Assembly: GCF_005221325.1 (NCBI RefSeq)
Contig: NZ_CP039888.1
Location: forward strand, 2,232,001-2,296,000
DNA length: 64,000 bases
Direction of reading: 5' to 3'
Source of the DNA: Agrobacterium tumefaciens
GTDB taxonomy: Bacteria; Pseudomonadota; Alphaproteobacteria; Rhizobiales; Rhizobiaceae
Within the stretch, counting starts at the first letter, position 1. Each line of letters opens with the position of its first letter. Below are positions 1-64,000 of this stretch, piece by piece. The translations under genes were made by a program, and so were the position numbers. Under the pieces are notes generated by a model that was not told the origin of the DNA, made no database searches, and saw nothing but the letters and a program-made list of their open reading frames with translations.

Positions 1-3000
1 ACAGGCCGGTATTCGCCGGCGTGTTGTCGATCCTTATCGTGGTGGCAGGCCTTCTCGGCATGCGCGCCCTGCCGATTTCCGAATATCCGGAAGTCGTTCC
101 GCCATCCGTCGTTGTGCGCGCCACCTATCCCGGCGCGAACCCGACCGTTATCGCCGAAACCGTTGCGACACCGCTGGAAGAACAGATTAACGGCGTCGAG
201 GACATGCTCTATATGGGCAGCCAGGCAACGTCTGACGGCGTGCTGACGCTGACCGTCACCTTCAAGCTCGGCACGGACCCGGACAAGGCGCAGCAGCTCG
301 TACAGAACCGTGTCTCGCAGGCGGAACCCCGCCTGCCCGCGGAAGTCCGCGCGCTCGGCATCACGACAGTCAAAAGCTCGCCCGACTTCATCATGGTCGT
401 CAATCTGGTCTCCAAGACCGACGCTTATGACATCACCTATCTGCGCAACTATGCGACGTTGAACGTCAAGGATCGGCTGGCCCGCATCGAAGGTGTCGGC
501 CAGGTTCAGGTCTTCGGCGCGGGTGACTATTCCATGCGTGTCTGGCTCGACCCGCAGAAGGTGGCCGAGCATGATCTGGCTGCCAGCGACGTCTCCGACG
601 CTATCCGCCAGCAGAACGTGCAGGCCGCGGCCGGCGTCATCGGCGCTTCACCAAGCCCTAATGGTGTCGATCTGCAGCTCAACGTCAATGCTCAGGGCCG
701 TCTGACGACGCCGGAAGAATTCGGCAACATCATCGTCAAGAGCGGCGCAAACGGTGAAATCACCCGCCTGCGCGATGTCGCCCGCATCGAACTGGGTGCT
801 GCCGATTACACGCTGCGTTCGCTGCTGGACGGCGAACCCGCCGTGGCTGTCGCCGTGCTTCAGGCTCCGGGCTCCAACGCCATCGAAATCGCCGACAATG
901 TCCGCGCCACGATGGACAATCTGCAGCTGGCGATGCCTGACGGTGTGAAATACGAGATCGTCTACGATACGACGAAATTCGTGCGCTCCTCCATCGAGAA
1001 GGTCGTTGATACACTCCTCGAGGCCGTTGGCCTCGTGGTGCTTGTCGTCATCCTCTTCCTCCAGACCTGGCGCGCCTCGATCATTCCGCTGATCGCCGTT
1101 CCCGTCTCGATCATCGGCACCTTCGCCGTCATGTACGCCTTCGGCTTCTCCATCAATGCGTTGACTTTGTTCGGGCTCGTGCTCGCCATCGGCATCGTGG
1201 TGGATGACGCCATCGTGGTCGTCGAAAACGTCGAGCGAAACATCGAAAACGGGCTCTCGCCGCGTGACGCCACCTATAAGGCGATGCGGGAAGTCTCCGG
1301 ACCGATCATCGCGATTGCGCTGGTTCTGGTCGCCGTCTTCGTGCCGCTTGCCTTTATCTCCGGCCTGTCCGGCCAGTTCTACCGGCAGTTCGCGCTGACC
1401 ATCGCCATCTCCACCGTCATTTCGGCCATCAACTCGCTGACGCTGTCGCCCGCTCTTGCGGCCCTGCTGCTGAAGGAACACGGTGCGCCGAAAGACTGGC
1501 TCACGCGCTTCATGGACCGGATTTTCGGCTGGTTCTTCCGCGGCTTCAACCGTGCCTTTGGCGCGGCCTCGAACGGCTACGGCAAGACCGTGGGCGGGCT
1601 GGTGACGCGCAAGAGCCTTGTCATGATCGTCTATATGGCTCTGGTGGCCGCCACCTACGGCATGTTCACGACAGTGCCGAGCGGCTTCGTGCCGGCGCAG
1701 GACAAGCAGTACCTGATCGGTTTCGCCCAGCTTCCTGATGGAGCAACGCTCGACCGCACCGAAAGCGTCATCAAGCGGATGAGCACGATCGCCATGGAAA
1801 CGCCCGGCGTCAGCCACGCCATCGCCTTCCCCGGCCTGTCGATCAATGGTTTCACCATCGGCTCCAATTCCGGCATCGTCTTTGCGGTTCTCGATGATTT
1901 CGAAAAGCGCAAGACACCGGAACTGTCCGGCGGCGCCATCGCCATGCAGCTGAACCAGAAATTTGCCGGCATTCAGGATGCCTTCATCGCCATGTTCCCG
2001 CCGCCGCCGGTCAACGGTCTCGGCCAGACGGGCGGTTTCAAACTGCAGATCGAGGACCGCGCCGGTTACGGTTACCAGACGCTCGACGAAGCGGCAAAAG
2101 CCGTGATCGCCAAGGCCTATCAGACGCCGGAACTGGCGGGCATCTTCTCCAGTTTCCAGATCAACGTGCCGCAGCTTTTCGCCGATCTCGACCGCGCCAA
2201 GGCCGAACAGCTGGGCGTATCGGTCAGCGACGTCTTCCAGACACTGCAGATCTATCTGGGTTCGCTTTATGTCAACGACTTCAATGCCTTCGGGCGGACA
2301 TACAGCGTGCGTGTGCAGGCGGATTCGCAGTTCCGCGCCCATGCGGAAGATATCGGTCGCCTGAAGGTTCGCTCCGCAACGGGTCAGATGATCCCGCTGT
2401 CCACCCTGCTGAAGGTGGATGCGACGACAGGACCGGAGCGTACCAACCGTTATAACGGCTTCCTCGCGGCCGATATCAATGGCGGTCCGGCACCGGGCTT
2501 CTCCTCGGGACAGGCACAGGCGGCTATGGAGAAAATCCTTGCCGAAAACCTCCCCGCCGGTATCGATTACGAGTGGACCGACCTGACCTATCAGCAAATC
2601 CTGGCAGGCAACTCCAGCATCGTGGTCTTCCCCTTGGCGCTGCTGCTCGTCTATCTCGTGCTGGCTGCGCAATATGAAAGCCTCACCCTGCCGATTGCGA
2701 TCATCCTGATCGTGCCCCTCGGCGTGCTCGCGGCTCTCACAGGCGTCTGGCTGACAGGAGGGGACAACAACATCTTTACGCAGATCGGCCTTGTCGTCCT
2801 TGTCGGTCTCTCGGCGAAGAACGCGATCCTGATCGTGGAATTCGCCCGGGAGCTGGAATTCGAGGGACGAACGCCACTTCAGGCGGCCATCGAGGCAAGC
2901 CGGCTTCGCCTGCGCCCGATCCTGATGACCTCGCTCGCCTTCATCATGGGCGTGGTGCCGCTGGTCGTCTCGACAGGTGCAGGTGCGGAAATGCGCGCCG

Positions 3001-3170
3001 CCATGGGTGTCGCGGTGTTCTCCGGCATGATCGGCGTGACGTTCTTCGGCATCTTCATGACACCGGTCTTTTACGTGCTGGTGCGCAAGCTGGCTGGCAA
3101 CCGGCCGCTCATCCAGCACAAGCAGGAAGAACCGGCCAATTCGGACTACAAGCTCGAAAAAGCCGGCTGA
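1..3170 (+). CDS. RND multidrug efflux permease, HAE1 family (5' end outside window)
   Basis: Inner-membrane pump subunit of a tripartite RND efflux system; it exchanges protons for hydrophobic drugs and exports them through a periplasmic adaptor and an outer-membrane channel. The reading frame is open to the window edge, and the codons before the GTG at 21 encode RPVFAG, which matches the usual N-terminal helix, so the true start lies upstream. The proton-relay motif of TM4 (GIVVDDAIVVVENVE, two adjacent Asp) and the Lys of TM10 (GLSAKNAIL) are present, as are two large periplasmic porter regions and a complete C-terminus. The adaptor gene would be expected upstream, outside the window. Family assignment is firm; the substrate cannot be told. 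Confidence 0.95.
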   Translation, partial: RPVFAGVLSILIVVAGLLGMRALPISEYPEVVPPSVVVRATYPGANPTVIAETVATPLEEQINGVEDMLYMGSQATSDGVLTLTVTFKLGTDPDKAQQLVQNRVSQAEPRLPAEVRALGITTVKSSPDFIMVVNLVSKTDAYDITYLRNYATLNVKDRLARIEGVGQVQVFGAGDYSMRVWLDPQKVAEHDLAASDVSDAIRQQNVQAAAGVIGASPSPNGVDLQLNVNAQGRLTTPEEFGNIIVKSGANGEITRLRDVARIELGAADYTLRSLLDGEPAVAVAVLQAPGSNAIEIADNVRATMDNLQLAMPDGVKYEIVYDTTKFVRSSIEKVVDTLLEAVGLVVLVVILFLQTWRASIIPLIAVPVSIIGTFAVMYAFGFSINALTLFGLVLAIGIVVDDAIVVVENVERNIENGLSPRDATYKAMREVSGPIIAIALVLVAVFVPLAFISGLSGQFYRQFALTIAISTVISAINSLTLSPALAALLLKEHGAPKDWLTRFMDRIFGWFFRGFNRAFGAASNGYGKTVGGLVTRKSLVMIVYMALVAATYGMFTTVPSGFVPAQDKQYLIGFAQLPDGATLDRTESVIKRMSTIAMETPGVSHAIAFPGLSINGFTIGSNSGIVFAVLDDFEKRKTPELSGGAIAMQLNQKFAGIQDAFIAMFPPPPVNGLGQTGGFKLQIEDRAGYGYQTLDEAAKAVIAKAYQTPELAGIFSSFQINVPQLFADLDRAKAEQLGVSVSDVFQTLQIYLGSLYVNDFNAFGRTYSVRVQADSQFRAHAEDIGRLKVRSATGQMIPLSTLLKVDATTGPERTNRYNGFLAADINGGPAPGFSSGQAQAAMEKILAENLPAGIDYEWTDLTYQQILAGNSSIVVFPLALLLVYLVLAAQYESLTLPIAIILIVPLGVLAALTGVWLTGGDNNIFTQIGLVVLVGLSAKNAILIVEFARELEFEGRTPLQAAIEASRLRLRPILMTSLAFIMGVVPLVVSTGAGAEMRAAMGVAVFSGMIGVTFFGIFMTPVFYVLVRKLAGNRPLIQHKQEEPANSDYKLEKAG

Positions 3171-3207
3171 CCGATACTCCCATCCACCGCCACCTTCGAC
3201 GCAAGCC

Positions 3208-3237
3208 CGCCGCGCATCATCAGATGCGCGGCGTTTT
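3208..3237 (+). terminator. Rho-independent terminator after the RND permease
   Basis: An 11-bp perfect GC-rich stem (CGCCGCGCATC with GATGCGCGGCG), a 4-base loop and a following TTTT run lie 38 bases after the permease stop. It should end the efflux operon transcript. Confidence 0.8.
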
Positions 3238-3458
3238 CGTGACACAAAACGTTCATGCAGACTTTCTGAAATAGAATCAGTTTCAAATACTTAAGTGGAA
3301 ACAACGCGGATATAGAACCGCGTTAAACTCAGCGAAAAAGAAATATATCCGGACGCTCAATGGAGCATCAAAAGAAACATCTCTATTATATTCTTCATAA
3401 TTTGTGGTAATTTAGAGAACAGGGTGATTCGGACTAAATGATTTAGTTCAGGGGCTGC

Positions 3459-3653
3459 ATGATGGAGCAGGATTACGAAATCTGGGCAACGACCGTTGCC
3501 TATTCGATCGTGATGCATGAAGGTCTGGATCTGGCGCTCTCCGCGCAAAATCTCGACAGGGGCAAGACCAGGAACAACCGCGAGCGGCTGATGGAAGCCA
3601 TTCGTGCATCATTGCTGGAGGCGCGCTCGCGCAGCCATTTGACGGCAGCGTAG
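3459..3653 (+). CDS. Small hypothetical protein, 64 aa
   Basis: I do not recognise this protein. It starts at ATG 3459 (or the adjacent ATG 3462) behind an AGGGGC-type ribosome binding site, and follows an AT-rich stretch of about 200 bases that looks promoter-like, unlike the GC-rich coding DNA around it. It is short and soluble, with an amphipathic centre and a basic region (RGKTRNNRERLMEAIRAS). It has no signal peptide or membrane segment. It lies alone between a terminator and a gene on the opposite strand. It could be a conserved small rhizobial protein, but only the start signals and the AT-rich upstream region support it. Confidence 0.5.
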   Translation: MMEQDYEIWATTVAYSIVMHEGLDLALSAQNLDRGKTRNNRERLMEAIRASLLEARSRSHLTAA

Positions 3654-3692
3654 CGGCTTTGAACCCTGCTTGCTACGCCTGCCGCAGGAAGA

Positions 3693-4538
3693 TCAAGCCG
3701 GAAGCAGGTCTGTCCGGATCGCGGCTTTCAACGGCAGATGGTCCGAGGCGATGCGCGCCAGCGCGCTGTCATGCGCCTCCACCTGCTCGATCAGTCCCTC
3801 GCGATTGGCGATGATCCGGTCGAGCGCCAGCACCGGCAGGTTGGACGGAAAACTCGGCACCGCCGGCGGCAGGGTGCCGAAAGCATCCCGGAACGTATTG
3901 AGCGACGACCCATTGCCGAGACGCCATTCATTCAGGTCCCCCATGAGGATGGTCGCGCATTCGTTGCGCGCCTCCAGAAGACCGATAAGCGCCTTGGCCT
4001 GCTGGGCGCGGGAATGTCTGAGAAGGCCGAAATGGGCGGCGATGACCCTGAGCGTGCCGCCGCTTTTCAGGTCCAGCTCCACGACAAGCGCGCCGCGCGG
4101 CTCCAACCCCGGCAATTTCAGCGTATGCACGTCCCTGACGGCCCCTTCCCTGAACAGCACGACATTGCCATGCCAGCCATGCGCCTTCACGCCTGCCTGT
4201 ACCGGTACGGGAATGAGGCCGCTTTCCCGCTCCAGCCGGGCAAGATCAAGTAGGCCCGTGCGCTCGCCGAAACGGCTGTCCGCCTCCTGAAGGGCAATGA
4301 TGTCGGCGCCGATTTCCTGAATGACGCGGCTGGTACGATCAGGGTCGAACCTGCGGTCGCGACCGACGCATTTATGCACATTGTAGGAAGCTATGACCGG
4401 AAAGGAATGATCTTTGGCCGCCTGAACCGCCTTCTGCCGCTGACGATGGTCGCGCAACGACTGCATGACGAAGGCCGACAGGCTGGTGTTTTTCGTCAAA
4501 GCCGTTTTTTCATCATCCAGCAAACCGTTCTTTTTCAC
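3693..4538 (-). CDS. Endonuclease/exonuclease/phosphatase-fold protein
   Basis: A metal-dependent phosphoesterase of the EEP superfamily (DNase I/exonuclease III/inositol phosphatase fold); the substrate is not predictable. The core motifs are visible in order: ASYNVH near the start, IIALQE (metal-binding Glu), GNVVLF, IAAHFG, MGDLNEW (Asp-Leu-Asn) and the terminal ASDHLPL (Asp-His). A longer frame to 4652 would overlap the upstream gene by 65 bases. I chose GTG 4538 because a GGAGG sits 9 bases before it, giving 281 aa. It lies 49 bases downstream of cardiolipin synthase on the same strand, so the two are probably cotranscribed and this enzyme may act on phospholipid-derived or membrane-associated substrates; that last point is inference. 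Confidence 0.85.
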   Translation of the reverse strand: MKKNGLLDDEKTALTKNTSLSAFVMQSLRDHRQRQKAVQAAKDHSFPVIASYNVHKCVGRDRRFDPDRTSRVIQEIGADIIALQEADSRFGERTGLLDLARLERESGLIPVPVQAGVKAHGWHGNVVLFREGAVRDVHTLKLPGLEPRGALVVELDLKSGGTLRVIAAHFGLLRHSRAQQAKALIGLLEARNECATILMGDLNEWRLGNGSSLNTFRDAFGTLPPAVPSFPSNLPVLALDRIIANREGLIEQVEAHDSALARIASDHLPLKAAIRTDLLPA

Positions 4539-4587
4539 GCGTTTATGCCTCCGGTCTCGCGTGGCGTCCTGTCGGGCGCACCGCACT

Positions 4588-6048
4588 CTAAAGATAGGGT
4601 GAAGCGAGCCACAGGACACGCTCCACAAAACGGACAACGAATGGCCGCGCATTCAGTTCGCTAAGCCGGACGGGCAAAGCGGTTGCACGCGCATCCCGGA
4701 TGCGATCCCCGATCGCCCCGGCGAATTCTTCGTCCATGACTTCGAGATCGATCTCGAAGTTCAACCGCAACGACCGCGGATCGAGATTGGAGGAGCCGAT
4801 ATAGCTCCAGCGCCCGTCGATCACCAGAAGCTTGGAATGATTGAAAGCCCCGGTCGCCCGCCAGATGCGGCAATAATTCTTCAGCATCTGGTCGAATTGC
4901 GCCGTCATCGCCCTGTCGACAAGCACAAGATTGTTGCTTTTCGGCACGATGATATCCACGACGCACCCCCGCCTTGCTGCGGTAATGAGCGCCGAAATAA
5001 GCTCCCGATCGGGGAGAAAATAGGGCGACATGATGAGAATGGAGGAGCGCGCCACCGAAAAGGCCCCCATCAGCATCTTGTGACTGGTCTCGATGCTTTT
5101 GTCCGGCCCCGAAGAACAGACGCGGGCAACGATCTGCGACCCCGGCACGCCATCGGGAATGGCGATATCCCAGACCGGCGCGTCCAGAACCTCCCCCGTC
5201 GTGAAGCGCCAGTCTTCCGCGGCAATGGAGAAAAAATCGGAGACCACCGGCCCGGTAATCTTGAAATGCGTGTCGTGCGACTGGCTTTCGCCACCGAATT
5301 CCAGGGTAAAACCCTCGCGGATATTCATGCCGCCGCTGAAGGCAATACGTCCGTCCACCACGAGTATCTTGCGGTGGGTGCGCAGATTGGCATAGGGCAG
5401 CCGCAACCCCATGATGACATTGCCGTTGAAGACATCGGCAACGATGTCCTTGTCCCTCAGTGTCGGCAGGATGCTCGGCACCGAATAACGCGCGCCCACG
5501 GCATCGATAAGCACCCTCACCTCCACGCCACGCAGCTTCGCCCTTTCGAGCGCCGTGACGAAACGGGCGCCGATCCGGTCATTATCGAAAATATATGTTT
5601 CGAGAATGATCGACCGCTTTGCTTCCCCGATCGCCTCCAGCATGGCGGCATAGGCGACATCCCCCGTCACCAGCGGCTCGATGCCGTTGCCGGTCGTCAG
5701 CGCATGGCGGGTCACCCGATCGCCAAGCGTCTTCATCGCTTCGAAACGGCGGCCGAAACGCGTCGCGATCATATCGTTGCTGGCATCGAGGCGCGCCACG
5801 CGATCCATGATCTCGTCCAGCATGAAGGACCGCTGCTGGGTGATGTTCGACCGGCGAATGCGGTTGATGCCGGCAATGGCGTAGATGACCGCGCCGACGA
5901 TCGGCGACAGCACGATGACGCCCACCCAGCCCAGCGCGGAGCGCACCTCCTCCTTCGTCATCGTGGCATGCACGGCCGCCACGGTTCCCATCAAAATCGA
6001 GAGAACGGCAAGTATATGGGGCCAATAGGCGATGACGAGGTCAAGCAT
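4588..6048 (-). CDS. cls: Cardiolipin synthase, phospholipase D superfamily
   Basis: Condenses two phosphatidylglycerol molecules to cardiolipin and glycerol at the inner membrane. The 486-residue protein has two N-terminal membrane segments (about 5-25 and 40-60; PLDc_N type) and two phospholipase D domains with the catalytic HKD motifs at His225 (THRKILVVD) and His404 (NHSKLLVID), each followed by the usual G/S-G or G-S-S-N block. The length is normal for bacterial Cls. It is the first gene of a minus-strand pair with the EEP-fold protein. A related PLD-family phospholipid synthase of different head-group specificity cannot be excluded. Confidence 0.92.
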   Translation of the reverse strand: MLDLVIAYWPHILAVLSILMGTVAAVHATMTKEEVRSALGWVGVIVLSPIVGAVIYAIAGINRIRRSNITQQRSFMLDEIMDRVARLDASNDMIATRFGRRFEAMKTLGDRVTRHALTTGNGIEPLVTGDVAYAAMLEAIGEAKRSIILETYIFDNDRIGARFVTALERAKLRGVEVRVLIDAVGARYSVPSILPTLRDKDIVADVFNGNVIMGLRLPYANLRTHRKILVVDGRIAFSGGMNIREGFTLEFGGESQSHDTHFKITGPVVSDFFSIAAEDWRFTTGEVLDAPVWDIAIPDGVPGSQIVARVCSSGPDKSIETSHKMLMGAFSVARSSILIMSPYFLPDRELISALITAARRGCVVDIIVPKSNNLVLVDRAMTAQFDQMLKNYCRIWRATGAFNHSKLLVIDGRWSYIGSSNLDPRSLRLNFEIDLEVMDEEFAGAIGDRIRDARATALPVRLSELNARPFVVRFVERVLWLASPYL

Positions 6049-6261
6049 GATGGGACTATAGAGTACTCAGCCAATCCCGCAATGACAGGCGGCGACCCGG
6101 CAGCGGAAGAATGCCAGATCCGGGCCATGCTTTTGCGGGACAGACCCTTGCGGGATTAACGGTGGAAACCGGCCTTGCGATATGTCATGAGAGCGCATCT
6201 TGATCTTTAGGCAGGGGTTCCTTGCGGGCTTTCTGCGATGTTTGAAAGCAAGAAGGCCGTG

Positions 6262-7137
6262 ATGCAGGAAAATACACAGGGCGCCGTCATCGTCATTTCC
6301 AGCCACGTCATGCGTGGCTCTGTCGGCAACCGCGCTGCCGTTTTCGCGCTGGAGACGCTGGGTTATCCGGTCTGGGCGGTGCCGACCATCGTCATGCCCT
6401 GGCATCCCGGCCACGGCCCATCCACCCGCATGCGCTTTCAGGACGAAGACTTCGACAAGGCCATGACCGACCTCGAAAACGCCCAATGGATTGGCGAGGT
6501 CAAGGCTGTCCTGACCGGTTATTTCGGCAGCGCAGCACAGGTCCGCTCCGTCGCAAGGCTGATCCGCAATCTGAAGGAAAAGAACCCGGCGCTGATTTAC
6601 GCCTGCGACCCTGTCATGGGCGATCTGGGCGGACTTTACATTCCGCTTGAGACCGCCGAGGCCATCCGCGATCACCTCATCCCGCTAGCCACCGTCGCCA
6701 CGCCAAACCGTTACGAACTGGCCTGGATGAGCGGCGCGGAACTTGAGACCAACAATGCCATCATGGATGCGGCATTGTCCCTCGGCCCGCCGAAAATGCT
6801 GGTCACCTCGGCCGTGCCGATGATGACGGGCGGCACCGGCAATCTCTACCTCAGCGGCCGCCATGCCCTGCTTGCCGAACACCGCGCCATAGAGAATGCG
6901 CCGAACGGCCTCGGCGACCTGATGTCGGCGCTGTTCCTCGCCCGCCTGCTGGAGGGCGTGGATGATGAAAAGGCGCTGCAGCTGGCAACGGCCAGCGTCT
7001 TCGAAATCCTGGCCCGAACCAAAAAACGCGGGATGAACGAACTGACGCTGGAGACCGATTCGTCAAGTCTCTCCACACCCATGGCCATGGTGCAGATGCG
7101 TCATCTCTTGCATCCTTCACGCAGCAAGCGCAAATAG
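6262..7137 (+). CDS. pdxY: Pyridoxal kinase
   Basis: Phosphorylates pyridoxal (and possibly other B6 vitamers) to pyridoxal 5'-phosphate in the salvage pathway. The ribokinase-like fold is recognisable from the N-terminal ISSHVMRGSVGN segment that lines the vitamer site, YACDPVMGD in the middle, ATPNRYELAWMSG and the late ATP-site block NGLGDLMSALF, where the general-base Asp lies. Length is about 291 aa. An upstream in-frame ATG at 6238 would add eight residues; I prefer 6262 because homology begins shortly after it and AAGG lies in front. It is monocistronic, followed by an intergenic repeat. Confidence 0.9.
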   Translation: MQENTQGAVIVISSHVMRGSVGNRAAVFALETLGYPVWAVPTIVMPWHPGHGPSTRMRFQDEDFDKAMTDLENAQWIGEVKAVLTGYFGSAAQVRSVARLIRNLKEKNPALIYACDPVMGDLGGLYIPLETAEAIRDHLIPLATVATPNRYELAWMSGAELETNNAIMDAALSLGPPKMLVTSAVPMMTGGTGNLYLSGRHALLAEHRAIENAPNGLGDLMSALFLARLLEGVDDEKALQLATASVFEILARTKKRGMNELTLETDSSSLSTPMAMVQMRHLLHPSRSKRK

Positions 7138-7141
7138 CGGC

Positions 7142-7244
7142 TAGAGCATTTCCAGGAAAAGTGGCCCACGGTTTTCCGCCCGGAAATGCGGCAACAGGAA
7201 GTTGGAGCGGTTTCGCGGTTCGAAGAAAAGCGAAAATGCTCTAA
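7142..7244. repeat. Rhizobial intergenic mosaic (RIME-like) repeat, copy 1
   Basis: A stretch of about 100 bases opening with AGAGCATTTCC and closing with AAAATGCTCT, with an inner GCATTTCC/GGAAATGC-type inverted structure. A second copy lies at 30505-30570 in the opposite orientation; the two share the GAGCATTTCC, AAAAGTGGCC, GGTTTTCC and CCGGAAATGC blocks. It sits between two same-strand genes and could fold as a transcript hairpin. Confidence 0.75.
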
Positions 7245-7311
7245 AGGATTGGTCTTCAACGCGCCAGGCTCGCCCCGTGATCTTGGTCCAAGCATAACGG
7301 TACTGCGATAG

Positions 7312-7953
7312 ATGAAAGATTTTCCGGAAACCCTTCTCAACGGCTACAAGAATTTCATGAGCGGGCGCTATATCGATGAGCGCGAAAGATACCGCGTTCT
7401 CGCCGATACCGGACAGAAACCGCAGACCCTGTTCATTGCCTGTTGTGACTCCCGTTCAGCGCCGGAAACCATTTTCGATTGCGGACCGGGAGAGCTTTTC
7501 GTCATGCGAAATGTCGCCAACATGGTGCCGCCTTTCGAGCCGGACGGACAATATCACGCCACCTCCGCCGCCATCGAATATGCCGTGCAGGTTCTGAAGG
7601 TGAAGGATATCGTGGTCATGGGCCACGGCCGCTGCGGCGGCATTCAGGCGGCACTCGACCCCAATCTCGAGCCGCTTTCGCCAGGCGACTTCATCGGCAA
7701 ATGGATGAACATGGTCAAGTCGGCGGCCGAGCAGATCCAGAGCAACGACATCATGACCGCGTCTGAGCGCCAGACGGCACTGGAGCGCGTTTCCATCCGC
7801 AATTCCATCGCCAATCTGCGCGGTTTCCCCTTCGTCAAGGCGCAGGAAACCGCCGGCAAGGTGAAGCTGCACGGCGCATGGTTCGATATCTCGACCGGCG
7901 AATTGTGGGTGATGGACAGCAAAACGGGCGACTTCCGCCGCCCGGACCTGTGA
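7312..7953 (+). CDS. Beta-class carbonic anhydrase
   Basis: Interconverts CO2 and bicarbonate in the cytoplasm, supplying bicarbonate to carboxylases. The 213-residue protein carries the complete beta-class zinc site: Cys44, Asp46 and Arg48 in CCDSR, then His105 and Cys108 in GHGRCGG. The FVMRNVANMVPP block that lines the dimer and active site is also present. The length fits the family. The ribosome binding site is weak. It stands alone between two intergenic repeats. Confidence 0.95.
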   Translation: MKDFPETLLNGYKNFMSGRYIDERERYRVLADTGQKPQTLFIACCDSRSAPETIFDCGPGELFVMRNVANMVPPFEPDGQYHATSAAIEYAVQVLKVKDIVVMGHGRCGGIQAALDPNLEPLSPGDFIGKWMNMVKSAAEQIQSNDIMTASERQTALERVSIRNSIANLRGFPFVKAQETAGKVKLHGAWFDISTGELWVMDSKTGDFRRPDL

Positions 7954-7990
7954 TTGAGACGCGTAGTCCCGCCAATAACATTCAACTTTG

Positions 7991-8099
7991 TCACCCGGAC
8001 TTGATCCGGGGTCCAGTGCGATCAAGTCTTTGATCGCGTAAGACTCTTTCACGGCGCAGACGCGCCGTGGCTGGATGCCGGATCCAGTCCGGCATGACG
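7991..8099. repeat. Intergenic repeat, CCGGACTTGATCCGG family, copy 1
   Basis: About 109 bases built of nested hairpins: CCGGACTTGATCCGG, a GATCAAGTCTTTGATC arm, a GGCGC...GCGCC arm and a closing GCCGGATCCAGTCCGGC arm. The same element occurs inverted at 20488-20597. It is non-coding, between converging genes. Confidence 0.75.
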
Positions 8100-8130
8100 A
8101 AAGTGGGCCTTTAGTCCTTGGAAAGCGACC

Positions 8131-8946
8131 TTATTGGCCGTCGATCGCCTTGCCGATGAAGGCGATGGCCTGCTGGTAGACGCTTGCGGCGTTCCAGCCC
8201 TGGATCGCGGCATAATTCGCCTGTCCCTGCTGATAACCCGCACCGCGCTGCCAGCCGTGGCCGACGAGGAAATTGGCGGTAGAGGCCAAAGCATCGGCGC
8301 GCGAGCCGACGAGATCAATGCGGCCATCGCGGTCGAAATCCACGCCGTAGCGCACGACGTTCAACGGCAGGAACTGCGTCTGGCCGATTTCACCATGGGC
8401 AGCACCCTTGGCGTTGACGTTGAGCGAACCGCTACCGACAAGCTTCAGCGCTGCGTAAAGCTGTTCAGTGAAATAATCAGAACGGCGGCAGTCGAAGGAA
8501 AGCGTCGCCACGGCGGAAAGCGTGTGCTGTTTGCCCATGAAGCCGCCAAAACCGGTTTCCATGCCCCAGATGGCGAGAAGCGGACCGGCCGGAACGCCGT
8601 AAGCTCTTTCGATCGAGGCGAAGAGAGAGGCGTTGTTGTTCTTCATGGTCTTGCCGCGCGAAATGATCGTCTGACCGCCGCGCTTCTGCATGAATTGCTC
8701 AAAGGACAGCTTGAAGCTGTGCTGGCCGCGATCGGCGCTGATGGTGGCGCGGTTGTAGGAGACGCCGGAGAAGGCGCGATCGAGCACCGAAGCGCTGACG
8801 CCGCGGCCTGCCGCTTCCTGCTTGAAGGCGCTGACCCAGGCATCGAAGCCCGCCGAAGTGTTGCCGCATTGCGCCGCCATAACCGGCGTTGCTGCCAGAA
8901 CCGAGACCATGGCCACACCAGCCAGAATTGCCTTCATTGCCCGCAT
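8131..8946 (-). CDS. Lytic murein transglycosylase, MltB/SLT_2 family
   Basis: Cleaves the glycan strands of peptidoglycan with formation of 1,6-anhydro-muramic acid, in the periplasm. Residues 1 to about 24 form a signal peptide with an AAQ-type cleavage region and no lipobox, so the product is probably soluble, unlike E. coli MltB. The catalytic Glu is expected in LLAIWGMETGFGGF; the SLT_2 blocks AHGEIGQTQFLP, DFDRDGRIDL and ALASTANFLVGHGW follow. I start at ATG 8946 (271 aa) rather than an upstream in-frame TTG. There is no C-terminal peptidoglycan-binding domain, so this is the short, single-domain form. Confidence 0.92.
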   Translation of the reverse strand: MRAMKAILAGVAMVSVLAATPVMAAQCGNTSAGFDAWVSAFKQEAAGRGVSASVLDRAFSGVSYNRATISADRGQHSFKLSFEQFMQKRGGQTIISRGKTMKNNNASLFASIERAYGVPAGPLLAIWGMETGFGGFMGKQHTLSAVATLSFDCRRSDYFTEQLYAALKLVGSGSLNVNAKGAAHGEIGQTQFLPLNVVRYGVDFDRDGRIDLVGSRADALASTANFLVGHGWQRGAGYQQGQANYAAIQGWNAASVYQQAIAFIGKAIDGQ

Positions 8947-9098
8947 CAAAATCTGCCTTTGATATATTTTGGGGAAGTTTTCCCGAGAACCAAACCATCA
9001 ATACTGTATGATTCAGGTGCCAAACTAGCTTTTGGCGGCCTAAATTGCCTTCCGGCAGCAAGGCCTGCAAATAAACTGGCCGTGATCGTAGCCAATTG

Positions 9099-9134
9099 AA
9101 AAACCCGCCTGCCCCACACAGAACAGACGGGTTA
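9099..9134 (-). terminator. Rho-independent terminator of asd
   Basis: Read on the minus strand, AACCCGTCTG pairs with CAGGCGGGTT (one G-T pair) around a 12-base loop and is followed by a run of T. It starts 27 bases after the asd stop codon. Confidence 0.85.
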
Positions 9135-9160
9135 TACTTAACGAACCTTAAAAAATCGTA

Positions 9161-10195
9161 TCAGGCAGCCGCCTTGCGGGGCTTGATGAGACCACGATTG
9201 ACCAGCAGTTCGGCGATCTGGATGGCGTTGAGGGCAGCACCCTTGCGCAGATTGTCCGAAACAACCCAGATGTTAAGGCCGTTTTCGACCGTCGCATCCT
9301 CGCGGATACGCGAAATATAGGTCGCATCTTCACCGGCGGATTCGACCGGGGTGATGTAGCCGCCATTTTCGTGCTTGTCGATGACGAGGCAGCCCGGCGC
9401 TTCGCGCAGGATGTCACGCGCCTGGTCGGCGGTGATCTCGTTTTCGAACTCGATGTTGACCGATTCCGAATGGCCAATGAAAACAGGAACGCGCACGGCC
9501 GTGCAGGTTACCTTGATCTTCGGATCGAGCATCTTCTTGGTTTCGGCCAGAACCTTCCACTCTTCCTTGGTATATCCATCTTCCATGAAGACATCGATAT
9601 GCGGAATAACGTTAAAGGCGATGCGCTTGGTGAACTTCTTGGTTTCAACCGGATCGGCCACGAAAACGGCGCGGGTCTGCTGGAACAGCTCGTCCATGCC
9701 TTCCTTGCCGGCGCCGGAAACCGACTGGTAGGTGGAGACGACGACGCGCTTGATCTTGGCGAAGTCATGCAGCGGCTTCAGCGCGACGACGAGCTGTGCC
9801 GTGGAGCAATTGGGGTTGGCGATGATGTTCTTCTTGGTGAAGCCCGCAACCGCATCGGCATTGACTTCCGGAACGATCAGCGGAACGTCCTGATCGTAGC
9901 GCCATGCGGACGAGTTATCGATGACGACGCAGCCCTGCTGGCCGATCTTCGGCGACCACTTCTTCGACACATCGCCGCCGGCCGACATCAGGCAGATATC
10001 GGTGTCGGAAAAGTCGTAATTTTCAAGGTTCGAGACCTTCAGCGTGCGATCGCCGTAAGAGACTTCCGTGCCCTGGGAGCGAGCGGAAGCGAGCGGCACG
10101 ATCTCATCGGCAGGAAAACCGCGTTCGGCCAGGATATTGAGCATTTCGCGACCGACGTTGCCGGTGGCGCCTGCAATTGCAACTTTGAAACCCAT
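9161..10195 (-). CDS. asd: Aspartate-semialdehyde dehydrogenase
   Basis: Reduces 4-aspartyl phosphate to aspartate semialdehyde with NADPH, the branch point to lysine/diaminopimelate, threonine and methionine. The 344-residue protein has the N-terminal nucleotide loop GATGNVGREML, the SAGGDVS block, the catalytic Cys130 in NPNCSTAQ and the later SVSGAGKEGM segment with its substrate-binding residues. Start is ATG 10195; a TTG two codons earlier is less likely. It is transcribed alone from a long leader and ends in a clear terminator. The distance to the candidate promoter near 10451-10478 suggests a 5' leader of about 250 bases. Confidence 0.96.
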   Translation of the reverse strand: MGFKVAIAGATGNVGREMLNILAERGFPADEIVPLASARSQGTEVSYGDRTLKVSNLENYDFSDTDICLMSAGGDVSKKWSPKIGQQGCVVIDNSSAWRYDQDVPLIVPEVNADAVAGFTKKNIIANPNCSTAQLVVALKPLHDFAKIKRVVVSTYQSVSGAGKEGMDELFQQTRAVFVADPVETKKFTKRIAFNVIPHIDVFMEDGYTKEEWKVLAETKKMLDPKIKVTCTAVRVPVFIGHSESVNIEFENEITADQARDILREAPGCLVIDKHENGGYITPVESAGEDATYISRIREDATVENGLNIWVVSDNLRKGAALNAIQIAELLVNRGLIKPRKAAA

Positions 10196-10305
10196 GATCA
10201 AGCTCTCTTTCTGTCTCTCCTCTTTTTGGTGAGGTGGGAACCCGCATTAGATCGCGGCTTCCTCGATCCCCAGCCAAACCGGGGAGAGAGCGGTGGCCAG
10301 AGACG

Positions 10306-10425
10306 TCAGACGGTTTTAATCGTCGTTTTGGCCGTAATTCGGATAGAATAAGAAAGGCGCGGATCATCGCCGGCGGATTGTGCCGGTCCTTCCATGACGA
10401 ACATGTCTGCAACATGCATGCGCAA
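10306..10425 (-). CDS. Possible small ORF in the asd leader, 37-39 aa
   Basis: A short frame on the asd strand starts at TTG 10425 (7 bases after AAGGAG at 10433-10438) or ATG 10419 (13 bases after it) and ends 110 bases before asd. It lies just downstream of a good promoter-like sequence. I do not recognise the peptide (N-terminus MHVADMFVMEG, C-terminus basic). It could be a leader peptide, a small protein, or a chance frame in a 5' UTR; support is positional only. Confidence 0.25.
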   Translation of the reverse strand: MRMHVADMFVMEGPAQSAGDDPRLSYSIRITAKTTIKTV

Positions 10426-10450
10426 GGTGATGCTCCTTCTTCGCGAGAAG

Positions 10451-10478
10451 CTATTAGAAGGTTTCTCAGTTGTGTCAA
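10451..10478 (-). promoter_or_regulatory. Candidate sigma-70 promoter for asd
   Basis: On the minus strand a perfect TTGACA is separated by 16 bases from TAATAG. It points toward asd, with the predicted start of transcription about 250 bases upstream of the asd start codon. No other strong promoter was seen between it and asd. Confidence 0.5.
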
Positions 10479-10703
10479 GAAAAAAGGCGCTTGAAAAGGC
10501 CAGTTGAGCGAAGGCCAAAATCAGACGCGCGACATTTTCGGGACGCCTCACATTAGACTAAAGTCATAATCCGAAAGCATCGCTCTTATTGGGGTTAATT
10601 TTCTGTCACTCTGACGTCACGCGCATTGCAGCCGCAAGGTGAGTCCGGAGGAGAGAGATGGGCTCCGCAATGCGCCGATTGGGACATCTGTGGAGGACAG
10701 ACA
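10479..10703 (+). other. Upstream region of the MFS symporter gene
   Basis: Together with the asd leader this makes a 508-base stretch without a firm gene (10196-10703). On the symporter side I see an AT-rich block with the inverted repeat GACT-AA-AGTC at about 10557-10566, and the strong GGAGG at 10692-10696 that fixes the symporter start. Nothing else is recognisable. Confidence 0.4.
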
Positions 10704-12587
10704 ATGGCAAATGTTGCAGCCGTGAGCGGCGCAGCCCGTCCGATGACGGGTGAAGAGAAGAAGGTGATTTTCGCCTCTTCTCTCGGAACAGTCTTCGAAT
10801 GGTACGATTTTTATCTCTACGGCTCGCTTGCGATCTATATCGGCGCGAACTTCTTCAGCCAATATCCGGAAACGACGCGTAACATCTTCGCGCTTCTGGC
10901 CTTTGCCGCCGGCTTCCTCGTGCGCCCCTTCGGTGCGCTGGTGTTTGGCCGCCTCGGCGACATCGTCGGCCGCAAATACACCTTCCTCATCACCATTATC
11001 ATCATGGGTATTTCCACCTTCCTCGTCGGTGTCCTACCCAGTGCATCGCAGATCGGCATCGCCGCTCCGATCATCCTGATCGTCCTGCGCATGCTGCAGG
11101 GCTTGGCGCTCGGCGGTGAATATGGCGGTGCCGCCACTTATGTGGCCGAACATGCACCGAACGGTCGCAGAGGTTATTACACCTCGTGGATCCAGACGAC
11201 GGCAACGCTTGGCCTGTTCCTGTCGCTGGTGGTCATTCTCGGCGTGCAGTTCGCACTCGGCAAGGAAGCTTTCGCCGCCTGGGGCTGGCGCATTCCCTTC
11301 CTCGTTTCCGTTCTGCTGCTCGGCGTATCGGTCTGGATTCGTCTGAAAATGAACGAATCCCCCGCCTTCAAGAAGATGAAGGAAGAGGGCAAGACCTCGA
11401 AGGCCCCGCTCAGCGAAGCCTTCGGCCAATGGAAAAACGCCAAGATCGCCCTGCTCGCCCTCGTCGGCGCCGTCATCGGCCAGGCCGTCGTCTGGTACAC
11501 CGGCCAGTTCTACGCGCTGTTCTTCCTGCAGAGCATCCTGAAGGTTGACGGACAATCCGCCAACATCATGGTGGCGGCAGCACTCATCCTAGGCACCAGC
11601 TTCTTCGTGATCTTCGGCTGGCTTTCCGACAAGATCGGCCGCAAGCCGATCATCATGGCCGGTCTCGTTCTTGCGATGCTGACCTACTTCCCGCTGTTCA
11701 AGGCACTGACATGGGCAGGCAACCCGGCACTCGCCGAAGCCCAGTCCACGGTCCGCGCCACCGTGACCGCGGCCCCCGGCGACTGCAAATTCCAGTTCAA
11801 CCCGACGGGAACTGCGAAATTCACCACATCCTGCGATATCGCCACCTCGTTCCTGACCCGCAACTCCGTCCCCTATGACGTGGTTGCCGGGGCAGCCGGC
11901 CAGCCGGCCAGCGTGAAAATCGGCGACGCCACCATCGCCAGCTACGACGCCATCGCGGCCGGCGCAGATGCGTCCGCGAAGGACAAGGCCTTCCAGAAAC
12001 AGATCAACATTGCCCTGCATGACAGCGGTTACCCGCTGGTACGCGGTGCAGCGCAGGTGCCGGACGCGAAACTGGACGCCTTCATTGCCGCAAACCCGGA
12101 ACTCAACCTCAATGCCGATGCCGTTCGCGCCACCGACAAGAAGATGGTTGCGACCGACAAGCTGGTGGCCGACAAGCTGTTGACGCCTGCCGAAACGGCC
12201 GGTGCGGCGGAAATGGCCGTCTACAGCATTGCTGGTGGTGGTGCATTCTCCATGGTGGCCGATCCGGCCGCCGTGAACTGGGTGGTCATCATCGCGGTTC
12301 TGACCGTCCTCGTGATCTATGTCACGATGGTCTATGGCCCGATCGCGGCGCTGCTGGTCGAACTGTTCCCGACCCGCATCCGCTATTCCGGCATGTCGCT
12401 GCCCTACCACATCGGCAACGGCTGGTTCGGCGGCCTCCTGCCCGCCACCGCCTTCGCGATGAGTGCGGCGAAGGGCGATATCTATTACGGCCTCTGGTAT
12501 CCGATCGTTTTTGCAGGCATCACGCTGGTCATCGGCATGCTGTTCCTGCCGGAAACCAAAGATCGCGACATCCACACCATGGAGTGA
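10704..12587 (+). CDS. MFS transporter, metabolite:H+ symporter family, with a ~180-residue inserted domain
   Basis: A proton-coupled uptake carrier of the MHS family (relatives include ProP and ShiA), in the inner membrane; the substrate is unknown. Family motifs are clear: SLGTVFEWYDFYLYG at the N-terminus, RPFGALVFGRLGDIVGRK in loop 2-3, QGLALGGEYGGAATYVAEH in TM4-5 and RIRYSGMSLPYHIGNGWFGG late. The protein is 627 aa, far longer than the usual 430-450, because residues about 345-523 form a hydrophilic insert between two late membrane helices, probably periplasmic, with two Cys (361 and 377) that could pair. Start ATG 10704 is fixed by GGAGG 7 bases upstream; a longer frame from 10626 lacks support. 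Confidence 0.9.
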   Translation: MANVAAVSGAARPMTGEEKKVIFASSLGTVFEWYDFYLYGSLAIYIGANFFSQYPETTRNIFALLAFAAGFLVRPFGALVFGRLGDIVGRKYTFLITIIIMGISTFLVGVLPSASQIGIAAPIILIVLRMLQGLALGGEYGGAATYVAEHAPNGRRGYYTSWIQTTATLGLFLSLVVILGVQFALGKEAFAAWGWRIPFLVSVLLLGVSVWIRLKMNESPAFKKMKEEGKTSKAPLSEAFGQWKNAKIALLALVGAVIGQAVVWYTGQFYALFFLQSILKVDGQSANIMVAAALILGTSFFVIFGWLSDKIGRKPIIMAGLVLAMLTYFPLFKALTWAGNPALAEAQSTVRATVTAAPGDCKFQFNPTGTAKFTTSCDIATSFLTRNSVPYDVVAGAAGQPASVKIGDATIASYDAIAAGADASAKDKAFQKQINIALHDSGYPLVRGAAQVPDAKLDAFIAANPELNLNADAVRATDKKMVATDKLVADKLLTPAETAGAAEMAVYSIAGGGAFSMVADPAAVNWVVIIAVLTVLVIYVTMVYGPIAALLVELFPTRIRYSGMSLPYHIGNGWFGGLLPATAFAMSAAKGDIYYGLWYPIVFAGITLVIGMLFLPETKDRDIHTME

Positions 12588-12610
12588 GCGAAAAGCACCC
12601 GAAACAACCA

Positions 12611-12637
12611 CCCGGCGCCATGGCGCCGGGTTTTTTA
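12611..12637 (+). terminator. Rho-independent terminator after the MFS symporter
   Basis: Perfect stem CCCGGCGCC/GGCGCCGGG around a short CAT-type loop, followed by TTTTTT, 24 bases after the stop codon. Confidence 0.93.
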
Positions 12638-12776
12638 TTGCCGCCGTACCGCCACCGCCCGAAATGGCCTTTTCCCTGATGTCAATCCGCCGCAGGTAGA
12701 AAAACAGCAATAACAAGACAAAAACGCCCCGAATGGGCTATGACGGCTTATCAGGACGGGAAATGGGAGAGCAGTT

Positions 12777-14351
12777 TTGAGAATCGGTACGCCTAAGGAA
12801 TTATATGAGGGCGAAGCGCGCGTCGGCATGACGCCCGACAGCGCCCAAGCACTGCAGAAACTCGGATATGATTGCGTGATCGAGGCCGGCGCCGGCAAGG
12901 CGGCGGGTTTTTCCGACGACGCCTATCGCAAGGCCGGCGTTACCGTGGTCGATGGCGCGGACGCGCTTTACACCGGTTCCGACATCATCGCCAAGGTTCG
13001 CCCGCCGGAAACATCGGAAATTGATCGCCTGTCTTCGAACAAAACGCTGATCTCGTTCTTCTATCCCGCCCAGAACAAGGACCTTCTGGAACAGGCGAAG
13101 GAAAAGGGCGCCAATGTCATCGCCATGGACATGGTGCCGCGCATTTCCCGCGCCCAGAAGATGGATGCGCTGTCCTCCATGGCCAACATCGCCGGTTATC
13201 GCGCCGTGATCGAGGCCGGCAATAATTTCGGGCGCTTCTTCACCGGTCAGGTCACCGCCGCCGGCAAGGTGCCGCCCGCCAAGGTTCTGGTGATAGGTGC
13301 CGGCGTTGCCGGTCTTGCCGCCATCGGCACGGCGACCTCGCTCGGCGCCATCACCTATGCCTTCGACGTACGCCCTGAGGTGGCCGAACAGATCGAAAGC
13401 ATGGGCGCTGAATTCGTCTATCTCGATTTCGCCGATCAACAGCAGGATGGTGCCGCGACCGGCGGTTATGCCGCCCCCTCCTCGCCGGAATTCCGCGAGA
13501 AGCAGCTTGAGAAGTTCCGCGAACTCGCACCGCAGATCGATATCGTCATCACCACGGCGCTTATTCCGGGCCGTGACGCCCCGAAACTGTGGCTCGCCGA
13601 CATGGTGGCCGCAATGAAGCCGGGTTCCGTTATCATCGACCTCGCCGCCGAGCGCGGCGGCAATTGCGATCTTACGGTGCCCGACCAGCGCGTCGTTTCC
13701 GACAACGGCGTCATCGTCATCGGCTACACGGATTTCCCGAGCCGCATGGCGGCACAGGCCTCGACGCTCTATTCCACAAACATCCGTCACATGATGACCG
13801 ATCTGACGCCCGCCAAGGACGGCAAGCCGGTTCACAACATGGAAGACGACGTCATCCGCGGCGCAACCGTCACCTATCAGGGCGAGATAACCTTCCCGCC
13901 GCCGCCGCCGAAAATCCAGGCCATTGCCGCGCAGAAGCCGAAGGAACGGGTCAAAGAGCTGACGCCTGAGGAAAAACACGCGAAAGAACGGGCCGAGTTC
14001 AAGGCGCAGACCAAAAGCCAGGTCGGGCTGCTGGTCATCGGCACCCTGGCCCTGCTTCTCGTCGGTCTTTCTGCACCGGCAAGCTTCATGAGCCACTTCA
14101 TCGTCTTCGTGCTCGCCTGCTTCATCGGTTTCCAGGTTATCTGGAATGTCAGCCACTCGCTGCATACCCCGCTGATGGCAGTGACGAATGCCATTTCCGG
14201 CATCGTCATCATCGGCGCGCTGCTGCAGATCGGTTCCGGCAACTGGCTGGTGGTGATCCTTGCCTCGCTTTCCGTCCTGATCGCGACGATCAACATCGTT
14301 GGCGGTTTCCTCGTGACACGGCGCATGCTCGCCATGTTCCAGAAGTCCTGA
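12777..14351 (+). CDS. pntA: Proton-translocating NAD(P)+ transhydrogenase, alpha subunit
   Basis: With PntB it transfers hydride between NADH and NADP+ at the expense of the proton gradient, making NADPH. Domain I (NAD-binding, about residues 1-385) shows the [20 protein letters not shown] start, [22 protein letters not shown]ossmann loop (split here only by description) and [13 protein letters not shown]; a charged linker (about 385-415) leads to a membrane part with three or four helices (about 420-520). Thus the alpha subunit is the fused form (524 aa), not split into PntAA and PntAB as in many alphaproteobacteria. The start codon is TTG 12777, supported by GGGAGA 7 bases upstream and by exact agreement with the family N-terminus. 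Confidence 0.95.
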
Positions 14352-14371
14352 GCGTGCGGGGATTTAAATAA

Positions 14372-15817
14372 ATGACCATTGGTATCGTTTCCGCGGCCTA
14401 TGTTGCCGCAGCCGTTCTCTTCATCCTCTCGCTCGGCGGTCTTTCCGGACAGGAAAGCGCCAAGCGCGCCGTCTGGTACGGCATAACAGGCATGGGCCTC
14501 GCCATTGTCGCGACCGTTTTCGGCCCTGAAATCAGCAAGGGCGTCGGGCAGTGGCTGGTCGTGCTGCTGATGCTCGCCGGCGGCTCCGTCCTCGGCTACT
14601 TCGTCGCAAGCCGCGTGCAGATGACCGAAATGCCGCAGCTTGTGGCAGCCCTTCACTCCTTCGTCGGCCTTGCCGCTGTCTTCATCGGCTTCAACGCCCA
14701 TATCGAGGAAGCACATGTCGCCTCGCTCGATGAGACCGCGCGGTCGTTGCTGACAGGCTTTTCCGCCATCCTCGCCCACAAGACGCCGGTGGAACTGGCG
14801 ATCATGAAGGTCGAAGTCTTCCTCGGCGTCTTCATCGGCGCGGTCACCTTCACCGGCTCCGTCGTTGCCTTCGGCAAGCTTGCCGGCAAGGTTGACGGCA
14901 AGGCGAAGAAGCTGCCGGGCGGACATCTGCTGAACGCGGGTGCTGCGATCCTGTCGCTCGTGCTGCTCATCATGTATTGCAACGGCGCTGGCGCATGGAC
15001 CCTCGTCCTGATGACGCTCGCCGCCTTCTTCATCGGCTACCACCTGATCATGGGCATCGGCGGCGCCGATATGCCTGTCGTCGTCTCGATGCTGAACAGC
15101 TATTCCGGCTGGGCGGCCGCCGCCATCGGCTTCACGCTCGGCAACGATCTGTTGATCGTGACAGGCGCGCTGGTCGGCTCCTCGGGTGCGATCCTGTCCT
15201 ACATCATGTGCAAGGCGATGAACCGCTCCTTCGTCTCGGTCATCCTCGGCGGCTTCGGCGGCACGACGGGCCCGGCGATGGAAATCGAAGGCGAGCAGGT
15301 GGCGATCGACGCCGAGGGCGTGGCCGCAGCACTGAACGACGCCGACAGCGTCATCATCGTGCCCGGTTACGGCATGGCGGTGGCACAGGCCCAGAGCGCG
15401 GTGTCCGAACTGACCCGCAAGCTGCGCGCCGATGGCAAGACCGTGCGCTTCGCCATCCATCCGGTAGCAGGCCGTCTTCCCGGCCACATGAACGTGCTGC
15501 TCGCCGAAGCCAAGGTGCCTTACGACATCGTGCTGGAAATGGACGAAATCAACGACGATTTCCCGAGTACCGACGTCGTCATCGTCATCGGCTCCAACGA
15601 CATCGTCAACCCCGCTGCCCAGGACGACCCGAACTCACCGATTGCCGGCATGCCGGTTCTGGAAGTGTGGAAGTCGAAGCTCGTCATCGTCTCCAAGCGC
15701 GGCCAGGGCACGGGCTATTCCGGCATCGAGAACCCGCTGTTCTACAAGGACAATACCCGTATGTTCTACGGGGATGCGAAGAAGTCGATCAACGATCTTC
15801 TGCCGCTGATCAAGTAA
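14372..15817 (+). CDS. pntB: Proton-translocating NAD(P)+ transhydrogenase, beta subunit
   Basis: Membrane domain II (about eight or nine helices, residues 1-270) and the cytoplasmic NADP-binding domain III (about 300-481). Domain III motifs are present: [57 protein letters not shown] (described in parts) and the terminal region [15 protein letters not shown]. It begins 20 bases after pntA and ends in its own terminator, so pntAB form a two-gene operon. Length 481 aa is normal. Confidence 0.95.
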
Positions 15818-15821
15818 ATGA

Positions 15822-15857
15822 AAAAGGGCGTTTCCGGCCGACCGGGAACGCCCTTTC
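15822..15857 (+). terminator. Terminator after pntB
   Basis: AAAGGGCGTTTCC pairs with GGGAACGCCCTTT around a GGCCGACC loop immediately after the pntB stop, followed by a short T-containing tail. The A-run on the other side could make it work in both directions. Confidence 0.8.
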
Positions 15858-15883
15858 TACTGACGTGAAAATAAACCTCCACC

Positions 15884-15953
15884 GTCATCCTCGGGCTTGT
15901 CCCGAGGATCTGTCCACGTCGAACAAAATCAATCGGTTGCAGATCCTCGGGAC
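15884..15953. repeat. Intergenic repeat, CCTCGGGCTTGTCCCGAGG family
   Basis: A hairpin CCTCGGG-CTTG-TCCCGAGG followed 30 bases later by an inverted third arm, CAGATCCTCGGGAC, which repeats GTCCCGAGGATCTG. Non-coding, between converging pntB and rutF. It matches a type of short palindromic repeat common in rhizobia. Confidence 0.65.
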
Positions 15954-15991
15954 GTGAGTTAAGCGGTATCATCCGGCCGCAGAGACTGCCC

Positions 15992-16516
15992 TCAAAGCAC
16001 CCGGTAACGCCGGTTGAAATACATTAGTGCTTCTTCGCCCGCATTGATCTTCATATCGACGACATCGCAGATCAGAATATCATGCGTGCCGCCGTCATGG
16101 GCCTCGCGGATACGGCAATCGAAAGAGACGAGTGCATCTTCCAGAACCGGTGCGCCGGTTTCAAGCACGCCCCAGTTGCCGGCAGCGAAACGTTCTTCCG
16201 CCGGCGTCTTGCCGCCGAAAAGCGTGCTCAGCACCTCGTGATGGGCGGCGAGCGTGTTAATGCAGATAACACCGTTTGCTTTCACCACCTTGTAGGCTGA
16301 GGCATTTCGGTTGAGGCAGACGAGAAGCGTGGGCGGATTGTCGGAAACGCTGCAAACGGCCGTCGCTGCAAAGCCCGCCCTGCCTGCTGCACCGTTGGTC
16401 GTGACGATGTTGACCGCCGCACCGAGCCGCGCCATGGCGTTTCTATAATCGAGGCTGCGTTGCTCAGCAGTCTTCGTCTCCATTTCCGCTTCCTTTTCGA
16501 GAGACATCATCTGCAT
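15992..16516 (-). CDS. rutF: Flavin reductase of the Rut pyrimidine pathway
   Basis: NADH:FMN oxidoreductase that supplies reduced flavin to the RutA monooxygenase. It has the flavin-reductase-like fold with the signature block [41 protein letters not shown] (in parts) and a C-terminal [10 protein letters not shown] segment. It is the last gene of the rut operon. The start may be ATG 16516, 16507 or 16483; the last has AAGGAAG in front and gives 163 residues. The position behind rutE distinguishes it from the similar graD at 51915-52454. Confidence 0.9.
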
Positions 16517-16557
16517 CTAACTCATCCTTCCTTAACAGGCCATCAAGCCAGCACACA

Positions 16558-17163
16558 TCAAGCCAGCACACAGGCGTCTTCAAAGCCAAGGCGCGGCAGG
16601 CGGCCGAAGAGCTTCGACGGATCGCCATGACCGAGATTGATCAGGAAATTGGATTTCCACGTCGTGCCGGCAAAAAACGCTGCATCTACCTTGCCCTTGT
16701 CGAAACCGGACATGGCGCCGGTATCCAGCCCCAAAGAGCGGGCGGCGAGGATCAGATACCCGGCCTGAAGCGTGGCGTTACGAAAGGCCGTTTCTTCGGC
16801 CACAGCAGGGCTGGAGGTGAACCATGAACGCGCATCGGCGTGGGGAAACAGTTCCGGCAGTTTCTCATAAAATTCACTGTCAATGGCGGCGATGACAGTC
16901 ACCGGTGCGGCCATGGTCTTTTCGAGATTGCCGGAAGACAGCGCGGGCTTCAGCTTCTCCTTGCCTTCCGGGCTGCGCACGAAGACGAAACGCGCGGGCG
17001 AGCAATTGGCCGACGTCGGCCCCATCTTCGTCAGGTCGTAAAGCGCCTTCAGCGTCTCGTCACTGACCGGCTTGTCCGTCCAGCCATTATGGGTGCGCGC
17101 TTCGGTGAAAAGCGTTGCCAGTGCCCCGTTGTCCAGTGCATTGTCATCAAGTGCTTTCGTCAT
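16558..17163 (-). CDS. rutE: Malonic semialdehyde reductase (nitroreductase family)
   Basis: Reduces the toxic end product malonic semialdehyde to 3-hydroxypropionate with NAD(P)H, using FMN. The nitroreductase-family pattern is visible: [36 protein letters not shown] near the N-terminus and [15 protein letters not shown] near residue 155. The start is ATG 17163 (201 aa), which matches the family; a frame extended to 17283 would overlap rutD by 100 bases. It lies fifth in the rut operon. Confidence 0.92.
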
Positions 17164-17180
17164 CTTGCTCAAAAATCCTG

Positions 17181-17972
17181 TCAGAATGTTCGGGTGGCCG
17201 GCAGCAGGAACTGCAGAAGCCTTGTGTTGAAAAATTCGGCTTCGGTGATGTTCACCGCATGCGCACCGAAATCGAGAAGGCAAAGTTCGCTTTTCGGCAA
17301 ACCGTCCGCCAAACGCAGAGAGCGGGTAAAGGGCACCAGAAGATCGTCCTTCGTCGCCACCACCAGCACCGGATTGTCGATCTCGCTTAGACGGCTATCG
17401 ACATCAAATGCCCGAAGCGCTGCAATGCGCCGAAGCACATTTGCCTTGCCCTGAAAATGCGCGACGCCATGGGCGTCGTCACGCGCCAGTCGCTCCTGAT
17501 GGTCCGACATCCAGGCGGCCGGATAAAGAAACAGCGGCTGGGCTTTGACGAATGCCTCGATACCGGATTTCTCCAGAAGCTCGATCCGCACATCGAAGCA
17601 GCGCCCGGAATGCGGATCGGCCTTGCTCCAGGCATTGATGAGTACAAGCCGGTCGATGAGGCCGGGCTGGCGCAGCGCGATATCGAGGCCAATCAGACCG
17701 CCGAGCGCATGGCCCATGAAGTGGAATTTTTCGAGGTTCAGCGCCGAGACGATCTCCAGCACATCATCCGCCATCGCCGATATGCCGCCCTCCTCCGGCG
17801 CCTCGCCGCCGGTCCTGCCGGTTCCGCGATGGTCATAGGTGACCACACGGAAATGATCGGAGAGGACCTCGATCTGCGGTGTCCAATAGGCACCAGAACC
17901 ACCCAATCCCGATGACAACAGAATGGTGGGCGCCTCAGGGTCGGCTCGGCCATGAACCTCGAAATGCATCAT
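17181..17972 (-). CDS. rutD: Aminoacrylate hydrolase RutD (alpha/beta-hydrolase fold)
   Basis: Accelerates hydrolysis of 3-aminoacrylate to malonic semialdehyde and ammonium. The alpha/beta-hydrolase fold shows the oxyanion segment [12 protein letters not shown] and the nucleophile elbow GHALG at 87-91, where the usual Ser is replaced by Ala89. To my knowledge E. coli RutD has the same GHALG, so this is a family trait and not a defect. [19 protein letters not shown] and [12 protein letters not shown] are typical of RutD. It lies 13 bases after rutC. Confidence 0.93.
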
Positions 17973-17986
17973 CTTGCCGTCCGCTC

Positions 17987-18373
17987 CTATTTGCCGATAT
18001 GGGCGACGGTGGCGATCTCCACCAATGCATCAGGCTTCACGAGACCGCACTGGATGCAATAACGCGCCGGCTTGTCGCCGGGGAAATATTCGGCGTAGAC
18101 CGTGTTGACGGCCTGGTAATTCGACCAGTCGGTGATGAAAATATGGTTCATCGTCACATCCTCCATCGTTCCGCCGGCGGTTTCGATGACCGACTTGATG
18201 GTCTCAAGAACATGGCGGGTCTGGGCGCTCGCATCGCCCACATGCACGACATTATTGTCCTTGTCGAAGGGCAGCGTGCCGGACACGTAAACCACGCCAT
18301 CGGCAAGGGTTCCCGGCGAAAAGGGAGCAATGGGCTTGCTGGTTCCGGCAGGCACGACGATCTTTTTCGGCAT
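17987..18373 (-). CDS. rutC: Aminoacrylate peracid reductase/deaminase RutC (RidA family)
   Basis: RidA/YjgF-family trimeric protein that handles the aminoacrylate intermediate in the Rut pathway. 128 residues, the same as E. coli RutC. Family blocks are [22 protein letters not shown] (in parts), [21 protein letters not shown] and the terminal [17 protein letters not shown]. The start ATG 18373 has GAGGAG 5 bases upstream; an upstream start at 18403 would overlap rutB and is not needed. Confidence 0.93.
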
Positions 18374-18399
18374 TTCGTTCTCCTCTTTGTGGTTGGATA

Positions 18400-19140
18400 T
18401 CAAGCGCTGACGGGTGCGGCCTGCGAGATGACGCCGCAGAAATCATTGACGGTGGCGACCCAGCCGAAGAATTTCTCGACATTGTAGACCGTCGCCTGCT
18501 GGATATAGTCTGGCCCCAGATGATGCGTGGCATCCTCCAGCATCACCCCGAAATATTCGAGATGGAAAGCGTCGCGTAGCGAGCTTTCGACGCAGACATT
18601 GGTGGCGATGCCGACGAAGACCAGATTGCGGATGCCACGGGCGCGCAGGACGCTATCCATATTGGTGTTGAAGAACCCGCTGTAACGCGTTTTCGGCACC
18701 AGAATATCGCCGGGCTGCGGTTGCAGATCATCAACGATGGCGTAGTCCCACGTCCCCTTGGCCAGAAGCTGACCCTGCAGCTCCGGCCTTTTGCGCATCG
18801 TTTTCAGCGCGTTGGACTTGTGCCAGTTGGGCGAACCCGGCCCGCCCGCCTCGACATAATCCTTGTCCCAGCCATTCTGGAAATAAATGACCTGAACACC
18901 CGCCGCCCGCGCCGCATCCAGCGTCTTCTTGATATTGGCGATGGTGCCCTTGGCCCCGGAAATGTCGAAACCGGCAAGGTCGACGTAACCGCCTTCGGTG
19001 GAATAGGCGTTCTGCATGTCGACCACGACAACGGCAGTCTCGCTGGGTTTCAGGGTGATCGGCTCCGGCCTTGCGGGAAGCGTGACACTTTCCGACCGGC
19101 TTTCCGGCCCCTTGTAACCCGCCACGACGGTTTCACTCAT
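18400..19140 (-). CDS. rutB: Ureidoacrylate/peroxyureidoacrylate amidohydrolase
   Basis: Isochorismatase-like cysteine hydrolase that removes carbamate from the (peroxy)ureidoacrylate produced by RutA. The catalytic triad is complete: Asp41 ([10 protein letters not shown]), Lys150 ([10 protein letters not shown]) and Cys183 ([14 protein letters not shown]). Length 246 aa is near normal. It overlaps the rutA stop by four bases (ATGA), which indicates translational coupling. Confidence 0.95.
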
Positions 19141-20228
19141 TCCGCAGCCTCCAGTCCGGCCTGAACATGCGCCCGGCTCTTCATCAGCGGCTGCACATAT
19201 TTGCCGAATTTTTCGACGCCCTCAAGGAAATCGTCGAAGGTCAGCATCACGCCGCCCGTTCCCGGCACTTCGCTCATTTCGTCGAGCATGGCCGCCACTT
19301 CCTCGTAGGAGCCGATCAGCGTTCCCATGTTGATGTTGACCGCCGAGACGGGATTGGACATGTGCCGGACGTTGGTGTCGGAGCCGGACTTGGTGTCGAC
19401 AGCGCTTTGCAGGCCGAGCCACTTAATCGCGTCTTCATCCGCGCCCGCCTTGTAGTACTCCCACTTCGCCCAAGCATCCTCGGATTTTTCTTCCGCGAGG
19501 ATCATGGTCAGAACCACGGATTTAACCTCGCGACCGGACTTTTCCGTTGCAGCCAGAAGTCGCTCATTGGTGGGCGCAAAGGCCTTCGGTGTATTGACGC
19601 CAACACCGAAGCAAAAGCTGTAATCGGCAAACTTGGCCGAAAACGCCATGCCGGAATTGGAGGAACCGGCGCAGATGAGCTTCACGTCGCCCTGCGGCAC
19701 CGGCTTCATGCGGCAATCGTCCATCTGGAAGAACTTGCCCTTGAAGTCCGACTGGCCGTCCGTCAGCAGTTCTTTCAGAACAGTCGTATATTCACCGAGA
19801 TATTCGTAACGGTCGCCGAAATAATCGTCTCCCGGCCAAAGTCCCATCTGGCTATATTCCGGACGCTGCCAGCCGGTAATCAGGTTGATGCCGAAACGCC
19901 CGCCGGAAATGGAATCGATCGTCGTCGCCATGCGGGCAACGATAGCCGGCGGCATGACCAAAGTGGCCGCGGTGCCGAACAGCTTGATCTTGGAAGTGAC
20001 GGCGGCGAGGCCCGCCATCAGGGTGAAGGATTCCAGATTATAGTCCCAGAACTCGGTCTTCCCGCCAAAGCCGCGCAGCTTGATCATCGACAGCGCAAAG
20101 TCGAAACCATATTGCTCCGCCTTCAGCGTGATCGCCTTGTTCAGGTCGAAGCTCGGCTTATATTGCGGCGCATTCTCGGAGATGAGCCAGCCATTGTTCC
20201 CGATCGGTATAAATACACCAACTTCCAT
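19137..20228 (-). CDS. rutA: Pyrimidine monooxygenase RutA (LLM class)
   Basis: FMN-dependent oxygenase that opens the uracil or thymine ring between N3 and C4, starting the Rut route that releases pyrimidine nitrogen. The TIM-barrel LLM fold is recognisable from [41 protein letters not shown] (in parts) and the [22 protein letters not shown] block. 363 residues as in E. coli. First gene of rutA-B-C-D-E-F. No rutG permease or rutR regulator gene lies in the window, so uptake and control must be encoded elsewhere or differ. Confidence 0.95.
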
Positions 20229-20311
20229 TTTGCTGTTCCCTTTTTGGCATCAGGTGTCTCCTGATTTGAAGAAAGAGTAGCAGGTTCCGTGCCAAACCAA
20301 ATAAAATAAAT

Positions 20312-20326
20312 TTATCAATTGGATAA
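20312..20326. promoter_or_regulatory. AT-rich palindrome upstream of rutA
   Basis: TTATC-CAATT-type inverted repeat (TTATCAATTGGATAA) 84 bases before the rutA start. It shares the TTATC/GATAA element with the larger palindrome at 20348-20382, so both may belong to one operator region. Confidence 0.4.
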
Positions 20327-20347
20327 TTTTTTAGAGCTGTATTTCTT

Positions 20348-20382
20348 TTTACCAAAAGATAAAAATTTTATCATTCGGTAAA
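20348..20382. promoter_or_regulatory. 35-bp near-perfect palindrome upstream of rutA, candidate operator
   Basis: Two 17-base arms, TTTACCAAAAGATAAAA and the reverse complement of TTTACCGAATGATAAAA, meet at one central A; 15 of 17 positions match. It lies 120 bases upstream of the rutA start codon in an AT-rich block. It does not contain the E. coli RutR-type TTGACC-N4-GGTCAA motif but has a TTTACC-NAAN-GATAAA arm instead. Confidence 0.55.
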
Positions 20383-20487
20383 TAAATTTGCCTGTTTATT
20401 TGGCAGAAATGAAGATCGACAAATGGGAAATGGGAGGCTGTCGCAACAGCCCCAGAACGTTGCAGGGTATCCCAAAAAGCTCTTTCC

Positions 20488-20597
20488 GTCATGCCGGACT
20501 TGATCCGGCATCCAGCCACGCCGCGTCTGCGCCGTGAAGAGAGTCTCACGCGATCAAGGACTTGATCGCACTAGGCCCCGGATCGGGTCCGGGGTGA
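20488..20597. repeat. Intergenic repeat, CCGGACTTGATCCGG family, copy 2
   Basis: Inverted copy of the element at 7991-8099, with the same order of GCCGG, GGCGC and GATCAAG arms and a closing CCCCGGATCGGGTCCGGGG hairpin. With the palindromes at 20312-20382 it fills most of the 463-base gap between rutA and the heme oxygenase gene. Confidence 0.75.
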
Positions 20598-20691
20598 AGG
20601 CGTAAGGATGCTGCGCCTCAGTCAAACACGCACGCGCAACGAGGTATTTCACGCGCTATGACAACAACCATTGCTGAGCTATGCCAAAACC

Positions 20692-21303
20692 TCAGACGAG
20701 GCGCTGCTGCGCATAGGCATGCACGGCCCGGAAAGCAGCCTCGGCGCCAGCGACAACCCGTTCTTCCTCTTCGACCGTGAGCGCGATTTCATCGAGCGCG
20801 GCGGTGAAGGTGCGCCAGTGCAGGCCGCGTCCTTCCGGAGCGCCGGCCAGATGGCGTGCGCCGAATTCTTCGGTGAGGCCGAGTTTCGCCGCATCTTTCA
20901 GCAGGAAAGCGGCACCGAGATTCGAGCCTTCGACCACGTAAAGCCAGCCCATGGCCTCAGGCAGATCGAACGGCGTTTCGCTGGTGAAGCGCGGTGCCTG
21001 GGTTTCGGGAATTGCGTGACCGAGATCGGCAAGGTCCTGCTCGATCATCGCCAGGCGGCGGCGGCCCTTGAGGTCGGGCAAGAGGCCATCAAGCGTTGCA
21101 TTGGAGAAAAAGGCATCGAGATCGCGATGGAAAAGATATTGCGTTTCGACGAATTTGCCAAAGTTTTCCCGGCTTTCGAATGGCTTCGATGCCATGATGA
21201 AACTATCGAGATCGCCATGCGCGCCACGCGTCGCTGCCTTCAGGCGCTTGACGCGGCTCTGCTCGATCTCTGCTACAGGCGCTGCCGGCTCCGCAATAGT
21301 CAT
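20692..21303 (-). CDS. Biliverdin-producing heme oxygenase family protein
   Basis: Opens heme to biliverdin, CO and iron. The 203-residue all-helical protein has the proximal-His region LKAATRGAHGDLD with His29 as likely heme ligand, and the distal GWLYVVEGSNLGAAFL helix with its Gly-rich kink. Such enzymes either recover iron from heme or make biliverdin for bacteriophytochromes; no phytochrome or heme transport gene is next to it, so the role cannot be decided. It is divergent from the aldolase gene at 21577, across 273 AT-rich bases. Confidence 0.85.
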   Translation of the reverse strand: MTIAEPAAPVAEIEQSRVKRLKAATRGAHGDLDSFIMASKPFESRENFGKFVETQYLFHRDLDAFFSNATLDGLLPDLKGRRRLAMIEQDLADLGHAIPETQAPRFTSETPFDLPEAMGWLYVVEGSNLGAAFLLKDAAKLGLTEEFGARHLAGAPEGRGLHWRTFTAALDEIALTVEEEERVVAGAEAAFRAVHAYAQQRLV

Positions 21304-21576
21304 GATAATGGTCCCTTGTCCCTATATTCAGAGTGCCTGATAAAAATCTTTACTCCAACAGTCAAATTTTATTTTCGCATTTTTCCGTCTCCCTGCCGAT
21401 GAGGCTTGCGCGTCTCGCACCGCGATAAACCCGTGCCCCTCCGGACCGGCCCCGAACTCATCTCCGAAGCAAATTCCTCCACCCTCACACTCTGAACAAT
21501 CATATTGCAATTACCTCTTTACAACTAACATGTCAGTATGCCATCAATCCGCTGCCACCTTGGAGGAGCATCTTAA

Positions 21577-22461
21577 TTGACCCAGAAATTCGGCCTTTCG
21601 GCAGCCCTGACGACACCGTTCAAGACGGACGGATCGGTTGATATCGACGCCATGATCGCCCATGCCCGCCGCTGCCTTACAAATGGCTGCGACAGCGTGA
21701 CACTCTTCGGCACGACAGGTGAAGGCTGCTCCGTCGGCAGCCGCGAACGGCAAACCATCCTCTCCCGCTTCATCGAGGCCGGCGTTGCGCCGTCGCGCAT
21801 CGTCACCGGCGTTCTGGTGGATTCCATCGAGGATGCGGCAGATCAATCGGCGGAAGCCCTGAAAACCGGCGCTCGCAATATTCTGCTCGCCCCGCCCTCC
21901 TATTTCAAGAATGTCAGCGATGATGGCCTGTTTGCCTGGTTCTCGGCAGTCTTTTCGAAGATCGGCAAGGATGCGCGCGACATTCTCGTCTACAACATCC
22001 CCTCCGTGACCATGGTAACGCTCTCCGTCGAGCTGGTGGGACGGCTTAAGGCCACGTTTCCGGGCATCGTCACCGGCGTCAAGGATTCCTCCGGCAATTG
22101 GAGCCATACCGAGCGCCTGCTAAAAGAGCATGGCGATCTCGCCATCCTGATCGGTGATGAGCGTGATCTTGCCAGGGGTGTTCGCCTCGGCGGTCAGGGC
22201 GCCATCTCCGGCGTCGCCAATTTCCTGACGCAGGAAGTGCGCGCCATGGCCGTAGACGGTAAGGACGACCCACGCATCGTCGATCTTGTTGTGGAACTTC
22301 TGAAATTCCCGGTTACGCCCGCCGTCAAGGTGCTGGTATCACACACGACAGGGGAAAATATCTGGTCGGATGTGCGCGCGCCGCTCGTCGCCATTTCACC
22401 GGAAGACCGGCGGCAGATCGAAGGCGCTTTCGATGCGCTGTTTCGGAAACAGGCCGCCTGA
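21577..22461 (+). CDS. DapA/NanA-family class I aldolase or dehydratase
   Basis: Member of the dihydrodipicolinate synthase superfamily, a TIM barrel that forms a Schiff base with a 2-keto acid. The FGTTGEGCSVG loop, the Tyr motif YNIPSVTM and the Schiff-base Lys in GIVTGVKDSSGNW are present. It is 294 aa and starts at TTG 21577 behind GGAGGA. Context argues against lysine synthesis: it leads a GntR, sugar ABC transporter and PfkB kinase cluster. Likely reactions are cleavage or dehydration of a 2-keto-3-deoxy sugar acid. The exact substrate is unknown. Confidence 0.88.
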   Translation: MTQKFGLSAALTTPFKTDGSVDIDAMIAHARRCLTNGCDSVTLFGTTGEGCSVGSRERQTILSRFIEAGVAPSRIVTGVLVDSIEDAADQSAEALKTGARNILLAPPSYFKNVSDDGLFAWFSAVFSKIGKDARDILVYNIPSVTMVTLSVELVGRLKATFPGIVTGVKDSSGNWSHTERLLKEHGDLAILIGDERDLARGVRLGGQGAISGVANFLTQEVRAMAVDGKDDPRIVDLVVELLKFPVTPAVKVLVSHTTGENIWSDVRAPLVAISPEDRRQIEGAFDALFRKQAA

Positions 22462-22481
22462 ACAAAGCTGAAAGGTTGAGC

Positions 22482-23138
22482 ATGGACGATACCGGCGAAC
22501 AGACATTGCGGGAACGGGCGTATGAAAGCTTTACGCATCACCTTCTCTCGCGTGACGTTCGTCCGGGGCAATTCATCTCGCAACGCCGCCTCGTGGAATT
22601 GACGGGTCTGCCGCTGGGCGCAATCCGGGAAGCAATTCCGAGGCTGGAAGCGGAAGGTCTGATCAAGACCGTGCCGCAGCGGGGATTGCAGGTCGCCCAT
22701 ATTGACATCAACCTCATCCGCGAGGCGTTCCAGTTCCGCATCTTTCTCGAAAAGGAGGCCGTGGCGAACTTTACCCGTACGGCCTCGGACGAGGCTATCG
22801 CGAAGCTCCTGAAACAGCATCGCGATATTGCCGAAGCGGCTGAAAAAGGCGGGGAATCGCCGGAGTTGGACCAGCACGCCCAGCAGGTGGACTGGGGCAT
22901 GCACGACGCCTTTATCGACTCGCTCGGCAATTCGATCATCTCGAATGCCTACCGCGTCAATTCCATTAAGATGCGCCTCATCAATCAGGAGCGCTTTCGC
23001 ATCGCCGGCCATGTGAAGTCGGTGATGAAGGAACATCTCGTCATTCTCGAAGCCATCGAGAGGCGATCCGTCGAAGACGCCGTGGAGCGACTGACCGCCC
23101 ATATCCGTAACGCGAGGGACAGGGCGCTGGCGGTATAA
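22482..23138 (+). CDS. GntR-family regulator, FadR/FCD subfamily
   Basis: An N-terminal winged-helix domain (about 1-75, with PGQFISQRRLVELTGLPLGAIREAIPRLEAEG in the recognition region, quoted only as a location) and a helical FCD effector domain (about 85-215) with the metal-binding Asp/His pattern, for example HDAF and the terminal KEHLVILEAI. I start at ATG 22482 behind GAAAGG rather than the TTG at 22476, giving 218 aa. It lies between the aldolase and transporter genes, so it probably represses this cluster and responds to a sugar acid or pathway intermediate. Confidence 0.9.
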   Translation: MDDTGEQTLRERAYESFTHHLLSRDVRPGQFISQRRLVELTGLPLGAIREAIPRLEAEGLIKTVPQRGLQVAHIDINLIREAFQFRIFLEKEAVANFTRTASDEAIAKLLKQHRDIAEAAEKGGESPELDQHAQQVDWGMHDAFIDSLGNSIISNAYRVNSIKMRLINQERFRIAGHVKSVMKEHLVILEAIERRSVEDAVERLTAHIRNARDRALAV

Positions 23139-23240
23139 GACAGTTCCGGCAGGGACTAGAGAAGGTCTGCGCTGGAATTGCATGAAAATAAGCAACAAGC
23201 CGGGGTGAGGAGATTTCCGGCTAACTGGAGGAGAACTGAT

Positions 23241-24572
23241 ATGAAGCATTCATTGCTCAACCCCACGCGTCGCGCCTTTCTGGCAGGCACGGCCGCGATT
23301 GGCGGCAGCGCGGTGCTCGGCATTCGCCCGGCATCGGCGGCGGTGAACTGGAAGAAACACGCCGGCACCACCCTTGAAGTCAATCTTGTCAAAAGCCCGC
23401 GCAGCGAAACGCTGATCAAATATCTCGGCGAATTCGAAGAGCTGACCGGCATCAAGGTCAATGCCGAAGCGACGCCGGAACAACAGCAGCGCCAGAAGGT
23501 GGTGATCGAGCTTTCCTCCGGCAAGCCGAGCTTCGATGTGGTGCATTTGAGCTACCACGTTCAGAAACGGCAATTTGAAAAGGGCAAGTGGCTGGCCGAT
23601 ATCAGCGGCTTCCTGAAAGACCCGTCGCTGACCGATCCTTCGCTGGTCGAAAAGGATTTCGCCGAAGCCGGCATGTTGTTCGCCAAGGATAGCGACGGCG
23701 TGCTGCGCTCGCTGCCCTTCTCGGTGGACTACTGGATCGTCTACTGGAACAAGGAACTCTTCGAAGCAAAGGGCCTGAAATACCCTGAGACCTTCGAGGA
23801 ACTGGTGACGGCGGCGGAAAAGATCACCGATCCCGCAACCAACACCTATGGTTTCGTGGCACGAGGCCTGAAAAACGCCAACACCCCGGTCTGGACTTCT
23901 CTGATGCTGGGTTACGGCGCCAAGCCGATCAGCGCGGACGGGAAAATCGACACCGAATCCAAGGAAGCGGTGGAAGCCGCCAAGCTCTATCAGCGCCTGA
24001 TGACCAAAGCCGCCCCTCCCGGCGTTTCCGGCTTCAACTGGGCGGAAGCACAGTCGGCCTTCCTGCAGGGCAAGATCGGCATGTGGTTCGATGGCGTCGG
24101 TTTTGCGCCGCCGATCGAGAACCCGGAAAAATCCCGCGTCGTCGGCAAGGTCGGTTACGGCGTCATGCCGAAAGGCCCGGCAGTTCAGGCCGCCGGCACG
24201 TTTGGTGATGGCCTCGGCGTCGTTGAAGCCAGCAGCAAGAAGGAAGCCGCTTACCTCTTCTGCCAATGGGCGATCTCGCACGACATGGGTGCGCGTCTGT
24301 TGCAGGCGGGTGCCGGCGTTCCATTCCGCCAGTCCATCCTCGAAGACCAGAAGGTGCGCGAAGGCGTAAAGATGCCGGCCGCCTGGCTGGATGCTGTCGT
24401 CGGCTCCGGCAAGGTCTCGCAGCTTGCCCTGCCGGTCATCATTCCGGTGACGGAGTTCCGCGACATCTACGGCGTCGGCCTCACCAACATGATCGGCGGT
24501 GCTGATCCGACAGCCGAACTTAAAAAGGCAACGGAACAGTTCGCCCCCGTTCTGGCGCGTAGCGAGGGATAA
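23241..24572 (+). CDS. Sugar-type ABC transporter, periplasmic binding protein
   Basis: Family 1 extracellular solute-binding protein that delivers a carbohydrate-like ligand to the two permeases downstream. The N-terminus carries a twin-arginine type signal (TRRAFLAGTAA) and an ASAAVNW cleavage region around residue 33. Start ATG 23241 has GGAGGA 8-9 bases upstream; an in-frame upstream codon at 23178 is not supported. The mature part shows the family features LVKSPRSETLIKYLGEFEELTGIKV (as location) and VDYWIVYWNKELFEAKGL. The stop overlaps the next start. Confidence 0.92.
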   Translation: MKHSLLNPTRRAFLAGTAAIGGSAVLGIRPASAAVNWKKHAGTTLEVNLVKSPRSETLIKYLGEFEELTGIKVNAEATPEQQQRQKVVIELSSGKPSFDVVHLSYHVQKRQFEKGKWLADISGFLKDPSLTDPSLVEKDFAEAGMLFAKDSDGVLRSLPFSVDYWIVYWNKELFEAKGLKYPETFEELVTAAEKITDPATNTYGFVARGLKNANTPVWTSLMLGYGAKPISADGKIDTESKEAVEAAKLYQRLMTKAAPPGVSGFNWAEAQSAFLQGKIGMWFDGVGFAPPIENPEKSRVVGKVGYGVMPKGPAVQAAGTFGDGLGVVEASSKKEAAYLFCQWAISHDMGARLLQAGAGVPFRQSILEDQKVREGVKMPAAWLDAVVGSGKVSQLALPVIIPVTEFRDIYGVGLTNMIGGADPTAELKKATEQFAPVLARSEG

Positions 24573-25510
24573 TGGCCTCCTTGAGCATCGAAAACACCAA
24601 GACAGGCGCGAGCCGCAGAGAAGGGAGCAAGCCGGCAAGGCTTGCTCCCAATTACTGGCCCTTCGTCATACCGGCCCTCGTCGTCATTTCGGCTGTCATC
24701 GTTTTTCCATGGGTCTTCACCCTCTGGATGAGCGCGCATCGCTGGACGCTCGGACAGGAGCAGAGCTTTATCGGTCTTGATAACTATATCAGGCTCGCCA
24801 GCGATTTAAGGTTCTGGGAATCGCTGTGGCACACGCTCATCTATACCGTACTGTCGGTCGTCGCTCCGCTGTTTCTCGGAACATTGGCAGCGCTGGTTTT
24901 CGATGCGCAGTTTCCGCTGCGCGGTTTTCTGCGCGGCGTCTTCGTGATGCCGATGATGGCGACCCCGGTCGCCATCGCGCTCGTCTGGACCATGATGTTC
25001 CACCCGCAGCTCGGCGTTCTGAACTATCTTCTGTCCCTCATCGGCATCGGGCCGCTGGAGTGGATTTATAACCAGTCGACAGTCATCCCCTCGCTGGTAC
25101 TGGTGGAAACCTGGCAATGGACGCCGCTCGTCATGCTGATCGTGCTCGGCGGTCTCGCCGCAGTACCCCGCGAACCCTATGAAAGCGCCGAAATCGACGG
25201 CGCCAACGCCTGGCAGAAGTTCCGCTACCTGACCATGCCGATGATTGCGCCGTTTCTGATGATCGCCGTCATCATCCGCTCCATCGATGCCGTTAAAAGC
25301 TTCGACATCATCTATGCGATGACTCAAGGGGGGCCCGGCACGGCATCTGAAACCATCAACATCTATCTCTATAATACGGCATTTTCCTATTACGACATCG
25401 GTTACGGCTCAGCCATGGCCGTCGTCTTCTTCATCATCATCGTGGCGCTCTCCTTCGTGCTTCTGATGGTGCGCCAGCGCGCGCAATGGAACGAGATGGA
25501 GGATCGCTGA
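24572..25510 (+). CDS. Sugar-type ABC transporter permease (MalF-like)
   Basis: Integral membrane subunit with six helices (residues about 35-305) and a cytoplasmic N-terminal tail. The EAA loop that docks to the ATPase is present as YESAEIDGANAWQKFRYLTMPMI near residue 206. Start and stop codons overlap its neighbours by one base each, so translation of the whole transporter is coupled. Confidence 0.93.
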   Translation: MASLSIENTKTGASRREGSKPARLAPNYWPFVIPALVVISAVIVFPWVFTLWMSAHRWTLGQEQSFIGLDNYIRLASDLRFWESLWHTLIYTVLSVVAPLFLGTLAALVFDAQFPLRGFLRGVFVMPMMATPVAIALVWTMMFHPQLGVLNYLLSLIGIGPLEWIYNQSTVIPSLVLVETWQWTPLVMLIVLGGLAAVPREPYESAEIDGANAWQKFRYLTMPMIAPFLMIAVIIRSIDAVKSFDIIYAMTQGGPGTASETINIYLYNTAFSYYDIGYGSAMAVVFFIIIVALSFVLLMVRQRAQWNEMEDR

Positions 25511-26346
25511 TGTCCGCTAAAATCCTGAAACGCAAAAACCTCGACCGCATCGGCCTGTTCTTCGTGGCGCTGGTGATGATCTCGCCGGTCATCCTGTTCT
25601 TCATCTGGATGATCTCACTGTCGCTGAAATACGAAATCGATAACGGCGCCTATCCGCCTATCCTGATCCCGGAACGGTTTGCCTGGTCGAATTATGTGAA
25701 GGTGTTCGAGGAGAATAACTTCTTCCTGTATTTCTGGAACTCGGTCCTCGTCACCGGTGCCGCGACCATTCTGGCGCTCGTCATCGGCGTACCCGCCGGC
25801 TACGGCATCGCAAGGCTGAAGGCGGAAAAATCGGCCGTCGTCATCATGATCGCCCGCATGACGCCCGGCCTCTCCTTCCTCATCCCGCTGTTCCTGCTGT
25901 TTCAATGGCTGAACCTGCTCGGCACGCTCTGGCCGCAGATCATCATCCATCTTGTGGTCACGGTGCCAATCGTCGTCTGGATCATGATCGGTTATTTCGA
26001 AACCACGCCGAAGGAACTGGAAGAAGCGGCAAGCATCGATGGCGCATCCTCCTGGCAGGTGTTCCGGCTGGTGGCGCTGCCGATTGCCAAGCCCGGCATC
26101 GTCGTCTCCTTCATCCTCGCGGTCATCTTCTCGTGGAACAACTTCGTCTTCGGCATCGTGCTGGCCAGCCGTGAAACGCGCACCCTGCCGGTGGCGGTCT
26201 ACAACATGCTGTCCTTCGAACAGGTGAGCTGGGGGCCGCTTGCCGCAGCCGCGTTGATCGTGACGCTGCCGGTGCTGCTGCTCACCATGTTCGCACAGAA
26301 ACAGATCGTGGCGGGACTGACCGCCGGCGCCGTCAAAGGCGGCTGA
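25510..26346 (+). CDS. Sugar-type ABC transporter permease (MalG-like)
   Basis: Second membrane subunit, 278 aa, six helices, EAA loop LEEAASIDGASSWQVFRLVALP near residue 175. Start ATG 25510 overlaps the preceding stop (TGATG), which I prefer to an ATG at 25486 inside the previous gene. It pairs with the preceding permease to form the channel. Confidence 0.93.
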   Translation: MSAKILKRKNLDRIGLFFVALVMISPVILFFIWMISLSLKYEIDNGAYPPILIPERFAWSNYVKVFEENNFFLYFWNSVLVTGAATILALVIGVPAGYGIARLKAEKSAVVIMIARMTPGLSFLIPLFLLFQWLNLLGTLWPQIIIHLVVTVPIVVWIMIGYFETTPKELEEAASIDGASSWQVFRLVALPIAKPGIVVSFILAVIFSWNNFVFGIVLASRETRTLPVAVYNMLSFEQVSWGPLAAAALIVTLPVLLLTMFAQKQIVAGLTAGAVKGG

Positions 26347-26375
26347 ACCAACAAATCATAACGGGAACCTCCACA

Positions 26376-27434
<1,059 letters not shown>

Positions 27435-27454
27435 ACAGGGCAGGAGCGAAGAGA

Positions 27455-28414
27455 ATGGTAAAGGAAGCGGGCGGCAAGCATGTGCTCTGCGTGGGTGCCG
27501 CCGTGCTGGACACCCTTTTCCGTGTGCATGACATGCCGAAGGGCGAAGGCAAGGTCCTGCCCTATGAGATGCTGCAGATTGCCGAAGGCATGGCCTCCAG
27601 CGCCGCCTATGCCGCCCATCGCATGGGGGGTCGCGCTAGCCTCTGGGGCGCGGTGGGCGACGACGAAACCGGCACCCGCATCCTGCGCGATCTCGCCGAA
27701 AGCGGCATCGATGTTGCCGGCATGACCATCGCCGCCGGCGCGCGCTCGGCCCTGTCGACGATCATCATCGATGACCGGGGAGAACGGCTGATCGTGCCTT
27801 TTTACGATCATCGCCTGCATGAGAAAAAACGCTCCTGTACGCCGGCAGATATTGCCCCGTTCGATGCCGTTCTGGTGGATGTGCGCTGGCCGGAGCTGGC
27901 GCTCGATGTGCTGACTGTGGCGCGCGCGCTTGGCAAACCCGCCATTCTGGATGGCGATGTGGCGCCGGTGGAAACACTGGAGAAGCTTGCCCCTGCCGCG
28001 ACCCATATCGTCTTTTCCGAACCCGCCGCCGCCCGGCTGACCGGGCTTGAAACGGTGAAGGACATGCTGCCGGTGCTGCATTCCCGCTACCCGCAGACCT
28101 TCATCGCCGTCACCGCCGGACCGGCGGGCTGCTGGTGGACGGAAGCGGGCGATCCCACGGTGCATTTCCAGACGACCATGCAGGTTAAGGCAGTGGATAC
28201 GCTGGCAGCGGGCGATATCTTCCACGGCACCTTTGCGCTGGCGATGGCTGAAGGCATGCAAAGCCGCGCCGCCATCCGCCTCTCCTCCGTTGCCGCCGCG
28301 CTGAAATGCACGGTCTTCGGCGGTCGCATCGGCGCACCGACGCGCGAGGAGACGGAAGACGCGATGCGGCAATGGATGGAGCGTGAAGGCGAAGCCGCGC
28401 TGCGCGCCTCCTGA
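27455..28414 (+). CDS. PfkB-family sugar kinase, similar to sulfofructose kinase YihV
   Basis: Ribokinase-type kinase that probably phosphorylates the imported sugar or its derivative. The start ATG 27455 has AGGAG 8 bases upstream (319 aa); a longer frame lies inside the ATPase gene. The catalytic Asp lies in DTLAAGDIFHG near residue 255, where most PfkB members read GAGD. Several stretches resemble what I recall of E. coli YihV: VLVDVRW, ILDGDV, FSEPAAARLTG, and AALKCTVFGGRIG. That suggests a related acidic sugar substrate, but no sulfosugar gene is adjacent. Specificity is open. Confidence 0.85.
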   Translation: MVKEAGGKHVLCVGAAVLDTLFRVHDMPKGEGKVLPYEMLQIAEGMASSAAYAAHRMGGRASLWGAVGDDETGTRILRDLAESGIDVAGMTIAAGARSALSTIIIDDRGERLIVPFYDHRLHEKKRSCTPADIAPFDAVLVDVRWPELALDVLTVARALGKPAILDGDVAPVETLEKLAPAATHIVFSEPAAARLTGLETVKDMLPVLHSRYPQTFIAVTAGPAGCWWTEAGDPTVHFQTTMQVKAVDTLAAGDIFHGTFALAMAEGMQSRAAIRLSSVAAALKCTVFGGRIGAPTREETEDAMRQWMEREGEAALRAS

Positions 28415-28557
28415 ACGCATCCATTGCCCGCATAAAACTATTCCATTTTTGCGATGCCGTTTCCCGGCGAAGTAGTCTAACGTCAAGTCAGAGCAAAGCT
28501 TTTCGCAAGCCGCGCCTGTTCCACCTTGAGCCCGCATTCCGCAAAAGTGATCGCCCG

Positions 28558-29616
28558 ATGCATCAGACGACCCGCCCGAGACTGCGCGATATCGGTTTCC
28601 GGCCCGGCCATTTCGAAACCGGCCCGCTCAACGCCATCACCGATGTCGAAGGCGTGACTGTTGGCCATTCGACCGTGATCGAGGGCGAGACGATCCGCAC
28701 CGGCGCAACCGCGATCCTGCCGCATGGGGGCAATCTGTTTCAGGACAAGGTGCCCGCAGCCTTTGCCGTCTATAACGGCTTCGGCAAATTCGCCGGCTCT
28801 ACCCAGATCGAGGAACTGGGCGAACTCGAGACACCTGTTATTCTCACCAACACGCTGGCGACCGGGCGGGCCATCGAGGCGATCAACCGCCATACGCTGT
28901 CACAGCCGGGCAATGAGAAGGTCGTTTCGATCAACGCCGTCGTCGGCGAAACCAACGATTCCCGCCTGAACGACATTCGCGCAGGCCGCCCGACGGTCGA
29001 TGAGATCTCAGCCGCGCTGCGAAACGCTGCCACAGGCCCGGTGGTCGAGGGCGGCATTGGTGCCGGAACCGGCACCGTGGCCTTCGGCATGAAAGGCGGC
29101 ATCGGTACCGCATCCCGCATCGTCGCCATCGCCGGAACGACCTATACGCTCGGCGTTCTCGTGCAGTCCAATTACGGCGGCCACCTGCTGGTCTGCGGCA
29201 AGCCCTATGTCAGCCCGGACCATCAGGACAAGGACGGCTCCATCGTCATCATTGTCGCCACCGATGCGCCGCTCTACTCCCGCAATCTGAAGCGTCTGGC
29301 GGCCAGAAGCTTCGGCGGGCTGGCGCGCACGGGTGCAGCACTCAGCAATGGCTCCGGCGATTACGCTCTGGCCTTTTCCACCGAAGAGCGTCTTCGCCGC
29401 ACGCCCGCGCGCCGCAAGGCGCTGGCGGAATATCCTGAGCTTTCCAACGACGCGATCTCGCCGCTCTTTGAAGCCGCGATAGAGGCAACCGAGGAGGCGA
29501 TCCTTAACTCGCTCTGCGCGGCCACGACGACATCAGGCTTTAATGCCGGCACCGGCAAGGCCTGCATGGTTGAGGCCATTTCCATCGACACGCTTAAAAC
29601 CCTTCTTTCAGCCTGA
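28558..29616 (+). CDS. P1-family peptidase, DmpA/BapA type aminopeptidase
   Basis: N-terminal nucleophile hydrolase of family S58 that releases N-terminal residues, often D-Ala or beta-amino acids, from peptides, amides and esters. The precursor should cut itself between Gly227 and Ser228 in DKDGSIVIIVATDAP, making Ser228 the nucleophile at the start of the small chain. Other family blocks: DVEGVTVGHSTV, VILTNTLATG, GGIGAGTGTVAFGMKGGIG and LGVLVQSNYGG. 352 aa, cytoplasmic, no signal peptide. It is separated from the sugar kinase by 143 bases and runs into the D-amino-acid aminotransferase gene 19 bases later. Confidence 0.92.
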   Translation: MHQTTRPRLRDIGFRPGHFETGPLNAITDVEGVTVGHSTVIEGETIRTGATAILPHGGNLFQDKVPAAFAVYNGFGKFAGSTQIEELGELETPVILTNTLATGRAIEAINRHTLSQPGNEKVVSINAVVGETNDSRLNDIRAGRPTVDEISAALRNAATGPVVEGGIGAGTGTVAFGMKGGIGTASRIVAIAGTTYTLGVLVQSNYGGHLLVCGKPYVSPDHQDKDGSIVIIVATDAPLYSRNLKRLAARSFGGLARTGAALSNGSGDYALAFSTEERLRRTPARRKALAEYPELSNDAISPLFEAAIEATEEAILNSLCAATTTSGFNAGTGKACMVEAISIDTLKTLLSA

Positions 29617-29635
29617 CCTTCCAGACGGAGTTTTC

Positions 29636-30502
29636 ATGACCAGCCCATCCGGCCGCATCGTTTACGTCAACGGCGAATTCCTGCCCGAAGCGGACGCCCG
29701 CCTTTCCATCTTCGATCGCGGTTTCCTGTTCGGCGACGGCATTTATGAAGTCACGTCCGTTCTGGAAGGCAAGCTGATCGACAGCGACCTGCATATGGCC
29801 CGGCTGGAGCGCAGCGCCCGTGAGATCGATGTGGCGCTTCCTGTCACAACGAAAGAGATTGTCGAGGCCGAACGCCGTTTGATCGCCGACAACAATCTCG
29901 TCGAAGGCATGATCTACCTGCAGCTGACGCGTGGCGCCGAAGACCGCAACTTCCTGTTCTCCGCCGACCTGAAGCCGACGCTCGTCATGTTCACGCAGGC
30001 CAAGAAGCTGATCGGCACGCCGGTCGAAGAGGTTGGCATCGCCGTCAAATCCGTTCCCGATCAGCGCTGGGAACGCCGCGATATCAAGACCGTCTGCCTG
30101 CTCCCACAGGTCATGGCAAAACGCATCGCCAAGGCCGAAGGCTGCGACGAGGCCTGGATGATCGAGGATGGTTTCGTCACCGAAGGCGCGTCCTCGACCG
30201 CTTATATCGTCACCGCGGACAAAAAGATCATCACCCGCGGCAGCAGCAACAAGACCCTGCCCGGCTGCACCCGTCTCGCCGCCCTGCAACTGGCCAAGGA
30301 AGCCGGCTTCACGCTGGAAGAACGCCCTTTCGCGCTGGAAGAGGCCCTGAATGCGGACGAAGCCTGCCTCACCAGCGCCTCCAACTTCGTGGTTTCGGTC
30401 ACGAAGATCGACGGCAAGCCGGTGGGTAACGGCAAGCCCGGCCCGATGGTGAGCCGCCTGCGCGCGCTCTACCTCGAAAACGCCCGCCGCACCGCCATCT
30501 GA
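29636..30502 (+). CDS. D-amino-acid aminotransferase, class IV
   Basis: PLP-dependent transaminase moving the amino group of D-amino acids (typically D-Ala) to 2-oxoglutarate. The N-terminal block YVNGEFLPEADARLSIFDRGFLFGDGIYEV (location 8-37) and Lys in RRDIKTVCLLPQV are those of the D-amino-acid enzyme rather than IlvE. SNKTLPGCTR and the late LTSASNFVVSV block also fit. 288 aa, ATG 29636 behind ACGGAG. It follows the DmpA-type peptidase and should work with it in D-amino acid catabolism. A branched-chain or 4-amino-4-deoxychorismate specificity is less likely. Confidence 0.88.
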   Translation: MTSPSGRIVYVNGEFLPEADARLSIFDRGFLFGDGIYEVTSVLEGKLIDSDLHMARLERSAREIDVALPVTTKEIVEAERRLIADNNLVEGMIYLQLTRGAEDRNFLFSADLKPTLVMFTQAKKLIGTPVEEVGIAVKSVPDQRWERRDIKTVCLLPQVMAKRIAKAEGCDEAWMIEDGFVTEGASSTAYIVTADKKIITRGSSNKTLPGCTRLAALQLAKEAGFTLEERPFALEEALNADEACLTSASNFVVSVTKIDGKPVGNGKPGPMVSRLRALYLENARRTAI

Positions 30503-30504
30503 TC

Positions 30505-30570
30505 GAAAGCGTTTTGTTTGTCGCATTTCCGGATGGAAAACCGGGGCCACTTTTCCCGGAAATGCTCTAA
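30505..30570. repeat. Rhizobial intergenic mosaic (RIME-like) repeat, copy 2
   Basis: Shorter, inverted copy of the element at 7142-7244, sharing GAGCATTTCC, AAAAGTGGCC, GGTTTTCC and CCGGAAATGC. It lies between the converging aminotransferase and LysR genes and touches the LysR stop codon. Confidence 0.75.
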
Positions 30571-31463
30571 CTTTCGAGAACCGCCCAGATGCGCTCAACC
30601 ACGGGCCGGCGGTTCTCCTTGGAACGATAAAGCCTGATATCGACGGCAATATCGAAACTTGAATCAGCGGCACGCACCAGAGCGCCGCTATCCAGCTCGT
30701 GCCGCATCAGGCTTTCCGGCACCCAGGCGACACCCCAACCGGCCATCGCCATGGCTTTCAGCCCCACCGACATGCTGCCCTCATGCACCCGCTCGAATTG
30801 CGGTAACCGCGCGCTCAGGAGATCGCGCAGCAGCGGCCCGAAGAACGAAGCCTTTTCATAATCCAGATAGGCAAAGGGTTTTTTCGCGTTTTCGACCAGC
30901 GCATGCAACGGTGCGCCATCCTGTGTTGGCGCTGAAACTGGAATGATGTTTTCAGCGCCGAGCACGCGGAATTCGAACAGCTGCGCATCGAGCAGCATCG
31001 GCACTTCGTGATGGGCATAGGTCAGAAGAAAATCGCTTTGCCCATCCACCAGCGAGTTGAGATTTTCTTCCATGCTGCCGGAATCGGGTCTCAACACTGA
31101 AAACAGCGGCCCGGCCGTCTCATTCACCCGTTTCAGCCAGTCGGGAAAGAAGGTGAAGGACAGGGTATGCAGCGCCGTCAGCCGAACTGTTCTGGCATCA
31201 GCCCCCTCCTCCTGCAGCAGCGTGCGCCGCGCATGGTAAAGCTGCTTCAGCGTCTCCTGCGCCACCGGCACGAACTTGACCCCCGCCTCGGTCAGCCGCG
31301 ACGGATAGGAGGCACGGTCGACCAGCGTCGCGCCCACCCAGGCTTCCAGCTGCTTGATGCGCCGGCTGAAGGCGGATTGCGTCACATGCCGCTCATCCGC
31401 CGCCTTCGAAAAATTGAGCGTTCCGGCCAGCGCCAGGAAATCCTCGAGCCATTTGACTTCCAA
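30567..31463 (-). CDS. LysR-type transcriptional regulator
   Basis: Winged helix-turn-helix at residues about 1-60 (WLEDFLALAGTLNFSKAAD, then HVTQSAFSRRIKQLE) and a C-terminal effector domain (about 90-295). 298 aa. It lies between the D-amino-acid aminotransferase and the D-aminopeptidase genes; LysR proteins usually control genes next to them, so the D-peptide cluster is the likely target. The region 31464-31547 upstream is only 84 bases and borders the tail of the D-aminopeptidase gene, so its promoter is short. Confidence 0.9.
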   Translation of the reverse strand: MEVKWLEDFLALAGTLNFSKAADERHVTQSAFSRRIKQLEAWVGATLVDRASYPSRLTEAGVKFVPVAQETLKQLYHARRTLLQEEGADARTVRLTALHTLSFTFFPDWLKRVNETAGPLFSVLRPDSGSMEENLNSLVDGQSDFLLTYAHHEVPMLLDAQLFEFRVLGAENIIPVSAPTQDGAPLHALVENAKKPFAYLDYEKASFFGPLLRDLLSARLPQFERVHEGSMSVGLKAMAMAGWGVAWVPESLMRHELDSGALVRAADSSFDIAVDIRLYRSKENRRPVVERIWAVLES

Positions 31464-31547
31464 GGCTCACACTCCCAACAAAAACATCTGTTCCGTCCAC
31501 GCGGAAAGCGTCTTTATTAGGATCAACCCGAGGCGAATGAAACCCTT

Positions 31548-33059
31548 TTAAAGACTCCTCGAATATTCGATCATCCGCGCCCGGCTGGACACCAGCTCGA
31601 TCCTGTTTTCACCCAGCCGGTTGAGGCAGACACGCTTCGTCCAGGGCCCGTCAATCAACGTGAAGATGAAGCGGCCGTTGCCGAGCGCCTTCAAAGGCAT
31701 GCTGCGGCGTGTCGGGCCGATGCCCATCGTCAGCGACGAACCGCTGATCGAAAACTCAGCGCCCTCATCCGAACGCCATGATCCCGACAGATCATCCGGC
31801 ACGGCATGCTCACCGACCGGCAGGAAGCGCCGGGCGGCATGGCCAGCCTCGCCAATGATCGCTTCGCCATCGAACCTCAGCCGCATGGGCGAGGAAGCGG
31901 AACGCGACGAGACCCAATCATCGGCATCCTCATGAAGCGTGTCGTCGCCATCGATGAAGGTAGATGTGCTGCCCTTGATCTCCAGCCACCACGGTCCGCT
32001 TTCGGTGACGTAAAGCCCGTCGGGCAGGCTGGCCGCGGGTTTCGGCAGCGGCAAACCAGTCAAGGCCGCCATGCTTTCCAGCGCGATCTTGAAACCGTTG
32101 GTATCCTCGCGGTTCGAGACCACCACGAAACCCGTACCGTTTTCAGGATCGAGCAGGAAATAGGTCTTGTAGCCCGGATGCGAACCGCCATGGCCAACGA
32201 AACGCCTGTCGCCGAGATGCGACCAGCGGAGGCCGAGCCCATATTCGCTCATCCGACCGTTGGCCAGTGGCCGCTCGGCGGAAAGCCTGTCGAGAACACC
32301 CGCAAAGCTGCCCTCACCCCGCATCAGTCCCTGCAGCCAGCGGGTCAGCGCCTCGGCACCGCCGGCAAGGCTGCCGGAGGCGGAAATATGCAGTCCGGCA
32401 GCCGAAAGCTGCCAGCTCTCTTCGGACTTCCAGTAACCCGGCACGAGACCGTCAACCGGATCGTTCCAGACGTCAGGCGCCTTCAGGAAAACCCCGAACC
32501 GACCGGCAATCTGCGCCTGCACGAAGTCATCGAAACGGAGCCCATGGCGCTCCAGCGCCGCCTCCACCAGACGGTAGCCCGTATTGGAATAGGAAACCTC
32601 GCTGCCGGCTGCGAAATTCAGTCGGGTCAAGCGCGTGAGATAATCGAGAAGCGGGCCGGCCTTCGTTTCGGTGTAAACCGAAAGACCAAGCAGCGACAGG
32701 CATTCGCGCGTATCCGGCAGCCCGCCGCTCATATCCAGCGCCTGCCCGACGGTGACATCGCGGAGCGGCGCCTGCAGCTCCGGCAGATGCTTGCCGAGCG
32801 GATCGTCCAGCCCGATCAGATCGGAATGGGCAAGCACCATGGCGCAAAAGGCGTGTTTGGTGACGGAGGCATAACGGACTACGCTTTGCGGCGTGAAAGG
32901 TGAGAAGGTCGAAAGGCTTTCGACACCACCGGCATGGGCGAAACGGATGCCATTAAGATCAAAACCGATGACGGCCCCGCCCGGCTCATTGCCCGCCCAT
33001 TGCGAGACGAAGCTTTCGGAGAGGGTTGAAGCGGCGTTCCAGTCGAATTGCTGTGACAT
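31548..33059 (-). CDS. D-aminopeptidase (DAP), penicillin-recognising serine hydrolase family
   Basis: Releases N-terminal D-amino acids (D-Ala, D-Ser, Gly) from peptides and amides. The N-terminal beta-lactamase-like domain has Ser65-x-x-Lys68 (SVTK), Tyr157-x-Asn159 (YSN) and His290-Gly-Gly; I recall S62, K65, Y153, N155 and H287 for the Ochrobactrum anthropi enzyme, so the spacing agrees. Two further beta-rich domains (about 330-503) match the three-domain DAP build. 503 aa against about 520. I start at ATG 33059; an open frame to 33266 runs through an inverted repeat and is not coding. A class C beta-lactamase or esterase would lack the C-terminal domains. Confidence 0.85.
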   Translation of the reverse strand: MSQQFDWNAASTLSESFVSQWAGNEPGGAVIGFDLNGIRFAHAGGVESLSTFSPFTPQSVVRYASVTKHAFCAMVLAHSDLIGLDDPLGKHLPELQAPLRDVTVGQALDMSGGLPDTRECLSLLGLSVYTETKAGPLLDYLTRLTRLNFAAGSEVSYSNTGYRLVEAALERHGLRFDDFVQAQIAGRFGVFLKAPDVWNDPVDGLVPGYWKSEESWQLSAAGLHISASGSLAGGAEALTRWLQGLMRGEGSFAGVLDRLSAERPLANGRMSEYGLGLRWSHLGDRRFVGHGGSHPGYKTYFLLDPENGTGFVVVSNREDTNGFKIALESMAALTGLPLPKPAASLPDGLYVTESGPWWLEIKGSTSTFIDGDDTLHEDADDWVSSRSASSPMRLRFDGEAIIGEAGHAARRFLPVGEHAVPDDLSGSWRSDEGAEFSISGSSLTMGIGPTRRSMPLKALGNGRFIFTLIDGPWTKRVCLNRLGENRIELVSSRARMIEYSRSL

Positions 33060-33112
33060 TGCTCGGTCTCGTGTTTTTGTGGTCTTTGCAGAAAGCCTCG
33101 ACATCGCGGCTC

Positions 33113-33238
33113 GTTTCTTCTCCCCGCCGGGGAAAAGGTGGCCCGAAGGGGCGGATGAGGGGGCGACGCTAGCGATATGCGGAGAGCTTACCCCCTCAGC
33201 CCGCTGCCGCGGACTTCTCCCCGGCGGGGAGAAGAAAC
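33113..33238. repeat. 126-bp element with perfect 21-bp terminal inverted repeats
   Basis: Both ends carry the same 21-base arm (GTTTCTTCTCCCC then GCCGGGGA) in inverted orientation with no mismatch. Each arm is itself partly palindromic (CCCCGCCGGGG). The inside is GC-rich and non-coding. It resembles a MITE or a palindromic rhizobial repeat. No target-site duplication is evident. It lies between the D-aminopeptidase start and the transporter operon. Confidence 0.8.
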
Positions 33239-33285
33239 AAGCGGCATTCGCTCGATTTATCGGCACGTCGGTTAGCGGCCAGCCT

Positions 33286-34026
33286 TCAGGCCGGCTCTTC
33301 CAGCCGGATGCTCAGGCTGCGCAGCTCCTCCGTATGCGGATGTTTCGTGCGGCCTTCGCGCAGATCACCCGCACTCAGCTGCTCCACCATTTCCCCGTTC
33401 AGCATCACACCCACCTGCGGGCAGAGATGCGCGATGACAGCCAGATTGTGACTGACGAGAATATAGGTGAGGTTGCGCGCCGCGCGCAGGTCCTGCAACA
33501 GGTTCAGGATTTCCGCCTGCACCGAAACATCGAGCGCCGAAGTCGGCTCATCGAGCAGCAGCACCTGCGGGTCAGCAATCAGCGCACGCGCAATCGCCAC
33601 ACGCTGACGCTGGCCGCCGGAAAGCTGGTGCGGGAACCGGAAACGCACCCCCTGCGGCAGCGCCACATCCGAGAGCGCCTGCTGGATGCGCTTTTCGATA
33701 TTGTCCATGCCGTGCACCAGCGGCAATTCACTGAGAATGCGGTCGATGGTCTGGCGCGGATGCAGCGAACCATAGGGGTCCTGAAACACCATCTGCACCT
33801 GCCGGAAGAATTCCGGCGTGCGCTTCAGCGGTGCATCCTTGCCGGCAAAGGCTATGCGGCCTTCCCAGCTTTCGTTGAGGCCCGCCATGGCGCGCAGGAT
33901 GGTGGACTTGCCCGAGCCGCTTTCGCCGACGATGCCGAAGCTGCCGCCCTTTTCCACCGAAAAGGACACGCCTTTCACCACTTCCCGGTCGCCGAACTTG
34001 ATACGGAGATTATCGACGTCGATCAT
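33286..34026 (-). CDS. Peptide ABC transporter ATPase (DppF-like)
   Basis: One of two ATPases of the Dpp/Opp-type importer. Walker A GESGSGKST, Q-loop VFQDPYGSLHPRQTI, signature LSGGQRQR, Walker B VLLLDEPTSALD and switch His in VSHNLAV are present. ATG 34026 overlaps the stop of the other ATPase (ATGA); a GTG at 34038 is an alternative. At 246 aa it is shorter than typical DppF (about 330) because the C-terminal extension with the oligopeptide-transporter motif is reduced. Confidence 0.92.
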   Translation of the reverse strand: MIDVDNLRIKFGDREVVKGVSFSVEKGGSFGIVGESGSGKSTILRAMAGLNESWEGRIAFAGKDAPLKRTPEFFRQVQMVFQDPYGSLHPRQTIDRILSELPLVHGMDNIEKRIQQALSDVALPQGVRFRFPHQLSGGQRQRVAIARALIADPQVLLLDEPTSALDVSVQAEILNLLQDLRAARNLTYILVSHNLAVIAHLCPQVGVMLNGEMVEQLSAGDLREGRTKHPHTEELRSLSIRLEEPA

Positions 34027-34853
34027 TGGCTGGACCACGCTGCATCACGGTTGAGAACGGGAAGACGCTCGCGCGGATGCGTCAGCGAGGGAATGCAGTT
34101 CAAAAGTCCCTGCGTGTAAGGATGCTGGGCTTTCAGGAGTTCGGAAGCCTTCAGCTCCTCCATGACCCGGCCGGAATACATCACGGCGACACGGTCGCAG
34201 AAATGCGAAACGAGCGGCAGGTCGTGGCTGATGAGGATGAGGCCCATGCCGCGCTCCGACACCAGCTCCTCGATCAGCCGCAGGATTTCCGACTGCACCG
34301 TGGCGTCGAGTGCACTTGTCGGTTCGTCGGCGATCAAAAGTTCCGGATCGGGCGCTAGCATCATGGCAATCATGACACGCTGGCCCATGCCGCCGGAAAC
34401 CTCATGCGCATAGGACGAAGCGACCTGACGCGGATTGCGGATCTTCACCTGATCGAGCAGGCCGATTGCCGCTTCCATGGCGGCCCGCTTGCCGCCACCC
34501 TTGTGGGCGCGCCAGGCTTCCGCGATCTGCGCACCCATGGTCTTCACCGGGTTCAGCGAATATTTCGGATCCTGAAGGATGAAACCCGCCCGTTTTCCCC
34601 GGATCTGGCGCATCTGCTTTTCACTGGCGGAGAGCACGTCGATACCGTCGAAAGCGAGCTTGTCGGCCCGGATATCGGCATTGGAGGGCAGAAGCTTCAT
34701 CAGCGCCCGCGCCGTGAGGCTTTTTCCGGAACCGGATTCGCCGACAATACCGAGCTTTTCGGTGCCGAGCTTCATCGACACACCACGCACCGCCTCGAAA
34801 CGGCTGGTGCGGGTCTGGAATGCAATCTTCAAATTTTCGATTTCGACCAGCAT
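34023..34853 (-). CDS. Peptide ABC transporter ATPase (DppD-like)
   Basis: Second ATPase of the importer, 276 aa. Walker A GESGSGKSL, Q-loop ILQDPKYSLNPVKTM, signature VSGGMGQR (unusual Met for Gln), Walker B LLIADEPTSALD and switch His in ISHDLPL. The C-terminal HPYTQGLLNCIPS block is the Opp/Dpp signature. Four-base overlap with the dppF-like gene and three bases from the permease indicate one operon. Confidence 0.93.
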   Translation of the reverse strand: MLVEIENLKIAFQTRTSRFEAVRGVSMKLGTEKLGIVGESGSGKSLTARALMKLLPSNADIRADKLAFDGIDVLSASEKQMRQIRGKRAGFILQDPKYSLNPVKTMGAQIAEAWRAHKGGGKRAAMEAAIGLLDQVKIRNPRQVASSYAHEVSGGMGQRVMIAMMLAPDPELLIADEPTSALDATVQSEILRLIEELVSERGMGLILISHDLPLVSHFCDRVAVMYSGRVMEELKASELLKAQHPYTQGLLNCIPSLTHPRERLPVLNRDAAWSSQ

Positions 34854-34856
34854 GGC

Positions 34857-35759
34857 TCAATGTCCCTTCGGGTCGAGAACGTCGCGCAGGCCATCGCCAA
34901 GGAAGTTGAAGGCGAGCGAAACGAGGAAGATGGCGATGCCGGGAATGGTGGCGACCCACCATTGTTCGAAGATGAAGCGCTTGGCCGTCGCAATCATCGC
35001 ACCCCATTCCGGCGAAGGCGGCTGCGCACCCATGCCGAGGAAGCCGAGGCTGGCGGCGGTGATGATGATCGAGCTCATGTCGAGCGTGATGCGCACGATA
35101 AGGCTCGGCACGCAGAGCGGCGCAATGTGACGCGCAATGATGCGCCAGGCGGAAGCGCCGGTCAGCCTATAAGCCGCGACGAAGTCGCTGCCGCGCACCG
35201 TCATGGTCTCGGCGCGGGCCAGACGCGCATAGGGCGGCCATGCGGTGAGCGCAATGGCGAGAATGGCGCTTTCGACGCCCGGCTTCAGCGCCGCGACGAA
35301 GGCGAGTGCCAGAATGAGGCGCGGGAAGGCGAGAAACACATCCGTCACCCGCATCAGCACCGTATCGACGATACCGCCAAAATAACCGGCGATACAGCCG
35401 ATGGCGAGGCCGATGGGTGCCACGAGAACGACGACGGCAATGACCATGCCGAGCGTGACGCGGCCACCATAGAGAATACGCGAGAGAATATCGCGGCCCA
35501 GCTCATCCGTGCCGAACCAGTGTTCGGCATTTGGAAACGCTAAGCGATTGCCGAGATTCTGCATTGCCGGATCATAGGGCGCGAGCAGCGGCGCCAGAAG
35601 CGACAGAGCAATGAAGAGGACGATGATGATGAGGCCGATCACCGCCAGCGGATTGGACTTGAGATTGAGCCAGATGCGATACCGGTTGCCCCAGGCAGCC
35701 TGTGTTCGCGAATGCGGCGTTTCATCCAGCGCCCAGTTTCTGAAATTAGCTAACATCAT
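34857..35759 (-). CDS. Peptide ABC transporter permease (DppC-like)
   Basis: Inner-membrane subunit with an N-terminal cytoplasmic segment and six helices (from about residue 35). The periplasmic PYDPAMQNLGNRL and WFGTDELGRDILSRILYGGRV (location about 82-102) are DppC hallmarks; the ATPase-contact loop is around YRLTGASAWRIIARHI. 300 aa. Four-base overlap with the preceding permease. Confidence 0.94.
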   Translation of the reverse strand: MMLANFRNWALDETPHSRTQAAWGNRYRIWLNLKSNPLAVIGLIIIVLFIALSLLAPLLAPYDPAMQNLGNRLAFPNAEHWFGTDELGRDILSRILYGGRVTLGMVIAVVVLVAPIGLAIGCIAGYFGGIVDTVLMRVTDVFLAFPRLILALAFVAALKPGVESAILAIALTAWPPYARLARAETMTVRGSDFVAAYRLTGASAWRIIARHIAPLCVPSLIVRITLDMSSIIITAASLGFLGMGAQPPSPEWGAMIATAKRFIFEQWWVATIPGIAIFLVSLAFNFLGDGLRDVLDPKGH

Positions 35760-36775
35760 CGAACGCGAGGATCCATAACTCTGTAAAGCACGTCTGCGAG
35801 CAGGTTGAGGGCGACATAGATGAAGCCGATCAACAGGGTTGCTCCGACGACGGGGTTCATGTCCGCGTTCATCAGCGAGACGGTGAGGTATTGGCCGAGG
35901 CCCGGCCAGCTGAAGACGGTTTCCGTCACCACGGCGCCTTCGAGAAGGCCGGCATAGGTGAGCGCCAGAACCGTGACGAGCTGCACGGCGACCGTCGGGA
36001 AGGCGTGTCCCCAGATCACGGTCATGGCAGAAAGCCCCTTGGCGCGGGCGGTAATGACATATTCACCCTTCAGCGCGTCGATCATGAAGGCGCGCGTCAT
36101 GCGGGTGATATAGGCCATGCTGAAATAGGCGAGGATGCAGACGGGCTGCACCATATGGGCGATGGCGTCGTAAAAGGCGCCCCAGTCGCCGGCAAGCAGC
36201 GTGTCGACCGTCATCAGGCCGGTGACCTGCGTGATCATGCCGTCATAGATAATGTCCTGACGGCCCGGTCCGGGTGCGACGCCAAGCGTGGCGTAAAAGA
36301 CGAGCAGCGAAATCAGCGCCAGCATGAAAACAGGCACGGAGTGACCGGCAAGGCAGACGACGCGGATCACCTGATCCGTCAGCTTGCCCTGCTTGACGGC
36401 GGCCCAGACGCCGAGCGGAATGCCGATCAGGGCAGCGAGAATAAGCGCAGCCGTGGCAAGTTCGAACGTGGCGGGGAAAACGCGCTTGATATCGATCCAG
36501 ACCGGATTGCGGGTCAGGATCGAATTGCCAAAATCGCCATGCAGGACCTGCGTGACATAATGGAAGAACTGCACGACCAGCGGCTGGTCGAGGCCCATTT
36601 CCGCCCGCACCCGCACGATGACATCTTCGGGCGCATTGTCGCCGACCGCCGCGATGACGGGATCGACGGGCATGACGCGCCCGATCATGAAGGTGATGAT
36701 CATCAAACCGAACAGCGTCAGAATGACGCTGCCCAGTATCGACGATATGCTTTTAACGCGCTTGTTCAATGTCAC
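35756..36775 (-). CDS. Peptide ABC transporter permease (DppB-like)
   Basis: First membrane subunit of the importer, 339 aa, six helices. Family marks are MGLDQPLVVQFFHYVTQVLHGDFGNS (location about 62-87), the ATPase-contact loop EYVITARAKGLSAMTVIWGHAF and the ETVFSWPGLGQYL block near residue 280. It overlaps both neighbours by four bases. Confidence 0.94.
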   Translation of the reverse strand: MTLNKRVKSISSILGSVILTLFGLMIITFMIGRVMPVDPVIAAVGDNAPEDVIVRVRAEMGLDQPLVVQFFHYVTQVLHGDFGNSILTRNPVWIDIKRVFPATFELATAALILAALIGIPLGVWAAVKQGKLTDQVIRVVCLAGHSVPVFMLALISLLVFYATLGVAPGPGRQDIIYDGMITQVTGLMTVDTLLAGDWGAFYDAIAHMVQPVCILAYFSMAYITRMTRAFMIDALKGEYVITARAKGLSAMTVIWGHAFPTVAVQLVTVLALTYAGLLEGAVVTETVFSWPGLGQYLTVSLMNADMNPVVGATLLIGFIYVALNLLADVLYRVMDPRVR

Positions 36776-38367
36776 GCTTTCTTCGCATCGTGGTAGGAAT
36801 TGCCCTCGGAGAGAACGCCGAGTTCAAAGCCGGAAACGCCCTTGCGGAAGGCAGCCGTCTTCGTCGTCTGGAACATGAACACGAACGGGCTGTTTTCCAT
36901 GTGCTCGCGCTGCAGGGCTTCATAAAGCTCGATGCGCTTTGCCGGATCACGCTCATCGCGAGCGGCTTCCGCCTTGGCGGCGAAGTCGTCGTTCTTGAAA
37001 CGCGAACGCCATAGGAAGGGCTTCGACTTCACGTCGTCGCCATTGTCCTTGTTGATGTTGAAGACATCGGCATTGGAATGCGGATCGAAATAATCCGTGC
37101 CCCATGCGGAAAGCGCCATCTGATGCTCGCGGGCGCGCATCTTGGTCAGAACCTGGCGGTTTTCAGCCGATTGCAGACGCACCTTGATACCGATATCGGC
37201 AAGGTTTGCCTGGATGGCCTGCGCCAAATCCGGATAAGGCTGGGCGGAATAGTGGTCCATGCTGATTTCGAAACCGTCGGCGAGACCGGCTTCCACCATC
37301 AGCGCCTTGGCCTTCTCGACATCGCGCTGATACGGGATGTCGTTGACGGCGCCCGGGAAACCGTCCGGCTCGAAGCTCTGGTGCACTTCATGGGTCAGCG
37401 GCACGATGTTTTCCTGCATGCCCTTGTAGTCCAGCGCCCACTTGATGGCCTGCCAGACCTGCGGCCTGGCAAGGTTCTCATTGCCCTGATTGAGCGAGAT
37501 CAGCACCAGCGAGGCGATGGACTTGCGCTCCAGCTCGATATTGGCATCGTCCTTGACGGTGCGCAGCTGCTCCGAGGTCAGGTCGCGGGCAATGTCGATA
37601 TCGCCCTTCTGCAGCATCAGAAGCTGGGAAGACGGATCGGTGACGTGGCGCAGCACGATACGCTTGATATTGCCCTTGTAAGGACCGTTCGGGTTGACGG
37701 TGAGTGCTACGCTTTCGCTCGGCTTCCAGGCCTGCAGCATGAAATCGCCGGAACCGGCGCTGTTCTTCTGCAGCCAGCCATTGCCGAGGTCTTCGCCCGA
37801 CGCATTGGCAAGAACCGCCTTCTTTTCGACGATCGCACCGATATTGGCGGAGAGGCAATAAAGCAGGAAGGAGATGGCGGTCGGCTTTGCCGTCGTCAGC
37901 TTCACGGTCTTGTCGTCGGCGGCAACGATGGTTGTCTCGGCATTCTCAGGCGTGAAGCCGAACTGGCTGATGATGAAGGCCGGGCTCTTGTTCATCTTGA
38001 TGGCGCGCTGCAACGAGAAGGCAACGTCTTCCGCCGTGACTTTCGCGCCGCTCGAGAAGGTCGCTTCGTCACCGATCACGAAGGTGAAGACCTTGCTGTC
38101 CGCATCGGCTTCCCAGGATTTCGCGATAACCGGATCAACCTTGGTGGAGTCCTCGCGGTTGGCGCGCACCAGCTTCTGATACATGTTCGAGATGATTTCA
38201 CCGCCCACGGCCTCGAAACCTTCATGCGGGTCAAGGCTCGTCATATTGTCCAGCTGCTGGGCAACGACCAGAATGTCCTTGGGTGTCGCGGCAAAGGCCG
38301 GAATGCGCGCATAGGACAGGAACGGAACGGCAGCGCCGGCAATCAACAGGTTGCGTCTTGAAATCAT
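36772..38367 (-). CDS. Peptide ABC transporter, periplasmic binding protein (DppA-like)
   Basis: Family 5 solute-binding protein, 531 aa, that captures the peptide for the permeases. It has a twin-arginine type signal (SRRNLLIAGAAVP) and an AFAATPKD cleavage region near residue 26-28. Mature motifs: EAVGGEIISNMYQKLV, GDFMLQAWKPSESV and the late WRSRFKNDDFAAKAEAARDE. Start ATG 38367 has AAGGGGA 7 bases upstream; a longer frame to 38430 is not supported. First gene of the minus-strand operon 38367-33286. The context of D-specific peptidases suggests D-amino-acid-containing di- or tripeptides as ligand. Confidence 0.93.
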   Translation of the reverse strand: MISRRNLLIAGAAVPFLSYARIPAFAATPKDILVVAQQLDNMTSLDPHEGFEAVGGEIISNMYQKLVRANREDSTKVDPVIAKSWEADADSKVFTFVIGDEATFSSGAKVTAEDVAFSLQRAIKMNKSPAFIISQFGFTPENAETTIVAADDKTVKLTTAKPTAISFLLYCLSANIGAIVEKKAVLANASGEDLGNGWLQKNSAGSGDFMLQAWKPSESVALTVNPNGPYKGNIKRIVLRHVTDPSSQLLMLQKGDIDIARDLTSEQLRTVKDDANIELERKSIASLVLISLNQGNENLARPQVWQAIKWALDYKGMQENIVPLTHEVHQSFEPDGFPGAVNDIPYQRDVEKAKALMVEAGLADGFEISMDHYSAQPYPDLAQAIQANLADIGIKVRLQSAENRQVLTKMRAREHQMALSAWGTDYFDPHSNADVFNINKDNGDDVKSKPFLWRSRFKNDDFAAKAEAARDERDPAKRIELYEALQREHMENSPFVFMFQTTKTAAFRKGVSGFELGVLSEGNSYHDAKKA

Positions 38368-38604
38368 CGAAAATCCCCTTTCGGACCTTATTTTTCGGAA
38401 AATGGTATGGGTCTGCCCCAATCCAGTCATTTTTTTTATGTTTTCCCGCGATTACCACGAGCAAACGAGGCCCGACCAATTCCAAATTTGGCAGAGCCTA
38501 TGCACGGATTGCATTTGCTCCCGCCTTGACCTTTCCTCTACCAATTCCCAAAAGTCTGAATAGGCGCGCATCCGCGCCCTCCCCCTATCCGAAGGTGAAC
38601 GACT

Positions 38605-39645
38605 ATGACCGATGAAAAAACCGTACCCGTCTTCGACGGCCACAACGATGTGCTTCTGCGGTTATGGCGGTCGGGCAATGCCTCTCCCGAAACCCTGCTC
38701 ATCGAGGGTGACACGGTTGGCCACATCGACCTGCCACGCGCCAGGAAGGGTGGGCTGGCCGGCGGCCTCTGCGCCATCTACGTGCCGTCGCCAAGCATGG
38801 AGAAGGATACCAACGGCGATTTTTCGACACCGGCAGAAGCCGACGCGCTGAAGGCCACGCTCGCCATGGCCGGCCTGCTGTTCCGCGCCGAGAAACAATC
38901 CGCCGGCGCACTGAAGGTTTGCCGCACCGCCGCCGATATCCGCAGCGCCATGGCAGAGGGCGCTTTTGCCTCCGTCTTCCATATCGAGGGCGCGGAAGCG
39001 ATCGGCGCCGATCTGGATGCGCTGCATGTGCTCCACGAGGCGGGCCTTCGCACGCTCGGACCAGTCTGGAGCCGCCCGAACATCTTCGCTTACGGCGTTC
39101 CCTTCCGTTTCCCCTCGACACCGGATATCGGCCCGGGCCTGACGGATGCCGGCAAAAGGCTGGTAAAAACCTGCAACGAGCTGAAGATCATGGTCGATCT
39201 CTCGCACATGAACGAACAGGGCTTCTGGGATATCGCCAAGATATCAGACGCGCCGCTGGTGGCATCGCACTCCAACGCTTACGCGCTGTGCAATCACAGC
39301 CGCAACCTCACGGACCGCCAGCTGGACGCCATCCGTGATACGGGCGGCCTTGCCGGCATCAACTTCGGCGTGCTGTTCCTGCGTCAGGACGGCGTGAAGA
39401 ACCCGGATACCGATCTTGGCGAACTCGTCCGCCATGTGGATTACATCGTCAACCGCATCGGCATCGATCATGTCGCGCTCGGTTCGGATTTCGACGGCAC
39501 CACCATTCCCGCCGCCATGAAGGATGCGGGCGATCTGCAATTGCTGGTCGAAGCCCTGCGCAAGGGCGGTTATGACGATGAGGCGTTCAACAAGATCTGC
39601 CACGGCAACTGGATCCGTGTGCTGGAAAAAACCTGGGGCGCGTAA
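38605..39645 (+). CDS. Membrane dipeptidase family (peptidase M19)
   Basis: Binuclear zinc dipeptidase; the family tolerates a D-residue at the C-terminal position. Metal ligands are in place: His13 and Asp15 in DGHND, bridging Glu128 in FHIEGAE, His201 in DLSHMNE, His222 in VASHSNAYAL, and Asp295 in LGSDFDGTT. 346 aa, no signal peptide, so probably cytoplasmic. It is divergent from the dppA-like gene with 237 bases between, and should hydrolyse the imported dipeptides. Confidence 0.93.
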   Translation: MTDEKTVPVFDGHNDVLLRLWRSGNASPETLLIEGDTVGHIDLPRARKGGLAGGLCAIYVPSPSMEKDTNGDFSTPAEADALKATLAMAGLLFRAEKQSAGALKVCRTAADIRSAMAEGAFASVFHIEGAEAIGADLDALHVLHEAGLRTLGPVWSRPNIFAYGVPFRFPSTPDIGPGLTDAGKRLVKTCNELKIMVDLSHMNEQGFWDIAKISDAPLVASHSNAYALCNHSRNLTDRQLDAIRDTGGLAGINFGVLFLRQDGVKNPDTDLGELVRHVDYIVNRIGIDHVALGSDFDGTTIPAAMKDAGDLQLLVEALRKGGYDDEAFNKICHGNWIRVLEKTWGA

Positions 39646-39663
39646 GGCAAAAGGTAAGTTTCA

Positions 39664-39686
39664 TCTCCGGCGCCCGGCGCCGGAGA
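39664..39686. terminator. Perfect hairpin between converging genes
   Basis: TCTCCGGCGCC and GGCGCCGGAGA pair perfectly around a single C between the dipeptidase stop and the stop of the small gene on the other strand. There is no T-run on either side, so it is a possible but not typical bidirectional terminator. Confidence 0.45.
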
Positions 39687-39704
39687 CATGAAAGCGGCGG
39701 GCCC

Positions 39705-39998
39705 TTAAGGCTTTGCCGCTTTTTTCTTGCCGGTCGCCCGAAAGGCGAGAAGCCCGGCGACAAGGCTGACCATCGCCCATTTCATCGGCAACAGATCCGC
39801 CGTCTCGCTGCGGATCGGCAGCACGGTCACGGTGCCGGGACGGGATTCATAACCCATCTGCCCTTTCGCCTTTGCCTCGGCGATCTGTTGCGGAGAAACC
39901 ACCCATTCGGCACCGCGCGTCTTATCCACCGTCATGTACCCGCCACCAGCAACAAGGGCGAGTGCGAGCGAAACAACTATTCTTGTGGGCATGTTCAT
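39705..39998 (-). CDS. Small membrane protein of unknown function, 97 aa
   Basis: I do not recognise it. There is a hydrophobic N-terminal segment (about 5-22, TRIVVSLALALVAGGGYM) and a second hydrophobic segment near the C-terminus (about 71-85), joined by a polar, probably periplasmic linker, and a basic tail (GKKKAAKP). ATG 39998 is preceded by AAGGAG with 6 bases spacing; two upstream and downstream ATG codons are alternatives. It is monocistronic. Confidence 0.65.
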   Translation of the reverse strand: MNMPTRIVVSLALALVAGGGYMTVDKTRGAEWVVSPQQIAEAKAKGQMGYESRPGTVTVLPIRSETADLLPMKWAMVSLVAGLLAFRATGKKKAAKP

Positions 39999-40274
39999 TG
40001 GCATCTCCTTCAATCGAAAGGAGCGTGTAGTTGCATCAAATGACACCACCAGGCAACCGATACGATCAATTTTCTCGTCTTTTTACCAGCCTCGGAAATC
40101 TCACATTTCCTAGTTGCATTTTCGCCGTTACACTTGGCAAACTCATCGAGGCTGGAGGCAAACTTCACATCGACACGTCACGCATTTCTGCTAAGCAAAT
40201 TTCCTCAACCGAAACGAATTAGCGACACAATCCTGTGGTTCGCCAACCAACGGGACCGGCGCTGGAAAAAGTAA

Positions 40275-42875
40275 ATGGCAGACAAGAGCGAAGTTATAGA
40301 GACGGATATTATCGACTCCCCGGTTGAAAGCTTTTTTGCCAGAAACCGGCCCTATCTGACGGCCATTGCGATAACGCTCATCTTCGTGATGATGACGTTC
40401 GCGATTTACCGTCTCACGTCGGAAGTACGATATGACGATGTGATCGCGGCTCTTCTTGGCACGTCGTTTTCAGCTGTTCTGCTCGCCATCGTCTTTACGG
40501 CACTGAGCTTCCTGTCGCTGATTTTCTACGATGCGAATGCCATCGAATATGTCGGCAAAAAAGTCCGTTTTCCGTCGATGGCGGCCACGGCCTTTGCGGC
40601 CTATGCCATCGGCAATACGGCCGGCTTCGGTCCGCTGAGCGGCGGCGCCATCCGCTTCCGCGCCTATTCCCGGCTCGGCCTCTCGCCGGGGGATATCGCC
40701 CGCGTCATCGCCTTCGTCACCCTGTCGTTCGGCCTCGGGCTTCTCTCCGTCAGCGCGCTTTCAACCTTCATCGTCGCGCCGCGCATCGCCGCGATCATCG
40801 GTTTCGATCCGCTGGTACTGAGAGGCGGAGCACTTGCCGTCATCGCCATCCTTGTGATCACCGCCTATATCGGCCGCAACGGCAAGGCGATCCGGCTCGG
40901 CAAATGGCAGCTGCGCCTTCCCGACAGCCGCACATCGTCACGCCAGTTCCTGGTGTCCGCCTTCGATATCGCTGCATCCGCCTCCGTTCTCTATGTGCTC
41001 CTGCCGGAAACCCATCTCGGCTGGCCGACCTTCTTCGCGATCTATGCCACGGCCGTCGGCCTCGGCGTGCTCAGCCATGTCCCCGCAGGCCTCGGTGTCT
41101 TCGAAACCGTCATGGTCGCGGGTCTCGGCAATGCCATCAGCGTCGATCAGCTGCTCGGAAGCCTCGTTCTTTATCGCGTCATCTACCACGTCCTGCCGCT
41201 GGTGGTTGCCATTCTGGTCATGATCGTTTCCGAAACGAAGCAGTTCGCGGCCAAGCCGGTGGTCTCTGATATCAGCCAGCTTGCGGTCAGGCTCGCACCG
41301 CCGCTGCTCTCCACCTTCGCGATCATTCTCGGCACCATGCTGATTTTTTCGAGCGTGACGCCGACGCCGGACAGCAACCTCGATTTCCTCTCGAATTTCG
41401 TGCCGTTGCCGATCATCGAAGCCGCCCATTTTCTGACCAGCATTCTCGGCCTCGGCCTCGTCGTCGCCTCCCGCGGCCTCGGGCAAAGACTTGATGGAGC
41501 CTGGTGGATCGCCCTCATTGCGGCCTCTCTTGCCCTCATCCTCTCCATCCTTAAGGCCATCGCGGTCTTCGAGGCGGTATTCCTCGGCATCTTCATCGCC
41601 GCACTCGCCCTCAATGTGCGCAGCTTCAACCGGCACGCCTCACTGGTCAAACAGGCGCTGGGACCAAGCTGGCTCGCGGCAATGGCCGTCATCATCGCTG
41701 GCGCGGCTACCATCCTCCTGTTCGTCTATCGTGATACCGATTACAGTCACGCATTGTGGTGGGAATTTGAGTTCTCCGAAGAAGCCCCCCGCGGGCTGCG
41801 CGCCCTGCTTGGTCTGGTGCTCGCTTCCTCGACCGTCGCAATTTTCAGCCTGATGCGGCCGGTCACCTTCAAGCCGGATTCCATCCAGCCGGAGGACGTG
41901 GAACGCGCCACCGACATCGTCATGCGACAGGATTCGGCCGACGCCAATCTGGTGCGCATGGGCGACAAGCATGTGATGTTTTCCGAAAGCGGCAATGCCT
42001 TCATCATGTACGGCATCCAGGGCCGCTCGTGGATCGCCTTTGCCGACCCCGTCGGCGACGAGGAGGATTTTCCTGACCTCGTCTGGCAATTCGTGGAAGC
42101 CGCCCGCGGAGCCGGCGCCCGCGCCGCCTTCTACCAAATTTCGCCCTTCCTTCTCTCCCATTGCGCCGATGCAGGCTTGCGCGCCTTCAAGCTCGGCGAG
42201 CTGGCGCTGGTTGATCTCACCGCCTTCGAACTGAAAGGCGGCAAGCTTGCCACCCTTCGCCAGTCGCTGAGCCGCGGCGCGCGCGACGGCCTCACTTTCG
42301 AGGTTATCGAGCGATCGCAGGTGCCCGATATCATGGATGAGTTGCAGCAGGTCTCCGACGGCTGGCTTGCGCACCACAATACGCGGGAAAAGCGCTTCTC
42401 GCTCGGCGCTTTCGAGCCTGATTACATTCTGTCGCAACCCGTCGCCGTGCTGCGCAAGGACGGGAAAATCACCGCCTTCGCCAATCTGATGGTGACGGAG
42501 ACAAAAAAGGAAGCGACCATCGATCTCATGCGTTTTTCGGCGGATGCGCCGCGCGGCTCGATGGATTTCCTCTTCGTCAGCATCATGCAGCATCTGCGCG
42601 AGGCGGGATATGAAAGCTTCAATCTCGGCATGGCGCCCATGTCCGGCATGTCGAAGCGCGATGCCGCACCCGTCTGGGACCGTATCGGCAGCACGCTCTT
42701 CGAGCATGGCGAACGTTTCTACAACTTCAAGGGACTTCGCGCCTTCAAGGCAAAGTTCCACCCGAAATGGGAACCGCGTTACCTTGCCGTGCAGAACGGC
42801 GCAGACGCCGCTTTGGCGCTGATGGATGCAACGGTTCTGATCAGCGGCGGCGTTAGAGGAGTGATCGGAAAATGA
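40275..42875 (+). CDS. lpiA: Lysyl-phosphatidylglycerol synthase/flippase MprF (LpiA)
   Basis: Transfers lysine from lysyl-tRNA to phosphatidylglycerol and flips the product, lowering the negative surface charge. The 866-residue protein has a large membrane part (about 27-515, roughly 14 helices, containing AIGNTAGFGPLSGGAIRFRAYS) and a C-terminal acyltransferase-like domain (about 540-850) with ALVDLTAFELKGGKLATLRQSL (location) and SFNLGMAPMSGM, KAKFHPKWEPRYLAV. It is followed by acvB with a four-base overlap (ATGA). In rhizobia and Agrobacterium this pair is acid-induced; no specific operator could be recognised in the 276 bases upstream (39999-40274). Confidence 0.95.
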   Translation: MADKSEVIETDIIDSPVESFFARNRPYLTAIAITLIFVMMTFAIYRLTSEVRYDDVIAALLGTSFSAVLLAIVFTALSFLSLIFYDANAIEYVGKKVRFPSMAATAFAAYAIGNTAGFGPLSGGAIRFRAYSRLGLSPGDIARVIAFVTLSFGLGLLSVSALSTFIVAPRIAAIIGFDPLVLRGGALAVIAILVITAYIGRNGKAIRLGKWQLRLPDSRTSSRQFLVSAFDIAASASVLYVLLPETHLGWPTFFAIYATAVGLGVLSHVPAGLGVFETVMVAGLGNAISVDQLLGSLVLYRVIYHVLPLVVAILVMIVSETKQFAAKPVVSDISQLAVRLAPPLLSTFAIILGTMLIFSSVTPTPDSNLDFLSNFVPLPIIEAAHFLTSILGLGLVVASRGLGQRLDGAWWIALIAASLALILSILKAIAVFEAVFLGIFIAALALNVRSFNRHASLVKQALGPSWLAAMAVIIAGAATILLFVYRDTDYSHALWWEFEFSEEAPRGLRALLGLVLASSTVAIFSLMRPVTFKPDSIQPEDVERATDIVMRQDSADANLVRMGDKHVMFSESGNAFIMYGIQGRSWIAFADPVGDEEDFPDLVWQFVEAARGAGARAAFYQISPFLLSHCADAGLRAFKLGELALVDLTAFELKGGKLATLRQSLSRGARDGLTFEVIERSQVPDIMDELQQVSDGWLAHHNTREKRFSLGAFEPDYILSQPVAVLRKDGKITAFANLMVTETKKEATIDLMRFSADAPRGSMDFLFVSIMQHLREAGYESFNLGMAPMSGMSKRDAAPVWDRIGSTLFEHGERFYNFKGLRAFKAKFHPKWEPRYLAVQNGADAALALMDATVLISGGVRGVIGK

Positions 42876-44242
42876 TGAAACGCAATCTGATAGGGGCATT
42901 CATTGCCGCTTCGACGCTACTCTCCTCATCTGTCGCCTTTTCTCAGGATAAGCCGGCTTATGAAACCGGCATGATCCCCGCCGACCACATCATGGTGCCT
43001 GATGGAGATATCCAGGCCAGCATTTTCCTCATCTCCGATGCCAATGGCTGGACGGATGCCGATGAGACCCTCGCCAAGGCGCTTGTCGAAAAAGGCGCCG
43101 CCGTCGTCGGCATCGACTTCAAGGAATATCTGAAGGCGCTCGAAGCCGATGACGACGAGTGCATCTACATGATCTCGGACATCGAGTCGCTGTCGCAGCA
43201 GATCCAGCGCACCGCCGGCACCGGCAGCTACCGCCAGCCGATCCTGACCGGCATCGGCAAGGGCGGCACGCTTGCGCTCGCCATGATCGCGCAGAGCCCG
43301 GTTTCCACCGTGCGGGAAGCGGTGGCGGTGGACCCGAAGGCGGGCCTGCCGCTGGAAAAGATTCTCTGCACCCCCGCAACCAAGGACAAGGTGGATGGTG
43401 AAACCGTCTACGGCCTCACCGATGGCCCCCTGCCGGCACCGGTCAGCGTCATCTTCACCCCTGACGCCGACCAGAAGGGCCGCGACCACGTCAACGCGCT
43501 CGTAAAACTGCATTCCGACATCGAGGTGACCGACGTTACCGACAAGGCGGACGAGGTGCTGACGCAGACGCTGTCCGACAAGGTCGATGCGGCCGGAGAC
43601 AGCGACAACCCGCTCGGGCTCCCGATCACGGTTCTGGAAGCCAAACCTGTCATGGACACAATGGCGGTGATCTATTCCGGTGACGGCGGCTGGCGCGATC
43701 TGGACGAAGAAGTCGGCAGCGCCCTTCAGAAGCAGGGTGTGCCGGTCATCGGCGTCGATGCCCTGCGATATTTCTGGAAAGAGAAGGAACCGAAGGAAGT
43801 GGCGAGCGACCTCGCCCGCATCATCGACACCTATCGCAAGGAATGGAAAGTCCGCAATGTGGTGCTGATCGGTTATTCCTTCGGCGCCGATATCATTCCC
43901 GCCACCTACAATCTCCTGCCCGACCGGGTGAAATCATCCGTTGCGCAGCTTTCGCTGCTCGGCCTTTCCAACGAAGTGGATTTCGAAATCTCCGTTCAGG
44001 GATGGCTAGGCGTGGCCGGTGAAGGCAAGGGCGGCAAGACCGTCGATGACATCGCCAAGATCGACCCCAAGCTGGTGCAATGCGTTTATGGCACCGAGGA
44101 GGAAGATGAGGACCCCTGCCCCGGCCTCAAGGCCAAGGGTGTCGAAACCGTCGGCATCGAAGGCGGACACCATTTCGACGAGGATTACGAGGCGCTCGCC
44201 AAACGCATCGTCGCGTCGCTGAAAACCAGACTGGCGAAATAA
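42872..44242 (+). CDS. acvB: AcvB/VirJ-type lysyl-phosphatidylglycerol hydrolase
   Basis: Periplasmic hydrolase that removes lysine from lysyl-phosphatidylglycerol, the counterpart of LpiA; in A. tumefaciens AcvB is needed for virulence through the T-DNA secretion system. Residues 1-24 form a signal peptide (LIGAFIAASTLLSSSVAFSQ). Two related alpha/beta-hydrolase halves: in the N-terminal half the elbow reads GIGKGGT, and in the C-terminal half (about 250-456, the part shared with VirJ) it is the catalytic GYSFGAD with nearby YSGDGGWRDLDEEVG and terminal His in EGGHHFDEDY. 456 aa. Confidence 0.95.
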   Translation: MMKRNLIGAFIAASTLLSSSVAFSQDKPAYETGMIPADHIMVPDGDIQASIFLISDANGWTDADETLAKALVEKGAAVVGIDFKEYLKALEADDDECIYMISDIESLSQQIQRTAGTGSYRQPILTGIGKGGTLALAMIAQSPVSTVREAVAVDPKAGLPLEKILCTPATKDKVDGETVYGLTDGPLPAPVSVIFTPDADQKGRDHVNALVKLHSDIEVTDVTDKADEVLTQTLSDKVDAAGDSDNPLGLPITVLEAKPVMDTMAVIYSGDGGWRDLDEEVGSALQKQGVPVIGVDALRYFWKEKEPKEVASDLARIIDTYRKEWKVRNVVLIGYSFGADIIPATYNLLPDRVKSSVAQLSLLGLSNEVDFEISVQGWLGVAGEGKGGKTVDDIAKIDPKLVQCVYGTEEEDEDPCPGLKAKGVETVGIEGGHHFDEDYEALAKRIVASLKTRLAK

Positions 44243-44442
44243 CCCGCCACAACCGGCGCACAGGCAGCATATTAGAGGCTGTACCCGTAGTTCCCGCTGG
44301 CAGTGAAGCTTGCGGAATCGATCAAACTATTATTCAAAAGAAACCGGCCTGCGGCGAATGTTCATCCCATTCCCGCAACCGTTCTGTCGTTGATCGCCAA
44401 CCATGGATTTTATATTTCCGGACCGGTTCAGGGAGCCGCCGC

Positions 44443-45771
44443 ATGCTCGCCGCAAAACGAAAAACAAAAACACCGGTCCTCGTGGAACGCATCGATCAAT
44501 TCGTCAGCCAAGTCAAAGCGGCGATGAAAGGTGACGACGCTTCGCGAAACAGGAAAATCCGCGATCTGTGGGATGCCGAGGTCCGCTACCATTTCGATAA
44601 TGGCCGCACGGAAAAGACGCTCGAACTTTACATCATGAAATATCGCAATGCGCTGAAGGCCGAATTCGGCCCAAAGAGCACCCCGCTTGCCATCTGCAAC
44701 ATGAAGAAGCTGCGCGAGCGGCTGAACACCTATATTGCCCGGGGAGATTATCAGAAGACAGGCGTGGCGACATCGATTGTCGAAAAAATCGAACGGGCGG
44801 AATTCAACACCGCCGGCCGCAAGCCCACGGTTCTTCTTCGCATTGCCGATTTTATTGCCACGATGAACGGCATGGGCGCAAAGGAGGACATGCAGTCCTT
44901 GTGGGACGCCGAAATCGCCATCATGAAGGGCCGGGCCCAGACGACGATCATTTCCTACATCACCAAATATCGAAACGCCATCCGCGAGGCCTTCGGTGAC
45001 GACCATCCGATGCTGAAGATCGCCACCGGCGATGCCGCGATGTATGACCAGGCACGCCGGGTGAAGATGGAGAAGATCGCCAACAAGCACGGCGCGCTCA
45101 TTACATTTGAAAACTACCGGCAGGTTCTGAAGATCTGCGAGGATTGCCTCAAGTCCAGCGATCCCCTGATGATCGGCATCGGCCTCATCGGCATGACGGG
45201 ACGCCGCCCCTATGAAGTCTTCACCCAGGCGGAGTTTACACCTGCCCCCTATGGCAAGGGCATCTCCAAATGGAGCATCCTGTTCAACGGCCAAGCCAAG
45301 ACGAAACAGGGTGAGGGCACGAAATTCGGGATCACCTATGAAATTCCGGTCCTGACGCGCTCCGAAACCGTACTGGCTGCCTATAAGCGCCTGCGCGAAA
45401 GCGGACAGGGAAAGTTATGGCATGGCATGTCGATCGACGATTTTTCCTCGGAAACCCGCCTGCTGTTGCGCGACACGGTTTTTAACCTGTTCGAGGATTT
45501 CTGGCCGAAGGAAGAACTTCCCAAGCCCTATGGCCTCAGACACCTCTATGCCGAAGTTGCCTATCACAATTTCGCGCCGCCCCATGTGACCAAGAACAGC
45601 TATTTCGCCGCCATTCTCGGTCACAATAATAACGACCTCGAAACGTCGCTGTCCTATATGACCTACACGCTGCCGGAAGACCGCGACAATGCGCTAGCGC
45701 GCTTGAAGCGGACCAATGAGCGGACATTGCAGCAAATGGCGACAATCGCGCCGGTGTCCCGCAAGGGATGA
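44443..45771 (+). CDS. telA: Telomere resolvase (protelomerase) TelA
   Basis: Cuts replicated telomere junctions and reseals them as covalently closed hairpins, maintaining a linear replicon. The 442-residue length equals that of C58 TelA. The tyrosine-recombinase-type active site is complete at the published positions as I recall them: Arg255 (MTGRRPYEVF), Lys286 (NGQAKTKQG), Arg366 (YGLRHLYAEVAYH), His394 (ILGHNNND) and the nucleophile Tyr405 (SLSYMTY). The N-terminal region has an internal duplication (about 39-76 and 150-185) with LWDAE and KYRNA in both. Start ATG 44443 has GGGAG upstream. It follows acvB after 200 bases in the same direction. The target telomere is not in the window. 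Confidence 0.95.
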   Translation: MLAAKRKTKTPVLVERIDQFVSQVKAAMKGDDASRNRKIRDLWDAEVRYHFDNGRTEKTLELYIMKYRNALKAEFGPKSTPLAICNMKKLRERLNTYIARGDYQKTGVATSIVEKIERAEFNTAGRKPTVLLRIADFIATMNGMGAKEDMQSLWDAEIAIMKGRAQTTIISYITKYRNAIREAFGDDHPMLKIATGDAAMYDQARRVKMEKIANKHGALITFENYRQVLKICEDCLKSSDPLMIGIGLIGMTGRRPYEVFTQAEFTPAPYGKGISKWSILFNGQAKTKQGEGTKFGITYEIPVLTRSETVLAAYKRLRESGQGKLWHGMSIDDFSSETRLLLRDTVFNLFEDFWPKEELPKPYGLRHLYAEVAYHNFAPPHVTKNSYFAAILGHNNNDLETSLSYMTYTLPEDRDNALARLKRTNERTLQQMATIAPVSRKG

Positions 45772-45817
45772 TGCGCCAGCCGCGGATTTTCAGTCGCACG
45801 GCCAGCGCTTTTGTTCG

Positions 45818-47104
45818 TCAAACCCGCGCGTCGCCCGATGTGCGGTAAAGCAGGGTCAATATCGTGAGCATCAGCCCAACGAGCGCGACCGAGCCGAAAA
45901 TGTAGAAATTCCACTCCGGCGCCAGGCCCCGTTGCAGCACCAGTCCGCCGATCATCGGACCGGCAATGCCGCCCAGCCGCCCGACCGCCAGCGAAAAACC
46001 GAGACCCGTGCCGCGAATATGGACGGGATAAAGCCGCCCGACCAGAACATTGGCGAGAATCTGGGTTCCGATGGTGCCGGCACCCGCAAGGGCCACGAAA
46101 GCATAAAGAAGCGGACCCTTGTTGACAGTGAGGGCGAAGATCGATGCAGCACCGACGGCAAAGAGGACTGCCACCACCACCTTGACGTTGCCCTTGTCCG
46201 CAAAGCGTCCGCCGATAAGGATACCAATCGCGGCGCCGACATTCAGCATGACGGAGAAGCTGAGCGCCGAGCTGATGTCATAGCCCATCTTGTTCATGAT
46301 GGTGGGCAGCCAGTTGACCATGCCGAAGGTGAGCAGCAGCGAGCAGAAGTGAATGCCCCAGGCATTCAGCGTCGAAACCAGCCGGCCTTCAGAAAACAGC
46401 GCGCCGACGCCGCCCTTCTGGATCTTTGCATGGGGCACGATGCGTTGCAGGCCATAAGTGTCGCAAATGCCGTCAGCCTCCGCCTGCCGACCCTTGCTCG
46501 CCAGCCACTCCGGCGATTCCGGCAGGAACCGCATGAAGATTGGCAGCAGGATGAGCGGCAAGCCGCCGATCAGCATCAATGGCCGCCAGCCATAGGTCTC
46601 CAGAAGCAATATGCCCATGAGGCCGGAAATGATGCCGCCGATGAGGTAACCGAGGAAGGACAGGGAATTGGCCTGCGCCCTGCGCTGCGGCGGCGAAAAC
46701 TCCAACACCAGTGCGGTAACCGTCGGCAACAATGCGCCCAGTCCGAGGCCGGCGAAAAAGCGGGTGATTTCGAAGGCAAGAAAATTCGGCGTCATGGCCG
46801 AGGCGATCATCATCGCCGAAAATCCGGCGAGGCTTAAGAGAACCACCTTCCGGCGGCCGATACGGTCGGCCATGGTGCCGGCAAACAGTGCGCCGAGCAG
46901 CATGCCCACCAGCGTCAGCGCCGCGGCACGCCCGACCATAGCCGGGTTTAAGGCCCAGGCGCTTTCTTTCAGAAGCGCCGGTGCAACCGCGCCATAAACG
47001 ACCAGATCGTAACCGTCGAACATGATCATCAGGCCGCATGTCGCGATGACGCCGGCCGGGTTCTTCGTCCGCACGGAAGCGGCGCTCAGATAATTCGTGG
47101 ACAT
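45818..47104 (-). CDS. graK: MFS aromatic acid:H+ symporter, probably gamma-resorcylate uptake
   Basis: AAHS-family inner-membrane carrier with 12 helices. The aromatic-acid signature FDGYDLVVYGAVAP in TM1 and GTMADRIGRRKV in loop 2-3 are present. Start ATG 47104 has GGGAGG upstream (428 aa). It lies at the end of a gamma-resorcylate gene set and has its own upstream operator-like palindrome at 47265-47285, identical in type to that of graR-graD, so it is probably induced with the pathway. Other hydroxybenzoates are possible substrates. Confidence 0.9.
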   Translation of the reverse strand: MSTNYLSAASVRTKNPAGVIATCGLMIMFDGYDLVVYGAVAPALLKESAWALNPAMVGRAAALTLVGMLLGALFAGTMADRIGRRKVVLLSLAGFSAMMIASAMTPNFLAFEITRFFAGLGLGALLPTVTALVLEFSPPQRRAQANSLSFLGYLIGGIISGLMGILLLETYGWRPLMLIGGLPLILLPIFMRFLPESPEWLASKGRQAEADGICDTYGLQRIVPHAKIQKGGVGALFSEGRLVSTLNAWGIHFCSLLLTFGMVNWLPTIMNKMGYDISSALSFSVMLNVGAAIGILIGGRFADKGNVKVVVAVLFAVGAASIFALTVNKGPLLYAFVALAGAGTIGTQILANVLVGRLYPVHIRGTGLGFSLAVGRLGGIAGPMIGGLVLQRGLAPEWNFYIFGSVALVGLMLTILTLLYRTSGDARV

Positions 47105-47264
47105 ATTCCTCCCTTTCACGCATGAACGCGCCATCCGGAATGGATCAGCGTCTCCCCGTCCCTGCATTATCCTCCGTGAGTGCCCGGCTTGCTCCACCCT
47201 GATATGTGCCTTGCTTCTGTCAAGCCACATGTTGCCGATATCACTCGTCGTTAATTAAATGTTG

Positions 47265-47285
47265 CATTTGCAAAAATTGCAAATG
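47265..47285. promoter_or_regulatory. Perfect palindrome CATTTGCAA-N3-TTGCAAATG, candidate GraR operator (graK side)
   Basis: Two 9-base arms match exactly around AAA. It lies 160 bases upstream of the graK start in an AT-rich gap between graE and graK. The arm CATTTGCA recurs inverted in the graR-graD promoter (52489-52515). Confidence 0.65.
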
Positions 47286-47324
47286 AAATATTGATAAATG
47301 CCAATCGCCGAACGATGGCTGAAA

Positions 47325-47663
47325 TCAGCGGGGTTCCAGTCCGGAAATCATCGACAGCGTCGGCGTCCAGTTCAAAATACGAATGCGACTATAGACCCCG
47401 TGGACAACGAAGGGATCGGCGTCGCTGAAGGCGATGACATCATCAAGAGAACGCGCCTCGGCGATGATGAGTGCTGCGGTTGGACCGCCGTCACCCGCGC
47501 TCATCGGGCCGGACACAAGGATACGAAACCCTTCGGCCATCACATTGCCGTTGCGTAAATGAGCCTTGTGCGCCTCCAACTGCGCCACCCGCTGCTGCGT
47601 GGCATCGGGATCGCTTTCGGCAAACCGCACAAAAAGCCGGGATTGGTTGCCGTCCCCGTTCAT
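47325..47663 (-). CDS. graE: YciI-family protein of the gamma-resorcylate cluster
   Basis: Small dimeric ferredoxin-like-fold protein (112 aa) of the YciI/muconolactone-isomerase-like group; its function in the pathway is unproved. Features are the N-terminal SRLFVRFAESDPDA, AHKAHLRNG and the C-terminal ADPFVVHGVYSRIRIL, where the family keeps an active-site-like Asp and His. It overlaps the graB stop by four bases. The name follows the published gra gene order in Rhizobium sp. MTP-10005. Confidence 0.8.
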   Translation of the reverse strand: MNGDGNQSRLFVRFAESDPDATQQRVAQLEAHKAHLRNGNVMAEGFRILVSGPMSAGDGGPTAALIIAEARSLDDVIAFSDADPFVVHGVYSRIRILNWTPTLSMISGLEPR

Positions 47664-48547
47664 CGAGCGAGTACGAAATCGTGGTTCACGGACCAGAACC
47701 AGTCGCCAACGAAACCCAATTCCTGCGCCTTCTGCTGATCCTCCACCCGCTCAAAATTCGCCAGCAGGCTTTCCTTCACGCCGAAGACGGCGTCCGAACG
47801 GATATAGGGATCGCCGGGATCGAAGATATGGGTCACGAGCGTGGTGAAGCTCTCGGCCGAAACGATATAGTGCAGATGCGCGGGCCGGTAAGGATGCCGC
47901 CCCATTGCCCGCAACAGCCGCCCCACCGGGCCGTCATCCGGTATGGGGTAATATTTGGGTTTCGCCGCCCGGAACCAGTATCGCCCATCCTCCCCGGTGA
48001 CGAAGACGCCGCGCAGGTTGAAATCGGGCTGGATGCCCTTCTGCTGCACGTCATAAAAGCCTTCATCATTGGCCTGCCAGACATCGATGCGCGCACCGGC
48101 GACTGGCACCCCTTCGGTATCGAGAATGCGGCCGGTGACGACCATATCCTCTCCCTTGCCATCGAGACAGATATTGGCGCCCATCGGCATTTCCGGCGCA
48201 TCGGCCACATGGAAAGGGCCGAGAACGGTGGATTCCGACGCGCCGCTGGGCTTGCGGTGGTTTATGGCGTCGACCAGCATGGAGGCACCGAGAATATCGG
48301 AAAACAGGATCCACTCCTGCCGCCACTCGTTGCATATCTGGCCAACCTCGGTGAGGAAGTGGATGGCCTTCATCCATTCCTCCTCGGTCGGCTCGATTTC
48401 CTTCACCGCCTCGTGCAGCTTGCGGGTCACGACCGCCATGATCTCCTTCAGGCGCGGATCGTCACAATCGCGCATGCGGGCAATCACGGTTTCGGCCGAG
48501 CGTTCCTCGACGAAATAGCCGTCGTCAACAGTCATCTTCATATCCAT
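47660..48547 (-). CDS. graB: Hydroxyquinol 1,2-dioxygenase (intradiol)
   Basis: Opens 1,2,4-trihydroxybenzene to maleylacetate using non-heme Fe(III). The ligands are visible: Tyr165 (EGFYDVQ), Tyr200 (KYYPIPDDGPVG), His224 and His226 (RPAHLHYIV). 295 aa, with the N-terminal helical dimerisation domain (about 1-105) of the catechol/hydroxyquinol dioxygenases. The neighbouring maleylacetate reductase supports hydroxyquinol rather than catechol as substrate. Confidence 0.93.
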   Translation of the reverse strand: MDMKMTVDDGYFVEERSAETVIARMRDCDDPRLKEIMAVVTRKLHEAVKEIEPTEEEWMKAIHFLTEVGQICNEWRQEWILFSDILGASMLVDAINHRKPSGASESTVLGPFHVADAPEMPMGANICLDGKGEDMVVTGRILDTEGVPVAGARIDVWQANDEGFYDVQQKGIQPDFNLRGVFVTGEDGRYWFRAAKPKYYPIPDDGPVGRLLRAMGRHPYRPAHLHYIVSAESFTTLVTHIFDPGDPYIRSDAVFGVKESLLANFERVEDQQKAQELGFVGDWFWSVNHDFVLAR

Positions 48548-48559
48548 AGGCTCCTCCCA

Positions 48560-49615
48560 TCAGTCCGGCCGTGCGCCCTCGAAGGCGCGCTGCAGCAGGC
48601 AGCGGATCGCGGTTTTTTCAATCGGTCGCGGGCACCAGTAAGGATTGGACGTCGCAAGCTCGGCCATGGGGTCGAGATCGTCAGCGCCGACGCCAAGGGC
48701 AGCCAGGCTTGAAGGCGCACCGAGCCGCGCTGCAACATCGAAAAGCCCCGCCCCCGCACGACCTCCAACCAGCACAGCCAATGGCGCGAGCAAATCCGGC
48801 GCGGCCTCTTCCACATAAGCGATGGTGTGCGGCAGAAGCACCGCATGGGTTTCAGCGTGCGGCAGATCGAGACTGCCACCCAGCGTGTGACAAAGCTTGT
48901 GATGTAGCGACATGCCGACCGCACCCAGCACCGTGCCGCAAAGCCACGCGCCATAAAGTGCCGTCTCACGCGCGCCAATATCCTGCGGCGCAACCCGCAC
49001 GGCCGGAAGCGCCTCGATCATCGCCCGCAGCCCTTCCACCGCCATCAGGCTGGTAATCGGGTTACGATCCCGCGCATAAAGCGCCTCCGCCGCATGCGCC
49101 ATGGCGTTGAGGCCACTCGTCATGCTGATCGAGACGGGCAATCCAAGTGTCAGTTCAGCATCATAGATCACCACTTCCGGCAGGATTTCCGGCCCGCGCA
49201 TGGTGGTCTTCACGCCATTTTCCGTCTGGCCGAGAATGGGTGTGACTTCCGAGCCGGCGTAGGTGGTTGGAATGACGATCTGCGCCGCACCGGTGCGCAG
49301 AGCGATAGCCTTGCCAAGGCCGGTGGTCGAGCCGCCGCCGAGCGCCACGACGCAATCCGCACCGGCAGCGCGATAGGCTTCCACCGCGTTTTTCGTCACC
49401 TCGACCGGCGTATGCATGGCCGCATCGGAGAAGACACCGGCGGCAAGCCGGCCGAGCCGGGCGGCAAGCGCCTCTGCGTCACCCTTTTGCTGCGGGGTGG
49501 ACAGCACCAGCGCCCGCGAGAGGCCGAGGCGGCGGATTTCCTCCGCCACATCTGCCGAGCTGCCCGTGCCGAACACGATGCGGGCCGGGGCCGCCATATA
49601 GACGAAAGGCTGCAT
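48560..49615 (-). CDS. graC: Maleylacetate reductase (iron-type alcohol dehydrogenase family)
   Basis: Reduces maleylacetate to 3-oxoadipate with NAD(P)H, linking the pathway to the TCA cycle. 351 aa; N-terminal Rossmann-like part with VALGGGSTTGLGKAIAL and IPTTYAGSEVTPI, then a helical domain with HHKLCHTLGG and LPHAETHAVLLPHT. The usual iron-ADH metal ligands are partly lost, as in other maleylacetate reductases. It starts right after graF (3 bases). Confidence 0.93.
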   Translation of the reverse strand: MQPFVYMAAPARIVFGTGSSADVAEEIRRLGLSRALVLSTPQQKGDAEALAARLGRLAAGVFSDAAMHTPVEVTKNAVEAYRAAGADCVVALGGGSTTGLGKAIALRTGAAQIVIPTTYAGSEVTPILGQTENGVKTTMRGPEILPEVVIYDAELTLGLPVSISMTSGLNAMAHAAEALYARDRNPITSLMAVEGLRAMIEALPAVRVAPQDIGARETALYGAWLCGTVLGAVGMSLHHKLCHTLGGSLDLPHAETHAVLLPHTIAYVEEAAPDLLAPLAVLVGGRAGAGLFDVAARLGAPSSLAALGVGADDLDPMAELATSNPYWCPRPIEKTAIRCLLQRAFEGARPD

Positions 49616-49618
49616 GGT

Positions 49619-50602
49619 TCAGCGCCCGTCGAGCTTGAACAGGCGGCGCGCATTGGTGCGGCCGATCTTCACCCGGTCAGCCTCGGCGATGCTCGTCGCA
49701 TGGAACCAGTCGGAGGCATGGTCGATATTCTCGAAGGGCCAGTCGGTGGAGAACAGGATGCGATCCGCACCGATTTCGAGAATGGCATCGATCAGCGTCT
49801 GGGTGCGGAAATTGCCCGAGGTGGTGATGTGGAAGTTTTCGTTGAAATAATCCACAAAACGGCGCTTGGCCGGATAACGCGGCGGCAGCTTCACCCAGGC
49901 GTTACGGTGGTCGATACGCCACATCATGTAGGGCAGGCCCTCGCCCATATGGCCGAGAATGATGTTGAGGCGCGGGTGTTCATCGAACAGGCCCGACGCC
50001 ATGAGGCGCAGCGCATGTACGGCCGTTTCCTGCGCAAAGGCCCAGGTGGGGCCGAGCAGCCATGGATGGCCGTCATAGATGCGGGAATCCTGCGGCAGCG
50101 GGTTGCGCGGATGCAGGTAAAACGGCACGTCGAGTTTTTCCACCTCACCCCAGAAGGGGCGATATTGCGGCAGGTCGTAATAAAGCGGCGTCTGGCCGTC
50201 ACCCTCCTGACTGAAACCGTTGACGAGCGCACCGACGAAACCGAGATCGTTGACGCAGCGCTGCAATTCCTCCGTCGCCGCATCCGGGTCCTGCAAAGGC
50301 AGCGCGGCAAAGGCGAGGAAACGATCCGGCCGCTTGGCGCATTCTTCGGCCAGCGCATCATTAGCACGCCGCGCGATCTCGATTGCCTTGGTCTTGTCGG
50401 GAATGGCCTGCACCGCCGGGGCATTCAGCGACAGGATCATGGTTTCGATGCCATGCGCATCCATCAGCTTCAGGCGCGTATCCTGAATGTCGAGCAGGCG
50501 GTGCTGCAATTCCGTCCAGTAATCGCCGGGCACGAAACCGGCCGAATCCTGAAGTGTTTCCGGGATTGCGAAATGCTCCTCGAGAGCGACCTTGCCTTGC
50601 AT
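49619..50602 (-). CDS. graF: Gamma-resorcylate decarboxylase (amidohydrolase superfamily)
   Basis: Non-oxidative, reversible decarboxylation of 2,6-dihydroxybenzoate to resorcinol. The 327-residue length equals that of the Rhizobium enzyme, and the metal and catalytic residues are at the positions I recall for it: Glu8 and His10 (ALEEHF), His164 (FYLHPRNP), His218 (ILGHMGEG) and Asp287 (FSTDWPFE). This is the diagnostic gene of the cluster. Related 2,3-dihydroxybenzoate or salicylate decarboxylases are possible but the neighbours point to resorcinol. Confidence 0.93.
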   Translation of the reverse strand: MQGKVALEEHFAIPETLQDSAGFVPGDYWTELQHRLLDIQDTRLKLMDAHGIETMILSLNAPAVQAIPDKTKAIEIARRANDALAEECAKRPDRFLAFAALPLQDPDAATEELQRCVNDLGFVGALVNGFSQEGDGQTPLYYDLPQYRPFWGEVEKLDVPFYLHPRNPLPQDSRIYDGHPWLLGPTWAFAQETAVHALRLMASGLFDEHPRLNIILGHMGEGLPYMMWRIDHRNAWVKLPPRYPAKRRFVDYFNENFHITTSGNFRTQTLIDAILEIGADRILFSTDWPFENIDHASDWFHATSIAEADRVKIGRTNARRLFKLDGR

Positions 50603-50648
50603 GTAGTTTCCTCCGAAATTCGCTGTTGGTTTGCCGCCTGAGTGGCGA

Positions 50649-51878
50649 TCAATATTGGCCCTTGGGTTCGAGGCCGAGCATGCTCTGGCCGATCATCGTG
50701 CCCACGGCATCCCAGTTCATGCTGATGTGACGGCCGACCGCATTGGCATCCCGCCAGGCGCGCTGCACCGGGTTCGCCAGATCGAGCCCGACGCCGCCGG
50801 TGGAATCGTTCAGCGCCTGCACCGCACGCAACGAGAGCGACACGGCAAAGGACTGGCCGCGACGGCTCGAAAGGCGGTCATCCACCGTAAATTCCGCCCG
50901 GCCTTCGATCCGGGCCTGCGCCAGCGCCTGAGCGCGCGAGACGTCGCGCAGCAAGATTTCGCAGGCGGCATCAACACTCGCCGCCGCTTCCGCGACGCGC
51001 AGCTGGATGGTCGGAAATTCCGCCATGCGGTTGTTACCACCCGCCACCGCGCCGCGTGTGACCCGGCCGCCGACATGATCGACATAGGCGGCAAGCGCGC
51101 CCTTGGCCGCGCCGACGCCGGCCGCCGCGAGACAGGAGGGGATGCCGGTCAGAAGCGGCATGTTGAACAGACCCTCTTCCGCATAATATCGTCCGCCGGG
51201 CGTGTGGCCGCTGGTGGCGTCTGGAAAGGTCAGGACCCGGTGCCCAGGCACAAAGACGTCATCGAGAACCAGCGTCTTCGACCCCGTGCCGGCCAGCCCC
51301 ACGACATGCCAGGTGTCTTCGATGACATATTCGCTGGAAGGAACGAGCAGAAAGGCGGGAACCGGTTTTCCTTCACCCGTTGGCGGCAGAATGGCGGCGC
51401 AGAGAGACCATTGCGCGTTCTCGCAGCCGGAGGCGAAGGCCCATTTGCCGCTGAGGCGATAACCGCCATCGGCAGCCTCCGCCATCTTCACCGGCGCATA
51501 GGAACCACACAGCAGCGCGTCGGGATTTTCACCCCAGACATCGGCCTGCGCCTCTTCGGGAAACATGGCCAGCAGCCACTGATGGGCAGACAGCAGGCCG
51601 GCGACCCAGCCCGTCGACGCACAGGCCGCCGAAAGCTCGATATTGGCTTCCACCAGCTCGGCGAAATCGCCACCCTTGCCGTCGAAGGCACGGGGCTTAA
51701 CGATATCGAAATAACCGATGTCCCGCAGCGCCTCGATATGGCTGGCGGGCACGCGCCGCGCCTCCTCCGTCTGTCTGGCGCTTGAGCGGAAAAGATCGGC
51801 TATGCCGGCAACGCGGCTGGCAAGGCAGGCATGCGGGTTCGTTTGCGCCGGCTGCGGCGCATGGCTCATGTCGTTCAT
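50649..51878 (-). CDS. graA: Resorcinol hydroxylase, oxygenase component
   Basis: Flavin-dependent monooxygenase with an acyl-CoA-dehydrogenase fold that hydroxylates resorcinol to hydroxyquinol using reduced flavin from GraD. 409 aa; blocks include GYFDIVKPRAFDGKGGDFAELVE (location 53-75), ACASTGWVAGLLSAHQ, SGKWAFASGCENAQW and the C-terminal GGVGLDLANPVQRAWRDANAVGRHI region. ATG 51878 has AAGGAGA 6 bases upstream. Placed between graD and graF. Confidence 0.9.
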   Translation of the reverse strand: MNDMSHAPQPAQTNPHACLASRVAGIADLFRSSARQTEEARRVPASHIEALRDIGYFDIVKPRAFDGKGGDFAELVEANIELSAACASTGWVAGLLSAHQWLLAMFPEEAQADVWGENPDALLCGSYAPVKMAEAADGGYRLSGKWAFASGCENAQWSLCAAILPPTGEGKPVPAFLLVPSSEYVIEDTWHVVGLAGTGSKTLVLDDVFVPGHRVLTFPDATSGHTPGGRYYAEEGLFNMPLLTGIPSCLAAAGVGAAKGALAAYVDHVGGRVTRGAVAGGNNRMAEFPTIQLRVAEAAASVDAACEILLRDVSRAQALAQARIEGRAEFTVDDRLSSRRGQSFAVSLSLRAVQALNDSTGGVGLDLANPVQRAWRDANAVGRHISMNWDAVGTMIGQSMLGLEPKGQY

Positions 51879-51914
51879 GATTGTCTCCTTGCGGGAATGA
51901 TCTACCGCTGAAAT

Positions 51915-52454
51915 TCAGACGGGTTCGTGCGCGGGGCTTGCGGCGCAATATTGAGCGTTCTCGTAAAGCAGCGGCCGTGTCGTCTCGCTGACATCGGCCG
52001 ACACTACCTGTCCGATGAAGACGGTATGGGTTCCATAGGGCATGGCCGCAACCCGGCGGCAGGCGATGGCGGCATGAGCCGTGGGCAGGTAAAGAACGCC
52101 ATTATCGTGGCGCTGCCAGCTGCCGTCGCGGAAACGCTCCTCCGGCGGCACCTTGCCGCTGAAGCCATCCGAAAGCGCGATCTGGTCCTGCGTCAGCACG
52201 TTGACGATGAAATCGGGCCGGCACAGCAGCAATTCATGCAGCAGAGTCCGATTATTCAGGCAAACCAGCAGAGAAGGCGGCTCCATCGAGACCGAGGTGA
52301 CGGCCGTCACCGTCATGCCATGGTCGCGCTGATCACCGGCGGCGCAGGCGGTGATGACCGTCACGGTTGCCGGAAAACGGCGCATCGTCGAACGGAAATT
52401 CTGACCGACGCCTTCAGGCGCAAGGCCGCTCAGGCCAAACAATGCTGATGTCAT
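51915..52454 (-). CDS. graD: Flavin reductase component of resorcinol hydroxylase
   Basis: NADH-dependent flavin reductase (179 aa) that feeds the GraA oxygenase. Flavin-reductase-like signature: STMRRFPATVTVITACA, then TAVTSVSMEPPSLLVCLNNRT and the C-terminal THTVFIGQVV segment. ATG 52454 follows GGGAGG. First gene of the minus-strand operon graD-A-F-C-B-E and divergent from graR. Confidence 0.9.
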   Translation of the reverse strand: MTSALFGLSGLAPEGVGQNFRSTMRRFPATVTVITACAAGDQRDHGMTVTAVTSVSMEPPSLLVCLNNRTLLHELLLCRPDFIVNVLTQDQIALSDGFSGKVPPEERFRDGSWQRHDNGVLYLPTAHAAIACRRVAAMPYGTHTVFIGQVVSADVSETTRPLLYENAQYCAASPAHEPV

Positions 52455-52488
52455 GAGATCCTCCCAAATCCTGAAATCTTTTTATTTT

Positions 52489-52515
52489 CATTTGCAATAT
52501 TTGTCAATGCAAATG
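52489..52515. promoter_or_regulatory. Inverted repeat CATTTGCA-N11-TGCAAATG, candidate GraR operator (graR-graD)
   Basis: Perfect 8-base arms in the AT-rich gap 35 bases upstream of graD and 143 bases upstream of the graR start. It shares its arms with the 21-bp palindrome before graK. MarR-type regulators bind this kind of symmetric site; assignment to GraR is inference. Confidence 0.6.
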
Positions 52516-52657
52516 TTTTTCGTCATTTTATGTGGCCGGGGACCCTGCCATTCCCCGGCGTTGTGGAGCGAAGCTATTGAAACGGATGGATTGTGCCGGT
52601 ACAGCCATAGGCACACATCGGCATCTGTGCAGATGGTTCTCAAACGGGGATTTGCTC

Positions 52658-53089
52658 GTGTCTTATCACTTCACCGACTCAGTACCTTACCTACTCAACT
52701 GGGTGGGCGTTCGGCTGGGCGAGCGTTTTTCCGTGAGGCTGACGTCCTATGACATCACGCTGCCCATGTACCGCGTGCTGGCGACGCTGCGGCAACAGGA
52801 AAGCAAGACGCTGACCGAGCTTTCAGACATGGTGTCGGTAGAAATTTCCACGCTCTCGCGGCTGGTGGGACTGATGGTGCGGCGCAATCTCGTCAGCCGC
52901 GAGCGGCCGGCCGACAACGCCCGCATCGTGCGCATCACCCTGACGGCAAAGGGCGAGGAACTTGCCGACGAGCTCATGCCCATCGCGGCCATGTTCGAAA
53001 AAACCGCGATCGAAGGCCTGGACCCGGCCGAGGTGAAGCTTTTCAAGAGCATCCTGCGCCATATCGGCCTCAATATCGCCGGTCTCTAA
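52658..53089 (+). CDS. graR: MarR-family regulator of the gamma-resorcylate cluster
   Basis: Winged-helix dimer of 143 aa; the recognition region is KTLTELSDMVSVEISTLSRLVGLMVRR (location about 49-75) with the wing at RPADNARIVRITLTAKG. Start GTG 52658 has GGGGA 7 bases upstream and gives normal MarR length; an ATG at 52532 would add an unlikely 42-residue tail. It is divergent from graD, and the shared palindromes suggest it represses graD-E, graK and itself until an aromatic ligand binds. Confidence 0.88.
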   Translation: MSYHFTDSVPYLLNWVGVRLGERFSVRLTSYDITLPMYRVLATLRQQESKTLTELSDMVSVEISTLSRLVGLMVRRNLVSRERPADNARIVRITLTAKGEELADELMPIAAMFEKTAIEGLDPAEVKLFKSILRHIGLNIAGL

Positions 53090-53140
53090 ACGGCCCACAT
53101 TCGGAAAATGCGGGCCGCCATGATCGGCAGAGATTTCGGC

Positions 53141-53548
53141 CTATTCGGGATTTGAGAGTTTCTTGCCCGCATCAGGACCGGACCGCAGCGTATAAATCGC
53201 CTCCAGATGGATGAGTACGGCGCATTTGGGTTGTTTCATTCCCGTCTTGCCAGCGAAACCCAGGGCATTCTGAAACGGAGCCCCTTCGGTGAAAATCTCC
53301 GGTCGGCCAACGAAGCGATATCCGTCGAGCGCTTCCCGGTCTATGACCGCGACCGCGATCTTCGAGCCGTCACGGATGTTCTGCAGCGTTTGACCGCCGG
53401 TATTCTCATTGTAGATCAGCGTCCTGTCGTCATAGACCCTGAGCGAGCGCTTCGGCCCGATATCCGGCAAACCGTCCTTGCTGACCGTCGACTGGATTGG
53501 CAGCTGTTTGGCGAGAAAAGATTTCATCGTATCGTCCAGCGTATTCAC
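53141..53548 (-). CDS. Pyridoxamine 5'-phosphate oxidase-fold protein
   Basis: Split-barrel flavin-binding family protein of 135 aa; function unknown, perhaps an F420- or FMN-binding reductase or a stress protein. Family blocks: STVSKDGLPDIGPKRSLRVYDD, LIYNENTGGQTLQNIRDGSKIAVAVID (locations 21-42 and 44-70). The start is GTG 53548 with AGGATA in front; an internal ATG at 53530 region is possible. It is the last gene after ahpC and the TPR-like gene on the same strand. Confidence 0.82.
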   Translation of the reverse strand: MNTLDDTMKSFLAKQLPIQSTVSKDGLPDIGPKRSLRVYDDRTLIYNENTGGQTLQNIRDGSKIAVAVIDREALDGYRFVGRPEIFTEGAPFQNALGFAGKTGMKQPKCAVLIHLEAIYTLRSGPDAGKKLSNPE

Positions 53549-53589
53549 GTTGCATTATCCTGATGTGTTTGAGAATGAGGTTTTCATCG

Positions 53590-54162
53590 TCATGACGGAA
53601 TGATCGGGCAATGCAGGCAATCGTCGCCCGCCTGCTCCGCATGGCGGGACGCACGGAAGACCGCAAAGGCAGTGCCATATGCCTCCTGAATCACGCGGTC
53701 GATCACCCCGTCGTCACATCCCCGGGACCGGAGATGATGTGCAAGGGCTGCGAGAGCCTGTTTGAGATGCTGAACGCAGGCGACCCGCATCGCTATCGGC
53801 GAGGAGGATGACCGGGCGGCCTCAAGAAGCCGCTCGTAAGCTCTCCGGTAAAGCCTCTCCGCCTCCAGGTAATTGCCTTCACCATTCTCAAGTTCCGCAA
53901 GATTATGGCACGAGACGTTGTAGATGACCGGTGCTGGGTAACGGCTGGGCTTTTCGAGGGCAGCGGTAAACAGCCGGTCCCCTTCCGCCAGAGCATCGCC
54001 ATAGATGCCGCGCGCAAGCGAAATTTCCCCTTGTGAATAGGCCATATTGGCCCGTTCGGTCAGCTTCTTCCAATATCGATCACCGCCGTCGATGACGACA
54101 AAATCTCGCGAACGCGATGCGGCAAAGGCTTGCGTGCCGCCCGGGGTTGAAACCTGTTTCAT
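53590..54162 (-). CDS. TPR-like hypothetical protein next to ahpC
   Basis: 190 aa, alpha-helical. Two helix pairs at about 33-62 (KKLTERANMAYSQGEISLARGIY) and 82-112 (VSCHNLAELENGEGNYLEAERLYRRAYERL) look like tetratricopeptide repeats, so it may be a scaffold or adaptor. Five Cys, one pair as CLHC near the C-terminus. ATG 54162 follows GAGGG and lies 13 bases after ahpC, indicating an operon. I do not know a named family. Confidence 0.75.
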   Translation of the reverse strand: MKQVSTPGGTQAFAASRSRDFVVIDGGDRYWKKLTERANMAYSQGEISLARGIYGDALAEGDRLFTAALEKPSRYPAPVIYNVSCHNLAELENGEGNYLEAERLYRRAYERLLEAARSSSSPIAMRVACVQHLKQALAALAHHLRSRGCDDGVIDRVIQEAYGTAFAVFRASRHAEQAGDDCLHCPIIPS

Positions 54163-54175
54163 GCTCGACCCTCGC

Positions 54176-54715
54176 CTATGCGGCCTTCAGGACGTCGTCG
54201 CCCTTCTGCCAGTTGCATGGGCACAATTGATCGGTCTGAAGCGCATCGAGCACCCTCAGCACTTCCTGCGGATTGCGCCCGACGCCGAGATCGTTGACCG
54301 TGACGAAGCGAATGATGCCTTCAGGATCGATGATGAAGGTGGCGCGCAGCGCAACGCCTTCCACGGGATGCAGCACGCCGAAAGCTGCACTCAACTCGCG
54401 CTTGATGTCCGATAGCATGGGGATTGGCAATTCTTTGAGATCCGCGTGGTTCTGCCGCCAGGCGAGGTGGACAAATTCACTGTCGGTCGAGACACCGTAG
54501 ACGACAGCGTCGCGATCTGCGAATTCCGGGTTGAGCTTGCCGAAAGCCGCGATTTCGGTTGGGCAGACGAATGTGAAATCCTTTGGCCAGAAGAAGATGA
54601 CCTTCCACTTGCCGGCGCTGCTCGTTTCACTGATGCGTGTAAAAGCATTGGCCGGATCAGTGGAGACAATCGCCTGGAGGTCGAATGCGGGCAGTCTTGC
54701 ACCAATGGTAAGCAT
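54176..54715 (-). CDS. AhpC-type peroxiredoxin with a CPC C-terminal motif
   Basis: Reduces hydrogen peroxide and organic peroxides. 179 aa with the peroxidatic Cys51 in DFTFVCPTEIAAF and a C-terminal CPCNW with Cys165 and Cys167. Ordinary AhpC has one Cys there; the CPC form recalls Mycobacterium tuberculosis AhpC, which is reduced by AhpD. No ahpD or ahpF gene is adjacent; a TPR-like protein with a CLHC motif follows instead. It lies downstream of a Fur-superfamily gene. Confidence 0.92.
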   Translation of the reverse strand: MLTIGARLPAFDLQAIVSTDPANAFTRISETSSAGKWKVIFFWPKDFTFVCPTEIAAFGKLNPEFADRDAVVYGVSTDSEFVHLAWRQNHADLKELPIPMLSDIKRELSAAFGVLHPVEGVALRATFIIDPEGIIRFVTVNDLGVGRNPQEVLRVLDALQTDQLCPCNWQKGDDVLKAA

Positions 54716-54912
54716 TTGGATTTCCTTTCATTGCCGTTTGCCGGACGAGACAAGGCGGCTCATTCCGCCTCCATCCGGAAAGGCGGGCCGCAATTTCCAA
54801 AATCTTTGACGGCTTTCACAAAGCGGACGCCGACTGCGCCCGGGCTATGAGACGATGAACAGGTTTGAACGCACGCTCTGCGCACGGGTGGGGGCGGCTC
54901 TCCAGGAGGTCG

Positions 54913-55398
54913 TCATTTCAGGTCTCTATCCATCAATCCCCGGCGTTCCGGCGCACCGCGACATACGGCACCGCACCCTCGAGGAGCCTGTTTCTCCGGC
55001 TCCAGACGCACAAGACGAAGAAGAATATCCACCTTGTCGATGACATATCCTTCCGGCGGTTCGGGCAGCATTCCCAGGCTGATCCGGCCGGCAGGAATAT
55101 CGATGATCCGATCCTCGGCCTCGACATAGAAATGCTGATGATTGGCGGTATCGGTGTCGAAATAGGTTCGGCCGCCCTCAATGCATACCCTGCGGACGAA
55201 ACCCGCCTCGGCAAACTGGTTGAGCGTATTATAGACCGTCGCCAGCGACAGCCGCGTTCCTGCCGCGGTGGTCTCACGATGCAGATCGTCGGCCGTGAAA
55301 TGCCTGTGCTCTCCCCGGAAAAGAAGCCCGCCAAGCACGATCCGCTGACGGGTTGGACGCAGGCCAACGCGTTTCAGCGCCGCCCGCGTTCGCATCAT
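54913..55398 (-). CDS. Fur-superfamily regulator, Irr/PerR-like
   Basis: Winged-helix metalloregulator: VGLRPTRQRIVLGGLLF and HFTADDLHRETTAAGTRLSLATVYNTLNQF (location about 30-60) form the DNA-binding domain, and NHQHFYVEAEDRIIDIP starts the dimer domain. It lacks the CxxC zinc pairs of Fur/Zur; the HQHF motif resembles rhizobial Irr (heme/iron) proteins. ATG 55398 or 55395 follows GAGGAA; a frame up to 55557 is unlikely. It precedes ahpC by 197 bases on the same strand, so peroxide or heme control of that operon is likely. Confidence 0.85.
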   Translation of the reverse strand: MMRTRAALKRVGLRPTRQRIVLGGLLFRGEHRHFTADDLHRETTAAGTRLSLATVYNTLNQFAEAGFVRRVCIEGGRTYFDTDTANHQHFYVEAEDRIIDIPAGRISLGMLPEPPEGYVIDKVDILLRLVRLEPEKQAPRGCGAVCRGAPERRGLMDRDLK

Positions 55399-55587
55399 AG
55401 CTTCCTCGGTGCGGAAGCGTTTGCGGGTTTCATCAGGGACAAAAAGCATCTGGACATCCGATCGAAAGGGATAAATTGCGAGAAGAAACTGCGATCCCGG
55501 CCGGATCATCCGTCTCCGCCGTCCAGATGAACCCATTCGCAACGACACCTTCGACATCGATCATCTGAACCCGCCCGGAAACCGAAA

Positions 55588-55604
55588 TTGCAACTCATTC
55601 GCAA
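55588..55604. promoter_or_regulatory. Inverted repeat TTGCAACTCATTCGCAA, candidate Fur-family box 1
   Basis: Imperfect palindrome (TTGCAA / TCGCAA arms) 190 bases upstream of the Fur-superfamily gene. It shares TTGCAA-N2-ATTC with box 2 at 55643-55665. Confidence 0.4.
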
Positions 55605-55642
55605 CAGCAGAATATGGGAAATAAAACCAGCGTCAATCCTTA

Positions 55643-55665
55643 TTGCAAATGATTCTTAACTGCAA
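55643..55665. promoter_or_regulatory. TTGCAAATGATTC-containing repeat, candidate Fur-family box 2
   Basis: TTGCAA and TGCAA arms around ATGATTCTTAAC, within an AT-rich zone. The gap 55399-55886 (488 bases) between the regulator and the lipoprotein gene holds no gene I can support; these two sites and AT-rich promoter-like sequence are all I see in it. Confidence 0.4.
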
Positions 55666-55886
55666 AAGATGGAGCATGGCTTTCTGAACGACGAAACCTC
55701 CGCTGTCCCAGGATATCGAAATGGCCTGTCGACGAATATCAGCCGCAACATCGCCGGCCTCCGATACCGGCATTCGGGCATCGCCGCTTTCAGCGGATGC
55801 CACCCACCTCGCCCCGCTTTTCCCGTGCAATGTACTTGCAATAACCGCCTCCTATCCCTGCGAACGTCACCGCAGAAAGGAACTCC

Positions 55887-56276
55887 ATGTCCAACAGATC
55901 GTCCCTTGCCGTCCCGGCGGCAATCCTCCTCGTCGCCTGTGCATCGCTGCTGCTTACGGCCTGCGCATCTACCGTCATGAAAAGCTATATCGGCGCGCCC
56001 ATCACCAGCGTGATGCTGGATTACGGCCCGCCGGATAATATTTACAGCCTCGGCCCCGGCCAGCAGGCCTATCAATGGCGCAAGAACAAGACGCAGGCCG
56101 TCGCCGGCTCATCGAGTGGTGAAGTGCGGACGACACGGCGTGGCGAGCGTTACGAAGTGTCCGAAACGCCTGGCTATATCGAACGCATCGATTGTTATTA
56201 TACCTTCTACACCCGCAATTCCGGCAGCGAATGGTACGTGACGAGCTTCCGGCAGCCTTCGCTCGAATGCGAGTGA
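55887..56276 (+). CDS. Small lipoprotein of unknown function
   Basis: 129 aa with a lipoprotein signal: hydrophobic segment to residue 25 and lipobox LTAC with Cys26. The mature part contains GAPITSVMLDYGPPDN, a motif typical of small lipoproteins of the BamE/SmpA-like type, and two Cys (DCYY and the C-terminal LECE) that could pair. Start ATG 55887 is behind AAAGGA. Its function is not known; likely anchored in the outer membrane. Confidence 0.85.
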   Translation: MSNRSSLAVPAAILLVACASLLLTACASTVMKSYIGAPITSVMLDYGPPDNIYSLGPGQQAYQWRKNKTQAVAGSSSGEVRTTRRGERYEVSETPGYIERIDCYYTFYTRNSGSEWYVTSFRQPSLECE

Positions 56277-56340
56277 TCCTTTCCCGATCTCGGATTTCGG
56301 CCCGCCACCACCCGCCTGTTTTGCGCTCCGCGCCGTTCCA

Positions 56341-56375
56341 CCGCCGCTTCCACACTGAAAGCGGCGGTATTTTTT
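56341..56375 (+). terminator. Rho-independent terminator after the lipoprotein gene
   Basis: Stem CCGCCGCTT/AAGCGGCGG with a short loop, followed by TATTTTTT. Confidence 0.9.
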
Positions 56376-56409
56376 GCATTCTCCCTGGAAGCCTTCATGG
56401 ACGGGTCGA

Positions 56410-57039
56410 TCAGAAGCGATAGTTCAGACCGGCCTTGATGACATGATCGCTGACATCGGTCTTCGACCTGCCGCTTGATGTCGTCGTGGCCACATTTCCC
56501 GTGCTTACATAATTATATTCAAACTTTGCCGACAGGCCGCCGCCAAAGCTCTGCTCGACGCCGGCACCAACCAGATAACCCTGTTTCCAGCCGTCGGGAC
56601 CCGTTACGCCATTGCCATCCTTAAACTTCGTCGTGGTCAGGCCGGCAGTGCCGTAAAGAAGCGTGTGATCGAGCGCCACACCGGCCTTTAACTTGGCCGC
56701 ACCCCGGAAACGCTCCCGCAACCGGCCATTCGGCACACGCGCATCGTTTCCGAGATAGGAACCTTCCACTTCCGCACCGACGACGCCGGAGCCGAACTGG
56801 TAGTTATACCCCGCCTGAACGCCACCCGTCAGGCCACGGCCGCTGGCCAGTGGACTGAATTTCGGAGAGGCGACACCACCATGGGCACCGACATAGGCTC
56901 CGCCCCACGAAAAAGCCGGCTGACTGCCGTAGTCGAAGGATTGTTGCGTATTGTAGTTGGTGAGATCGGCGGAATAGGCATTGCCCGCAACCGCAACGGC
57001 GATAGTCACGGCGGCAAGCGATTTCTTGATGATCGACAT
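56410..57039 (-). CDS. Outer-membrane beta-barrel protein (Omp25/31-like)
   Basis: 209 aa porin-like eight-stranded barrel of the alphaproteobacterial OMP25/31/RopB type. Signal peptide to about residue 23 (AGNAYSAD), then AFSWGGAYVGAHGG, a Gly/aromatic-rich body (GVQAGYNYQFGSGVVGAEVEGSY as location) and a C-terminal HVIKAGLNYRF ending in the Phe needed for barrel assembly. ATG 57039 follows GGAG. The long AT-rich leader upstream (57180-57280) suggests strong or regulated expression. Confidence 0.9.
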   Translation of the reverse strand: MSIIKKSLAAVTIAVAVAGNAYSADLTNYNTQQSFDYGSQPAFSWGGAYVGAHGGVASPKFSPLASGRGLTGGVQAGYNYQFGSGVVGAEVEGSYLGNDARVPNGRLRERFRGAAKLKAGVALDHTLLYGTAGLTTTKFKDGNGVTGPDGWKQGYLVGAGVEQSFGGGLSAKFEYNYVSTGNVATTTSSGRSKTDVSDHVIKAGLNYRF

Positions 57040-57278
57040 GAATGACTCCAGACGAAACCGCTGCGCCAAGGCCTGGCGCCCGCAAGGTTTCAGTTCGCGT
57101 TGAAGAACCGGAAGCCGGTTCCCGTTCGTCTCCTGCGCCCAATCGGCATGACATGCCGATGAGCTCAGCAGATACGGGCATTTTCCCCGCGAGAATTACG
57201 CCTGCATTGCACGCGACCCGTTTTATTAGGAATAATTGATTTATTTAATATAGTTATAAGAGTTTCTTTAACCATATT

Positions 57279-58715
57279 TTAAGGATTGCCGGCCTCAGCA
57301 CCTTTCGAGACAACGGAACGGATTTCCAGCCGCACGCAGAAGCCGGGATTGAGATCAAGGAACAGAACACGGCCACGATGAAGCTCGGCGGCCTTCTGGA
57401 CCAGATTTAACCCAAGGCCTGCGCCCGGCGAATTCGTGTTGATGCGGTGAAACGGCTCGAATACCTGCCCGCGCTCCGCAACGGGTATACCCGGCCCTTC
57501 GTCACAGACCTCGATGGCGCCCGTCGCGTCGATCCGGATCGTGATTGCGCCCCTGCCGCCGGCATGATCGATCGCATTGCGAACGAGGTTGACGACCGCC
57601 ATCTCGATGATCGACGCCTGCACGGTAAAGATGGCGGCGCTTGCACTTGGCTCGAAATCGAACTCGTAACCGGCATCCATCGCAATCGGGGCGAGGTCGG
57701 TCGCGATGCGCTCGACAAGTTGATTGAGATCGCACGGCTCCGCCGGCAGTTCCACCGCGCCCACCGCCTGCATTTCCAGCAGCTGATGCGCAACGCGGGT
57801 GAGACGATCGATATCCGCCCGAATCTGGCGGCTCAGCGCGTCATCGGGCAAAAGATCGGCTCTGGTCCGCACGATTGCGATCGGCGTCCTCAACTCATGC
57901 GCCGCATCGGCGAGAAAGCGGTTGCGGCGATTATAGCCGTCATCGAGCCTCGAAAGCGCGACGTTGAAGGCATCCACCAGCGGGATGATTTCAAGCGGGA
58001 CTTTCGAACGGTCGATGCGGGCGAAGCGGTTGTCGAAATCGATGGACTGGGCCTGCTTCACGGTCTCCATCAGTCCGCTCAGGGATCGCCCGACCGCCCG
58101 TGGGGTCACGAGCAGTGTCGCGATACCCGTCAGGATCAGCATCGGCACGACGGCGATAAGAATGATGAAACCCAGCGCCGGCAGCACGGTCAGCCAGCGA
58201 ATGGCGCCTTCGGCATCCTTTTCCAGATCAAGCTGCACATTGATCCAGATGCTCAGCCCATCATTGGGGATTCCCTCTTCTGTTCCGGCAATGAACTGAA
58301 GCCGCCCCGCGGATGTATCGCGGTTTTCCACGGTGGCGCGCACTGTACCGGCCGCCTCCAGGCGCGCGCGCTCAAAACTCCAGGGAAAGGCCGCCGAGAG
58401 GACGGGCGCCGGGACAACGCCATATTGCAAGACGATGTCCTTGGTGTCCCGCACCACAAACCACAGATTCGGATAGCGCCGTTTCAGCTCCGCCAGTTCC
58501 GGCGTCGCCGATAGTTGCGGCCTGCCCTGTCCATCCTTTGTCACGCTCTCCGCGACGATGCGGGCAGACTCTTCATTCGCACCTTCGAGCCGCGGATCAA
58601 TGATCCATATCCAGCCGATGAGAAGGATGACGAAAAGCACGAGCAGGAAGGCCTGCAATGCGAAAAGACGCTTCATCAGCCCCCATCGCAGGGATCGATC
58701 ATGTGTCTTCTTCAT
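57279..58715 (-). CDS. Two-component sensor histidine kinase
   Basis: 478 aa inner-membrane kinase with two membrane segments (about 19-40 and 176-203) flanking a periplasmic sensor of about 135 residues, HAMP-like linker, phospho-acceptor His273 in DAAHELRTP and an ATPase domain with NLVRNAIDH (N box), DEGPGIP (G1) and GAGLGLNLV (G2). It follows its regulator with a four-base overlap. The sensor signal is unknown. Confidence 0.93.
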   Translation of the reverse strand: MKKTHDRSLRWGLMKRLFALQAFLLVLFVILLIGWIWIIDPRLEGANEESARIVAESVTKDGQGRPQLSATPELAELKRRYPNLWFVVRDTKDIVLQYGVVPAPVLSAAFPWSFERARLEAAGTVRATVENRDTSAGRLQFIAGTEEGIPNDGLSIWINVQLDLEKDAEGAIRWLTVLPALGFIILIAVVPMLILTGIATLLVTPRAVGRSLSGLMETVKQAQSIDFDNRFARIDRSKVPLEIIPLVDAFNVALSRLDDGYNRRNRFLADAAHELRTPIAIVRTRADLLPDDALSRQIRADIDRLTRVAHQLLEMQAVGAVELPAEPCDLNQLVERIATDLAPIAMDAGYEFDFEPSASAAIFTVQASIIEMAVVNLVRNAIDHAGGRGAITIRIDATGAIEVCDEGPGIPVAERGQVFEPFHRINTNSPGAGLGLNLVQKAAELHRGRVLFLDLNPGFCVRLEIRSVVSKGAEAGNP

Positions 58716-59386
58716 GTCTTCAACCGGACGAGGTAACCGATATTGCGCACGGCTCTTATCTCCACCGTCGCTTCCGCCTGCGCCAGCTTCTTGCGGATGC
58801 GGGAAATATGGGCATCGAGAGCATTGGACTCGATCTCGTCATCAAGCGTATAGACAGCCTCAATCAGGTTCGACCGCGTGACGATGCGGTTCGGACGCCG
58901 CATCAGGGCCTCAAGCACCAGATATTCCCGCCGCCGCAATTCGATGCTGGAACCGGCAACGCTGACTTCATTGCTGCGCGGATCGATACCCAGATTTCCG
59001 AACCGCGTATATTTGTCGGAAAGCGACGGGCCACGCCTGTGGAGAGCCCTGAGGCGGGCGAGCAGTTCCTCGATCGCAAAAGGCTTGGCAAGATAGTCAT
59101 CCGCCCCGGCATCAAGCCCGTCGACACGGTGATCGACACTTCCAAGCGCCGTCAGAACAAGGATAGGCACGGTGTGTTTGCTGCGGCGAAGCGAAGCCAC
59201 AAGGTTCAGCCCCTCACCATCGGGAAGACGGCGATCCAGAACCAGAACATCGTAAGAGCCGTCACGCGCAAGAGCATCGGCATCGCTGATGGTGCTCACA
59301 TGATCGGCAAGCACATCCCGCCGGCGCAAGGCCTCGAGAAGCGCGCGGGCCATTTCGGGTTCATCCTCAAGAAGCAAGATTCGCAA
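58712..59386 (-). CDS. Two-component response regulator, OmpR family
   Basis: 224 aa. Receiver domain (about 1-115) with acidic pocket EDE, phospho-acceptor Asp51 (VLVLDRRLPDGEG), Thr in LTALG and Lys in YLAKPFAIEEL; winged-helix output domain (about 130-222) with LEALMRRPNRIVTRSNLIEAVY and HISRIRKKL. First gene of the regulator-kinase pair. Confidence 0.95.
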   Translation of the reverse strand: MRILLLEDEPEMARALLEALRRRDVLADHVSTISDADALARDGSYDVLVLDRRLPDGEGLNLVASLRRSKHTVPILVLTALGSVDHRVDGLDAGADDYLAKPFAIEELLARLRALHRRGPSLSDKYTRFGNLGIDPRSNEVSVAGSSIELRRREYLVLEALMRRPNRIVTRSNLIEAVYTLDDEIESNALDAHISRIRKKLAQAEATVEIRAVRNIGYLVRLKT

Positions 59387-59496
59387 TGACGTTCCCCAAG
59401 ATGAGCCCTTGCCTTCCCCACCACTGGTCGGTGAATGTTGCAGCTACATTGCAGGAAGCCACCGCAACAGACGTTTGCAGCAACCAGGCCGAGGGA

Positions 59497-60129
59497 CTAC
59501 GAACCCGGCCTGTACCCATGTCTCGCATAAAACCGGTCAAGCTCGCGCTGCTGCGCCACCTCGCCCGTATAGATGGCAATATAGTCAGGAATCCTCTGCA
59601 TCCGCACCGCCACACCTTCGTCTGACTGCATGGAAATATAGCCGATCTGCACGAGATAGGTGGTGCGGGCACGCACATCCGCCATGTTTGCTCCATGGCC
59701 GAAACGCATGAACATGCGTGAAAGTGCGGCCATCCTCATCTCGTCGGCCTTGCCAACCTCCGCAAGAATCTCGCTCGACTGGAGGGCCCAGCTTCGAACC
59801 GCAAATTCGAACCGGCTGTCGAAAAGCGAGGAATCCAGCCAGCAATCGAAAATATTCAGCATGGCTTCGGCAAGAGTTTCGGCATAGGCCTCTGATTGCC
59901 GGACGATGCTTCCGGTATTCTTCTCACGCCAGCGTGAGACCAGCGCGGCCAGCAACTCCTCCCTGTCCTTGAAGAACCAGTAGAAGCTCGTGCGCGACAG
60001 GTTGAGCTTTTTCGCCAAGGGCAGGATCTTGACGGAATCCACACCCGATTCCAGCAGGGCCTGATAAGCGGCCTCGAGCCACCCCTCATATGATCCGCGC
60101 CAGCCTGTCTCGTTCAATGTCGCTTCCAT
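59497..60129 (-). CDS. TetR-family repressor
   Basis: 210 aa. N-terminal HTH (about 20-60: YQALLESGVDSVKILPLAKKLNLSRTSFYWFFKDREELL as location) and an all-helical ligand domain. It is divergent from the N-methylproline-demethylase-like gene, with symmetric sequences between them, and so is its likely repressor. ATG 60129. Confidence 0.9.
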   Translation of the reverse strand: MEATLNETGWRGSYEGWLEAAYQALLESGVDSVKILPLAKKLNLSRTSFYWFFKDREELLAALVSRWREKNTGSIVRQSEAYAETLAEAMLNIFDCWLDSSLFDSRFEFAVRSWALQSSEILAEVGKADEMRMAALSRMFMRFGHGANMADVRARTTYLVQIGYISMQSDEGVAVRMQRIPDYIAIYTGEVAQQRELDRFYARHGYRPGS

Positions 60130-60192
60130 GATGATTTCCTATCAAATCGGCCTAGGCGCGACAAGGCGAATGTCCAGCTGTGTCGAAGCGAC

Positions 60193-60225
60193 AAACACAT
60201 GTGTTTTCTTAATTGACACATATGT
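60193..60225. promoter_or_regulatory. Palindromic operator candidates between tetR-type gene and flavoenzyme
   Basis: A perfect 14-base palindrome AAACACATGTGTTT (60193-60206) and, 12 bases on, ACATATGT (60218-60225) share ACAnnTGT symmetry. The spacing suits two TetR dimers over the divergent promoters. Confidence 0.5.
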
Positions 60226-60273
60226 ACATTCCCGCTTAGCCTCCTCCCATGAAACATCTGTGGAGCATGGCGC

Positions 60274-62310
60274 ATGTCGAATGATCCCCTTCTTCAACCC
60301 TACCAGCTGAAACACCTCACCCTGCGAAACCGCATCATCGTCACCTCGCATGAGCCCGCCTATCCCGAGGATGGCATGCCGAAGGGGCGTTACCGTGCCT
60401 ATACGGTGGAGCGGGCAAAAGGCGGTGTCGCCTTGACGATGACGGCGGGCTCCGCCGCCGTCTCCCGAGACAGCCCGCCCGTCTTCAATAATCTGCTCGC
60501 CTACAAGGATGAAATCGTTCCCTGGATCAGGGAAATGACCGACGCCGTGCATGAACAGGGTGCGGCGATCATGATCCAGCTGACTCATCTCGGCCGCCGC
60601 ACCCGCTGGGACAAGGGCGACTGGTTGCCGGTGCTCGCCCCTTCGCACCAGCGGGAAGCGGCGCATCGCGCCTTTCCGAAGAAGATCGAGGATTGGGATA
60701 TCGAACGCGTCGTCAAGGACTTCGCCGACGCTGCGGAACGCATGAAGGCCGGCGGCATGGATGGGGTGGAATTGGAGGCCTATGGCCATCTCATCGATCA
60801 GTTTATTTCCCCGCTGACCAACGAGCTTGATGGACCCTATGGCGGTTCGCTGGAAAACCGCATGCGTTTCTGTCTCGACGTCTTCAAGGCGATACGAAAA
60901 CGCGTGGGTGACGATTTCATCCTTGGGGTCCGTTATACCGCCGACGAATGTCTCGAGGGCGGCACGGGCAAGGCAGAGGGCCTCGAAATATCCAGGCGAC
61001 TGAAGGACAGCGGCCTGATTGACTATCTCAACGTCATCAGGGGCCATATCGACACCGATCCCGGCCTGACCGACGTCATTCCCATTCAGGGCATGGCAAA
61101 TGCGCCGCATCTCGATTTCGCCGGTGAAATCCGTGCCGCGACCAATTTCCCGACCTTCCATGCCGCGAAAATCCAGGATGTCGCAACCGCCCGTCATGCG
61201 ATCGCCGCCGGCAAGGTCGACATGGTCGGCATGACGCGGGCGCACATGACGGACCCGCATATTGTGCGCAAGATCATGGAAAAGCGGGAGGAGGATATTC
61301 GCCCCTGTGTGGGCGCCAATTATTGTCTCGACCGCATCTACCAGGGCGGCCTCGCCTTCTGCATCCACAATGCGGCCACCGGCCGCGAAGAAACCATGCC
61401 GCACGACATCACCAAGGCGGTGCAGCGCCGCAAGGTGGTCATCGTCGGCGCCGGTCCGGCCGGGCTTGAGGCGGCGCGTGTCTGCGCCGAACGCGGCCAT
61501 GAGGTTGTCGTCTTCGAGGCTGCGAACGATGCCGGCGGCCAGATACGCCTGACCGCGCAAAGCGAGCGTCGCCGCGAAATGAAAGGCATTATCGACTGGC
61601 GCATGAGCCAGTGCGAAAGGCTCGGCGTCACCTTCCATTTCAACAGTTGGGCGGAAGCCGACACGGTTCTTTCGGAAAACCCCGACGTGGTCATCATCGC
61701 CACCGGCGGAGTGCCGCATACCGACGTGCTTTCAAAGGGCAATGATCTCGTCGTTTCCGCCTGGGACATCATCTCCGGAGACGTTAAACCGGGCACGAAT
61801 GTGCTGGTCTTCGACGATGCCGGCGATCACGCCGGCCTGCAGGCCGCCGAATGTCTGGCAAAGGCGGGCGCGAAGGTCGAGATCATGACGCCCGACCGCG
61901 CCTTTGCCCCGGAGGTCATGGCCATGAACCTCGTTCCCTACATGCGCGCGCTGCAGAAACTCGACGTCACCTTCACCGTCACCTACCGGCTGGAAGCGGC
62001 GGAAAGAAACGGTAACCAGCTCATCGCCCATGTCGGCAGCGATTATGGCGGCGTGGCCAAATCAAGGACCGTGGATCAGATCGTCATCAATCACGGCACG
62101 GTGCCGCTGGACGAGCTCTATTTCGAGCTGAAACCCGGCTCGAAAAACCTCGGCGAAATCTCCTACGACGCCCTGCTTGCGGGAGTGAACCAGACGGTGG
62201 AGCGCAACCCGGCCGGCACGTACCAGCTCTTCCGGATCGGCGATGCCGTGGCCGCGCGCAACACCCATGCGGCGATCTACGATGCATTGCGTCTTGCAAA
62301 GGACATCTGA
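60274..62310 (+). CDS. FMN/4Fe-4S/FAD oxidoreductase, N-methylproline demethylase or amine dehydrogenase-like
   Basis: 678 aa of the trimethylamine dehydrogenase/2,4-dienoyl-CoA reductase family: N-terminal old-yellow-enzyme barrel (about 1-360) with MIQLTHLGRR and the EAYGHLIDQFISPLTN active-site strand, a 4Fe-4S Cys cluster near 346-364 (CVGANYC and later C), then FAD/NAD domains (about 390-678) with VVIVGAGPAGLEAARV. Its length and divergent TetR repressor fit the N-methylproline demethylase (StcD) of stachydrine catabolism, but no other stachydrine gene lies in the window. Dimethylamine dehydrogenase or enoate reductase are alternatives. Confidence 0.85.
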   Translation: MSNDPLLQPYQLKHLTLRNRIIVTSHEPAYPEDGMPKGRYRAYTVERAKGGVALTMTAGSAAVSRDSPPVFNNLLAYKDEIVPWIREMTDAVHEQGAAIMIQLTHLGRRTRWDKGDWLPVLAPSHQREAAHRAFPKKIEDWDIERVVKDFADAAERMKAGGMDGVELEAYGHLIDQFISPLTNELDGPYGGSLENRMRFCLDVFKAIRKRVGDDFILGVRYTADECLEGGTGKAEGLEISRRLKDSGLIDYLNVIRGHIDTDPGLTDVIPIQGMANAPHLDFAGEIRAATNFPTFHAAKIQDVATARHAIAAGKVDMVGMTRAHMTDPHIVRKIMEKREEDIRPCVGANYCLDRIYQGGLAFCIHNAATGREETMPHDITKAVQRRKVVIVGAGPAGLEAARVCAERGHEVVVFEAANDAGGQIRLTAQSERRREMKGIIDWRMSQCERLGVTFHFNSWAEADTVLSENPDVVIIATGGVPHTDVLSKGNDLVVSAWDIISGDVKPGTNVLVFDDAGDHAGLQAAECLAKAGAKVEIMTPDRAFAPEVMAMNLVPYMRALQKLDVTFTVTYRLEAAERNGNQLIAHVGSDYGGVAKSRTVDQIVINHGTVPLDELYFELKPGSKNLGEISYDALLAGVNQTVERNPAGTYQLFRIGDAVAARNTHAAIYDALRLAKDI

Positions 62311-62354
62311 TGTGGGTGTCCCGGATCAGGGGATATGAGGCGTGGGGCTGTTCG

Positions 62355-62563
62355 GAAGCTCCCGCAACGAGTGGCCCCTGACTGACGCACACCGACGGGA
62401 GCAGCACCTAGTGCCAGAAGCCCAACGCCAATCCCGGCTTCGACGGCGGCTCCTGCGCCGTCGCCCCAGTCCCGACGAACACTTCGCGCCAAGCTATATT
62501 CGCGCTCTCCAATGTCCTAAGCGCCATGGCGCGCAAATTGCAGGGGCCGCACCAACGTTGGCA
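62355..62563 (-). pseudogene. LysR-type regulator remnant, C-terminal part, frameshifted
   Basis: The minus-strand frame ending at 62408 holds LRAMALRTLESANIAWREVFVG, typical of the effector domain of LysR regulators. Continuing at about 62460 the homology shifts to another frame with AAVEAGIGVGLLALGAAP. No N-terminal HTH exists upstream, where eutH-like coding begins. A gene fragment left by rearrangement, with base composition like its neighbours, fits best. Confidence 0.6.
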
Positions 62564-62564
62564 C

Positions 62565-63791
62565 TTAGGTTGTAGCAGGTAGAAGGCCACTCGCCGGCTC
62601 TTGCTGGTGCTCCAGTTTGAGCGCGCTTGGAACAGAAAGCCAGTATGCCAAGCCAAACCCGGCAAGCCCACCTCCGAACTTGCCGATCAACAGCGGCAAG
62701 ATAAGCGAGGGCTGAAAATTTGCCGAAAACGCCAGATGATCGCCGAAGGAGAAGGCCGCACAAACGCTGAAAGCGATCACCAGAACCTTGCCCTTAGGCG
62801 GCATATCGCCGATCAATCTGAACATAGCCAGGATGTTTGCCGACGCAGCCAGAAGCCCAGTCGCGCCGCTCTTCGATAGCCCGACTTTCGAGCCGATGAC
62901 CTCCATCGGGCCGGCAAGATATTTGGATATCAAATAAACCATCGGAAACGCGCCACTGAGCATGATGCCAATGTAGCCCGCTATTTCAAGAGCGCGAAAT
63001 TGATCGTCGGCGTCCGCGATAATGGGTGCGAAACCCCACCCGCCAAGAATATAGGTGAAGAAAGACGTGAAATACTCGACGATCGATGCAACGAGGACAA
63101 GCGTAATGGCGATATGCATAAACCTGCCGAAAAGGAGGAAGAGCGAGATCATACGCTCCGGAAAAAACCGCAAGCCCACCGCCAGAACACCACAGAAGGC
63201 CGCCAAAGGCAAAACGTTGCGAACGATTGTCGCCATTGACAGCGACAGGAACTCGGTAGCCGCTCCCGTGGCAGCAACATCCGGCCGTATAGGAACGGCG
63301 AAGACTACAAGCATCAAGGACGAAAGGATGACGCCAATCGGTATGCTGAGGACACCGGCCATAACGCCAAGGGCCATGTATTTATGATCGGCCTTCTTCA
63401 GCATTGTAAGACCAACCGGTATCGAGAAAATGATGGTGGCCCCAGCCATAAATCCAACGATCGTTGCCATGACCCAGCCGTCGGGCGAACTGGCAAGCGC
63501 TTTCGCCAGCTGATACCCTCCCATGTCGGTCGCGATGATCGTCGTCGCCGCGATGGCAGGATCTACACCCAACGCCGCATGCATTGGCCCGACAGTCGAA
63601 CTGATAAACTTGGACAAATAAGGGATCGAAGCCATGATTCCTGCAACGGGGACGAAAATCGGCCCGATACTGTGCAGCCCGCTTATAAACTCCTTGCCAA
63701 GCCCGCTCTCGCTGTCGATCAACGAAGCGATAGCGCCAGCCACAGCACAGACCATTATGAAATAGATAACGTATGTTCCGATGTTCTCCAT
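62565..63791 (-). CDS. EutH-like ethanolamine/amine transporter
   Basis: 408 aa integral membrane protein with 10-12 helices, of the EutH family (ethanolamine utilisation permease). Blocks: FVPVAGIMASIPYLSKF, TIIATDMGGYQLAKALA and AFSFGDHLAFSANFQPS. Start ATG 63791 has GGAGG 5 bases upstream; ATG 63803 and a longer frame to 63812 are alternatives. No other eut gene is near, so the substrate may be something other than ethanolamine. It runs 55 bases behind the lactone oxidase gene. Confidence 0.9.
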   Translation of the reverse strand: MENIGTYVIYFIMVCAVAGAIASLIDSESGLGKEFISGLHSIGPIFVPVAGIMASIPYLSKFISSTVGPMHAALGVDPAIAATTIIATDMGGYQLAKALASSPDGWVMATIVGFMAGATIIFSIPVGLTMLKKADHKYMALGVMAGVLSIPIGVILSSLMLVVFAVPIRPDVAATGAATEFLSLSMATIVRNVLPLAAFCGVLAVGLRFFPERMISLFLLFGRFMHIAITLVLVASIVEYFTSFFTYILGGWGFAPIIADADDQFRALEIAGYIGIMLSGAFPMVYLISKYLAGPMEVIGSKVGLSKSGATGLLAASANILAMFRLIGDMPPKGKVLVIAFSVCAAFSFGDHLAFSANFQPSLILPLLIGKFGGGLAGFGLAYWLSVPSALKLEHQQEPASGLLPATT

Positions 63792-63846
63792 GCCGACCTC
63801 CATAGCGATCAAGGGCTGCCGCCACAGGGACGGCAGCGCGACAATA

Positions 63847-64000
63847 TCAACCTAGCAGTTGCGCCAGATGCTCATTGAGGAAGAAACCTTGGGGATCGAG
63901 CCGATTTCGCAGGGCCCGAAACTCATTGGCTTTTGGATAGAGGTCGTTGACATCCTGACGCGACAGGAAATGCAACTTTCCCCAATGAGGTCGTGATCTA
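63847..64000 (-). CDS. FAD-linked sugar-lactone oxidase (arabinono/gulonolactone oxidase-like), C-terminal part, cut by window edge
   Basis: Only the last about 50 residues are in view: RPHWGKLHF, then NDLYPKANEFRALRNRLDP and a terminal FLNEHLAQLLG. The RPHWGK segment and the FxxLRxxLDPxGxFxN ending are typical of D-arabinono-1,4-lactone oxidase and L-gulonolactone oxidase. Transcribed ahead of the eutH-like gene. Confidence 0.8.
   Translation of the reverse strand, partial: RSRPHWGKLHFLSRQDVNDLYPKANEFRALRNRLDPQGFFLNEHLAQLLG

Follow-up and report, generated by a model that had tools for sequence, protein, structure and literature searches.

An intact telA telomere resolvase gene and a putatively linear chromid with hairpin-type ends in Agrobacterium tumefaciens

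The linear-chromosome and telA state of the genus Agrobacterium is reportedly known from Ramirez-Bahena 2014, and the state of TelA in the genus is likewise said to be known from Huang 2012. The ResT enzyme of Borrelia and the phage enzymes TelK and TelN perform the same reaction as TelA and share its PF16684 catalytic domain (ResT-TelK_cat). In C58 TelA, as given in the available part of PMC3558466, the active site comprises Arg255, Lys286, Tyr363, Arg366, His394 and Tyr405, with Tyr201 and Arg205 as the residues that refold the DNA; the site of TelA cleavage is TCATGA, the six-base self-complementary overhang of the crystallised C58 telomere. The presence of telA was interpreted as indicating a linear chromosome or chromid already in 2015 (PMC4408340), and a linear chromosome in 2016 too (PMC5081363, in the portion available), and a chromosomal telA has been published for biovar 1 (PMC13293297). 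Linear plasmids of the pLin13.3 type in the Rhizobiaceae share the enzyme class and hairpin ends with the system analysed here, but their protelomerase is plasmid-borne and shares 67.3% identity with its chromid counterpart in the same strain, and their long terminal repeats have no detectable homology to chromid ends according to the accessible portion of PMC13293297.

The telA gene of the window and its relatives

The stretch of DNA analysed (the window; 64,000 nucleotides) is G000:C1:2232001-2296000, where G000 is the source assembly of six contigs; G and C numbers denote genomes and their contigs. Directly upstream of telA are two genes that we, like the preliminary description, take to be lpiA and acvB, since Pfam gives only the families PF09924 and PF06057 and not these names. 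The features are:

40275..42875, + strand: lpiA-like phosphatidylglycerol lysyltransferase (PF09924), a neighbour outside the telomere system
42872..44242, + strand: acvB/virJ-type protein (PF06057), a neighbour
44443..45771, + strand: telA, complete telomere resolvase (protelomerase), 442 aa (ATG-start ORF, phmmer, Pfam)
44443..44760, + strand: TelA N-terminal domain, residues 1-106, the ssDNA-annealing domain in C58 TelA (limits from the available part of PMC7861564)
45112..45666, + strand: ResT/TelK-type catalytic domain PF16684, residues 224-408 (Pfam)
45655..45657, + strand: codon of the nucleophile Y405 (alignment position; role from the available parts of PMC3558466 and PMC7861564)
45818..47230, - strand: MFS transporter, a neighbour (Pfam)
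15992..62301, no strand assigned: lpiA-acvB-telA segment, largely collinear with G035:C2:1259677-1303221 (sequence comparison)

The window gene is an intact Agrobacterium telomere resolvase, TelA, with predicted enzyme activity. The preliminary description had claimed a complete protein of 442 residues with five active-site positions intact, and the ORF, phmmer, Pfam and residue positions agree with this: R255, K286, R366, H394 and Y405 are all present at those positions, Y363 is also intact, and the refolding residues Y201 and R205 are kept. The protein matched C58 TelA (4DWP) across residues 1-442 (phmmer against PDB chains; E=1.2e-293), and PF16684 scored 134.3 bits against a cut-off of 27. 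An alignment with crystallised C58 TelA, which the preliminary description had proposed as a check, gave a full-length match between two proteins of the same length, with the same catalytic and refolding residues and 14 differences (428/442 residues identical), 5 of which lie within residues 1-106.

Twelve catalytic, refolding and DNA-contact positions did not vary across the telA loci of 25 named relatives, and the same positions were identical in 30/30 genus loci, the window's own included (these 30 were fetched out of the 38 genomes with a match and overlap in strains with the 25 named loci). The TelA proteins of Agrobacterium rubi, A. larrymoorei and A. rosae have 67-69% identity to the window protein and the same invariant residues. 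Pairwise dN/dS for telA was 0.068 against G007 and 0.062 against G035, and such values of 0.06-0.07 point to purifying selection. In G026 and G027, telA has an in-frame stop at residue 441, the extreme end of the protein. A promoter and terminator scan around telA gave approximately what shuffled sequences give. The ssDNA annealing activity of C58 TelA is described as separable in the available part of PMC7861564, which would fit a TelA that serves here chiefly in another role, through its N-terminal domain, with telomere resolution incidental. We consider this hardly conceivable, because the active-site residues for resolution are invariant in 55 loci (overlapping in strains) and cognate telomeres are present in the genome (see below), and we retain telomere resolution as the role of the enzyme.

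The preliminary description had also presented protelomerases as very rare in cellular genomes. In this genus TelA is no rarity, since telA was found in 38/39 genomes, this one included (the exception is G025). The family also extends beyond Agrobacterium, Borrelia and phages. Distant TelA relatives, with 25-37% identity, occur in 13 plasmid records (8/13 annotated 'protelomerase family protein') from Xanthobacter, Paracoccus, Phaeobacter, Shinella, Rhizobium, Agrobacterium deltaense, Chondrocystis, Leptolyngbya, Borrelia and others, and the catalytic family was matched in a control genome of Synechococcus elongatus. In the PDB search, Borrelia ResT matched only residues 238-427 of the window protein (E=1.8e-7), and TelK and TelN were not among the matches; a search of 50,697 phage records gave no match to TelA. 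Besides its chromosomal telA, G013 has ten more matches on C6 and C7, the best 43% and 40% identical; some of these are fragments or contain an internal stop, and we read them as divergent protelomerases.

Telomeres of contig C2 and of the genus

Contig C2 of G000 (2,301,325 bp) carries repC, with RepC near the middle at 1,197,232. Perfect palindromes occupy its two ends, one of 40+40 in the first 80 bases and one of 65+65 in the last 130 bases; each has TCATGA at its centre and runs to the terminal base of the contig. These palindromes look like assembly from reads running round a closed hairpin; such reads are described for an Agrobacterium chromid and linear plasmids in the available part of PMC13293297. 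No perfect palindrome longer than 7+7 bp was centred in the outer 400 bases at the other ten contig ends of G000, and no end-to-end inverted repeat longer than 15 bp was found between the outer 1.5 kb in the other five contigs. The 14-base half-site (up to 1 mismatch) has four occurrences in the whole G000 genome, which are the two arms of each C2 end. Since the reversed control of this pattern matched twice in G000, the half-site alone is weak evidence, and the weight lies on the palindromes at the contig ends. The preliminary description had expected a linear replicon in this genome and had proposed a search of the assembly for paired hairpin telomeres. In agreement, a TelA-type hairpin read-through palindrome was found at each end of C2, from which we infer that C2 is physically linear. 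Closure of C1 and C3-C6 is suggested by a start codon at the contig start, with dnaA just behind it in C1 and RepC ∼2.5 kb into C3, C4 and C6.

Fold-backs occur in long-read assemblies, and the C2 palindromes could be artefacts of this kind. The alternative to a linear C2 is that the palindromes are such fold-backs or ordinary inverted repeats, that C2 is circular or fused to C1, and that telA is a relic. Fused linear dicentric chromosomes are reported for some C58 stocks and natural isolates in PMC12153318, the available text of which contains no telomere or TelA terms. Against fold-backs, both C2 ends have one core centred on TCATGA, their first 13 bases are the same as those of the pattern-found ends of relatives, G007:C2 begins and finishes exactly at the identical tip, and the half-site is found nowhere else in the G000 genome. 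Purifying selection on telA argues against a relic. Therefore, we regard this alternative as very unlikely and favour a linear C2 with hairpin telomeres.

Both G000 telomeres read ACGATTGATCG, and the left end of G007 reads ATGATCGATCG. G007 is probably C58, since its TelA differs from the window TelA at the 14 positions where the PDB chain does (by eye). As in G000, its telA is on the dnaA contig adjoining lpiA-acvB and its telomere is centred on TCATGA. Compared with the C58 left end, half-site positions 15 and 19 are changed in both G000 telomeres; the position-15 change occurs alone in NZ_CP074397.1 and the position-19 change alone in G001:C55.

Two patterns detected telomeres in 15/39 genomes of the genus, the first in 6 genomes including G000 and the second in 14 without G000, which it missed because the last base of its half-site differs. 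For the second pattern, 27/31 matches fall in the outer 140 bp of a contig and the other four are inside palindromes: two at the exact middle of G014:C26, which is palindromic over all 1,500 bases tested per side, and two within a 72+72 palindrome of G012:C62. The reversed control of the second pattern matched in 0/39 genomes. Neither pattern had a match in 24/39 genomes of the genus, the nearly complete G006, G016, G023, G026, G027 and G035 among them, and in some of these no-match genomes C2 begins tens to ∼200 bases short of the tip (by eye). The first 13 bases, TGATATTGTTATT, are identical in 14 aligned ends, which were themselves found by searching that sequence, and the G008 telomere has TGATACTGTTATT. 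A looser pattern (14 bases, 1 mismatch) was applied to 15 genomes and hit internal positions of G008:C2 and G035:C1 as well; since its reversed control had matches in 4/15 genomes, single half-sites found in this way mean little. At one contig end of G017 (G017:C20:25-138), two complete TelA palindromes lie 84 bp apart, representing a tandem telomere or an assembly artefact.

Judged by the outermost few hundred bases, the chromid ends of biovar 1 form two sequence classes, corresponding to the left and right ends of G007. G007, G017 and G032 have one left-class and one right-class end each. G000 has the right class at both C2 ends, which are 77.6% alike over 237 bp. Farther in, the two ends share inverted stretches of 4,603 bp (99.1% identical; at 3.1-7.7 kb on the left, counted from the tip, and at 6.1-10.7 kb on the right) and of 1,769 bp (97.6% identical). 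This sharing suggests exchange between the chromid arms, which is a known kind of event, given the ∼33-kb terminal repeat reported for another strain (PMC13293297). Near the C2 ends is a gene that we read as HipA-like, the right copy of which is shorter (187 aa vs 413 aa).

The home replicon of telA

C1 of G000 (2,949,438 bp) has a full dnaA match at 427-912, and a second, weak match to the dnaA family is present on C2. RepC had seven matches in G000: single strong ones on C2, C3 and C4, a strong one and a weak, broken one on C5, and two on C6; the search of all six contigs gave none on C1. As telA is on the dnaA contig and the linear replicon is C2, TelA would act in trans. The preliminary description had arrived at a circular-chromosome location and action in trans from the lpiA-acvB neighbours. 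The location of telA on the dnaA contig C1, with the telomeres on C2, supports this claim, but the argument from the neighbours fails, because the same lpiA-acvB-telA trio is also found on a repC contig without a full dnaA match, the chromid contig, in four relatives (G008, G010, G038 and G035). The neighbours thus do not tell the replicon.

Of 15 genomes checked, 10 have telA and the full dnaA match on one contig (G000, G006, G007, G013, G016, G023, G026, G027, G032 and G034), and four have telA on a different contig (G008, G010, G035 and G038), which carries RepC in each case; the fifteenth, G025, has no telA. lpiA and acvB adjoin telA in 24/25 named loci and in G007, G008, G010, G035 and G038; they were not found within the 20 kb read near telA of G023. 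In A. rubi, A. larrymoorei and A. rosae, lpiA-acvB are nearby, with ∼1.3 kb between acvB and telA, and in the three assignable assemblies (G008, G010 and G038) telA is, unlike in G000, on a repC contig without a full dnaA match. These replicon assignments agree with the available part of PMC13293297, in which the protelomerase gene belongs to the circular chromosome in biovar 1 and is chromid-borne in rubi sub-clade members.

In G035 (TelA 95% identical), window positions 15,992-62,301 correspond to a ∼44-kb block of the chromid contig, and the sequence left of this telA block is on the dnaA contig. That left flank maps to the chromid contig of G010 and to the chromosome contigs of G007 and G023. 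The right flank (62400-64000) was barely matched in the relatives compared (only 134-147 bases in G007, G017 and G023; no match in G035 or G010) and is therefore uninformative on telA relocation. A scaffolding error at the only N run in the 400 kb read of G035 (1,107,501-1,112,500) was rejected as the cause of the telA placement there, as this run lies 147 kb from the block; an assembly error at the contig level could still lie behind it.

Judging from the sequences, the intact TelA encoded on C1 almost certainly resolves the palindromic telomeres of the linear repC chromid C2 in trans. By extension from work on C58 TelA, a TelA dimer would bind the replicated telomere, in which TGATATTGTTATT half-sites flank TCATGA, and Tyr405 would cut each strand, with the cuts 6 bp apart. 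The cut strands would each be folded back and then resealed, so that the inverted dimer chromid arising from replication is separated into two linear molecules, each sealed by hairpins at its ends. In this way, the enzyme from one replicon would work in trans upon the other.

A possible second linear replicon in G001

G001 (probably A. arsenijevicii KFB 330; a short-read draft of 74 contigs) has four distinct TelA-type contig ends, on C1 and C17 (left class) and on C55 and C61 (right class). A whole-genome search gave one TelA match, on C45, with lpiA and acvB beside telA. No TelA homologue was found on C1 or C55, and C61 had only a 31-residue match (E=0.8), in a search that a very divergent enzyme could escape. 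C1 (105,935 bp) has repABC 6.5-10 kb from the telomere (RepC by match; RepA and RepB read from ORFs), and a TraA-like relaxase lies towards the opposite end. The C1 RepC shares 42-50% identity with the four remaining RepC of G001 and has <60% identity to every one of 2,370 matching records among 72,556 plasmid records; in 394 family genomes none was found at E<=1e-160, an empty result that carries no weight for want of a positive control. Two traits of pLin-type plasmids differ here: no protelomerase of its own was found on C1 (a replicon not assembled end to end), and instead of terminal repeats unrelated to chromid ends, the C1 and C55 ends fall into the two chromid end classes. At the turn of the C1 hairpin (position 44/45), the sequence is TCTTGA rather than TCATGA, which is either a non-palindromic loop or an error.

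On the simplest reading, G001:C1 may be a second linear replicon resolved in trans by the chromosomal TelA. The ResT of Borrelia serves many linear DNAs per cell. The TelA telomere could then be a portable module, such that a repABC plasmid of G001 without its own protelomerase gained a left-type telomere at one end and a right-type telomere at the other, and a single TelA serves two linear DNAs per cell; we put this forward tentatively, being slightly more doubtful than convinced. It counts against a second replicon that the second end is not joined to C1 and that the genome is a short-read draft with a reported contamination of 2%. A 1.4-kb stretch of C1 resembles the G000 chromid ends at 75.6%, and the TraA-like stretch matches the G000 chromid at 65%, ∼15 kb from its right tip, so that the presence of the relaxase is not sufficient to identify C1 as a plasmid. 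In the open-access literature searched, we found no earlier report of an extra replicon served in trans by TelA.

Two plasmid records were considered and rejected as linear plasmids. CP135083.1 (pr2, A. pusense AAL, filed circular) has an internal TelA palindrome with one noisy arm; alignment of the two arms over 8,034 columns shows 89% identity and 679 gaps, and its telomere matches that of G014 at 99.3% over 1,516 bp. An internal TelA palindrome is also present in NZ_CP074397.1 (pDG3-1d, A. salinitolerans, filed linear), where the read-through arm measures 13.6 kb (98.2% identity, 232 gaps); the left end showed no telomere pattern, and neither TelA nor the single set of RepA, RepB and RepC used as queries gave a match. 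Each of these records could be a chromid-end fragment deposited as a plasmid, although pDG3-1d shares a TraA-like stretch with G001:C1 at 85-87%, and neither was therefore counted as a linear plasmid.

In conclusion, the observation of telA in the window and the main inference drawn from it are right, but describe the known state of the genus: this is one more genome with a textbook Agrobacterium feature, and one in which the assembly can display hairpin telomeres directly. The home replicon of telA is not fixed and can be the chromosome or the chromid, mostly with lpiA-acvB adjoining. If the reading of G001 is true, this strain could test how a bacterial plasmid becomes linear.
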